From the NCBI GenBank assembly GCA_026874595.1, contig CM049314.1:51941812-52005811 (forward strand): a stretch of DNA of 64,000 nt, in the 5' to 3' direction. The number at the start of each line of letters is the position of its first letter. Positions within the stretch are counted from its first letter, which is position 1. This document shows positions 1 to 64,000 of this stretch, in pieces. A program made the position numbers and the translations under genes. The notes beneath the pieces were generated by a model that was given only the letters and a program-made list of their open reading frames with translations, had not been told where the DNA came from and did no database searches. The DNA is from Sipunculus nudus. Taxonomy: Eukaryota > Annelida > Sipuncula > Golfingiida > Sipunculidae.

Positions 1-1330
1 ATTTTTTTGGCTGAAAATGCATCCACAACCTTTGTAAAGAGGTTTCCTGTGACCTTGACCTTTGACCTCATGACCCAAAAATCAATTCGGGTCTTGCTTT
101 TCCAATGGGTCAAATACAAGTCAAGTTTGAAATCCATACATCAATAAAAGAAGGAATTATCATCCAGAAACTAATTTTTGGACAGATGGCTCCTGTGACC
201 TTCACCTTTGACCTTGTGACCTCAAAATTGATAGGGGTCTTCCACTCTTGGCAGGTGAACTATATGTGCAAAATGAAAGATCTCAGATGAATTTTTTGGC
301 TGAAATTGCATCCACAACCTTTTTGAAGATGTATCCTGTGACCTTGACCTTTGACCTCATGACCCCAAAATCAATTTTGGTCTTGCTTTTCCAATGGGAC
401 ATATACAAGTCAAGTTTGAAAACCACACATCAATAAAAGCAGGAATTATCATCCAGAAACTAATTTTTGGACAGATGGCTCCTGTGACCTTCACCTTTGA
501 CCTTGTGACCTCAAAATTGATAGGGTTCTTCCTCTCTTGGCAGGTGAACTATATGTGCAAGATGAAAGATCTGAGATGAAATGTTTGGCTGAAAATGCAT
601 CCACATCTTTTTAAAGATGTGTCCTGTGACCTTGACCTTTGACCTCATGACCCCAAAATCAATTTTGTTCTTGCTTTTCCAATGGGACAAATACAAGTCA
701 AGTTTGAAATCCATACATCAATAAAAGCAGGATTTATCATCCAGAAACTAATTTTTGGACAGATGGCTCCTGTGACCTTCACCTTTGACCTTGTGACCTC
801 ACAATTGATAGGGTTCTTCCACTCTTGGCAGGTGAACTGTATGTGCAAGATGAAAGATCTCAGATGAATTTTTTGGCTGAAATTGCATCCACAACCTTTT
901 TAAAGAGGTTTCCTGTGACCTTGACCTTTGACCTCATGACCCCAAAATCAATTCAGGTCTTGCTTTTCCAATGGGTCAAATACAAGTCAAGTTTGAAATC
1001 CATACATCAATAAAAGAAGGAATTATCATCCAGAAACTAATTTTTGGACAGATAGCTCCTGTGGCCTTGACCTTTGACCTTGTGACCCCAAAATTTCTAT
1101 GGATCATCCACTATTGGCAAGTGAGCTATATATTCAAGATGGAAGACCTGGGATGAAAGTTTGGCTTAAAATGCATCCACAGTATATTTTAAAATGCCAG
1201 TCCAGTGACCTTGACCTTTGACCTCATGACCCTAGAACCTATAGGGTTCTTACTCTAGTGGTGGGCCATACATAAGTCATGTTTGAAATCTATATGGCTA
1301 TCAACACTGGAGATATCATAAGAGGAGTGT
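1..1330 (+). repeat. 289-bp tandem repeat with AGGTCA-type half sites
   Basis: About four copies of a 288-289 bp unit, seen as the recurring segment beginning at 105, 394, 682 and 971. The last copy (from about 1140) is more diverged. Each unit carries two clusters of TGACCT half sites. In the cluster at 50-68, TGACCT occurs at 50-55, 56-61 and 63-68, so the minus strand has AGGTCA spaced by one base and then by zero bases. The 60-70 residue open frames here recur at the same period and are repeat shadows. Confidence 0.9.
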
Positions 1331-1353
1331 GATTTTCACCATATATGGCAATA

Positions 1354-1740
1354 TTCAAGGTCAAGGCCACTAACATAGGAAAGGTCATGACCCCAATTTA
1401 AATAACCATCATCCCATAACCCATACCTATGTATATGCATAATATAAAAGAAATCTGTCCATTAGTTTTTGACTTATAATGCTCACAGTACTGTAAGGTG
1501 GCAATTTTGGGAGTATTAAACGGCATGAAAACAAGTAAAGAATAATAGGTGGCGCCTCCAGTTTCTGGAACATGACAACCCTATCCATGATCTTCCATTA
1601 ACTTGATTTTAGGATAAACCTATGCAAGATTTCTTGAGATATTAAAGAATTTGTGTAATTTTCCCCAAAATTGGACCTATTCAAGGTCAAGGACACTCTC
1701 CTAGTAAAGGTCATGACCTCATTTTAAATAGGCGTTGTCC
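1354..1740 (+). repeat. diverged 326-bp repeat pair related to the upstream array
   Basis: The segment TTCAAGGTCAAGG followed by AAAGGTCATGACC occurs at 1354 and again at 1680, both followed by similar text (a TTTAAATA run, then CCCATA). This looks like two old copies of a dispersed family that shares the AGGTCA theme. No gene was recognised between 1331 and 1824. Confidence 0.55.
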
Positions 1741-1824
1741 TCTTACCCATATCTATATATATACCAAGTTTGGTAAAGTTCCGTGAAATATTTTTTGGGT
1801 TATCGCGCCAACAAGATTTATATG

Positions 1825-1848
1825 CGGCGGCGGCGGCGGCGGCGGCGG
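1825..1848 (+). repeat. (CGG)8 trinucleotide microsatellite
   Basis: Eight uninterrupted CGG triplets lie 43 bp before the 24-bp minisatellite. In one frame they give eight arginines (on the other strand, prolines), but that frame simply runs into the minisatellite and is not evidence of a gene. Confidence 0.95.
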
Positions 1849-1890
1849 GACCGGTATGAAAACATAGTATCCCCCGACTTTGTCTGGGGA

Positions 1891-4800
1891 TACAATAAAT
1901 ACGGAGATCAGAGTTATAATAAATACAGAGATCAGGATAATAATAAATACGGAGATCAGGAAAATAATAAATACAGAGGTCAGAGTTATAATAAATACAG
2001 AGATCAGGGTTATAATAAAAACAGAGATCAGGATAATAATAAATACGGAGATCAGGGTTATAATAAATACAGAGATCAGAGTTATAATAAATACGGAGAT
2101 CAGAGTTATAATAAATACAGAGATCAGGATAATAATAAATACGGAGATCAGGGTTATAATAAATACAGAGGTCAGAGTTATAATAAATACAGAGATCAGG
2201 GCTATAATAAAAACAGAGATCAGAATAATAATAAATACGGAGATCAGGGTTATAATAAATACAGAGGTCAGAGTTATAATAAATACGGAGATCAGGGTTA
2301 TAATAAATACAGAGATCAGGAAAATAATAAATACGGAGATCAGGATAATAATAAATACAGAGGTCAGAGTTATAATAAATACAGAGATCAGGGTTATAAT
2401 AAAAACAGAGATCAGGATAATAATAAATACGGAGATCAGGGTTATAATAAATACAGAGGTCAGAGTTATAATAAATACGGAGATCAGAGTTATAATAAAT
2501 ACAGAGATCAGGGTTATAATAAATACAGAAATCAGGGTTATAATAAATACAGAGATCAAGATTATAATAAATACAGAGATAGGGTTATAATAAATACAGA
2601 AATCAGGGTTATAATAAATACAGAGATCAGTGTTATAATAAATACGGAGACCAGGGTTATAATAAATACAGAGATCAGGGTTATAATAAATACAGAGATC
2701 AAGATTATAATAAATACAGAGATAGGGTTATAATAAATACAGAAATCAGGGTTATAATAAATACAGAGATCAGGGTTATAATAAATACAGAGATCAGGAT
2801 AATAATAAATACGGAGATCAGAGTTATAATAAATACGGAGATCAGGGTTATAATAAATAAAGAGATCAGAGTTATAATAAATACGGAGACCAGGGTTATA
2901 ATAAATACAGAGATCAGGGTTATAATAAATACAGAGATCAAAATTATAATAAATACAGAGATAGGGTTATAATAAATACAGAAATCAGGGTTATAATAAA
3001 TACAGAGATCAGGGTTATAATAAATACAGAGATCAGGATAATAATAAATACGGAGATCAGGGTAATAATAAATACGGAGATCAGGGTTATAATAAATAAA
3101 GAGATCAGAGTTATAATAAATACGGAGATCAGAATTATAATAAATACAGAGATCAGGATAATAATAAATACGGAGATCAGGGTTATAATAAATACAGAGG
3201 TCAGAGTTATTATAAATAAAGAGATCAGAGTTATAATAAATACAGAGATCAGGATAATAATAAATACGGAGATCAGGGTTATAATAAATACAGAGGTCAG
3301 AGTTCTAATAAATACAGAGATCAGGGTTATAATAAATACAGAAATCAGGGTTATAATAAATACAGAGATCAGGGTTATAATAAATACGGAGACCAGGATT
3401 ATAATAAATACAGAGATCAGGGTTATAATAAATACAGAGATCAGGGTTATAATAAAAATAGAGATCAGGATAATAATAAATACGGAGATCAGGGTTATAA
3501 TAAATACAGAGGTCAGAGTTATACTAAATACAGAGATCAGGATAATAATAAATACGGAGATCAGGGTTATAATAAATACAGAGATCAGGATAATAATGAA
3601 TACGGAGATCAGGATAATATTAAATACAGAGGTCAGAGTTATAATAAATACAGAGATCAGGGTTATAATAAAAACAGAGATCAGAATAATAATAAATACG
3701 GAGATCAGGATTATAATAAATACACAGGTCAGAGTTATAAGAAATACGGAGATCAGGGTTATAATAAATACAGAGATCAGGATAATAATAAATACGGAGA
3801 TCAGGATAATAATAAATACAGAGGTCAGAGTTATAATAAATACAGAGATCAGGGTTATAATAAAAACAGAGATCAGGATAATAATAAATACGGAGATCAG
3901 GGTTATAATAAATACAGAGGTCAGAGTTATAATAAATACGGAGATCAGAGTTATAATAAATACAGAGATCAGGATAATAATAAATACGGAGATCAGGGTT
4001 ATAATAAATACAGAGGTCAGAGTTCTAATAAATACAGAGATCAGGGTTATAATAAATACAGAAATCAGGGTTATAATAAATACAGAGATCAGGGTTATAA
4101 TAAATACGGAGACCAGGGTTATAATAAATACAGAGATCAGGGTTATAATAAATACAGAGATCAAGATTATAATAAATACAGAGATAGGGTTATAATAAAA
4201 ACAGAAATCAGGGTTATAATAAATACAGATATCAGGGTTATAATAAATACAGAGATCAGGGTTATAATGAATACAGAGATCAGGTTTATAATAAATACAG
4301 AGATCAGGGTTATAATAAATACAGAGATCAGGGTTATAATAAATACAGAGATCAGGGTTATAATAAATACAGAGATCAGGGTTATAATAAATACAGAGAT
4401 CAGGGTTATAATAAATACAGAGATCAGGGTTATAATAAATACAGAGATCAGGGTTATAATAAATACAGAGATAGGGTTATAATAAATACAGAGATCAGGG
4501 TTATAATAAATGCAGAAATCAGGGTTATAATAAATACAGAAATCAGGGTTATAATAAATACAGAGATCAGGGTTATAATAATTACAGAGTTATACTAAAT
4601 ACAGAGATCAGGGTTATAATAAATACAGAGATCAGGGTTATAATAAATACAGAGATCAGGGTTATAATAAATACAGAGATCAGGGTTATAATAAATACAG
4701 AGATCAGGGTTATAATAAATAGAGAAATCAGGGTTATAATACATACAGAAATCAGGGTTATAATACATACAGAGATCAGGGTTATAATAAATACAGAGAT

Positions 4801-5901
4801 CAGGGTTATAATAAATACAGAGATCAGGGTTATAATAAATGCAGAAATCAGGGTTATAATAAATACAGAAATCAGGGTTATAATAAATACAGAGATCAGG
4901 GTTATAATAAATACAGAGATCAGGGTTATAATAAATACAGAGATCAGGGTTATAATAAATACAGAGATCAGGGTTATAATAAATACAGAGATCAGGGTTA
5001 TAATAAATACAGAGATCAGGGTTATAATAAATACAGAGATCAGGGTTATAATAAATACAGAGATCAGGGTTGAATTAAATACTGAGATCAGGGTTATAAT
5101 AAATACAGAGATCAGGGTTATAATAAATACAGAGATCAGGGTTGAATTAAATACAGAGATCAGGGTTATAATAAATACAGAGATCAGGGTTATAATAAAT
5201 ACAGAGATCAGGGTTATAATAAATACAGAGATCAGGGTTATAATAAATACAGAGATCAGGGTTATTATAAATACAGAGATCAGGGTTATTATAAATACAG
5301 TGATCAGGGTTATGATTAATACAGAGATCAGGGTTATGATAAATACAGAGATCTGGGTTATAATAAATACAGAGATCAGGGTTATAATAAATACAGAGAT
5401 CAGGGTTATAATAAATACAGAGATCAGGGTTATAATAAATACAGAGATCAGGGTTATAATAAATACAGAGATCAGGGTTATAATAAATACAGAGATCAGG
5501 GTTATAATAAATACAGAAATCAGGGTTATAATAAATACAGAGATCAGGGTTATAATAAATACAGAGATAGGGTTATAATAAATACAGAGATCAGGGTTAT
5601 AATAAATACAGAAATCAGGGTTATAATAAAAACAGAGATCAGGGTTGTAATAAATACAGAGATCAGGGTTGTAATAAATACAGAGATAGGGTTATAATAA
5701 ATACAGAGATAGGGTTATAATAAATACAGAGATCAGGGTTATAATAAATACAGAGATCAGGGTTATAATAAATACAGAGATCAGGGTTATAATAAATACA
5801 GAGATCAGGGTCATAATAAATACAGAGATCAAGGTTATAATAAATACAGGGATCAGGGCTATAATAAATACAGAGATCAAGGTTATAATAAATACAGGGA
5901 T
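1891..5901 (+). repeat. 24-bp minisatellite, about 165 copies
   Basis: The consensus unit is TTATAATAAATACAGAGATC followed by AGGG. Because 24 is a multiple of three, long octapeptide frames appear on both strands (NKYRDQGY, INTEIRVI, ISVFIITL). They end where 23-bp units (GAGATAGGG instead of GAGATCAGGG) shift the frame. The left half (to about 4200) mixes unit subtypes (CGGAGATCA, AGAGGTCA, GATAATAATA) in a higher-order order. The block 3241-3420 recurs at 3961-4140 (720 bp, 30 units) with one mismatch. The right half is much more homogeneous. Each unit contains one AATAAA hexamer on the plus strand. Confidence 0.95.
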
Positions 5902-5910
5902 CAGGGTTGG

Positions 5911-6000
5911 GTTCAAATGCAAATGCATCTATATCGCATTTGTATTTGCATTCAAATGCAGAGCTACCAGAAACATTTGCTTTTCATATGAAAATGAAAT
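5911..6000. repeat. left subterminal ATGCAAAT cluster of the hAT-like element
   Basis: Several ATGCAAAT / ATTTGCAT-type words on both strands occur within about 90 bp of the left end. Subterminal repeats of a short word are typical transposase-binding sites in hAT elements (family knowledge). The same word is also the classical POU/Oct octamer. Confidence 0.6.
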
Positions 6001-6690
6001 TCAAAAAATGCTCAATAGTACCAATTATAAAAGGCTTTATGGTTCGACTGCCATTTGAGCAGTTCGGTGATGACTGCAAATGACATGTGCATGAGCAGTT
6101 TGTACAGGTCATGATAAATGACCAAGGCTACCAATCATGCAGGGTACATAACCACTGTTATTGATGTGTACATCATTCCTGTTTGGGTAATGTGGTGATG
6201 CATAATTTTCACCAGTCCATTACATATTTTAGCTGATGCTAATATTACTACTTCAAAACCTTTTTAACTTGATAATAAAAGACTGGAAATGCTGATGTAT
6301 CCCAGATGTAATGGGCACCTGATGTAAATAGTTACTGATGCTGTTATGAGAATACAGACATACCTCTGGGCATAATATATATTGGTGCATAATTTTCAAA
6401 AATCCATTAAATATCTTGAAAACAATACACTGTAAATCAGGGATGGGATGATAGTAATGTGTAATGGTAATAATAATAGAAAATTCAAGGTTTTCAAATG
6501 ACAAAGTAGGCCCCCCTAATAGTAATAGGCAAGAAATTTTTACCTGTAATAGCAACAGTACAGTAATAGGACCCCAAGTAATAGAATTATAGCCATAATA
6601 CAATTACTCTGCCCCAAGCAGATAATAATTTTATGCTCGCCACACCATCAGTGTTTTGTGTGTTGGGCGCCAATAAAAGGAAATGATACT
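6001..6690. other. no gene recognised, AT-rich interior of the hAT-like element
   Basis: A 116-codon minus-strand frame (6253-6603) exists, but it shows no recognisable motif and no supporting context. Nothing else was identified. Confidence 0.5.
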
Positions 6691-6707
6691 GGGGGGGGGG
6701 GGGGGGG
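6691..6707 (+). repeat. G17 homopolymer
   Basis: Seventeen consecutive G residues. The length is prone to sequencing error and the tract can form G-quadruplex structures. Confidence 0.9.
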
Positions 6708-7057
6708 ACAGTTCTAGTATATACACAAATATTTAAAGCCCAAGACCTGCCTGGTTAAAAAGAAGGTAATAATAACCAAAATCAGGGTTAAAAACTGTCC
6801 CGACAAATAGTGAGAATACTTGGAGGGCGGACATCGTTATTAGTACGGCGGCGCTGGGCGATAATTAAGGTAACACTGTGTTCTGGGAAATCTTGTACTC
6901 TTAACGTACGGAAACCCATAGCCGGTAGCGTGAGGACCTTGCTAAATAAGCAGATTCATTTGAAACAAGTAGTTTAATTTTATCTGCAGTATAACCAGTT
7001 CATGAAGACGCGGAATTAACTAGGAGAGGGCGAATATCCAATATGGCGGCACTGCTT
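6708..7057. other. moderately GC-rich single-copy sequence, no gene recognised
   Basis: The stretch contains several ATGGCGG/ACGGCGG words (for example near 6845 and 7043), a motif often found around animal transcription starts. No convincing exon, start or splice pair could be established. Confidence 0.4.
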
Positions 7058-7067
7058 ACAAGAGGGC

Positions 7068-7449
7068 TAGTCTCTCCAACAGACGCCAGGTGCCGCTACC
7101 GCTCTTGCACCAGTACGTCTGTTATTGGACGCCATTTTTCTTAGGAACGGAAGTGTTGTTTGGCATGCGCAAGGAATCCCCCTACTATACCACCCTTGCA
7201 ATAGACAAGCAAAAGTATATTATTTTTGCCACACAACCAAACAATATTGTTTACTTGTCTTTATAGGGGTCTGCCGGGTTTGTGCAAGGGCGACATCCAT
7301 TCTGGTTTCACCTCCAGATGCTAGGGGGGTTTCCTTGCGCATGCCCAACGGCACTTCCGTTTTTCAAGACTCTTGAAAAAAATGGCGTCCAATAACAGAC
7401 GTACTGGTGCAAGAGCGGTAGCGGCACCTGGCGTCTGTTGGAGAGACTA
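7068..7449. mobile_element. 382-bp Mutator-like MITE nested in the hAT-like element
   Basis: The left end TAGTCTCTCCAACAGACGCC is mirrored exactly at the right end, and the inverted repeats stay essentially identical for about 70 bp, then continue with small indels to about 120 bp. A perfect 10-bp direct repeat ACAAGAGGGC flanks the element (7058-7067 and 7450-7459). Long TIRs with a 9-11 bp target duplication fit a Mutator-like MITE. The loop (about 7190-7320) encodes nothing recognisable. The perfect TSD and near-identical arms point to a fairly recent insertion. Confidence 0.8.
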
Positions 7450-7459
7450 ACAAGAGGGC

Positions 7460-8882
7460 GGAAGTTCAAGGTCGCTAGATTTTGAATAATGATAACAGAG
7501 GACCTCGCTTTGACAAGAAGGGTCACGATAAGTAAATATATGTTACATACATCCCCATCCGTATTCTAACTGGACTAAAAACTCCATTAAATATTATATT
7601 AAGAAAGATTTGGGGCGACCATAATGCACTGCAAACCGGAAGTAAGTACCGGCCAATAGCAGTCCAGGTCATTGTTTGAGAAGACATGCCCGCGCTGGGA
7701 CAAGATCACTCGTCAACCAGGGATCGGCAACCATCGACCACTAGTACCAGGAGAAACGACGACCAGTGAATTCATCTGTCAGGGAAAACGACAACCAGCA
7801 ACGTACTATCTGGAAGAAAACCCACCACCACCCCCTTCGCCACCGACTCAAGCACTCTGTGTTCTGCTTGTTAATGTTAAAATTTTAAAGTTTATTGTTT
7901 CTAAACAGTATACATAGTATTTGTCGAGGTGTAAACTGTTTACTTTTACTACTACTACTTTTACTTTTAATATAACCTATACGATATATATGGCGTGTTG
8001 TACCCTACCTTCCCGTCAGTGGAAAAGAAGGGATAATTGCTGAATATGTTGAATATGGAAATTTTAATGTTATTTTTAATAAACCTCGGCCAGTTTTTCC
8101 CACAATTCCATGTCTTGTGCGCTTCTTTCAGCACTTCCGAGAACAGAGCAAGTGACTGGATGGGTATGAATGATATTATCAAGTTTTGATTAATTATGGG
8201 ATAACTGTGAGCAGGTTCGGGTGTGTGCATGTTGGTGTGACAGAGCATAAATACATTTACTATAACAACCCTTGACTAAAACAGGTTAGGGGTGAAGTGT
8301 TTGTTTGATTATATTGAAAGTTGAAACACAGGAAAGGGCTAAAGTTGTAATGTGATTAATTTAGGCTAGATGCTGTCATGGTCCAGTGGACATCAGGCGT
8401 GGGCTGGTGATAACCAATTAGTTAAACCCTGGGCTTGTTTGCAGATTCATTAATTAGGCATTGCAGCAGTGTCTGGTCAGTTTATGGAGCAAGTTATTGT
8501 CAGGCTAGTCTAGACATTAATTCTGCAGTATTGGTGATGTTTAAGTACTTCAGGCTAGATCCACTGATAGCCATAACCTCTGATGAGTTAATAAGTGGCG
8601 CCAGAGACAGTGAATAAATCCCTCTTTGTACTCACCAATATTGCAGTCTAATTACTAAGCTTGAACAATTCTTGAAGAGTGTGTTTGAAAATGTAATGTT
8701 TATCAGGTGTAATAAAGACCTTTTACAGGTAAATTAAAATTAACTAATCTAACAAGATGTAATGAAATGTTGGTGGACACGAAATTCTCAACACTTTAGT
8801 GATTTGCTGAACATTAATAGGTTGAATCTGAATCCTACAAGCAAGAGTCACTAAGTGTACATCGTATTTTCTATAATTTAAA
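7460..8882. other. single-copy sequence inside the hAT-like element, no gene recognised
   Basis: Short frames of 60-93 codons occur on both strands (for example 7672-7917 plus and 7967-8248 minus), but none has a recognisable motif or a convincing splice environment. The GC-richer part at 7610-7860 could be transcribed. That cannot be decided from sequence alone. Confidence 0.4.
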
Positions 8883-8884
8883 GA

Positions 8885-8919
<35 letters not shown>

Positions 8920-8920
8920 T
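8883..8920. repeat. (TA)n microsatellite
   Basis: A run of TA dinucleotides with one G interruption. Confidence 0.9.
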
Positions 8921-9078
8921 ACAAACGTATATATTACTGGATTTATAATACAGGAACTGTTTATATTTAATTATGTAAAATTACATTGAATTTTATAAAA
9001 AAAAAGGATCTTTTTTTTTGTGAAATAGCAATAATATTTCAGGAATGCTGACTCCATTTGTATGTTTTTAACCAAAAA

Positions 9079-9248
9079 GAGGTCAAATGCAAATGCATTT
9101 GTAAGCGCATTTGCAAAAACATTTGACTTTGATCTAATTTATGGCGTTTGCATTTGAAATTTTTAAATCGAATTTGCATTTGCATTATAATTTTGTTAAT
9201 CCTTTGCATTTGCATTTAAATGCGCCAAGTTCATTGAACCCAACCCTG
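9079..9248. repeat. right subterminal ATTTGCAT cluster and right TIR of the hAT-like element
   Basis: About 170 bp contain many ATGCAAAT / ATTTGCAT-like words in both orientations, ending in TTGAACCCAACCCTG, the inverse of the left terminus. It mirrors the left cluster at 5911-6000. Confidence 0.6.
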
Positions 9249-9418
9249 ACATAGATTTGATTCAAAGGATGCTGTGCACTCGTTACGGCTATTTATTCAT
9301 TTTAACAGGGCTATTGATCGGTATTAACGAGTGGCTTGATGATCATCCTGGCGGGAATTGGTTGTCTCCGACAATATTTTGTTTGCCTGATTGTAGATGA
9401 TCATGCAGTAATACCTAC

Positions 9419-9521
9419 CCTTTTCGCCAGGTGGCACAAGATCGTCCGTCAAAATGTCTGCCATCGCATTCCTCGTGACCCCGTCTTAAATGACCATCCC
9501 CACAAAAAGACCTCCGACAGT
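9419..9521 (-). CDS. downstream exon of a cysteine-rich repeat gene
   Basis: This is a predicted internal exon of 103 nt on the minus strand. The acceptor is TTTCTTATAG (AG at 9523-9522) and the donor is GG|GTAGGTAT. Read with two leading bases it encodes 33 codons with the motif SFCGDGHLRRG, then HEECDGRHFDG, then RSCATWRK, followed by two bases. This pattern (CGDG, spacer, GEECDG, F.G.SC) resembles the disulfide-rich repeats known as DUF4215 or Myxococcus-type cysteine-rich repeats, found in extracellular proteins. The other two frames contain stops. The two leading bases AC complete the codon left open by the exon at 22927-23014 (A+AC = Asn). The second candidate donor, 4 bp further on, would include an in-frame TAG, so the first is preferred. 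The following exon is not recognised in the window. The binding partner and function are unknown. Confidence 0.7.
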
Positions 9522-12500
9522 CTATAAGAAACGGTATGCTGGTTAACAAACGGACCTCCTGCATGTCAATGAATAATCTAGTGGGTAACAAAAGTGTTCT
9601 GGATTTAACAGTATTATATGTTACGGATGTAATAGTTACTAATCAGCGTGAGGGATTGTATATTTACTTATTAACAGTGTCATCATTAACTTGAGGGACT
9701 GTACATTTACTTACTAACACAGTCATCATCAGCGTGACGGACTGTATATCTACTTACTAACACAGTTATCATCAGCATGACGGACTGTATATCTACTTAC
9801 TAACACAGTTATCATCAGCGTGACGGACTGTATATCTACTTACTAACACAGTTATCATCAGCATGACGAACTGTATATCTACTTACTAACACATTGATCA
9901 TCAGCATGACGGACTGTATATCTACTTACTCACACAGTAATCACTGTGTATTTACTAACTAACACTGTCCTCATCAGCGTGACGTACTGTAAATTTACTC
10001 ACTAACACAGTCATCATCAGCGTGACGGACTGTATATCTACTTACTAACACAGTTATCATCAGCATGACGAACTGTATATCTACTTACTAACAAATTTAT
10101 CATCAGCATGACGGACTGTATATCTACTTACTCACACAGTAATCACTGTGTATTTACTAACTAACACTGTCATCAACAGCGTGACGTACTGGAAATTTAC
10201 TCACTAACACAGTCATCATCAGCGTGACGGACTGAATATTTACGTACTTGCACAGTAATCACTGTGTATTTATTTACTAACACTGTCATCATCAGCATGA
10301 CGGACAGTATATCTACTTACTCACACAGTCCTCACTGTATATTTACTTACTAACACAGTCACCATCACCGTGACGGACTGTATATTTACTTACTAACACA
10401 GTCATCATCACCTTGACGGACTGTATATCTACTTACTAACACAGTTATCATCAGCATGACGGACTGTATATCTACTTACTAACACAGTTATCATCAGCGT
10501 GACGGACTGTATATCTACTTACTAACACAGTTATCATCAGCATGACGAACTGTATATCTACTTACTAACACATTGATCATCAGCATGACGGACTGTATAT
10601 CTACTTACTCACACAGTAATCACTGTGTATTTACTAACTAACACTGTCCTCATCAGCGTGACGTACTGTAAATTTACTCACTAACACAGTCATCATCAGC
10701 GTGACGGACTGTATATCTACTTACTAACACAGTTATCATCAGCATGACGAACTGTATATCTACTTACTAACAAATTTATCATCAGCATGACGGACTGTAT
10801 ATCTACTTACTCACACAGTAATCACTGTGTATTTACTAACTAACACTGTCATCAACAGCGTGACGTACTGTAAATTTACTCACTAACACAGTCATCATCA
10901 GCGTGACGGACTGAATATTTACGTACTTGCACAGTAATCACTGTGTATTTATTTACTAACACTGTCATCATCAGCATGACGGACAGTATATCTACTTACT
11001 CACACAGTCCTCACTGTATATTTACTTACTAACACAGTCACCATCACCGTGACGGACTGTATATTTACTTACTAACACAGTCATCATCACCTTGACGGAC
11101 TGTATATTTAAGTACTTGCACAGTCAACACTGTGTATTTATTTACTAACACAGTCCTCATCAGCGTGACGGACTGCTATCTACTTACACAGTCATCACTG
11201 TGTATTTACTTACTAACACAGTCATCATCAGCGTGACAGACTGTATATCTACTTACAAAGTCATCATCAACGTGACGGACTGTACATTTACTTACTAACA
11301 GAGTTATCATCAGCGTGACGGACTGTATATCTACTTACTAACACAGTCATCATCAGCATGACGAACTGTTTATCTACTTACTAACACATTTATCATCAGC
11401 ATGACGGACTGTATATCTACTTACTCACACAGTAATCACTGTGTATTTACTAACTAACACTGTCCTCATCAGCGTGACGTACTGTAAATTTACTCACTAA
11501 CACAGTCATCATCAGCGTGACGGACTGTATATCTACTTACTAACACAGTTATCATCAGCATGACGAACTGTATATCTACTTACTAACACATTTATCATCA
11601 GCTTGACGGACTGTATATCTACTTACTCACACAGTCAATATCAGCATGACGAACTGTATATCTACTTACTAACACATTTATCATCAGCATGACGAACTGT
11701 ATATCTACTTACTAACACATTTATCATCAGCATGACGGACTGTATATCTACTTACTCACACAGTAATCACTGTGTATTTACTAACTAACACAGTTATCAT
11801 CAGCATGACGGACTGTATATCTACTTACTCACACAGTCAATATCAGCATGACGAACTGTATATCTACTTACTAACACAGTTATCATCAGCATGACGAACT
11901 GTATATCTACTTACTAACACATTTATCATCAGCATGACGGACTGTATATCTACTTACTCACACAGTAATCACTGTGTATTTACTAACTAACACTGTCCTC
12001 ATCAGCGTGACGTACTGTAAATTTACTCACTAACACAGTCATCATCAGCGTGACGGACTGTATATCTACTTACTAACACAGTTATCATCAGCATGACGAA
12101 CTGTATATCTACTTACTAACACATTTATCATCAGCATGACGGACTGTATATCTACTTACTCACACAGTAATCACTGTGTATTTACTAACTAACACTGTCC
12201 TCATCAGCGTGACGTACTGTAAATTTACTCACTAACACAGTCATCATCAGCGTGACGGACTGTACATTTACTTACTAACAGAGTTATCATCAGCATGACG
12301 AACTGTATATCTACTTACTAACACATTTATCATCAGCGTGACGGACTGTATATCTACTTACTCACACAGTCAATATCAGTTTGACGAACTGTATATCTAC
12401 TTACTAACACAGTTATCATCAGCATGACGGACTGTATATCTACTTACTAACACATTTATCATAAGCATGACGGACTGTATATCTACTTACTCACACAGTA

Positions 12501-15500
12501 ATCACTGTGTATTTTCTAACTAACACTGTCCTCATCAGCGTGACGTACTGTAAATTTACTCACTAACACAGTCATCATCAGCATGACGGACTGTATATCT
12601 ACTTACTAACACAGTTATCATCAGCATGACGAACTGTATATCTACTTACTAACACATTTATCATCAGCATGACGGACTGTATATCTACTTACTCACACAG
12701 TAATCACTGTGTATTTACTAACTAACACTGTCCTCATCAGCGTGACGTACTGTAAATTTACTCACTAACACAGTCATCATCAGCGTGACGGACTGTATAT
12801 CTACTTACTAACACAGTTATCATCAGCATGACGAACTGTATATCTACTTACTAACACATTTTTCATCAGCATGACGGACTGTATATCTACTTACCCACAC
12901 AGTAATCACTGTGTATTTACTAACTAACACTGTCATTAACAGCGTGACGTACTGTAAATTTACTCACTAACACAGTCATCATCAGCGTGACGGACTGAAT
13001 ATTTACGTACTTGCACAGTAATCACTGTGTATTTATTTACTAACACTGTCATCATCAGCATGACGGACAGTATATCTACTTACTCACACAGTCCTCACTG
13101 TATATTTACTTACTAACACAGTCACCATCACCGTGACGGACTGTATATTTACTTACTAACACAGTCATCATCACCTTGACGGACTGTATATTTAAGTACT
13201 TGCACAGTCATCACTGTGTATTTATTTACTAACACAGTCCTCATCAGCGTGACGGACTGCTATCTACTTACACAGTCATCACTGTGTATTTACTTACTAA
13301 CACAGTCATCATCAGCGTGACAGACTGTATATCTACTTACAAAGTCATCATCAGCGTGACGGACTGTACATTTACTTACTAACAGAGTTATCATCAGCGT
13401 GACAGACTGTATATCCACTTACTAACACAGTCATCATCAGCATGACGAACTGTTTATCTACTTACTAACACATTTATCATCAGTATGACGGACTGTATAT
13501 CTACTTACTCACACAGTCCTCACTGTATCTTTACTAACTAACACAGTCACCATCACCGTGACGGACTGTATATTTACTTACTAACACAGTCATCATCACC
13601 GTGACGGACTGTATATTTACGTACTTACACAGTCATCACTGTGTATTTATTTACTAATACAGTCCTCATCAGCGTGACGGACTGCTATCTACTTACACAG
13701 TCATCACTGTGTATTTACTTACTAACACAGTCATCATCAGCGTGATAGACTGTATATCTACTTACAAAGTTATCAGCGTGACGGACTGTACATTATTTAC
13801 TAACACAGTCATCATCAGCGTGAAGGAATGTATATCTACTTATTAACACAGTCATCACTGTATATTTACTTACTAACACAGTCACCATCAGAGTGACGGA
13901 CTGTATATTTAAATACTAACACAGTCATCATCAGCGTGAAGGAATGTATATCTACTTATTAACACAGTTATCACTGTATATTTACTTACTAACACAGTCA
14001 CCATCAGCGTGACGGACTGTACATTTAATTACTAACACAGTCATCATCAGCGTGAAGGAATGTATATCTACTTAATAATACAGTCAACACTGTATATCTA
14101 CTTACTAACAAAGTCACCATCAGAGTGACTGACTGTATATTTACATACTAACACAGTCTTCACTGTGTATTTACTTACTAACACAGTCACCATCAGCGTG
14201 ACAGACTGTATATCTACTTAAAAAGTCATCATCAGCGTGACGGAATGTATATCTACTTACTCAAACAGCCATCACTGTGTATTTACTAACCAACACAGTC
14301 CTCAACAGCGTGACGTACTGTAAATTTACTCACTAACACAGTCATCATCAGCGTGACGGACTGTATATCTACTTTCTAACACAGTTATCATCAGCATGAC
14401 GAACTGTATATCTACTTACTAACACATTTATCATCAGCATGACGGACTGTATATCTACTTACTCACACAGTAATCACTGTGTATTTACTAACTAACACTG
14501 TCATCATCAGCGTGACGTACTGTAAATTTACTCACTAACACAGTCATCATCAGCGTGACGGACTGAATATTTACGTACTTGCACAGTAATCACTGTGTAT
14601 TTATTTACTAACACTGTCATCATCAGCATGACGGACAGTATATCTACTTACTCACACAGTCCTCACTGTATATTCACTTACTAACACAGTCACCATCACC
14701 GCGACAGACTGTATATTTACTTACTAACACAGTCATCATCACCTTGACGGACTGTATATTTAAGTACTTGCACAGTCATCACTGTGTATTTATTTACTAA
14801 CACAGTCCTCATCAGCGTGACGGACTGCTATCTACTTACACAGTCATCACTGTGTATTTACATACTAACACAGTCATCATCAGCGTGACAGACTGTATAT
14901 CTACTTACAAAGTCATCATCAGCGTGACGGACTGTAAATTTACTTACTAACAGAGTTATCATCAGCGTGACGGACTGTATATCTACTTACTAACACAGTC
15001 ATCATCAGCATGACGAACTGTTTATCTACTTATTAACACATTTATCATCAGCATGACGGACTGTATATCTACTTACTCACACAGTCCTCACTGTATCTTT
15101 ACTAACTAACACAGTCACCATCACCGTGACGGACTGTATATTTACTTACTAACACAGTCATCATCACCGTGACGGACTGTATATTTACGTACTTGCACAG
15201 TCATCACTGTGTATTTATTTACTAATACAGTCCTCATCAGCGTGACGGACTGCTATCTACTTACACAGTCATCACTGTGTATTTACATACTAACACAGTC
15301 ATCATCAGCGTGATAGACTGTATATCTACTTACAAAGTCATCATCAGCGTGACGGACTGTATATCTACTTACTCACACAGTCCTCACTGTATCTTTACTA
15401 ACTAACACAGTCACCATCACCGTGACGGACTGTATATTTACTTACTAACACAGTCATCATCACCGTGACGGACTGTATATTTACGTACTTGCACAGTCAT

Positions 15501-18500
15501 CACTGTGTATTTATTTACTAACACAGTCCTCATCAGCGTGACGGACTGCTATCTACTTACACAGTCATCACTGTGTATTTACTTACTAACACAGTCATCA
15601 TCAGCGTGACAGACTGTATATCTACTTACAAAGTCATCATCAGCGTGACGGACTGTATATCTACTTACTAACACAGTCATCATCAGCATGACGAACTGTT
15701 TATCTACTTATTAACACATTTATCATCAGTATGACGGACTGTATATCTACTTACTCACACAGTCCTCACTGTATCTTTACTAACTAACACAGTCACCATC
15801 ACCGTGACGGACTGTATATTTACTTACTAACACAGTCATCATCACCGTGACGGACTGTATATTTACGTACTTACACAGTCATCACTGTGTATTTATTTAC
15901 TAATACAGTCCTCATCAGCGTGACGGACTGCTATCTACTTACACAGTCATCACTGTGTATTTACTTACTAACACAGTCATCATCAGCGTGATAGACTGTA
16001 TATCTACTTACAAAGTCATCAGCGTGACGGACTGTACATTACTTACTAACACAGTCATCATCAGCGTGAAGGAATGTATATCTACTTATTAACACAGTCA
16101 TCACTGTATATTTACTTACTAACACAGTCACCATCAGAGTGACCGACTGTATATTTAAATACTAACACAGTCATCATCAGCGTGAAGGAATGTATATCTA
16201 CTTATTAACACAGTTATCACTGTATATTTACTTACTAACACAGTCACCATCAGCGTGACGGACTGTACATTTAATTACTAACACAGTCATCATCAGCGTG
16301 AAGGAATGTATATCTACTTAATAATACAGTCAACACTGTATATCTACTTACTAACACAGTCACCATCAGCGTGACAGACTGTATATCTACTTACTCAAAC
16401 AGCCATCACTGTGTATTTACTAACCAACACAGTCCTCAACAGCGTGACGGACTGTAAATTTACTTACTAACACAGTAATCATCAGCGTGACGGACAGTAT
16501 ATTTACTAACTAATACAGTCATCATCAGCGTGACGGACAGTATATCCACTTACTCACACAGTCATCACTGTATATTTACTTACTAACACAGTCACCATCA
16601 GCGTGACGGACTGTACATTTAATTACTAACACAGTCATCATCAGCGTGAAGGAATGTATACCTACTTAATAACACAGTCAACACTGTATATCTACTTACT
16701 AACAAAGTCACCATCAGAGTGACTGACTGTATATTTACATACTAACACAGTCTTCACTGTGTATTTACTTACTAACACAGTCACCATCAGCGTGACAGAC
16801 TGTATATCTACTTAAAAAGTCATCATCAGCGTGACGGAATGTATATCTACTTATTAACACAGCCATCACTGTGTATTTACTTACCAACACAGTCCTCAAC
16901 AGCGTGACGGACTGTAAATTTACTTACTAACACAGTAATCATCAGCGTGAAGGACAGTATATTTACTTACTAATACAGTCATCATCAGCTTGACGGACAG
17001 TATATCCACTTACTCACACAGTCATCACTGTATATTTACTTACTAACACAGTCCTCATCAGAGTGACGGACTGCATATCTACTTACTCACACAGTCATCA
17101 CTGTATATTTACTTACTAACACAGTTACCATCAGCGTGACAGACTGTATATCTACTTACAAAATCATCTTCAGCGTGACGGACTGTATATTTACATACTT
17201 ACACAGTCATCACTGTGTATTGATTTACTAACACAGTCATCATCAGCGTGACGGACAGTATATTTACTTACTAATACAGTCATTTTCAGCGTGACGGACA
17301 GCATATCTACTTACTAACACAGTCATCACTGTGTATTTACTTACTAATGCAGTCATCATCAGCGTGACAGACTTTATATCTACTAACAAAGTCATCATCA
17401 GCACGACGGACTGTATATTTACTTACTAATACAGTCCTCAACAGCGTGACGGACTGTAAATTTACTTAATAACACAGTCATCATCAGCGTGACGGACTGT
17501 ATATCTACCTTATAACACAGTCATCATCAGCGTGACGGACTGTATATCTACTTAGTGACACTGTCATCATCACAGTGACGGACTGTATATCAACTTATTA
17601 ACACAGTCATCAGTGTATTTCCTTACTTACACAGTCATCATCAGCGTGGCCGACTGTATAACTACTTACTAACACAGTCATCACTGTGTATTTACTTACT
17701 AAGACAGTCATCATCAGCGTGACGGACTGTATATCTTCTTACTAACACAGTCATCACTGTGTATTACTTACTGATACCGTCATCATCAGCGTGACGGACT
17801 GTATATCTACTTACTAACACAGTCATCACTGTGTATTACTTACTGATACCGTCATCATCAGCGTGACGGACTGTATATCTACTTACTAACACATTCATCA
17901 CTGTGTATTTACTTACCAACACTGTGTATTACTTACTGATACCGTCATCTTCAGCGTGACGGACTGTATATCTACTTACTAACACAGTCATCACTGTGTA
18001 TTTACTTACCAACACAGTCCTCAACAGCGTGACGGACTGTAAATTTACTTACTAACACAGTAATCATTAGCGTGACGGAGAGTATATTTACTTACTAACA
18101 CAGTCATCATCACCGTGACGGACTGTATATTTACGTACTTACACAGTCATCACTGTGTATTTATTTACTAATACAGTCCTCATCAGCGTGACGGACTGCT
18201 ATCTACTTACACAGTCATCACTGTGTATTTACTTACTAACACAGTCATCATCAGCGTGATAGACTGTATATCTACTTACAAAGTCATCAGCGTGACGGAC
18301 TGTACATTACTTACTAACACAGTCATCATCAGCGTGAAGGAATGTATATCTACTTATTAACACAGTCATCACTGTATATTTACTTACTAACACAGTCACC
18401 ATCAGAGTGACGGACTGTATATTTAAATACTAACACAGTCATCATCAGCGTGAAGGAATGTATATCTACTTAATAACACAGTCAACACTGTATATTTACT

Positions 18501-21500
18501 TACTAACACAGTCACCATCAGAGTGACGGACTGTATATTTAAATACTAACACAGTCATCATCAGCGTGAAGGAATGTATATCTACTTATTAACACAGTTA
18601 TCACTGTATATTTACTTACTAACACAGTCACCATCAGCGTGACGGACTGTACATTTAATTACTAACACAGTCATCATCAGCGTGAAGGAATGTATATCTA
18701 CTTAATAATACAGTCAACACTGTATATCTACTTACTAACAAAGTCACCATCAGAGTGACTGACTGTATATTTACATACTAACACAGTCTTCACTGTGTAT
18801 TTACTTACTAACACAGTCACCATCAGCGTGACAGACTGTATATCTACTTAAAAAGTCATCATCAGCGTGACGGAATGTATATCTACTTACTCAAACAGCC
18901 ATCACTGTGTATTTACTAACCAACACAGTCCTCAACAGCGTGAAGGACTGTAAATTTACTTACTAACACAGTAATCATCAGCGTGACGGACAGTATATTT
19001 ACTAACTAATACAGTCATCATCAGCGTGACGGACAGTATATCCACTTACTCACACAGTCATCACTGTATATTTACTTACTAACACAGTCACCATCAGCGT
19101 GACGGACTGTACATTTAATTACTAACACAGTCATCATCAGCGTGAAGGAATGTATACCTACTTAATAACACAGTCAACACTGTATATCTACTTACTAACA
19201 AAGTAACCATCAGAGTGACTGACTGTATATTTACATACTAACACAGTCTTCACTGTGTATTTACTTACTAACACAGTCACCATCAGCGTGACAGACTGTA
19301 TATCTACTTAAAAAGTCATCATCAGCGTGACGGAATGTATATCTAATTATTAACACAGCCATCACTGTGTATTTACTTACCAACACAGTCCTCAACAGCG
19401 TGACGGACTGTAAATTTACTTACTAACACAGTAATCATCAGCGTCAAGGACAGTATATTTACTTACTAATACAGTCATCATCAGCTTGACGGACAGTATA
19501 TCCACTTACTCACACAGTCATCACTGTATATTTACTTACTAACACAGTCCTCATCAGAGTGACGGACTGCATATCTACTTACTCACACAGTCATCACTGT
19601 ATATTTACTTACTAACACAGTTACCATCAGCGTGACAGACTGTATATCTACTTACTAACACAGTCATTATCAGCGTGACGGACTGTATATCTACTTACTA
19701 ACACAGTCCTCACTTTGTATTTACTTACTAACACAGTCATCACTGTGTATTTACTAACTAATACAGTCAATACGGTGTACTTACTTACTAACACAGTCAT
19801 CATAAGCCTTACAGATTGTATATATACTCACACAGTCATCATCAGCTTGCAGACTGTATATATAATTACACAGTCATCATCAGCGTGGCCGACTGTATAA
19901 CTACTTACTAACACAGACATCACTGTGTATTTACTTACTAAGACAGTCATCCTCAGCGTGTGACGGACTATATATCTACTTACTGACACAGTCATCACTG
20001 TGTATTAACTTACTTACACAGTCATCATCAGCGTTACCGACTGTATAACTACTTACTTACTCAGTCATCACTATGTATTTACTAACTAACAGTCATCACT
20101 GTGTATTTACTTACTAACACAGTCATCATCAGCGTGACGGACTTAATATCTAATTACTAACATAGTCATCACTGTGTATTTACTTACTAACACAGTCATC
20201 ATCAGCGTGACGGACTGTATAACCACTTACTTACACAGTCATCACTGTGTATTTACTTACTAACACTGTCATCATCAGCGTGACGTACAGTATATCTTCT
20301 TATTAACACAGTCATCATCAGCGTGACCGACTGTATAACTACTTACTTACACAGTCAACACTGTATATCTACTTACAAAATCATCTTCAGCGTGACGGAC
20401 TGTATATTTACATACTTACACAGTCATCACTGTGTATTGATTTACTAACACAGTCATCATCAGCGTGACGGACAGTATATTTACTTACTAATACAGTCAT
20501 TTTCAGCGTGACGGACAGCATATCTACTTACTAACACAGTCATCACTGTGTATTTACTTACTAATGCAGTCATCATCAGCGTGACAGACTTTATATCTAC
20601 TTACAAAGTCATCATCAGCACGACGGACTGTATATTTACTTACTAATACAGTCCTCAACAGCGTGACGGACTGTAAATTTACTTAATAACACAGTCATCA
20701 TCAGCGTGACGGACTGTATATCTACCTTATAACACAGTCATCATCAGCGTGACGGACTGTATATCTACTTAGTAACACTGTCATCATCACAGTGACGGAC
20801 TGTATATCAACTTATTAACACAGTCATCAGTGTATTTCCTTACTTACACAGTCATCATCAGCGTGGCCGACTGTATAACTACTTACTAACACAGTCATCA
20901 CTGTGTATTTACTTACTAAGACAGTCATCATCAGCGTGACGGACTGTATATCTACTTACTAACACAGTCATCACTGTGTATTACTTACTGATACCGTCAT
21001 CATCAGCGTGACGGACTGTATATCTACTTACTAACACAATCATCACTGTGTATTACTTACTGATACCGTCATCATCAGCGTGACGGACTGTATATCTACT
21101 TACTAACACAGTCATCACTGTGTATTTACTTACCAACACTGTGTATTACTTACTGATACCGTCATCATCAGCGTGACGGACTGTATATCTACTTACTAAC
21201 ACAGTCATCACTGTGTATTTACTTACCAACACAGTCCTCAACAGCGTGACGGACTGTAAATTTACTTACTAACACAGTAATCATTAGCGTGACGGAGAGT
21301 ATATTTACTTACTAATACAGTCATCCTCAGCGTGACGGACAGTATATCTACTTACTAACACTGTCATCATCAGCGTGAAGGACTGTATATCTACTTATTC
21401 ACACAGTCATCATCAGCTTGGCGGACTGAATATCTACTTACTTACACAGTCATCACTGTGTATTTACTTACTAACACAGTCATTATCAGCGTGACGGACT

Positions 21501-22926
21501 GTATATCTACTTACTAACACAGTCCTCACTTTGTATTTACTTACTAACACAGTCATCACTGTGTATTTACTAACTAATACAGTCAATACGGTGTACTTAC
21601 TTACTAACACAGTCATCATAAGCCTTACAGATTGTATATATACTCACACAGTCATCATCAGCTTGCAGACTGTATATATAATTACACAGTCATCATCAGC
21701 GTGGCCGACTGTATAACTACTTACTAACACAGACATCACTGTGTATTTACTTACTAAGACAGTCATCCTCAGCGTGTGACGGACTATATATCTACTTACT
21801 GACACAGTCATCACTGTGTATTTACTTACTTACACAGTCATCATCAGCGTTACCGACTGTATAACTACTTACTAACTAACAGTCATCACTGTGTATTTAC
21901 TTACTAACACAGTCATCATCAGCGTGACGGACTTAATATCTAATTACTAACATAGTCATCACTGTGTATTTACTTACTAACACAGTCATCATCAGCGTGA
22001 CGGACTGTATAACCACTTACTTACACAGTCATCACTGTGTATTTACTTACTAACACTGTCATCATCAGCGTGACGTACAGTATATCTACTTATTAACACA
22101 GTCATCATCAGCGTGACCGACTGTATAACTACTTACTTACACAGTCATCACTATGTATTTACTAACTAACAGTCATCACTGTGCATTTACTTACTAACAC
22201 AGTCATCATCAGCGTGACGGACTATATATCTACTTACACTGTCATCATCAGCGTGACGGACTTTATATCTACTTATTCACACAGTCATCATCAGCTTGAC
22301 GGACTGCTATCTACTTACTAACATAGTCATCACTGTGTATTTACTTACTAACACAGTCATCATCAGATAGACGGACTGTATATCTACTTACCAACACGGC
22401 CATCACTGTGTATTTACTTACTAACGGTCATCACTGTGTATTTTCTTACTAACACTGTCATCATCAGCGTGACTGACTGTATATCTACTTACTAACACAG
22501 TCTTCACTTTGTATTTTCTTACTAACACAGTCATCACTGTGTATTTACTAACTAATACAGTCATCACGGTGTATTTACTTACAAACACAGTCATCATAAG
22601 CCTTACAGACTGTATATATACTGACACAGTCATCATCAGCGTGACTGACTGTATATCTACTTACCAACACAGTCATCACTGTGTATTTACTTACTAATCC
22701 AGTCGTCACTGTGTATTTACTAACTAATACAGTCATCACGGTGTATTTACTTACTTACACAGTCATCATAAGCCTGACAGACTGTATATATCCTGACACA
22801 GTCATCATCAGCGTGACTGACTGTATATCTACTTACCAACACAGTCATCACTGTGTATTTACTTACTAATCCAGTCATCACTGTATATCTACTTACTAAC
22901 ACAGTCATCACTGTGTATTTACTTAC
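9522..22926 (-). other. predicted 13.4-kb intron occupied by a satellite array
   Basis: The intron is bounded by GTAAGTAAAT at its 5' end (22926 downward) and CGTTTCTTATAG at its 3' end (to 9522) on the minus strand. The flanking exons encode consecutive modules of the same cysteine-rich family and their phases match. All but about 120 bp of the intron is tandem repeat. Confidence 0.65.
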
Positions 22927-22952
22927 TAACACAGTCATCATCAGCGTGACGG
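9640..22952 (-). repeat. 43-bp / 30-bp satellite derived from an exon-intron junction
   Basis: Over 300 units. The main unit is 43 bp (for example CGGACTG at 9781 and 9824). A shorter type of about 30 bp lacks the AGCGTGACGG part. On the minus strand the 43-bp unit contains the last 26 nt of the exon at 22927-23014 (starting CCGTCACGC and ending GTGTTA), then GTAAGTA. The last unit of the array is the exon end itself. Many units also contain CACAGT-CATC-ACTGTG, a 6-bp stem with a 4-base loop. Large blocks repeat: spacings of 679 bp (9781 and 10460), 2268 bp (15841 and 18109), 3217 bp (17164 and 20381) and 1816 bp (19715 and 21531). Open frames reading YLLTNTV repeats are by-products. Confidence 0.92.
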
Positions 22953-23014
22953 TTGCCGTCGTCACATTGCTCTCCCAGGTCGTCGTCTATGATGCCGTCG
23001 CCACACGTGCTCAC
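22927..23014 (-). CDS. upstream exon of a cysteine-rich repeat gene
   Basis: This is a predicted 88-nt internal exon on the minus strand. The acceptor is TTTTATTCATTGTAG (AG at 23016-23015) and the donor is TTA|GTAAGTAAA, a perfect GTAAGT. It encodes 29 codons plus one base: VSTCGDGIIDDD, then LGEQCDDGN, then RHADDDCV. The CGDG...GEQCDDGN...DDDC spacing is the hallmark of DUF4215 / Myxococcus-type cysteine-rich repeats, usually in secreted or cell-surface proteins (family knowledge). Introns argue against bacterial contamination. The next exon, by phase and motif order, is 9419-9521. No earlier exon was recognised between 23015 and the end of the window, so the start of the gene is outside it or in exons too small to see. 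Its 3' 26 nt are the template sequence of the adjoining satellite. Confidence 0.7.
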
Positions 23015-23040
23015 CTACAATGAATAAAACATAACTAGAC

Positions 23041-23270
23041 ATCGCTGTGGAATTTTTAATCTAACCTTTTTTAACCCAATTTTATTTTTATAATTACATA
23101 AAAGCAAACCTTACTATATTTGAAGGGATTACGTGGGTGTTACATCAATATCATTATATCAGGCTGTTTGGAGTACATCTGATAAAGCTATGTTTGCCCA
23201 AGGGTCTATTTTTCACTTCCTGGGCATGATGGTGGATGGTTAAAAAATAAAATACAAATACCAGACATGC
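23041..23270. other. no gene recognised
   Basis: AT-rich single-copy sequence adjoining the exon's acceptor side, presumably intron. Confidence 0.4.
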
Positions 23271-23274
23271 TAAA

Positions 23275-23810
23275 ACTTTCGTAAAGACGCTATTTTTAAA
23301 ATAATTTGACTGATTATATACTCATGATATTCCCTTTCCATTAAGGAATTGTTTATTTTGACATGAAAGCAAAATCATTAATATTTTATGACATATCTTG
23401 GAAAAAGCAGAAAAGATAACGGCAGCCTGCGGAAAGTAGGTCAACACAGGTGGTGCCACCTGCGGGTCAAAATCAAACAGAAGTCACATGATCAATATCC
23501 TTACGAAATATGGTGCTGAAGGCTGCAGCAGTTCCTAAGATATTTCGCAACAGACATTATATCATGCATGCAAACACAACGAATTTTAACATTTTGCGAT
23601 CAACAAAATTTGATCTTCCGTAAAGACTCCATCTTTGAAATAATTTGACTGAATTTATACTCATTTTATTTCCCTTCCTTTAAGGAATTGTGTACTTTGA
23701 CATGAAAGGCAAAATATTAATACTTAATGACATGTCTTTGAAAAAGTAGATAAGGCTATGACAACCTGCAGAAAGTAGGTCAACACAGGTCGCGCCACAT
23801 GTAGCCGAAT
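23275..23810 (+). repeat. two diverged tandem copies of a 339-bp segment
   Basis: GTAAAGAC...AAATAATTTGACTGA...GAAAGTAGGTCAACACAGG occurs from 23281 and again from 23620, about 85% alike by eye over some 190 bp in each copy. No coding potential was recognised. Confidence 0.75.
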
Positions 23811-23889
23811 GTTGTACCACTGGACTGCCCAGGCCCCAAAAACTACATCCACCTGACAGAATATAGGATAACCTCCTAAAAGAAGCTTA

Positions 23890-24000
23890 AAAATAGGTGT
23901 AACCCCAACCGGAGGTAAAACAAAACACAACCTACATCTAAATAGAGTAGTCATCTCCTCATTCTGAAAAAAAAAAATAGGTCGTGGTTTCAGAAAATTG
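23890..24000 (-). repeat. small hairpin repeat (copy in minus orientation)
   Basis: On the minus strand this reads ACCACGACCTATTTTTT, a spacer, TAGGTTGTGTTTTG and then GGTTGGGGTT. The two ends of the segment are inversely related (CACGACCTATTTTTT versus CACAACCTA). A homologous copy in the opposite orientation lies at 56105-56215. Confidence 0.65.
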
Positions 24001-24895
24001 TTCTTTGGTATATTGATTGACCCGTTCCCATGGCAACCTATCAACTTTTAGGCAATGTAATTATTTTCACTTTTTTTGTAATTTCTTGATTGATTTTAAC
24101 GATAGAAACTTGCAATTTTCACCAAAATGTAGCATTTCGTTTACAGATTTGAAAAACACAACATTATTATTTAAAATATGATATCTGGATATTGATTATG
24201 ATGATTATATGCTAATTTTTATTTAAATATTGGCTATATATGCAATTATATTTTCTGTAGTTTTGCACATGTATAAAAAGGAACTACAAAAGGTGATCAA
24301 CGAAAAGACCAGTTGCTGGGGATAAATTAATATCAACTATGCCAGGGTTAATTGAGTAAATTGTTATAAAACAGCAAGAAATAGGCTAAGTCTGTGGGAA
24401 AAGAAATATTACGAGTAAAAACAACAGTCTTAGTATAAATTGGCGTAATTTGTTTATAACTTTGAAGTTATAAGTTTTTCACCACAACAGGGTTTGCTTA
24501 ATAAAATGTTTATATACTATTTGCTTCATTTGTTTAATATAAATCGGAGATGTTCAATCTTATTTACTATGTAAATAAAGTGTACTGAAAATGTGAGTTC
24601 AATGTTTTTAAACATTAAATTCCTTCATTCATCTGAACAAAGTTGATCTATTTACAATCTTTAATCTACTTTCAGCTACATTTGATAATTTGGACCATAA
24701 AGATTTTGAAAATTGTTTTCTTTTTTAAATATACATAATATAATATACTACATTATTTATTAAATAACTATATAATAGAAAACACTTCTCATTATTAACA
24801 ATTAAAAAAATATATCATGTATGCATGTTACATTAAAATGTTACAGGTGCGTATATGATATCATAATTATTTTTTATGATTGTCAATATATAGTG
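24001..24895. other. AT-rich sequence, no gene recognised
   Basis: No frame over 60 codons with any recognisable motif, and no convincing splice pair. Confidence 0.5.
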
Positions 24896-24908
24896 TTATA
24901 TATATATA

Positions 24909-24984
<76 letters not shown>
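24896..24984. repeat. (TA)n microsatellite, about 85 bp
   Basis: A nearly pure TA run with one TTTA interruption. Confidence 0.95.
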
Positions 24985-24987
<3 letters not shown>

Positions 24988-25080
24988 ATCGAATCAATCA
25001 TTAAACAAATTATAACCCATAGAAAAATGCAGAGATAAAGCTCACATATTCCAAAACCGAGTGACCCCTGCCCCGGGTTA

Positions 25081-25479
25081 AGCTGTGTTTCCATTCATCC
25101 GTAAATCTCTCATACGTCTCGTACGCAAACAATCGGATCCCTCTTTATAAGATGAACTGTTTCCATATGTCCGTTTTAACGTGCTCCGCATGCGTATCCG
25201 CAAAACGGACAGCATCGAAACGGATCGGTGAGCGATTCATCCGTTTTACGGATAGCAAAAATGCCTACATTTCCCAACAGTGCCCCGGCGCCGGGTGTGA
25301 TGAGACATACTGACCTTCTTCCTGCCTGTCGTCCTTTCAGTTTCAAAAGAGGCACGTTAAAGGGTATCCGCAAGAAAAACGTACGTACTTATGGAAACAT
25401 TTTTTTGCGGACTGCGCACTATAGAACGTACGTACGTCTTTTGTGGATACGTTTTTTGCGGATACATGGAAACATAGCT
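25081..25479. mobile_element. 399-bp Harbinger-like MITE
   Basis: The terminal inverted repeats are AGCTGTGTTTCCATTCATCC at the left and the inverse of AGCTATGTTTCCATGTATCC at the right, 17 of 20 identical. Both ends are flanked by TTA (25078-25080 and 25480-25482), the 3-bp TWA duplication typical of PIF/Harbinger elements. Subterminal sequence is rich in ATCCG and ACGTACG words in both orientations. Frames inside, such as 25228-25554, have no support as genes. Confidence 0.75.
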
Positions 25480-25546
25480 TTAGTGACTCATTGTAACAGA
25501 TACACATGCATGAGGTTGTTTTATATGCATGAGGTCATATTACAAC

Positions 25547-25712
25547 AATTTTGACCGATTAATCATCCGTAGTGATAACACAGATGTGCTGGTACTGCTG
25601 CTGTAAAAGCATGCTTGGCAAAAGTGTGTACATGCAGGCAGGGCATACAACATCCGGAAGAGACAGACGGCGCTTCATCACTGTCAGTGACATTAAGCTA
25701 CAGTCTCACTGA
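25547..25712 (+). pseudogene. left piece of a broken transposon-type ORF
   Basis: Reading from 25547 gives NFDRLII then RSDNTDVLVLLL, then a stop. One base later the frame continues as KSMLGKSVY, MQAGHTTSGRDRRRF, ITVSDIKLQ, ending at a TGA at 25710-25712. From memory of the family, R.SDTDVLVLL...ITVSDI lies directly N-terminal to an L..VHALTGCD block in a multi-copy family of uncharacterised invertebrate proteins that end in a cysteine-rich CXC-like region. That second block is found at 54888 in the same orientation. This piece has at least one frameshift and stop, so it is not functional. Whether the family is a transposon protein or a host gene spread by transposons is not known to me. Confidence 0.6.
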
Positions 25713-25719
25713 AGCAGGC

Positions 25720-26331
25720 AGATACGGATGGGCAAGGATTACCACGGATCACTCCGGATACGGTCCGGGATGGTCCTCGGTGATCCGGGGTGTTTTTTGG
25801 CAAATCGGCAGAAATCGCCATTTCACCCAGCAGCACTACGGTAGAGCCCCGGATCGTCCCAGCAGCGCGAAGGACAATCCCGGCAGCACCTGGATGCACT
25901 GGAAATAACCCCGGCATAGCCATGGATAGCCCCGGACCACCACGGATTTCCCCGGACCGTCCCGGTAGAGCCCCGGACTATCTCGGCAGAGCTACGTCCC
26001 ACCACTGTCCGCCAAGGATGCGCTACGGATTACTGTTTTTGTTTGCCGCGCTAGTCCGGGGTGATTCGTAGCTCCGACGGGGCTCTGCCGTGTTGGTCCG
26101 TCGCTCTGCCGGGGTAGTTCCGGTGTTTTACAACGTCCCGGACCTCCAAGGACTGTCACGCCAGTGCCCGGACTTCCACGGCAGTGGCACGGACACCCAA
26201 GGCATGGTCCCGCCAGTGCTGCGGATGAGCCCCGGATTACATTCCGCCCCGGATCACCACGAAACGCCCCGGCAGTTTTGGGGAATCCTCCATGCCCCTG
26301 CCATTGTAATCTGTTCCATGCATGTGATCAT
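25720..26331 (+). repeat. GC-rich CCCGGA-motif repeat block, left arm
   Basis: About 600 bp of irregularly spaced CCCCGGA / TCCGGGA words, first as GGTCCGGGATGG and then mostly as CCCCGGA, with a high density of CpG. Frames of 60-108 codons on both strands are compositional. Two parts match the right block at 54626-54885 in inverse orientation: GGTCCGGGATGG, and CGGCAGTTTTGG followed by CCTCCATG.CCCT.GC. The block lies at the left edge of the 29-kb composite. Confidence 0.75.
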
Positions 26332-26715
26332 CCCCTGTAAACCTTTCTATCACTGTGGATGCCAGGGGCACGGAGGATCACCAGCTTAAGACACACTCCC
26401 TGGATGCATCCACTACTGATATATTTCCCATGGATGCACTCTGTATTAGATGCATCTGCCTATACATCATACCCACAAAGACCAAGGATTAAAGCATACC
26501 TCCAACTACAGTGACTGTGAGAATGGGGCTAGGTATGGTGCCAGTGACAGTGACAGAGCCCCTGTAAACCTTTCTAACACTGTGGATGCCAGGGGCATGG
26601 AGGATCATCAGCTTAAGACACACTCCCTGGATGCATCCACCACTGATATATTGCCCTGGATGCACTCTGTCTAAGATGCATCTGCCTATACATCATACCC
26701 ACAAAAACCAAGGTG
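26332..26715 (+). repeat. 227-bp segmental duplication at the array edge
   Basis: CCCCTGTAAACCTTTCTA...GGATGCCAGGGGCA...CTTAAGACACACTCCCTGGA...TACATCATACCCACAAA occurs from 26332 and again from 26559, 227 bp apart with a few mismatches. It embeds one early unit of the 78-bp satellite (26500-26558) and forms the junction between GC-rich sequence and the array. Confidence 0.85.
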
Positions 26716-29700
26716 TTAATCATACCTCCAACTAAAGCGACTGTGAGAATCGGGCTGGGTGTGGTGCCAGTGACAGTGACAGTGACAATGGTGTTAAGCA
26801 TACCTCCATCTACAGTGACTGTGAGAATGGGACTGGGTATGGTGCCAGTGACAGTGACAGTGACAATGGTGTTAAGCATACCTTCCACTACAGTGACTGT
26901 GAGAATGAGTCTGGGTATGGCGCCAGTGACAGTGACAGTGACAGCGACAATAACTACAGTGACTGTGACAATGGGGCAAGGTATGGAGCCAGTGACAGTG
27001 ACAGTGACAGTGACAATGGTGTTAAGCATACCTTCCACTACAGTGACTGTGAGAATGAGTCTGGGTATGGCGCCAGTGACAGTGACAGTGACAGCGACAA
27101 TAACGTTAAGCATACCTTCCACTACAGTGACTGTGAGAATGGGGCTGGGTATGGCGCCAGTGACAGTGACAGTGACAGTGACAATAGTGTTAAGCATACC
27201 TCCAACTACAGTGACTGTAGGAATAGGGCCGGGTATGGAGCCAGTGACAGTGACAATGGTGTTAAGCATACCTTCCACTACAGTGGCTGTGAGAATGGGT
27301 CTGAGTATGGTGGCAGTGACAGTGACAGTGACAGTGACAATGGTGTTAAGCATACCTCCAACTACAGTGACTGTGATAATATAGCTTGGTATGGTGCCAG
27401 TGACAGTGACAGTGACAGTGACAATGGTGTTAAGCATACCTCCAACTACAGTCACTGTGAGAATGTGGCTGGGTATGGTGACAGTGACAGTGACAATGGT
27501 GTTAAGCATACCTTCAACTACAGTCACTGTGAGAATGTGGCTGGGTATGGTGACAGTGACAGTGACAATGGTGTTAAGCATACCTCCAACTACAGTCACT
27601 GTGAGAATGTGGCTGGGTATAGTGACAGTGACAATGGTGTTAAGCATACCTTCCACTACAGTGACTGTGAGAATGGGGCTGGGTATGGTGCCAGTGACAG
27701 TGACAGTGACAGTGGTGTTAATCATAGCTCCTGTAAATTACAGGGCCAGTGACAGCCAGTGACAGTGACAGTGACAATGGTGTTAAGCATACCTTCCACT
27801 ACAGTGACTGTGAGAATGGGTCCGGGTATGGTGTCAGTGACAGTGACAGTGACAGCAACAATGGTGTTAAGCACACCTTCCACTACAGTGACTGTGAGAA
27901 TGGGGCTGGGTATCGCCCCAGTGACAGTGACAGTGACAATGGGGTTAAGCATACCTTCCACTTCAGTGACTGTGAGAATGGGTCTGAGTATGGTGCCAGT
28001 GACAGTGACAGTACCAGCAACAATGGTGTTAAGCATACCTTCCACTACAGTGACTGTGAGAATGGGGCTGGGTATCGCGCTAGTGACAGTGACAGTGACA
28101 ATGGGGTTAAGCATACCTTCCACTTCAGTGACTGTGAGAATGGGGCTGAGTATGGTGCCAGGGACAGTGACAGTGACAGCAACAATGGTGTTAAGCATAC
28201 CTTCCACTACAGTGACTGTGAGAATGGGGCTGGGTATCGCGCCAGTGACAGTGAGAGTGACGATGGGGTTAAGCATACCTTCCACTACAGTGACTGTGAG
28301 AATGGGTCCGGGTATGGTGCCAGTGACAGTGACAGTGACAGCAACAATGGTGTTAAGCATACCTTCCACTACAGTGACTGTGAAAATGGGGCTGGGTATC
28401 GCGCCAGTGACAGTGACAGGGACAATGGGGTTAAGCATACCTTCCACTACAGTCACTGTGAGAATCGGGCAAGGTATGGCTCCAGTTACAGTGACAGTGA
28501 CAGCAACAATGGTGTTAAGCATACCTTCCACTACAGTGACTGTGGGAATGTTGCCGGGTATGGCGCCAGTGACAGTGACAGTGACAATGGGGTTAAGCAT
28601 ACCTTCCACTTCAGTGACTGAGAGAATGGGTCTGGGTATGGTGCCAGTGACAGTGACAGTGACAATGGTGTTAAGCATACCTTCCACTACAGTGACTGTG
28701 AGAATGGGGCTGGGTATGGCGCCAGTGACAGTGACAGTGACAATGGGGTTAAGCATACCTTCCACTTCAGTGACTGTGAGAATGGGGCTGGCTATGGTGC
28801 CAGTGACAGTGACAGTGACAATAGTGTTAAGCATACCTCTAACTACAGTGACTGTGGGAATAGGGCTGGGTATGGAGCCAGTGACAGTGACAGTGACAAT
28901 GGTGTTAAGCATACCTTCCACTACAGTGGCTGTGAGAATGGGTCTGAGTATGGTGGTAGTGACAGTGACAGTGACAGCGACAATAGTGTTAAGCATACCT
29001 CCAACTACAGTCACTGTGAAAATGGGGCTGGGTATGGCGCCAGTGACAGTGACAGTGACAGTGACAAAGTGACTGTGAGAATGGGGCTGGGTATGGTGCC
29101 AGTGACAGTGACAGTGACAAAGGTGTTAAGCATACCTCCAACTACAGTGACTGTGGGAATGTTGCTGGGTATGGCGACAGTGACAGTGACAATGGGGTTA
29201 AGCATACCTTCCACTTCAGTGACTGTGAGAATGGGGCTGGGCATGGTGCCAGTGACAGTGACAGTGACAATGGGGTTAAGCATACCTCCAACTACAATGA
29301 CTGTGGGAATAGGGCCGGGTATGGAGCCAGTGACAGTGACAATGGTGTTCAGCATACCTTCCACTACAGTGACTGAGAGAATGGGTCTCAGTATGGTGGC
29401 AGTGACAGTGACAGTGACAGGGACAATGGTTTTATGCATACCTCCAACTACAGTGACTGTGATAATATAGCTTGGTATGGTGCCAGTAACAGTGACAGTG
29501 ACAATGGTGTTAAGCATACCTCCAACTACAGTCACTGTGAGAATGTGGCTGGGTATGGTGACAGTGACAGTGACAATGGTGTTAAGCATACCTTCCACTA
29601 CAGTGACTGTGAGAATGGGGCTGGGTATGGCGCCAGTGACAGTGACAGTGACAGTGACAATGGGGTTAAGCACACCTTCCACTTCAGTGACTGTGAGAAT

Positions 29701-32700
29701 GGGGCTGGGTATGGTGACAGTGACAGTGACAATAGTGTTAAGCATACCTCCAACTACAGTGACTGTGGGAATAGAGCCAGGTATGGAGCCAGTGACAGTG
29801 ACAGTGACAATGGTGTTAAGCATACCTTCCACTACAGTGACTGTGAGAATAGGTCTCAGTATGGTGGCAATGACAGTGACAGTGACAGCGACAATAGTGT
29901 TAAGCATACCTCCAACTACAGTGACTGTGAAAATGGGGCTGGGTATGGCGCCAGTGATAGTGACAGTGACAAAGTGACTGTGAGAATGGGTCTGAGTATG
30001 GTGGCAGTGACAGTGACAGTGACAGCGACAATAGTGTTAAGCATACCTCCAACTACAGTGACTGTGAGAATGGGGCTGGGTATGGCGCCAGTGACAGTGA
30101 CAGTGACAGTGACAATGGGGTTAAGCATACCTCCAACTACAGTGACTGTAAGAATGGGGCTGGGTATGGTGCCAGTGACAGTGACAGTGACAAAGGTGTT
30201 AAGCATACCTCCAATTACAGTGACTGTGGGAATGTTGTTGGGTATGGCGCCAGTGACAGTGACAGTGACAATGGGGTTAAGCATACCTTCCACTTCAGTG
30301 ACTGTGAGAACGGGGCTTGGTATGGTGCCAGTGAAAGTGACAGTGACAGTGACAATGGTGTTAAGCATACCTCCAACTACAGTGACTGTGGGAATAGGGC
30401 CGGGTATGGAGCCAGTGACAGTGATAGTGACAATGGTGTTAAGCATACCTTCCACTACAGTGACTGTGAGAATGGGTCTGAGTATGGTGGCAGTGACAGT
30501 GACAGTGACAGCGACAATGGTGTTAAGCATACCTTCCACTACAGTGACTGAGAGAATGGGTCTCAGTATGGTGGCAGTGACAGTGACAGTGACAATGGGG
30601 TTAAGCATACCTTCCACTTCAGTGACTGTGATAATATAGCTTAGTATGGTGCCAGTGACAGTGACAGTGACAATGGTGTTAAGGATACCTCCAACTACAT
30701 TCACTGTGAGAATGTGGCTGGGTATGGTGACAGTGACAGTGACAGTAACAATGGTGTTAAGCATACCATCCACTACAGTGACTGTGAGAATGGGGCTGGG
30801 TATGGTGCCAGTGACAGTGACAGTGACAGTGGTGTTAAGCATAGCTCCTGTAAATTACAGTGCCAGTGACAGCCAGTGACAGTGACAGTGACAATGGTGT
30901 TAAGCATACCTTGAACTACAGTGACTGTGAGAATGGGGCTGGGTATGGCGCCAGTGACAGTGACAGTGACAGTACAATGGTGTTAAGCATACCTTCCACT
31001 TCAGTTACTGTGAGAATGGGGCTGGGTATGGTGCCAGTGACAGTGACAGTGACAATGGGGTTAAGCATACCTTCCACTTCAGTGACTGAGAGAATGGGTC
31101 TGGGTATGGTGCCAGTGATAGTGACAGTGACAGCAACAATGGTGTTAAGCATACCTCCAACTACAGTGACTGTTAGAATAGGGCCGGGTATGGAGCCAGT
31201 GACAGTGCATGTGACAATGGTGTTAAGCAAACCTCCAACTACAGTGACTTTGATAATATGTGCGTATGGCGCCAGTGACAGTGACAGTGACAGTGACACT
31301 GGTGTTAAGCATACCTTCCACTACAGTCACTGTGAGAATAGGGCAAGGTATGGCTCCAGTGACAGTGACAGTGACAATGGGGTTAAACATACCTTCCACT
31401 ACAGTGACTGTGAGAATGGGGCTGGGTATGTTGCCGGTGACAGTGACAGTGACAGTGACAATAGTGTTAAGCATACCTCCAACTACAGTGACTGTGGGAA
31501 TAGGGCCAGGTATGGAGCCAGTGACAGTGACAGTGACAATGTTGTCAAGCATACCTTCCACTAGAGTGACTGTAAGAAAGGGTCCGAGTATGGTGGCAGT
31601 GACAGTGACAGTGACAGCGACAATGGAGTTATGCATGCCTCCAACTACAGTGACTGTGAAAATATAACTTGGTATGGTGCAAGTGACAGTGACAGTGACA
31701 ATGGTGTTAAGCATACCTCCAACTACAGTCACTGTGAGAATGTGGCTGGGTATGGTGCCAGTGACAGTGACAGTGAGAGCGACAATGGAGTTATGCATGC
31801 CTCCAACTACAGTGACTGTGATAATATAGCTTGGTATGGTGCCAGTGACAGTGACAGTGACAATGGTGTTAAGCATACCTCCAACTTCAGTCACTGTGAG
31901 AATGTGGCTGGGTATGGTGACAGTGACAGTGACAGTGACAATGGTGTTAAGCATACCTTCCACTACAGTGACTGTGAGAATGGGGCTGGGTATGGTGCCA
32001 GTGACAGTGACAGTGACAGTGGTGATAAGCATAGCTACTGTAAATTACATGGCCAGTGACAACCAGTGACAGTGACAGTGACAATGGTGGTAAGCATACC
32101 TCCATCTACAGTGACTGTGTGAATGTGGCTGGGTATAGTGCCAGTGACAGCGACAATGGTTTTATGCATGCCTTCCACTACAGTGACTGTGTGAATGGGG
32201 CTGGGTATGGCGCCAGTGACAGTGACAGTGATAATGGGGTTAAGCATACCTTCCACTTCAGTGACTGTGAGAATGGCGCTGAGTATGGTGCCAGTGACAG
32301 TGACAGTGACAGTGACAAAGGTGTTAAGCATACCTCCAACTACAGCGACTGTGGGAAAGTTCCGCCTGGTATGGCCCCAGTGACAGTGACAATGGTGTTA
32401 AGCATACCTTCCACTACAGTGACTGTGAGAATGGGGCTTGGTATGGCGCCAGTGACAGTGACAGTGACAGTGACGGTGACAATTGTGTTAAGCATACCTT
32501 CCACTACAGTGACTGTGAGAATGGGGCTGGGTATGGCGCCAGTGACAGTGACAGTGACGGTGACAATGGGGTTAAGCATACCTTCCACTTCAGTAACTGT
32601 GAGAATAGGGCTGGGTAAGGTGCCAGTGACAGAGACAGTGACAATAGTGTTAAGCATACCTCCAACTACAGTGACTGTGAGATTTTGCTGTTTATGGTGC

Positions 32701-34715
32701 CAGTGACAGTGACAGTGACAATGGTGTTAAGCATACCTCCAACAACAGTCTCTGTGGAATGAGGCAAGGTTTGGTGCCAGTGACAGTGACAGGGACAGTG
32801 ACAATGGTGTTAAGCATACCTCCAACTACAGTGACTGTGATAATGTGGCTGGGTATGGTGACAGTGTCAGTGACAGTGACCGTGACAGGGACAATTGGGT
32901 AAAGCATACCTTCCACTTCAGTGACTGTGAGAATGGGTCGGAGTATTGTGGCAGTGACAGTGACAGTGACAGCGACAATGAGGTTAAGCATACCTCCAAC
33001 TACAGTGACTGTGAGAATAGGGCTGGGTATGGAGCCAGTGACAGTGCCAGTGACAATGGTGTTAAGCATACCTTCCACTACAGTGACTCTGAGAATCGGG
33101 CAAGGTATGGCGCCAGTGACAGTGACAGTGACAATGGGGTTAAGCATGCCTTCCACTACAGTGACTGTGAGAATGGGGCTGGGTATGGTGCCAGTGACAG
33201 CGACAGTGACAGAGACAATAGTGTTATGCATGCCTCCAACTACAGTGACTGTGATAATATAGCTTGGTATGGTGACAGTGACAGTGACAGTGACAACAGT
33301 GTTAAGCATACCTTCCACTACAGTGACTGTGAGAATGGGGCTGGGTATGGTGCCAGTGACAGTGACAGTGGTGTTAAGCATAGCTCCTGTAAATTACAGG
33401 ACCAGTGACAGCCAGTGACAGTGACAGTGACAATGGTGGTAAGCATACCTCCATCTACAGTGACTGTGGCTGGGTATGGTGCCAATGACAGCGACAATGG
33501 TTTTAAGCATGCCTTCCACTACAGCGACTGTGAGAATGGGGCTGTGTATGGCGCCAGTGACAGTGACAGTGACAATGGGGTTAAGCATACCTTCCACTTC
33601 AGTGACTGTGAGAATGGGGCTGAGTATGGTGCCAGGGACAGTGACAGTGACAAAGGTGTTAAGCATACCTTCATCTACAGTGACTGTGAGAATGGGGCTG
33701 TGTATGGTGCCAGGGACAGTGACAGTGACAATGGGGTTAAGCATACCTTCCACTTCAGTGACTGTGAGAATGGGGCTGTGTATGGCGCCAGTGACAGTGA
33801 CAGTGACAGTGACAATGGGGTTAAGCATACCTTCAACTACAGTGACTGTGAGAATGGGGCTGTGTATGGCGCCAGTGACAGTGACAGTGACAGTGACAAT
33901 GGGGTTAGGCATACCTTCCACTTCAGTGACTGTGAGAATGGGGCTGAGTATGGTGCCTGGGACAGTGACAGTGACAAAGGTGTTAAGCATACCTTCCACT
34001 TCAGTGACTGTGAGAATGGGTCTGGGTATGGTGCCAGGGACAGTGACAGTGACAGTGACAATGGGGTTAAGCATACCTTCAACTACAGTGACTGTGGTAA
34101 TGTTGCCGGGTATGGCACCAGTAACAGTGACAGTGACAGTGACAATAGTGTTAAGCATACCTTCCACTACAGTGACTGTGAGAATGGGGCTGGGTATGGC
34201 GCCAGTGACAGTGACAGTGACAGTGACAATGGGGTTAAGCATACCTTCCACTTCAGTGACTGTGAGAATGGGGCTGGGTATGGTGCCAGTGACAGTGACA
34301 GTGACAAAGGTGTTAAGCATACCTTCCACTACAGTGACTGTGGGAATGTTGCTGGGTATGGCGCTAGTGACAGTGACAGTGACAGTGACAATGGGGTTAA
34401 GCATACCTTCCAGTTCAGTGACTGGGAGAATGGGTCTGGGTATGGTGCCAGTGACAGTGACAGTGACAATGGTGTTAAGCATACCTTCCACTACAGTGAC
34501 TGTGAGAATGGGGATGGGTATGGCGCCAGTGACAGTGACAGTGACAGTGACAATGGGGTTAAGCATACCTTCCACTACAGTGACTGTGAGAATGGAGCTG
34601 GGTATGGTGACAGTGACAGTGACAGTGACAATAGTGTTAAGCATACCTCCAACTACAGTGACTGTGGGAATAGGGCCGGGTATGGAACCAGTGACAGTGA
34701 CAGTGACAATGGTGT
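26716..34715 (+). repeat. 78-bp satellite, plus orientation, about 100 copies
   Basis: The unit runs from GTTAAGCATACCTTCCACTA through CAGTGACTGTGAGAATGGGG and CTGGGTATGGCGCCAGTGAC to a hexamer run (AGTGAC)n of two to four copies. Unit lengths are therefore mostly 72, 78 or 84 bp, all multiples of six. As a result several frames on both strands stay open for hundreds of codons (HTFHYSDCENGAGYGASDSD, VTVTVTMVLSIPSTTVTV). There is no start context, splicing or composition that marks any of them as real. The marker CTGTAAATTACAG recurs near 27731, 30848, 32039 and 33388. The array ends abruptly at about 34715. Confidence 0.93.
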
Positions 34716-35175
34716 CAAGTTGATGCCAGGATCCTTCTGTTCTCTCAAAATTTTTACCTATGAATGTAGCACCTTCTTCTGAGAAGCACGTAGAAAATGT
34801 AAAGATAGGAGGAACTCTGCAAAAAAATCGGTCATTTTTTCAGAAATTATTTGTGTCTAATAACATGTAAACACAAAGTGTCTGATGGCTTGTGGATCCT
34901 GATTTCTTGACACTTCTGTCACTAACACAACTGTCACAATATTTCCATAGTATATTAGTATGGTAAAGGAAAAAGGTAAATCTGATGCAGTGTATCAAAG
35001 GTCCCCAAACCACCCATCATTTTTAGTGCTAGACTAGTTTAAACCGGGTTTTAAGTTTAGTTTAACAATAGACTATAATTTTGATAGGGATACACAATCA
35101 TCCCTGTTCATTTGACAAAAAATATAAATGATAATTCTGTTTGTGAAATTGGGTGCAACAGAAAACTGATTGTTG
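34716..35175. other. single-copy spacer between two satellites, no gene recognised
   Basis: AT-rich, with no recognisable motif or frame. Confidence 0.5.
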
Positions 35176-38100
35176 TCTGTCATACCATTCAGGCATAAAA
35201 TACTCCAGTAAGTGTTTGTCACCTTAAATATATGCTCTATCAGGAATAAGGGTTACCCTCACCCTTCGGGCATAGAATACTCCAGTAAGTGTTTGTCACC
35301 TTTAATATATGCTCTATCCAGTATATGGGTTACCCTAACCCTTCGGGCATGAAATACTCCAGAAAGTGTTTGTCACCTTCAATATATGCTCCATCTAGTA
35401 TATGGGTTACCCTAACCCTTCGGGCATGAAATACTCCAGTAAGTGTTTGTATCCTGTAATATATGCTCAATCCAGTGTACGGGTTATCCTAACCCTTCAG
35501 GCATGAAATACTCCAGTAAGTGTTTGTAACCTGTAATATATGCTCAATCCAGTATACGGGTTACCCTAACCCTTCGGGCATAAAATACTCCAGTAAGTGT
35601 TTGTAACCTGTAATATATGCTCAATCCTGTATACGGGTTAACCTATCCCTTCAGGCATGAAATACTCCAGTAAGTGTTTGTAACCTGTAGTATATGCTCA
35701 ATCCAGTTTACGGGTTACCCTAACCCTTCAGGCATGAAATACTCCAGTAAGTGTTTGTAACCTGTGGTATATGGTCAATCCAGTAAGGGTTTGTCAGTAT
35801 TAATATAAGCTGTTTTCGGTGATACGGGTTACCCTAACCCTTCGGGCATGAAATACTCCAGTAAGTGTTTGCAACCTGTAGTATATGCTCAATCCAATAT
35901 ACGAGTTACCCTAACCCTTCAGGCATGAAATACTCCAGAAAGTGTTTGCAAACTGTAGTATATGCTCAATCCAGTATACGGGTTAACCTAACCCTTCAGG
36001 CATGAAATACTCCAGTAAGTGTTTGTAACCTGTAATATATGCTCAATCCAGTATATGGGTTACCCTAACCCTTCGGGCATGAAATACTCCAGTCAGTGTT
36101 TGTAACCTGTAATATATGCTCAATCCAGTATACGGGTTACCCTGACCCTTCGGGCATGAAATACTCCAGTAAGTGTTTGTAACCTGTAATATATGCTCTA
36201 TCCAGTATATGGGTAACCCTAACCCTTCGGGCATGAAATACTCCAGTAAGTGTTTGTAACCTGTAAGATATGCTCAATCCAGTATACAGGTTACCCTAAC
36301 CCTTTGGACATGAAATACTCCAGTAAGTGTTTGTCACCTCTTATATATACTCTATCCAGTATACCGGTTACCCTAACCCTTTGGGCATGAAATACTCTAG
36401 TTAGTGTTTGTCACTATCATTATATATACCATATCCTAATATGGGTTACCCTAACCCTTCGGGCATGAAATACTCTATTAATGGTTTGTAAGTAGGAATA
36501 TATGCTAAATCCTGGATAGGGTAACCTTTACCCTTCGACGTGAAATACTACAGTAAGTGTTTGTCACTATTAATATATGCTCCATCCAGTATATGGGTTA
36601 CCCTAACCCTTCGGGCATGAAATACTCCAATAAGTGTTTGTAACCTGTAATATATGCTCAATCCAGTGTACGGGTTACCCTAACCCTTCGGGCATGAAAT
36701 ACTCCAGTAAGTGTTTGTAACCTGTAATATATGCTCAATCCAGTATACGGGTTACCCTAACCCTTCGGGCATGAAATACTCCAGTTAGTGTTTGTAACCT
36801 GTGGTATATGCTCAATCCAGTATACGGGTTACCCTAACCCTTCGGGCATAAAATACTCCGGTAAGTGTTTGTAACCTGTAATATATGCTCAATCCTGTAT
36901 ACGGGTTAACCTATCCCTTCAGGCATGAAATACTCCAGGAAGTGTTTGTAACCTGTAGTATATGCTCAATCCAGTTTACGGATTACCCTAACCCATCAGC
37001 AATGATATACTCCAGTAAGTGTTTGTAACCTGTGGTATATGGTCAATCCAGTAAGGGTTTGTCAGTATTAATATAAGCTGTTTTCGGTGATACAGGTTAC
37101 CCTAACCCTTCAGGCATGAAATACTCCAGTAAGTGTTTGCAACCTGTAGTATATGCTCAATCCAATATATGGGTTACCCTAACCCTTCCGGCATGAAATA
37201 CTCCAGGAAGTGTTTGTAACCTGTAGTATATGCTCAATCCAGTATACGGGTTACCCTAACCCTTCAGGCATAAAATACTCCAGTAAGTGTTTGTAACCTG
37301 TAATATATGCTCAATCCAGTATACGGGTTACCCTATCCCTTGGGGCATGAAATACTCCAGTGTTTGTAACCTGTAGTATATGCTCAATCCAGTTTACAGG
37401 TTACCCTATCCTTTAGCAATGAAATACTCCAGTAAGTGTTTGTAACCTCTAGTATATGCTCAATCCAGTAAGGGTTCGTCAGTATTAATATAAGCTGTGT
37501 TCGGTGATACGGGTTACCCTAACCCTTCGGGCATGAAATACTCCAGTAAGTGTTTGTAACCTTTAATATATGCTCTATCAGGAATAAGGGTTACCCTAAC
37601 CCTTCGGGCATAGAATACTCCAGCAAGTGTTTGTCACCTCTTATATATACTCTATCCAGTATATGGGTTACCCTAACCCTTCAGGCATGAAATACTACAG
37701 TAAGTGTTTGTCACTATTAATATATGCTCCATCCAGTATATGGGTTACCCTAACTCTTCGGGCATGAAATACTCCAATAAGTGTTTGTAACCTGTAGTAT
37801 ATGCTCAATCCAGTAAGGGTTCGTCAGTATTAATATAAGCTGTTTTCGGTGATACAGGTTACCCTAACCCTTCGGGCATGAAATACTCCAGTAAGTGTTT
37901 GCAACCTGTGGTATATGCTCAGTCCAGTATACGGGTTACCCTCACCCTTTGGGCGTGAAAAACTCCAGTAAGTGTTTGTAACCTGTAGTATATGCTCAAT
38001 CCAGTATACGGGTTACCCTAACCCTTCGGGCATAAAATACTCCAGTAAGTGTTTGTGACCTGTAATATATGCTTAATCCAGTATACGGGTTACCCTAACC

Positions 38101-41100
38101 CTTCGGTCATGCAATACTCCAGTAAGTGTTTGTAACCTGTAATATATGCTCAATCCAGTATACGGCTTACCCTAACCCTTCGAGCATGAAACACTCCAGT
38201 AAGTGTTTGTAACCTGTAATATATGCTCAATCCAGTATACAGGTTACCCTATCCCTTGGGGCATGAAATACTCCAGTAAGTGTTTGTAACCTGTAGTATA
38301 TGCTCAATCCAGTTTAAGGGTTACCCTAACCCTTGGGGCATGAAATACTCCAGTAAGTGTTTGTAACCTCTATTATATGATCAGTCCAGTAAGGGTTCGT
38401 CAGTATTAATATAAGCTGTTTTCGGTGATACGGGTTACCCTAACCCTTCCGGCATGAAATACTCCAGTAAGTGTTTGTAACCTGTAGTATATGCTCAATC
38501 CAGTATATGGGTTACCCTAACCCTTCGGGCATGAAATACTCCAGTAAGTGTTTGTAACCTGTAATATATGCTCAATCCAGTATACGGGTTACCCTAACCC
38601 TTCCGGCATGAAATACTCCAGTAAGTGTTTGTAACCTGTAATATATGCTCAATCCAGTTTACAGGTTACCCTAACCCTTCGGGCATGAAATACTCCAGTA
38701 AGTGTTTGTAACCTGTGGTATATGCTCAATCCAGTATACGGGTTACCCTAACCCTTCGGGCATGAAATACTCCAGTAAGTGTTTGCAACCTGTAGTATAT
38801 GCTCAATCCAGTATACGGGTTACCCTAACCCTTCAGGCATGAAATACTCCAGTAAGTGTTTGTAACCTGTAGTTTATGCTCAATCCAGTATATGGGTTAC
38901 CCTAACCCTTCGGGCATGAAATACTCCAGTCAGTGTTTGTAACCTGTAATATATGCTCAATCCAGTATACGGGGTACCCTAACCTTTCGGGCATGAAATA
39001 CTCCAGTAAGTGTTTGTTACCTGTAATATATGCTCAATCCAGTATACGGGTTACCCAAACCCTTTGGGCATGAAATACTCCAGTAAGTGTTTGTAACCTG
39101 TAATATATGCTCAATCCAGTATACGGGTTACCCTACCCCTTCCGGCATGAAATACTCCAGTAAGTGTTTGTAACCTGTAATATATGCTCAATCCAGTTTA
39201 CAGGTTACCCTAACCCTTCGGCATGAAATACTCCAGTAAGTGTTTGTAACCTGTGGTTTATGCTCAATCCAGTATACGGGTTACCCTAACCCTTCGGGCA
39301 TGAAATACTCCAGTAAGTGTTTGCAACCTGTAGTATATGTTCAATCCAGTATACGGGTTACCCTAACCCTTCAGGCATGAAATACTCCAGTAAGTGTTTG
39401 TAACCTGTAATATATGCTCAATCCAGTATACGGGTTACCCTAACCCTTCGGGCATGAAATAGTCCAGTAAGTGTTTGTAACCTGTAATATATGCTCAATC
39501 CAGTATACGGGTTACCCTAACCTTTCGGGCATGAAATACTCCAGTAAGTGTTTGTATCCTGTAATATATGCTCAATCCAGTGTACGGGTTATCCTAACCC
39601 TTCAGGCATGAAATACTCCAGTAAGTGTTTGTAACCTGTAATATATGCTCAATCCAGTATACGGGTTACCCTAACCCTTCGGGCATAAAATACTCCAGTA
39701 AGTGTTTGTAACCTGTAATATATGCTCAATCCTGTATACGGGTTAACCTATCCCTTCAGGCATGAAATACTCCAGTAAGTGTTTGTAACCTGTAGTATAT
39801 GCTCAATCCAGTTTACGGGTTACCCTAACCCTTCAGGCATGAAATACTCCAGTAAGTGTTTGTAACCTGTGGTATATGGTCAATCCAGTAAGGGTTTGTC
39901 AGTATTAATATAAGCTGTTTTCGGTGATACGGGTTACCCTAACCCTTCGGGCATGAAATACTCCAGTAAGTGTTTGCAACCTGTAGTATATGCTCAATCC
40001 AATATACGAGTTACCCTAACCCTTCAGGCATGAAATACTCCAGAAAGTGTTTGCAAACTGTAGTATATGCTCAATCCAGTATACGGGTTAACCTAACCCT
40101 TCAGGCATGAAATACTCCAGTAAGTGTTTGTAACCTGTAATATATGCTCAATCCAGTATATGGGTTACCCTAACCCTTCGGGCATGAAATACTCCAGTCA
40201 GTGTTTGTAACCTGTAATATATGCTCAATCCAGTATACGGGTTACCCTGACCCTTCGGGCATGAAATACTCCAGTAAGTGTTTGTAACCTGTAATATATG
40301 CTCTATCCAGTATATGGGTAACCCTAACCCTTCGGGCATGAAATACTCCAGTAAGTGTTTGTAACCTGTAAGATATGCTCAATCCAGTATACAGGTTACC
40401 CTAACCCTTTGGACATGAAATACTCCAGTAAGTGTTTGTCACCTCTTATATATACTCTATCCAGTATACCGGTTACCCTAACCCTTTGGGCATGAAATAC
40501 TCTAGTTAGTGTTTGTCACTATCATTATATATACCATATCCTAATATGGGTTACCCTAACCCTTCGGGCATGAAATACTCTATTAATGGTTTGTAAGTAG
40601 GAATATATGCTTAATCCTGGATAGGGTAACCTTTACCCTTCGACGTGAAATACTCCAGTAAGTGTTTGTCATAATTAATATATGCTCTATCGGTATATAC
40701 ATTACCCTAACCCTTCGGGGATGAAATACTCCAGTAAGTGTTTGTCACCTTTAATATATGCTCTATCAGGAATAAGGGTTACCCTAACCCTTCGGGCATA
40801 GAATACTCCAGTAAGTGTTTGTCACCTCTTATATATACTCTATCCAGTATATGGGTTACCCTAACCCTTCAGGCATGAAATACTACAGTAAGTGTTTGTC
40901 ACTATTAATATATGCTCCATCCAGTATATGGGTTACCCTAACCCTTCGGGCATGAAATACTCCAATAAGTGTTTGTAACCTGTAATATATGCTCAATCCA
41001 GTGTACGGGTTACCCTAACCCTTCGGGCATGAAATACTCCAGTAAGTGTTTGTAACCTGTAATATATGCTCAATCCAGTATACGGGTTACCCTAACCCTT

Positions 41101-44100
41101 CGGGCATGAAATACTCCAGTTAGTGTTTGTAACCTGTGATATATGCTCAATCCAGTATACGGGTTACCCTAACCCTTCGGGCATAAAATACTCCGGTAAG
41201 TGTTTGTAACCTGTGGTATATGGTCAATCCAGTAAGGGTTTGTCAGTATTAATATAAGCTGTTTTCGGTGATACAGGTTACCCTAACCCTTCAGGCATGA
41301 AATACTCCAGTAAGTGTTTGCAACCTGTAGTATATGCTCAATCCAATATATGGGTTACCCTAACCCTTCCGGCATGAAATACTCCAGGAAGTGTTTGTAA
41401 CCTGTAGTATATGCTCAATCCAGTATACGGGTTACCCTAACCCTTCAGGCATAAAATACTCCAGTAAGTGTTTGTAACCTGTAATATATGCTCAATCCAG
41501 TATACGGGTTACCCTATCCCTTGGGGCATGAAATACTCCAGTGTTTGTAACCTGTAGTATATGCTCAATCCAGTTTACAGGTTACCCTATCCTTTAGCAA
41601 TGAAATACTCCAGTAAGTGTTTGTAACCTCTAGTATATGCTCAATCCAGTAAGGGTTCGTCAGTATTAATATAAGCTGTGTTCGGTGATACGGGTTACCC
41701 TAACCCTTCAGGCATGAAATACTCCAGTAAGTGTTTGTAACCTTTAATATATGCTCTATCAGGAATAAGGGTTACCCTAACCCTTCGGGCATAGAATACT
41801 CCAGCAAGTGTTTGTCACCTCTTATATATACTCTATCCAGTATATGGGTTACCCTAACCCTTCAGGCATGAAATACTACAGTAAGTGTTTGTCACTATTA
41901 ATATATGCTCCATCCAGTATATGGGTTACCCTAACTCTTCGGGCATGAAATACTCCAATAAGTGTTTGTAACCTGTAGTATATGCTCAATCCAGTAAGGG
42001 TTCGTCAGTATTAATATAAGCTGTTTTCGGTGATACAGGTTACCCTAACCCTTCGGGCATGAAATACTCCAGTAAGTGTTTGCAACCTGTGGTATATGCT
42101 CAATCCAGTATACGGGTTACCCTCACCCTTTGGGCGTGAAAAACTCCAGTAAGTGTTTGTAACCTGTAGTATATGCTCAATCCAGTATACGGGTTACCCT
42201 AACCCTTCGGGCATAAAATACTCCAGTAAGTGTTTGTGACCTGTAATATATGCTTAATCCAGTATACGGGTTACCCTAACCCTTCGGTCATGCAATACTC
42301 CAGTAAGTGTTTGTAACCTGTAATATATGCTCAATCCAGTATACGGGTTACCCTAACCCTTCCGGCATGAAATACTCCAGTAAGTGTTTGTAACCTGTAG
42401 TATATGCTCAATCCAGTATATGGGTTACCCTAACCCTTCGGGCATGAAATACTCCAGTAAGTGTTTGTAACCTGTAATATATGCTCAATCCAGTATACGG
42501 GTTACCCTAACCCTTCCGGCATGAAATACTCCAGTAAGTGTTTGTAACCTGTAATATATGCTCAATCCAGTTTACAGGTTACCCTAACCCTTCGGGCATG
42601 AAATACTCCAGTAAGTGTTTGTAACCTGTGGTATATGCTCAATCCAGTATACGGTTACCCTAACACTTCGGGCATGAAATACTCCAGTAAGTGTTTGCAA
42701 CCTGTAGTATATGCTCAATCCAGTATACGGGTTACCCTAACCCTTCAGGCATGAAATACTCCAGTAAGTGTTTGTAACCTGTAGTTTATGCTCAATCCAG
42801 TATATGGGTTACCCTAACCCTTCGGGCATGAAATACTCCAGTCAGTGTTTGTAACCTGTAATATATGCTCAATCCAGTATACGGGGTACCCTAACCTTTC
42901 GGGCATGAAATACTCCAGTAAGTGTTTGTAACCTGTAATATATGCTCAATCCAGTATACGGGTTACCCAAACCCTTTGGGCATGAAATACTCCAGTAAGT
43001 GTTTGTAACCTGTAATATATGCTCAATCCAGTATACGGGTTACCCTACCCCTTCCGGCATGAAATACTCCAGTAAGTGTTTGTAACCTGTAATATATGCT
43101 CAATCCAGTTTACAGGTTACCCTAACCCTTCGGCATGAAATACTCCAGTAAGTGTTTGTAACCTGTGGTTTATGCTCAATCCAGTATACGGGTTACCCTA
43201 ACCCTTCGGGCATGAAATACTCCAGTAAGTGTTTGCAACCTGTAGTATATGTTCAATCCAGTATACGGGTTACCCTAACCCTTCAGGCATGAAATACTCC
43301 AGTAAGTGTTTGTAACCTGTAATATATGCTCAATCCAGTATACGGGTTACCCTAACCCTTCGGGCATGAAATAGTCCAGTAAGTGTTTGTAACCTGTAGT
43401 ATATGCTCAATCCAGTATATGGGTTACCCTAACCCTTCGGGCATGAAATACTCCAGTAAGTGTTTGTAACCTGTAATATATGCTCAATCCAGTATACGGG
43501 TTACCCTAACCTTTCGGGCATGAAATACTCCAGTAAGTGTTTGTAACCTGTAATATATGCTCAATCCAGTATACGGGTTACCCAAACCCTTTGGGCATGA
43601 AATACTCCAGTAAGTGTTTGTAACCTGTAATATATGCTCAATTCAGTATACAGGTTACCCTTACCCTTTGGGCATAAAATACTCCATTAAGTGTTTGTAA
43701 CCTGTAATATATGCTCAATCCAGTATATGGGTTACCCTAACCCTTCGCGCATGAAATACTCCAGTAAGTGTTTGTAACCTGTAGTATATGCTCAATCCAG
43801 TTTACAGGTTACCCTAACCCTTCAGGCATGAAATACTCCAGTAAGTGTTTGTAACCTGTGGTATATGGTCAATCCAGTAAGGGTTTGTCAGTATTAATAT
43901 AAGCTGTTTTCAGTGATATGAGTCACCCTAACCCTTCGGGCATGAAATACTCCAGTAAGTGTTTGTAACCTGTAATATATGCTCAATCCAGTATACGGGT
44001 TACCCTAACCCTTCGGGCATGAAATACTCCAGTAAGTGTTTGTAACCTGTAGTATATGGTCAATCCAGTAAGGGTTTGTCAGTATTAATATAAGCTGTTT

Positions 44101-47100
44101 TCGGTGATATGGGTCACCCTAACCCTTCGGGCATGAAATACTCCAGTAAGTGTTTGTAACCTGTAATATATGCTCAATCCAGTATACGGGTTACCCTAAC
44201 CCTTCGGGCATGAAATACTCGAGTAAGTGTTTGCAACCTGTAGTATATGCTCAATCCAGTATACGGGTTACCCTAACCCTTCAGGCATGAAATACTCCAG
44301 TAAGTGTTTGTAACCTGTAGTTTATGCTCAATCCAGTATATGGGTTACCCTAACCCTTCGGGCATGAAATACTCCAGTCAGTGTTTGTAACCTGTAATAT
44401 ATGCTCAATCCAGTATACGGGTTACCCTAACCTTTCGGGCATGAAATACTCCAGTAAGTGTTTGTAACCTGTAATATATGCTCAATCCAGTATACGGGTT
44501 ACCCAAACCCTTTGGGCATGAAATACTCCAGTAAGTGTTTGTAACCTGTAATATATGCTCAATCCAGTATACGGGTTACCCTACCCCTTCCGGCATGAAA
44601 TACTCCAGTAAGTGTTTGTAACCTGTAATATATGCTCAATCCAGTTTACAGGTTACCCTAACCCTTCGGCATGAAATACTCCAGTAAGTGTTTGTAACCT
44701 GTGGTTTATGCTCAATCCAGTATACGGGTTACCCTAACCCTTCGGGCATGAAATACTCCAGTAAGTGTTTGCAACCTGTAGTATATGTTCAATCCAGTAT
44801 ACGGGTTACCCTAACCCTTCAGGCATGAAATACTCCAGTAAGTGTTTGTAACCTGTAATATATGCTCAATCCAGTATACGGGTTACCCTAACCCTTCGGG
44901 CATGAAATAGTCCAGTAAGTGTTTGTAACCTGTAGTATATGCTCAATCCAGTATATGGGTTACCCTAACCCTTCGGGCATGAAATACTCCAGTAAGTGTT
45001 TGTAACCTGTAATATATGCTCAATCCAGTATACGGGTTACCCTAACCTTTCGGGCATGAAATACTCCAGTAAGTGTTTGTAACCTGTAATATATGCTCAA
45101 TCCAGTATACGGGTTACCCAAACCCTTTGGGCATGAAATACTCCAGTAAGTGTTTGTAACCTGTAATATATGCTCAATTCAGTATACAGGTTACCCTTAC
45201 CCTTTGGGCATAAAATACTCCATTAAGTGTTTGTAACCTGTAATATATGCTCAATCCAGTATATGGGTTACCCTAACCCTTCGCGCATGAAATACTCCAG
45301 TAAGTGTTTGTAACCTGTAGTATATGCTCAATCCAGTTTACAGGTTACCCTAACCCTTCAGGCATGAAATACTCCAGTAAGTGTTTGTAACCTGTGGTAT
45401 ATGGTCAATCCAGTAAGGGTTTGTCAGTATTAATATAAGCTGTTTTCGGTGATATGAGTCACCCTAACCCTTCGGGCATGAAATACTCCAGTAAGTGTTT
45501 GTAACCTGTAATATATGCTCAATCCAGTATACGGGTTACCCTAACCCTTCGGGCATGAAATACTCCAGTAAGTGTTTGTAACCTGTAGTATATGGTCAAT
45601 CCAGTATACGGGTTACCCTAACCTTTCGGGCATGAAATACTCCAGTAAGTGTTTGTAACCTGTAATATATGCTCAATCCAGTATACGGGTTACCCAAACC
45701 CTTTGGGCATGAAATACTCCAGTAAGTGTTTGTAACCTGTAATATATGCTCAATTCAGTATACAGGTTACCCTTACCCTTTGGGCATAAAATACTCCATT
45801 AAGTGTTTGTAACCTGTAATATATGCTCAATCCAGTATATGGGTTACCCTAACCCTTCGCGCATGAAATACTCCAGTAAGTGTTTGTAACCTGTAGTATA
45901 TGCTCAATCCAGTTTACAGGTTACCCTAACCCTTCAGGCATGAAATACTCCAGTAAGTGTTTGTAACCTGTGGTATATGGTCAATCCAGTAAGGGTTTGT
46001 CAGTATTAATATAAGCTGTTTTCGGTGATATGAGTCACCCTAACCCTTCGGGCATGAAATACTCCAGTAAGTGTTTGTAACCTGTAATATATGCTCAATC
46101 CAGTATACGGGTTACCCTAACCCTTCGGGCATGAAATACTCCAGTAAGTGTTTGTAACCTGTAGTATATGGTCAATCCAGTAAGGGTTTGTCAGTATTAA
46201 TATAAGCTGTTTTCGGTGATATGGGTCACCCTAACCCTTCGGGCATGAAATACTCCAGTAAGTGTTTGTAACCTGTAATATATGCTCAATCCAGTATACG
46301 GGTTACCCTAACCCTTCGGGCATGAAATACTCCAGTAAGTGTTTGCAACCTGTAGTATATGCTCAATCCAGTATACGGGTTACCCTAACCCTTCAGGCAT
46401 GAAATACTCCAGTAAGTGTTTGTAACCTGTAGTTTATGCTCAATCCAGTATATGGGTTACCCTAACCCTTCGGGCATGAAATACTCCAGTCAGTGTTTGT
46501 AACCTGTAATATATGCTCAATCCAGTATACGGGTTACCCTAACCTTTCGGGCATGAAATACTCCAGTAAGTGTTTGTAACCTGTAATATATGCTCAATCC
46601 AGTATACGGGTTACCCAAACCCTTTGGGCATGAAATACTCCAGTAAGTGTTTGTAACCTGTAATATATGCTCAATCCAGTATACGGGTTACCCTACCCCT
46701 TCCGGCATGAAATACTCCAGTAAGTGTTTGTAACCTGTAATATATGCTCAATCCAGTTTACAGGTTACCCTAACCCTTCGGCATGAAATACTCCAGTAAG
46801 TGTTTGTAACCTGTGGTTTATGCTCAATCCAGTATACGGGTTACCCTAACCCTTCGGGCATGAAATACTCCAGTAAGTGTTTGCAACCTGTAGTATATGT
46901 TCAATCCAGTATACGGGTTACCCTAACCCTTCAGGCATGAAATACTCCAGTAAGTGTTTGTAACCTGTAATATATGCTCAATCCAGTATACGGGTTACCC
47001 TAACCCTTCGGGCATGAAATAGTCCAGTAAGTGTTTGTAACCTGTAGTATATGCTCAATCCAGTATATGGGTTACCCTAACCCTTCGGGCATGAAATACT

Positions 47101-50060
47101 CCAGTAAGTGTTTGTAACCTGTAAAATATGCTCAATCCAGTATACGGGTTACCCTAACCTTTCGGGCATGAAATACTCCAGTAAGTGTTTGTAACCTGTA
47201 ATATATGCTCAATCCAGTATACGGGTTACCCAAACCCTTTGGGCATGAAATACTCCAGTAAGTGTTTGTAACCTGTAATATATGCTCAATTCAGTATACA
47301 GGTTACCCTTACCCTTTGGGCATAAAATACTCCATTAAGTGTTTGTAACCTGTAATATATGCTCAATCCAGTATATGGGTTACCCTAACCCTTCGCGCAT
47401 GAAATACTCCAGTAAGTGTTTGTAACCTGTAGTATATGCTCAATCCAGTTTACAGGTTACCCTAACCCTTCAGGCATGAAATACTCCAGTAAGTGTTTGT
47501 AACCTGTGGTATATGGTCAATCCTGTAAGGGTTTGTCAGTATTAATATAAGCTGTTTTCGGTGATATGAGTCACCCTAACCCTTCGGGCATGAAATACTC
47601 CAGTAAGTGTTTGTAACCTGTAATATATGCTCAATCCAGTATACGGGTTACCCTAACCCTTCGGGCATGAAATACTCCAGTAAGTGTTTGTAACCTGTAG
47701 TATATGGTCAATCCAGTAAGGGTTTGTCAGTATTAATATAAGCTGTTTTCGGTGATATGGGTCACCCTAACCCTTCGGGCATGAAATACTCCAGTAAGTG
47801 TTTGTAACCTGTAATATATGCTCAATCCAGTATACGGGTTACCCTAACCCTTCGGGCATAAAAAACTCCAGTAAGTGTTTGTAACCTGTAATATATGCTC
47901 AATCCTGTATACGGGTTAACCTATCCCTTTGGGCATGGAATACTCCAGTAAGTGTTTGTAACCTGTAATATATGCTCAATCCAGTATACGGGTTACCCTT
48001 TCCCTTGGGCATGAAATATTCCAGTAAGTGTTTGTAACCTGTAGTATATGCTCAGTTCAGTTTATTGGTTACCCTAACCCTTTGGGCATGAAATACTCCA
48101 GTAAGTGTTTGTAACCTCTAGTATATGCTCAATCCAGTAAGGGTTTGTCAGTATTAATATAAGCTGTTCTGGTGATACGGGTTACCCTTACCCTTTGGGA
48201 ATGAAATACTCCAGTAAGTGTTTGTAACCTGTAATATATGCTCAATCAAGTTTACAGTTTACCCTAACCCTTCGGGCATGAAATACTCCAGTAAGTGTTT
48301 GTAACCTGTAATATATGCTCAATCCAGTATACGGGTTACCCTAACCCTTCGGGCATGAAATACTCCAGTAAGTGTTTATAACCTGTAATATATGCTCAAT
48401 CCAGTATACGGGTAACCCTAACCCTTGGGGCATGAAATACTCCAGTAAGTGTTTGTAACCTGTAATATATGCTCAATCCAGTATACGGGTTACCCTAACC
48501 CTTCAGGCATGAAATACTCCAGTAAGTGTTTGTAACCTGTAATATATGCTCAATCCAGTATACGGGTTACCCTAACCCTTCGGGCATAAAATACTCCAGT
48601 AAGTGTTTGTAACCTGTAATATATGCTCAATCCTGTATACGGGTTAACCTATCCCTTCAGGCATGAAATACTCCAGGAAGTGTTTGTAACCTGTAGTATA
48701 TGGTCAATCCAGTAAGGGTTCGTCAGTATTAATATAAGCTGTTTTCGGTGATATGGGTTACCCTAACCCTTCGGGCATGAAATACTCCAGTAACTGTTTG
48801 CAACCTGTAGTATATGCTCAATCCAGTAAAAGGGGTACCCTAACCCTTCAGGCATGAAATACTCCAGGAAGTGTTTGTAACCTGTAGTATATGCTCAATC
48901 CAGTATACGGGTTACCCTAACCCTTCGGGCATGAAATACTCCAGTAAGTGTTTGTAACCTGTAGTATATGCTCTGTCCAGTATATGGGTTACCCTAACCC
49001 TTCAGGCATGAAATACTCCAGTTAGTGTTTGTAACCTGTAGTATATGCTCAGTCCAGTAAGGGTTCGTCAGTATTAATATAAGCTGTTCTCGGTGGTACG
49101 GGTTACCCTAACCCTTCGGGCATGAAATACTTCAGTAAGTGTTTGTCACAATTAATATATACTATATACATGATATGGGTTACCCTAACCCTTTAAGCAT
49201 GAAATACTCCAGTTAGCATTTGACACTAGTAATATTCTGTAATATGGGTGACCATATTTCTTTGCATGACATACTCCAGTAATGTTTGTTTATGGTAATA
49301 TATGCTATATCCGGGATAAGGGTTTCCCTTATCCTTCATTCAGGAAATACAAAATTGAGTGTTTGTCACTATTAATATGTACTACATACGGTATACAGGT
49401 TACCCTAACCCTTCGGGCATGAAATACTCCAGTAAGTGTTTGTCACCTTTTATATATGCTCTATCCAGTAAACGGGTTACCCTGACCCTTCGGGCATGAA
49501 ATACTGCATTTAGCGTTTGACACTAGAAATATTCTGTCATATGGGTGAACTTATTGCATTGTCATGACATACTCCAGCAAAGTGTTTGTTTATGGTAATA
49601 TATGCTATATCCGGGATAAGGGTTTCCCTTATCCTTCATTCAGGAAATACAAAATTGTGTGTTTGTCACTATTAATATGTACTACATACGGTATACAGGT
49701 TACCCTAACCCTTCGGGCATGAAATACTCCAGTAAGTGTTTGTCACCCTTTATATATGCTCTATCCAGTATACGGGTTACCCTTTTGGCAGGAATTACTT
49801 CAGTAAGGGTTTGTAAGTATTAATATATGCTAGATCCTTGATATGGGTAACCCTAACCCTTTGGGCATGATATACTCAAAAGTGTTTGTCACCTTTAATA
49901 TATGCTCCATCCAGTATACGGGTTAACCTAACCCTTCAGGCATGAAATACTCCAGTGAGCATTTGACACTAGTAATATATGGTATAACCAGGATATTGGT
50001 TACCCTAACCCTTCATACAGGGAAAAGTAAAGTTAGTGTTTGTCACTATTAAATACTCCA
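35176..50060 (+). repeat. 77-bp satellite with a telomere-like motif, about 190 copies
   Basis: The consensus unit of 77 bp runs from GGGTTACCCTAACCCTTCGG through GCATGAAATACTCCAGTAAG and TGTTTGTAACCTGTAATATA to TGCTCAATCCAGTATAC. Every unit carries GGGTTA-CCC-TAACCC, an inverted pair of the telomeric hexamer. A longer unit type contains AAGGGTTTGTCAGTATTAAT then ATAAGCTGTTTTCGGTGATA. Higher-order repeats: the block around 35430-36530 recurs 4105 bp later, and GATATGAGTCACC recurs at 43915, 45451, 46027 and 47563 (spacings 1536, 576, 1536). Units degenerate towards 49100-50060. The identical 63-codon frames at 36043 and 40148 are copies of one repeat block. Confidence 0.95.
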
Positions 50061-50069
50061 GGGTTAGAT

Positions 50070-50363
50070 ATTAGGCAGTCCTGAAGTGTGAAAATAGATT
50101 TCAAATAAAAATGGACGTTTTTCCTTAAAATCTTGAAGGACGAAGTCCTATTGACCCAATTTTCGGCATGTAGGAGGTTTTGGGGACATCTAACTGTATG
50201 CCGAATTTCAGATTCGTAGGTCCAATGGTGTCAAAACGTGCCAGTCTTACAGACGGACATGTGGACGGAAGGACGGACGGACAGACAGACAGACAGACAG
50301 AAAACGGACAATGGATAACGACTATAGCTCAGATGACTTATAGTCAGCTGAGCTAAAAATGTT
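50070..50363 (+). mobile_element. tail of a dispersed retroelement-like repeat
   Basis: The segment ends with a GACG/GACA run (about 50253-50300), then a 13-bp stem TAGCTCAGATGAC (50325-50337) pairing with GTCAGCTGAGCTA (50343-50355), then AAAAATG. I associate this arrangement (polar text with AATTTCAG, GACGGAC microsatellite, AGCTCA...TGAGCT stem-loop, A-rich end) with very abundant repeats in bivalve genomes. The family name is not known to me. Confidence 0.5.
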
Positions 50364-51065
50364 AGCTGTCTTGCATGCTCATGTGCATACTTGTTTTTTT
50401 CATAAATATGTGTAATACGTACACTTGTTGGAATACCATAGGATCTAATCTTACATCAATATTATAAGAATCCTATATATGTTTTGCTAATTTCCAAGCA
50501 GAATCCTTATAGTCCTAATATACCTCCAGAGAATTCATACACCAAATGATCATGGAAGTCTCAAGGAAAACTTTAAGTGACCCATAAGAAACCGGCACCA
50601 AATTTTGTGAGGTTGTTTGATTGATCAAAATTGATATTGCCATGGAAACACATACCAGTCAAAAGAGTGTTCATCAGACATCTCATACAATGTTACACCA
50701 CTAGAAAATAGAAACGTTTCAACATACCATGCCAATCAAGGAGTTGCTTTGAGTGGGCAATAATTCAAGGTGACACTTGGAAAATGACAAAATAACCTTC
50801 TATTTACCATGATCTAGACCAGACACAGATTCTGGTTCTTTAATATCAACCACATCAGTATATCACCCCGTGATTCATGAGAAGGGGGGTTAGAGTGCCG
50901 AAAACCTAAAGTTTGACAGAATTATGAGTTTATGAAGGTAGTGATATTTTTAAGTGTTTTCTAGTCTTAATTAGTTTCCTGTGCAAGGACATATTGTCAA
51001 CATGTCAGTCAGCTGAACGTCATGACCCATGTGTCACTTGTTATAAATTGAAGCCATGAAACCTG
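50364..51065. other. single-copy sequence, no gene recognised
   Basis: AT-rich, with no frame over 60 codons that has a motif. It separates the telomere-like satellite from the inverted 78-bp satellite. Confidence 0.5.
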
Positions 51066-54000
51066 GCTTAACACCATTGTCACTGTCACTGTCACTGGCA
51101 CTAAACCTTGTTCAATTCTCACAGTCACTGGCTGGATTGTACTATGCCTAACACCATTGTCGCTGTGTGTCACTGACTGTCACTGTCACTGGCGCTATGC
51201 TTAACACCTTTGTCACTGTCACTGGCACTATGCTTAACACCGTTGTCGCTGTCACTGGCGCTATGCGTAAAAACATTGTCACTGTCACTGTCACTGGCGG
51301 TATATTTAACACCATTGTCACTGTCACTGTCACTGGCACTAAACCTTGCCCAATTCTCACAGTCACTGGCTGGATTGTACTATGCCTAACACCATTGTCA
51401 CTGTGTGTCACTGACTGACACTGTCACTGGCGCCATGCTTAACATTGTTGTCACTGTCACTGGCGCTATGCGTAAAAACATTGTCACTGTCACTGGCGCT
51501 ATGCTTAACAACATTTTCACTGTCACTGGTGCTATGCGTAACAACATTGTCACTGTCACTGGCAGTATATTTAACACCATTGTCACTGTCACTGTCACTG
51601 CTCTATACTTTGCCCCATTCTCACAGTCACTGGCTGGATAGTGCTATGCTTAACACCATTGTCACGGTCACTGGCACTGGCACTAAACCTAGCCCCTTTC
51701 TCACAGTCACTGTAGTAGGAGGTATACTTAACACCATTGTCACTGTCACTGTCACTGGCACTAAACCTTGCCCCATTCTCACAGTTACTTGCTGGACTCT
51801 GTTATGCTTTACACCATTGTCACTGTCTGTCACTGACTGTCACTGTCACTGGCACAATCCTTAACAAGATCTATGCTTCACACCATGGTCACTGTCTGTC
51901 ACTGGCCCTATGCTGAACAGGAGCTATGCTTAACACCATTGTCATTGTCACTGTCACTGGCACTAAACCTTGCCCCATTCCCACAGTCACTGGCTAGATG
52001 GTGCTATGCTTAACACCATTGTCACTGTCACTGTCACTGTCACTAGTTACCTTGCTGCATTCTCACAGTCACTGTAGTATGAGGTATACTTAACACCATT
52101 GTCACTGTCACCATCACTGGCACTAAACCTTGCCCCATTCTCACAGTCACTGTAGTATGAGGTATGCTTAACACCATTGTCACTGTCACAGTCACTGTCA
52201 GTAAACCTTGCCCCATTCTCACAGTCACGGGCTGGATAATGCTATGCTTAACACCATTGTCACTGTATGTCACTGTCGCTGGTGCAATACTTAACAAGGG
52301 CTATGCTTATCACCATTGTGACTGTCACTGTCACTATGCTGAACACTATTGTCACCCCACTGTCACTGTCACTGGCACTAGTAACCTTGCTCCATTCTCA
52401 CAGTCACTGGCTGTATGGTGCTTTGCTTACCACCATTGTCACTGTCACTGTCACTGGCACTTAACCTTGCCCTATTCTCACAGTCACTGTAGTATGAGGT
52501 ATGCTTAACACCATTGTCACTGTCACTGTCACTGTCACTTAACCTTGCCCCATTCTCACAGTCACTGGCTGGATTGTGCTATGCTTAACACCATTGTCAC
52601 CGTCTGTCTCCGACTGTCACTGTCACTGGCGCAATATTTAACAAGAGCTATGCTTCACACTAATGTCACTGTCACTGACTGTCACTGTCACTAGCGCTAT
52701 ACTTAACACCTTTGTCACTGTCACTGGCACTATGCTTAACACCATTGTCACTGTCACTGTCACTGGCACTAAACCTTGTTCTCACAGTCACTGGCTGGAT
52801 GGTGGTATGCTTAACTCCATTGTCACTGACTGTCACTGGCCCTGTAATTTACAGGAGCTATGCTGAACACCATTGTCACTGTCACTGTCACTGGCGCTAA
52901 ATCTTGCCCCATTCTCACAGTTACTGGCTGGATTGTGGTATGATTAACACCTTTGTCACTGTCACTGACTGTCACTGGCCCTGTTATTTACACCATTGTC
53001 ACTGGCACTATGCTGAACACCATTGTCACCCCATTGTCACAGTCACTGGCGCTAAACCTTGCCCCATTCTCACAGTTACTGGCTGGATGGTGGTATGCTT
53101 AACACCATTGTCACTGTCACTGTCACTGACTGTCACTGGCCCTGTAATTTACAGGAGCTAAGCTTACACCATTGTCACTGTCACTGTCACTGGCGCTAAA
53201 CCTTGCCCCATCATTCTCACAGTTACTGGCTGGATGGTGGTATGCTGAACACCATTGTCACTGTCACTGTTGCTGACTGTCACTGGCCCTGTAATTTACA
53301 GGAGCTCTGCTTAACACCATTGTCACTGTCACTGTCACTGGTGCTAAACCTTGCCCCATTCTCACAGTTACTGGCTGGATGGTGATATGCTTAACACCAT
53401 TGTCACTGTCACTGTCACTGACTGTCACTGGCCCTGTAATTTACAGGAGCTCTGCTTAACACCATTGTCACTGTCACTGTCACTGGCGCTAAACCTTGCC
53501 CCATTCTCACAGTTACTGGCTGGATGGTGGTATGCTGAACACCATTGTCACTGTCACTGTCACTGACTGTCACTGGCCCTGTAATTTACAGGAGCTATGC
53601 TTAACACCATTGTCACTGTCACTGTCACTTGCGCTAAACCTTGCCCTATTCTCATAGTTACTGGCTGGATTGTACTATGCCTAACACCATTGTCACTGTG
53701 TGTCACTGACTGTCACTGTCACTGGCGCTATGCTTAACACCTTTGTCACTGTCACTGTCACTGACTGTCACTGGCCCTGTAATTTACAGGAGCTATGCTT
53801 AACACCATTGTCACTGTCACTGTCAATGGCGCTTAACGTTGCCCCATTCTCACAGTTACTGGCTGGATGGTGGTATGCTTAACACCATTGTCACCGTCAC
53901 TGTCACTGACTGTCACTGGCCCTGTAATTTACAGGAGCTATGCTTAACACCATTGTCACTGTCACTGTCACTGGCACTGAACCTTGCCCTTTTCTCATAG

Positions 54001-54625
54001 TTACTGGCTGGATTGTACAATGCCTAACACCATTGTCACAGTGTGTCACTGACTGTCACTGTCACTGGTGCTATGCTTAACACCTTTGTCACTGTCACTG
54101 TCACTGGCACTACACCTTGCCCCATTTTCACAGTCACTGTAGTTAGAGGTATGCTTAACACCATTGTCACTGTCACTGTCACTGACTGTCACTGGCCCTG
54201 TAATTTACAGGAGCTATGCTTAACACCATTGTCACTGTCACTGTCACTGGCACTAAACCTTGCCCTTTTCTCATAGTTACTGGCTGGATTGTACAATGCC
54301 TAACACCATTGTCACAGTGTGTCACTGACTGTCACTGTCACTGGTGCTATGCTTAACACCTTTGTCACTGTCACTGTCACTGGCACTACACCTTGCCCCA
54401 TTCTCACAGTCACTGTAGTTAGAGGTATGCTTAACACCATTGTCACTGTCACCGTCACTGGCACTAAACCTTGCCCCATTCTCACAGTCACTGTAGTATG
54501 AGGTATGCTTAACACCATTGTCATTGTCACTGTCACTGGCGCTTAGCTTAACAGGTATTATGTTTAACACCATTGTCACTGTCACTAGCACTATGCTTAC
54601 AGCATTGTCACTGTTATTGCCAACC
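51066..54625 (-). repeat. 78-bp satellite, inverted copy of the array at 26716-34715
   Basis: The plus strand reads TTAACACCATTGTCACTGTC...CTTGCCCCATTCTCACAGTC...GGTATGCT, the inverse complement of the left array with its own substitutions (CTTGCCCC replacing the CATACCC of the left array). A composite unit of about 145 bp with the marker GGCCCTGTAATTTACAGG recurs at 52839, 53139, 53285, 53430, 53575, 53773, 53919 and 54193. VTVTVTGA-type frames are repeat shadows. Confidence 0.92.
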
Positions 54626-54885
54626 ATCCCAATAGTGCCCCGACCACCACCCCAGGATGGTGGCTGTGGTGAGTCCCTCTGAACTGGGAGGATGCCTATC
54701 AATGTGAGCCATAGCTGGGTGGATGCAAGGGACATGGAGGTAGCCCCGCAGTTTTTGACATCCAAAAACTGCCGGCTCGCCCTCCCGGTCTGTCCCGGAC
54801 CATTCCGGGCCATCCCGGACCATTCAGGCAGCGCTAAGGCTTACACCCCAGACCTATCCGTGGCACTGCCGTAGCTCGGCCGGGT
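54626..54885 (-). repeat. GC-rich CCCGGA-motif block, right arm (inverted)
   Basis: The block contains CCCGGACCATTCCGGGCCATCCCGGACC, given here only by its key words TCCCGGACCATTCCGGG and ATCCCGGACC. On the minus strand it has GGTCCGGGATGG, CCGGCAGTTTTTGG and ACCTCCATGTCCCTTGC, the same words in the same order as the left block at 25720-26331 although shorter. It borders the right pseudogene piece. Confidence 0.65.
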
Positions 54886-54887
54886 CC

Positions 54888-55477
54888 TCTATGGGACTTG
54901 TACTTTTCGGAAAAGATGGGCCATGATTTTTGTGACAGCCTGCTTGCAGTTCAGGCACTTACAGGCTGCGATATCACAAGTGAATTCTTCAAAATAGGGG
55001 AACGGTCTGTCTTCTCAAAACTCATGAAGCATGTGAAAAAGACGCCTGACGCGCCCATGACATGGGAATTTGTGCTTCAACTCTATGGAAAACTATTCTA
55101 ATGCCCTACTCTTGACAAGCTGCAATAGACCTATATATATCACAGCCTCCACCACAGGCCGCTCAGCTGCAAAGCTCCCTCCGACCGAGGATGCCTTTGA
55201 GCAGCATGTAAAGAGAGCCCGAAATCAAGGCGCCCTCTGGTGCCAATGTCATGTTCCCGATCCTGAGATCTGGCATCCTGATAGCAATCGGTGGGAACTG
55301 TCCACGGATGGCTTTCTTCAGCCCATGATGTTTACAAAGGAGATCGCCCAAAAGGAAGTGCGCAACTAAACACATTTATATTGCACAGATGTAGATTGCA
55401 ATGGGCCCAAGAAATGTCGATGCATACAAACCGGGCTTGTATATCTGGAATATGACTACAATGATGATGATGATTAA
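54888..55477 (+). pseudogene. right piece of a broken transposon-type ORF (HALTGCD / CXC-like family)
   Basis: The first frame gives MGHDFCDSLLAVQALTGCD, ITSEFFKIGERSVFSKL and WEFVLQLYGKLF, then a stop near 55101. The next frame continues as SNALLLTSCNR, ITASTTGRSAAKLPPTED, AFEQHVKRARNQGALWCQCH and ends EIAQKEVRN with a TAA at 55367-55369. Past that stop the same frame reads THLYCTDVDCNGPKKCRC, a Cys-rich end, to a TAA at 55475-55477. The order (ALTGCD, QLYG, LPPT..A..QH..RA..Q...W, C.C cluster) matches what I remember of a widespread uncharacterised invertebrate family with a tesmin-like CXC tail. One frameshift (about 55098) and one internal stop make it a pseudogene. It follows on from the piece at 25547-25712. 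Confidence 0.7.
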
Positions 55478-56104
55478 CAATATGGTTTTTCACACGTTAC
55501 TCCCGGTAATCGCCATATTCATAAATACTTCACACAAGCTTCAGAAAGTAAATAACATTATCTATCCAATATTTTGCAAATTACTTACACATAAAATAGC
55601 TTCCCGTTGAACATTTTTTAAGCACTCAACCGTAACAGGGAAAGTTGCAGGTAATTTATTAACTGCAAGAACGGTTCCATTGATGGCAATATGTACAAAT
55701 TTAATATTAATAATTATGTTAATTTTCTTTGCATAAATATTTGCATGCATATACAGGCCATATAACTAAACCAAAGTTATAAATTATGAAGAATTAATGC
55801 TCCCTGTCCTAAAGGGAAAACTAAGCGAATAACGAGTAACTGTTTTATAACATTTTTTATTTTAGTTTGCCAAAAATGCACTTTTTAAATTCAAATTTTA
55901 CATAGGCCTATATTTGCATATTACCATAAATTATACAAATAAAGCAGACCAATGTACCAAACAAAGATCCCCATGTTATCTCCCACATTTTGGTGCTTGT
56001 TTCATTTTTCTATGCGTAAAAAGAACAGGATTATAGCTATTTATTTTAAAATTATTATGACCTTGTAAATTACAATGGTTACCATGGAAACATTTCTGTA
56101 AATG
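55478..56104. other. AT-rich sequence, no gene recognised
   Basis: Short frames only, no motif. Confidence 0.5.
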
Positions 56105-56215
56105 TAGGACAACACGCTTTTTTGAGACCACGACCTATTTTTTCAGGAATTAAAGGTATTCATTACTATTAAAAAAATAGGTTGTGTTTTGTTATACCTT
56201 GGGTTGGGGTTTGAT
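56105..56215 (+). repeat. small hairpin repeat (copy in plus orientation)
   Basis: ACCACGACCTATTTTTTCAG, a spacer, AAAAAAATAGGTTGTGTTTT and then GGGTTGGGGTT. The copy at 23890-24000 has the same text inverted. Confidence 0.65.
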
Positions 56216-56297
56216 CCCGTGAAACCCCTCTCTGCCGTGACGTCACGTGAATGCTATATGAGGTACATGTTGCTGACGTCAAAATGGTATTACCCAC

Positions 56298-56332
56298 CAC
56301 TGAACTAAATAAAGTCTATATTTAGTTCAGTG
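56298..56332. repeat. perfect 14-bp inverted repeat
   Basis: CACTGAACTAAATA (56298-56311) pairs with TATTTAGTTCAGTG (56319-56332) across a 7-base loop. It could be a terminator-like or cruciform structure or the relic of a small element. No neighbouring gene gives it a role. Confidence 0.7.
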
Positions 56333-56593
56333 TTTCCCACGGCATTGCATGTGACACATTCAAGCGACCTCGTCACGTTCTGACTGCGGCTGTCCTTTGT
56401 GGCAGGGGCAGACAAGCATGAGCAACATGGGACGTCATGATAATTAAACATTCTTCACAGACAAGGCAATGTTTATCTCATACCTTTGATTTTCAATACA
56501 TCATTACCGTATACTTGTTATAAAGGCTGAAATTTAGTTGCTAAATCTGAAATAGATATCACAAAAAAAGGAAAAGATTGTTGGAGGCCTATA

Positions 56594-57127
56594 TAATCCG
56601 TCCCAGAACCCGTGTCCGCATGTTTTTTTCGCGATAATTATTTTTGGAATATTCTTTAAAAGTGCCCTTTGGCTTGAAGTCGATAAACAGATATTCCGCC
56701 GATTTTGTGTAAAGTAGTTATATATCATTAAAAACGTATTATTTGCGACTCTTTTGCGTAACATTTCTCTATGGTACACTTTCCATGTCTATGGCTGCGT
56801 TTTATGTTTGTTAGAAAAAAGTGTTGTCACAAAGACGTCACAGTCATCGGTCGCGCGTAAACTTCAATGGACTGACGTCATAATTTTGACTGGCTTGTTT
56901 ATTGTCAGTTTACAACCAAGGCATAAGTCGTAAACGCTGTAACTTGTTTAGTCATATTTTAGATTGTTTGTCTCATGCAAAATCAAAGCAAGGTAAGGCA
57001 TTACTTTTTACACAGGCAGACGGCGGAATAGCTCCTGCAACGTTTGGACAAGAGAGGTTTACACTGCTTCACTTGTATGAATAGTTATCCTAGAGAAACA
57101 TGCGGACACGGGTACTGGGACGGATTA
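56594..57127. mobile_element. 534-bp TIR element with TA flanks
   Basis: The left end TAATCCGTCCCAGAACCCG continues TGTCCGCATGTTT. The right end is its inverse (AAACATGCGGACACGGG, then TACTGGGACGGATTA) with one mismatch in about 33 bp. TA lies directly outside each end, compatible with a Tc1/mariner-type duplication, although the ends themselves start with TA, so the exact border is uncertain. The interior has no transposase. Confidence 0.65.
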
Positions 57128-57920
57128 TAGTTATGTGAATAGAAAGCAGTATTGCATGCCTTTGAAATATACATCTGACCCAGAATAGAAAAGCAAGACA
57201 TACACTGACACAACCAAAGAAAGTCAAATGCAGATGCATACTTGGACAACATTTTAAAGATCAGTGCATAATCACTGTGACGGACCTATGGTGACCCAAT
57301 GGTCTCATTCCGCGTGCCGCGCTCCTCGCGTTAGCATGCTCTTTAGGCCTTAAATACCAGTCTCCAGATATAATTTAATACAAGATTTTTTTATTGTATC
57401 CACAGAACATTTCCATGTAGAATCTAATAAGCTCAGGAATGACGTTGTATCAGTCATATTCAGTTATGGAACTTGCAGCATGTTCATATATTTTTTGATA
57501 AACGAAAATATGAAATGGTCAAGGAAACATACAAAACAAAATTATTGTTTCCGGTTTCTTACATATTACATGTTGACATGAAGGCTGTTATTTCACGATA
57601 ACTTTGTTCATTTATTAAATATATACACTATGAAAATGTTTATTATTAGTATGCACACATCCTTTTCAAAGTAATATCGAATGATGCCTAATATTAAAAT
57701 AATTGTATACTTAAAAAAAAGGGAACTTCGAAAGCGATACGAACATTATATAGCTCCGTGATATACCGATCTCCTGATATCCATATAAAACAAAACTTGA
57801 TTGTATCTATTAAACTTTTCCACGTGAAATCCAGTAAGCCCACATATATGTGATGACAGGGATCGTTAATCAACGGAAAGGCATTAAAGGCTTTTGCATT
57901 CCGCTTTTGCATGCCTCCTA
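57128..57920. other. AT-rich sequence, no gene recognised
   Basis: A weakly similar pair of segments lies around 57360-57460 and 57770-57860 (GTATCCACAGAACATTTCCA versus GTATCTATTAAACTTTTCCA), possibly an old duplication. Confidence 0.4.
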
Positions 57921-59314
57921 CACTCTAAGAAAAAAGGGTTCTTGAGGGTTCTTTGAGGGTTCTTTGAAGAACCACAGGGTTGAGTAAAGAACTCTAGGGT
58001 GTTATGAGGCAAAACAGGGTTCTTTAAATAAAGGTGGGTTCTTTGGGATGATTTAGGGTTCTTTGAGAGTCATGAGGGTTCTTTGGAAGTGCTTCTTGTA
58101 AAACAGGGTATATCAAGAAGTGATTCCATGACCTGACAAATTAAACGCTTCCGAGAGACAAGGCGTTCCTTAGAGATATAAAGGAGTTTAAATTTTAAGG
58201 TTGAACTCAAGTATTAAAATAGTTGTATTGATAATTATTAGTGTGGTCCGAATACAGGTCTACATGATATTATGATTAGGGAAATATAAGTTTTTTTTTT
58301 AATTAAATAAGCATGCAGTTACTCTTACTAGAAATTTTGGTCTAGTAAAGTAATTCGTTGCTGAATTAGTTTTGGCCATTAAAGATTGTACGGTGGTATA
58401 TATATGTAAGTGTATACTTTTTCAGCAGTGATATACAATCTGAACCAAAATTGGTACTCTTGTTATTTTTTTAAATATTAATAATTATTATCAATACATT
58501 TAAAATGGAAATATGACAAACTCTAGCCAGGGTTACATAACACGGCAATCACTTGCCTCTCACAATTTTCAGCATTTCTGTGCGATTGGCGTGTAGTGTA
58601 AACAGCATTTTTCAGCTGCATTCATGTAAAACGAGGCGACGACTCTCACTGACATTGCTTAATCGTAAATTGATACGCTTTCGCGCCAATCTTACAAGTG
58701 CCGGGTATTTAGAACAGTGTGCTGACCAGTGCTGACCAGTGGAGACAGATCCAGGTTCAGCTGAAGTACTGTACAGACTGCAAGCCAGTAACGTCACAAA
58801 CAGACAGTGAAGAATATAAGGTAAGTTTTTGGATGTATTATTTTACCCACTGAATATCTGTTTACTCTATCTGGAAAGAAATGCTATATATCATCTACAT
58901 GAGTTATAACACTTAATTGAGCTTTAAAGTTGCAAGTTATATATCGAGATGCATCGCTGTAAGAAAACTGCACAGTATATGTTTTTGACGATACACAATC
59001 AGTTTTGATTATTTGTTATACATATGTTATATTATATCATTTAAGAATACAGTGTACTGGTATACAGAGCATGGATAATATATAATGGGTATATTAACAG
59101 CTTGTGTCAGCACTATAGTATCGTGGATGTATCACTGTACCCCAGGCAAGTTTCCAACATGGCCCGGGCATAGATTCCCTTTTGACATTGTAATTATCAA
59201 ACCTCTCCAATACGTCGTTTGTAGCCAATGCTTGCGGATATACAAGTTGGGTGTATGTATGTTTGTGTGAAGTGTATATTTACATATATTTGTGTGCGCA
59301 ATTATGTTAATATG

Positions 59315-59402
59315 TTTGTGCATATATATATACATATATATATGTATAATATATATATGTATATAAATATATGTGTGAGTGTGCGTGTGTGCGTGTATGT
59401 GT
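59315..59402. repeat. TA / GT dinucleotide-rich microsatellite
   Basis: Mixed (TA)n followed by (TG)n text within the predicted first intron of the decayed gene. Confidence 0.8.
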
Positions 59403-60016
59403 TCTGTGTATGTAAGAGGTTCTATAACTGATGTTCTATTATACTTTTATGGTTAGGGGAAGTACGTTTTAAAATGTGTTGCTTTATAAAGGTCAGTTGA
59501 TATCGATGGTAATACCAGATGTAGGTTGCAATGTGTACACCATGCACATGTGGAATGATAAATGAGTAGCCATTAGGTGGCCATCGGCCCATCAGTGGGA
59601 GCTGGTCACAGCATGGGGTATACACGTTAGTCTTACAGTGCCTGAGTGCTAGGCTGTACAGATACATCCGATTGTGAAATCACAGAAATAGTCACTGGTC
59701 ACGCGGTGCCGTGAAAGGCAAAACACTGGGCTTCAGCATGCTCACTTTATCACTGTTTGGGGTCATACTGTATATCAAACACCAAACATGTTATTCTTGT
59801 AACCCTAAATTCAGTTGTTATTTTTTCAGATTTGAAGAATAATGCTGCAATATAAACGATCCCGATCTTTTTAGGGAACATGAAGACCACCTGTTCCTCC
59901 ATAAAAAGGTAATTATGTTGTTACTTTGTTTTAAATAAGAAATATAAATATTACTAACTTCATGGGGCAGAGATACAGTGAAACATGCCTCTTTTCCCTA
60001 TGAAATTTAGCTATCA

Positions 60017-60024
60017 ATCCATCC

Positions 60025-60060
<36 letters not shown>
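60017..60060 (+). repeat. (ATCT)n microsatellite
   Basis: Two ATCC units followed by about nine ATCT units. Confidence 0.95.
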
Positions 60061-60654
60061 GTTGTTTGTGGGGATATTTTCCTCTATTTTGGCACACCTA
60101 ACTTTCTGCAATGCTGCGCTAGAAAAGCAGGTTTTGTCCGTCTTTATAATGCAAAAAATAAATACTCAGGGCCGCTAACACTGGGACTGTTTTAACATAT
60201 ACGTTTTATATACAAATAACAAAATTAATGTAAATAGACTTACTTTTTCTGTAACCTATAGACAACTTTAGGGTTACTTCAAAATCCTCTGAATATAATG
60301 GCTGCTTTTATTTATATTGGAATGTGTAACAATCTGCATTTTCTGTTACAGGAAGAAACGTCGCAATACCAATACTAAAGTTCACTGGTGGTCAGGATGT
60401 ACTCCATGATGACGAGTTGCACGTGGTGGCAGTAGCTGTAATCTCACCTGTGATGACGGTTCCGTATACGTTTCGATGGGGATTGCCCTTGTGATGGCGG
60501 CCTATTTCGCATATGGGTTTCTGTACCCGAAGTCACTGAGAAAGACTTTTTCTTTTTTAGAGGAGTTTGATTTTGGACTTAAAAGCTCTAGGGCTGTGCC
60601 TATATCTGTTGTGAGGCTGCGCACAGAGCTAACGCATTAATGGACCTATTACCT

Positions 60655-60760
60655 TTAGTGGTGTGCCGATTAATCGATTACATCAATGATATGTCGTTTT
60701 CTTTCAGAATCGATTGCATTTTTGCATAAACGATTAAAAATGATTATGTAAGCACATGCA
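60655..60760 (+). other. possible end of a hAT-type MITE
   Basis: TAGTGGTGTGCCGATTAATC followed by GATTA resembles ends of some hAT-type MITEs as I remember them. The matching inverted end was not found, so it may be truncated or a chance resemblance. Confidence 0.2.
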
Positions 60761-61283
60761 AAGAATATAATCCTGTTAGACATAAATAAACACAGGGTAA
60801 TGAACAGCATTAAAATTGAACCTTACGTTTATTGCCAACCATCATCCAGCTTCAAATTGACCTTTGGTGCGGATGGATTGATGCTTTCTAATGAAAGATG
60901 CTTATTTTTATCCTTTCATTTATGGGTTGGATATATACATGGAGTATGACTGTAAGTCAGAAAAATAATTGCTTCTAGCCAATATAATAAGCTAAAACTG
61001 AAAAGAAATCCTTTTTCAAATATACAATATATATAGTATCACGCCCAGGGATGCAGCATATATTGCTTTAATATGATGATGATACCACCTAACGTGATGA
61101 CAGTAATATATAATTCTTCCAGGAAAAGTTTCACCAAATATAGAATATACATATTTGTGTTTTTAAATAATATGTAGCAGATTTTAAAATAATTTTAATT
61201 TAATGACATTCAAAGACAAGCATGACATTTTAGAAACAATCAGGTTTGAAATTCTCATCTTTATTCCTTACAGGATCTTAGAG

Positions 61284-61287
<4 letters not shown>
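60761..61287. other. AT-rich sequence, no gene recognised
   Basis: Nothing beyond AT-rich text was seen in this part of the TIR element. Confidence 0.4.

Positions 61288-61331
<44 letters not shown>
61288..61331. repeat. (TA)n microsatellite
   Basis: A pure TA run of about 44 bp. Confidence 0.95.
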
Positions 61332-61335
<4 letters not shown>

Positions 61336-62045
61336 TATGAATAGATAATTGTGGAACATTGATTGATTTATTCATAAATATATGTTTCTTTTCATCTTTA
61401 ATATATATAGTTATTTATATATATAGATAGAAAGAAAAAGAAATAATAAATGGTATGATTACCTCTCATATTATGTACAGAGGCATCCTTGTGTCTTGTA
61501 TAGAGGCATCCTTGTGCTTCAATATATATTATTTTTAATATTTAAATAAATGCAAATAAATATATTATTAATATATATTATGGTATTTGTATTTATTTTT
61601 TTAATCCAGTAGTCTGGACCCCATATCAGTATAAGATTTTGTTTATCAATATGAACTCAGTATCAATATGAAATCAGTATGAATAATTTTTGTAATCAGC
61701 AATAAAGGGGGGGGTATCTAAAGAACCCTAAAGGTGCCCCAAAGCTCTATTAGGTTCTTTAATGAACCCTACGATCAAGATAATATAAAGTTGTTTAAAC
61801 AACCCTGAAGGTGTTTTAAAGAACCCTAGCATAGGGTTCTTTTAAAGAACCCTTGAGGTGTTTTAAAGAACCCTATCAAAGGGTTAAATTAAAGAACCCA
61901 AGGGTGTTTTAAAGAACCCTATCATAGGGTTCTTTGAAAGAACCCTATCATAGGGTTCTTTAAAGAACCAAATAGGGTTCCATATTTGTGACAACGTAAA
62001 GAACCCTATTGAGTTCTTTGAAGCACCTTTCGTTCTTAGAGTGTA

Positions 62046-62709
62046 TCATTAAATAAAACGTTAAGTTAAACTTCGCTCAGTGTAAACCTGATCCGCCAGC
62101 TTACATGCAATCCTACTTGCATACTTGCATGCCAAAAGAAGTGAATGTTTTCAATAGTAACACTGTTATATCATAAATATGATTTTACAGTGAAAAAATA
62201 TATATATGAGATAAGGGCCTAAATGCCGGAAAGAATATAAGAAATTATACACCATTTTTATAGGAAAATGTAGGAAATATAGGGAGTTGGTGTAACACCA
62301 CCTGTCATTTTGTGTCATGTGTTACTTTTCAGCTTATAATGTAGAAAAGATCTAGATGTTCACACTACCAACGGATTGGTATAAAATGAAAAAAATGCCT
62401 TTTCATGTACGTGTCTGCCTGTCTGAGACAGGCGGAAAGGAGTTATTACGACCCCTGTCTGATGTATCTGGCAAAAAATAATTTACTTTATTTTCATAAA
62501 AGTTATAATGTATGACATTAATATATAAAATACATTTACAATTATAATAATAATAATAATTACAATTTTATCATTCATTTTAAAAAATAGATAATTTTAA
62601 CTTCGAGTTATTATACTGTTAAATGTTTATCATTAGTATGTACCCATACTTGCAATTTACGTTGCTGAATTTATGGTGTTAAATGGCTATAATTATATAT
62701 AATATATTC
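62046..62709. other. AT-rich sequence, no gene recognised
   Basis: Contains a small hairpin CCTGTCTGAGACAGG near 62419. No frame of note. Confidence 0.4.
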
Positions 62710-63181
62710 CTAATTGAACGCGTACTCGGTTTTAATTGTTACAATTTTATCTTTTGAATAGATGGTTTTGATGCAGCTAGGTCCTTGAAGAAAACGTTTT
62801 AGGGGTTCAAACCCAATTTTTTTCGACCTGGACCCCCTCCTTCCAGAACCAGAGGACCTTTTTTTAAGATATTTTTTAGGTCTTCCTGGGTTGGGCCCTC
62901 CCCTTTCCGAAATCCTGGATCTGCCCTTTGAAATGAAGACAGAGACAGAAGATTCAGGAAGCAGGTTCCATTCTCGTGCAGTGCGCAGGAGGACGACATC
63001 AGATGGTAGTCTGTAACAAGGCAGGGATGTTAGATGCCTGGCCACTCTCTGTTCTAATAGGAGCTGGGATTTCCTTGGACTGTATAGTGGCATCTTGAAA
63101 GCAATGAGGCCATTGTGGACCCATTAAACATATAAAATGGGACTGTCCTTCGGCGCTCTGCCACTCTAGATGGTGAAGCAT
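62710..63181 (-). pseudogene. remnant of a retroelement reverse-transcriptase C-terminus
   Basis: On the minus strand a frame reads MPLYSPRKSQLLLEQRVARH, then RLPSDVVLLRTAREWNLLPE. The RTAREWNLLP text resembles the R(T).EWN.LP motif near the C-terminal end of non-LTR retrotransposon polymerases (family knowledge). Upstream text in another frame (LEWQ...ICLMG) would belong to the preceding part and implies frameshifts. After the motif the sequence passes into unrelated text (KGRSRISERGGPNP), which could be a second dispersed repeat. Fragmentary, no active domain. Confidence 0.4.
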
Positions 63182-63687
63182 ACTGGTAACAGTAACGTGT
63201 TTGTCGGTACCGGTATGTCACGAATCTTGCGGGCTTTCTCTGGACAGCTCCGTACGATAGACTATTGGTATAAGGGTCGGTGTTTCAATCTCGGACAAGG
63301 GATGTTGATAGTGTTGATTTCTCGAGTCAAAACAGATTGAAATCGGCTTAACGCTTGGAGTCGATGACGAGGATTCCTCTAACTCAAGCTGACACTCCCC
63401 GAGAAGTCTGTTTACTGGTGCTTATAGACTTGCTTTAGCTGTAGATTTTGTTGTCTTTCCCGGCTTCCTGTTGCCGTTATAGGCTCTGCTGCCTTTATGG
63501 ATTTTGTTTAAATGATGGAGTGAGCCAAGACGTGTCTTTAGCCTTGATTCGACTGTGCTAGGTTAAAACCTTCACTTTTTCCTGGTCATGGTTGATCAAC
63601 AGTGGATCACACATGACAATGATTCTCTCGTGTTGGTTGCTAATGCTTCGCAAAAGCAAATTCATGTGAATTCTATCAGAATTGTAA
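63182..63687. other. no gene recognised
   Basis: A 62-codon frame at 63588-63776 runs into the tandem repeat that follows and has no motif. Confidence 0.4.
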
Positions 63688-64000
63688 TACGATATGAGGT
63701 AACGTCAGGGAAAGACAGCTCATGTGTGCATGAATCGAATCATATTTTAACTGTAATAGGCCATAACATGAGGTAACAAAAGGGAAATACAGCCCTTGTG
63801 TGCACGAATCGAATAATATCGTAACTGTAATAGGCACGACATGAGGTAACAAAAGGGAAAGACAGCCATTGTGTGCCACATCGAATAATATTATAACTGT
63901 AATAGGCCACGACATGAGGTAACAAAAGGGAAAGACAGCCCTTGTGTGCACGAATCGAATAATATCGTAACTGTAATAGGCCACGACATGAGGTAACAAA
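63688..64000 (+). repeat. 73-74 bp tandem repeat, continues past the window
   Basis: ATGAGGTAAC occurs at 63694, 63768, 63841, 63914 and 63988 (steps 74, 73, 73, 74). The unit includes GGGAAAGACAGCCCTTGTGT and CACGAATCGAATAATATCGT. The first unit is diverged. The right end is cut by the window. Confidence 0.92.

Follow-up and report, generated by a model that had tools for sequence, protein, structure and literature searches.

The analysed stretch of DNA, hereafter the window, comprises 64,000 nucleotides of the genome of Sipunculus nudus (C9:51941812-52005811, within a 1.43-Gb genome in 153 contigs). Its minus strand carries a predicted two-exon gene of a cysteine-rich family, and the intron between the two exons is almost entirely satellite DNA: of its 13,405 nt, a length taken from one assembly, the array occupies 13,271 nt (99.0%), in agreement with the satellite-filled 13.4-kb intron reported in a first-pass annotation made from the sequence alone. 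The coordinates of the features are collected in Table 1.

Table 1. Features of the predicted gene and of the array in its intron, in window coordinates and in the order of the minus strand
Feature	Coordinates	Strand	Description
Predicted exon 1	22927..23014	(-)	88 nt; first DUF4215 module CGDG...GEQCDDGN...DDDCV; starts in phase 0 and leaves 1 base
Exon 1 last 26 nt	22927..22952	(-)	part repeated in the satellite; encodes two conserved residues of the module, Asp and Cys
Exon 1 donor GTAAGT	22921..22926	(-)	same hexamer as the donor-like one of the repeat unit
Intronic satellite	9656..22926	(-)	43-bp and 30-bp units, made of the exon 1 tail and the first 16 intron bases including GTAAGT
Outer limits of multi-unit block cover	9688..22166	(-)	blocks of 200+ bp at >=97% identity
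Non-repeat or very degenerate intron 3' end	9522..9655	(-)	holds the T-rich acceptor of exon 2
Predicted exon 2	9419..9521	(-)	103 nt; second module NCRRSFCGDG...EECDG...SC; 2-base start, phase 2 end

The predicted gene and its protein family

Both exons lie on the minus strand where they had been proposed, with AG and GT at their borders, and their splice phases are compatible, the one base left by the first and the two bases that open the second together giving Asn. The assignment of the two modules to one cysteine-rich family was likewise borne out by Pfam and by a test of the join. The joined peptide reaches 33.9 bits against PF13948 (DUF4215), for which the curated cut-off is 27, whereas the single exons remain below it (26.8 bits for exon 1 with its read-through residues VSK and 13.9 for exon 2). 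When five residues of exon 2 are added to exon 1, the Pfam score rises from 24.7 to 28.9 bits, as against only 24.9 with read-through residues.

A profile of 78 prokaryotic relatives was compared with the 7,073 open frames of at least 15 aa in 164 kb, and the two exons were its top matches, with E-values of 1.7e-7 and 7.9e-7; the next frame had an E-value of 0.77, and no other was below 0.1. Among 6,908 joins of exon 1 to AG sites (those downstream on the minus strand, with the plus strand as a control), the named join was the best at 59.3 bits, the runner-up reaching 39.3. The profile test and the set of homologues both start from the joined query. With the exons as the two best profile matches and their join at the top of all those tested, the view that independent decoys are improbable holds.

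The relatives come from a scan of prokaryotic genomes that gave at least 577 pattern matches, of which at least 341 were confirmed and the best 80 loci were kept. In 78 of these 80 loci the alignment runs from residue 20 or earlier to residue 44 or later, in one frame across the junction; the loci were picked by similarity to the joined query, so they attest that tandem modules exist and do not gauge how frequent they are. The first-pass annotation had held that a lack of homologues with the two modules side by side would speak against the gene, and at the sequence level these relatives have them. The Cys that directly follows the junction is kept in 75 of the 78 relatives, and the two exons keep the conserved cysteines of the relatives at peptide positions 3, 16, 27, 30, and 47. 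The spacing near the junction is not identical, with one gap position there in 59 of the 78 relatives and none in 14.

For the joined peptide, the PDB search gave a phage tail sheath protein as the top match (E 0.053), which we take as chance, and pappalysin-1 as the second, in a weak alignment that spans the junction (E 0.17). The further exons that were to be sought around the two did not appear: neither a regular expression nor the profile found another DUF4215 exon in 164 kb. A six-frame search of the genome gave no place over the PF13948 cut-off; exon 1 itself scored just 24.4 bits there, so that the sensitivity of this search is limited. Six weak PF13948 matches at other genomic places were rejected, since none contained tandem modules (the prokaryotic profile gave 11.3 bits at best), and none of the 10 minus-strand candidate frames scanned with Pfam, out of 318 listed, matched DUF4215. 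Rfam found nothing at gathering scores within the window. Taken together, the data support, at the level of sequence, a predicted two-module cysteine-rich gene with a satellite-filled intron.

The array and its units

The first-pass annotation had described the satellite as lying between two exons. That it is flanked by exon 1 stands, but it had been overlooked that the units are themselves copies of the 3' end of exon 1 and of its donor; the donor and tail of exon 1 are therefore not evidence independent of the array. A two-template decomposition by dynamic programming divides 22951-9606 into 350 units, with 231 assigned to the 43-bp class, 118 to the 30-bp class and one lying inside exon 1, the last unit being very degenerate; lengths of 39, 42, 25 and others are counted within the two classes, and the counts depend on the two templates. 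The 43-bp unit corresponds to the last 26 nt of exon 1 and the first 16 nt of the intron, and the 30-bp unit to the last 14 nt of exon 1 and the same 16 nt. The 43-bp consensus, derived from 194 full-length units (TCCGTCACGCTGATGATGACTGTGTTA/GTAAGTAAATATACAG), is identical to the genomic junction (ACCGTCACGCTGATGATGACTGTGTTA/GTAAGTAAATACACAG) at 41 of 43 positions; the 30-bp consensus, built from 103 units, agrees with the exon 1/intron junction at 28 of 30. The sense strand of 9520-23014 contains GTAAGT 236 times, where a first-order model of the same sequence predicts 22.6, and the other strand contains none. Judged by its sequence, the array is a 'mirage', the name given to minisatellites that extend across an exon-intron boundary: its unit spans the boundary of its host, and its units carry splice signals.

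Two probes detect the array in one intron of the genome and nowhere else. With a 22-base probe and up to two mismatches, all 172 matches in the genome fall in the window, one of them being exon 1 itself; a 21-base probe with up to one mismatch gave 138 matches, again all in the window (backward control, 3). The matches in the window lie on the minus strand at 9728-22951; the counts for the genome are complete, and places are given for the first 100 matches listed. Copies at other loci, as a dispersed satellite would have, were not found with these probes, which more diverged copies would escape.

The array also bears a record of its growth. About 93% of it lies within blocks of at least 200 bp that occur a second time with at least 97% identity; the longest pair of blocks measures 1,077 bp. 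The cover by such blocks amounts to 22% in the first kilobase at the exon, 90% in the second and 100% in the interior, so that the exon-proximal ~785 bp lie outside recent blocks, while the far edge is covered almost to its end. The divergence of the units from their templates is about 11% (10.5-12.2% in bins) and has no gradient along the array. The block pattern and the flat divergence would fit an old duplication of units at the exon edge, followed by a recent duplication of blocks inside.

The array (9656-22926) is richer in G than in C on the sense strand, with a plus-strand GC skew of -0.25 to -0.30 in bins over 10001-22000. This excess could favour RNA-DNA hybrids, if the array is transcribed.

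Origin, splicing and possible roles of the array

We consider it probable that the array is a mirage-type minisatellite that was born from the exon and grew to satellite size in an intron across which exon 1 is spliced to exon 2. Its founding event would have been a tandem duplication that took in the final 14-26 nt of exon 1, its 5' splice site and about 16 intronic nt. Unequal exchange would then have multiplied the units, singly at the beginning and afterwards in blocks several hundred bases long, until they made up 99% of the intron. If so, the probable birthplace of this satellite, the 3' end of a single exon together with its donor, is known with single-base precision.

Mirages have been described from lancelets, in Adh3 and the globin genes BflGb6 and BflGb9 (PMC3087553) and in PGBD5 and troponin C (PMC3902484). 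The former report states that many units carry splice signals, that the boundaries of the clusters are left out of homogenisation, that RT-PCR suggests undisturbed splicing, and that BflGb6 haplotypes have 6 and 3 units (PMC3087553). The lancelet mirages resemble our array as tandem repeats of an exon-intron boundary with splice signals in many units, and the exon-proximal part of the array, which recent blocks do not reach, may correspond to their edges (PMC3087553), whereas the far edge, covered to 9688, differs from the exon edge. Normal splicing and length instability are reported for the lancelet repeats, and in size the array, with about 350 units in 13.3 kb, far exceeds the 6 and 3 units of BflGb6.

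Human repeats provide further comparisons. The CBS VNTR c.1444_1467+7 has 16 to 21 copies of units that are invariably 31 bp long (PMC2630376); by its name, the unit comprises 24 exonic and 7 intronic bases and so spans the 3' border of an exon, as the array does, but our array numbers about 350 copies, with units of two main lengths. In human segmental duplications, minisatellites occur at exon-intron borders and can create introns (PMC2812944); these have on average a 30-bp unit in four copies, in recent paralogues, as compared with some 350 units here. The ABCA7 VNTR is, like the array, a tandem array in an intron of a coding gene, and its length is tied to splicing (PMC5954066); the abstract does not describe its unit as derived from an exon border. 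A limited literature search, in the portions of the sources available, found no boundary-spanning array of comparable size, and the array is larger than the copy numbers that this search found reported for boundary repeats. Mirage-type repeats would thus be extended from a few reported units to about 350.

The U1 consensus and exon definition serve as background for judging which donor is used. Exon 1 has a donor that scores 7/11 against the 11-base U1 consensus, and GT sites scoring at least as high number 511 of 1,837 in the intron and 60 of 791 in the control; 78 intronic GT sites score better on this consensus. Moreover, 226 GT sites of the intron have at least seven contiguous U1 matches, compared with one in 14.6 kb of control DNA from the window. 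With so many better or long-matching decoys, the choice of the right donor is not obvious from the sequence, and the locus may serve to examine how the spliceosome picks the correct donor when 226 same-strand sites match U1 over an equal length. Acceptors in the array are poor: at the 329 CAG sites of the array the upstream pyrimidine fraction does not exceed 0.53, as against 0.71 and 0.65 for the two real acceptors.

Exon definition, with an acceptor just above 23014 and a donor 88 nt away, would select the exon-borne donor; the decoy donors would sit inside the future intron, and the first strong acceptor downstream would be that of exon 2. If exon 1 is read through, the frame closes with a stop directly after VSK, ahead of any later donor. 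Every later donor would accordingly meet this same VSK-stop, so that mis-splicing would yield one truncated form. Most likely, the exon-borne donor is chosen and the array is tolerated as a passenger. Recursive splicing was considered and rejected, neither AGGTAAGT nor AGGTGAGT being present in the intron.

The direction of events is not fixed by the match of exon 1 with the consensus alone, as 23 units of the array hold an exact 25-mer of the exon. By its tail, then, exon 1 is an ordinary unit, and the boundary between exon and array is seamless, which would also be expected if exon 1 had been extended into the edge of an older satellite and owed its terminal 26 nt, as well as the donor, to a repeat unit. 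Such a capture is unlikely: the satellite would have had to supply by chance the Asp and the Cys encoded by the shared tail, each of which is kept in 77 of the 78 relatives, and the tail raises the Pfam score by 3.3 bits (21.4 to 24.7). The two probes, moreover, place the repeat here alone in the genome, as a local birth predicts. Because the shared tail supplies these conserved residues and adds to the score, the simplest reading is that the exon came first and the array later. An array could also grow without a functional frame beside relics of a dead gene, with exons that no longer function, and the large arrays all around, together with the absence of further modules of this family from 164 kb, are compatible with this; it is nevertheless improbable, for both exons are open, their splice sites are matched in phase, and they retain the conserved cysteines although the units of the array differ by about 11% from their templates.

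The array might also have a role. The units could be regarded as a bank of in-frame mini-exons, variably included, each consisting of 27 nt between CAG and GTAAGT and encoding IRHADDDCV-like peptides. GTRAGT is present in 159 of the 231 units of the 43-bp class and stands at 27 nt in 135 of them, all of which (135/135) lack in-phase stops and preserve the frame. However, no stop was found in 194 units where column shuffles give 0.7, so freedom from stops is expected anyway and is no evidence of use. The ratio of the units that resembles dN/dS is 0.93, none of the 329 CAG sites has an upstream pyrimidine fraction of 0.6 or more, and, of the 30-bp units, 31 have the donor at 14 nt and 44 have it at 10 nt, neither distance being a multiple of three. 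The units are without sign of coding selection, and we regard the mini-exon bank as highly improbable. Another function would be that of an element that binds U1 or tunes splicing, its donors suppressing early polyadenylation or its copy number setting the share of the VSK-stop form. The contrast between 226 long U1 matches and a single one in the control is in keeping with this, as is the correlation between VNTR length and exon skipping in the intron of human ABCA7 (PMC5954066). The donor hexamers, however, are barely more conserved than the rest, with a divergence of 7.1% vs 7.8% and 9.6% in the 43-bp class and of 7.4% vs 9.6% and 9.6% in the 30-bp class, and the lancelet mirages are reported not to disturb splicing (PMC3087553, PMC3902484); the probability of such an element appears low. 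Its more specific form, a working splicing buffer in which U1 binds to the gene's own donor in its hundreds of copies throughout the 13-kb intron, with an effect on isoforms or polyadenylation, strikes us as quite unlikely. If it were true, the number of units, altered by block duplication between individuals, would set the ratio of the full protein to the VSK-stop form, or alternatively the array would shield the long intron from early polyadenylation.

Other repeats and open frames

Several other tandem repeats were noted in the window. A 77-bp satellite extends over 35184-45415 and beyond, and its unit contains CCAGTAAGTGTTTG; it was considered as a second case of a boundary repeat, as it holds GTAAGT, but was rejected because it is dispersed, with 8,407 probe matches in the genome on both strands. 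Several long open frames run through the 78-bp array at 26712-34719 on both strands (SDSDSDNGVKHTFHYSDCENGAGYGA is a plus-strand example), and similar peptides are found in open frames near 51148-54840; this array is probably a minisatellite that does not code, with a unit length divisible by three. Several frames are also open in the 24-bp array at 1887-5908 (168 copies), and at 3-1232 a 289-bp unit is present in 4.3 copies with an inner period of 146 bp.

Two long open frames on the minus strand lie outside the window. One, some 17 kb beyond it, contains a 1,046-aa stretch (L007:6861-9998) of a frame of 1,062 aa, with Colipase-like (eight stretches) and HU-CCDC81 matches over the cut-offs; the other, to the left of the window, is a frame of 418 aa (L005:6570-7823) with three OCRE-like stretches over the cut-off. 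Either frame may be a repeat, and the OCRE, Colipase-like and HU-CCDC81 matches may be chance matches to repeats.

Twelve myosin loci of the genome were scanned for tandem repeats, and no listed repeat overlaps the matched exon, the start of the match being assumed at base 1501; as far as these 12 loci tell, mirages are no rule in this genome. A muscle myosin exon matched some squid and scallop chains best, 0.7 to 2.9 bits above chains named Myosin-6, a weak pointer towards molluscs; molluscan haemocyanin and GFP families yielded nothing, a negative that carries no weight. At C2:44849337-44852248 of the same assembly (G000), successive matches to one segment of the myosin head (profile positions 109-153) follow one another, as in the alternative exons of muscle myosin.
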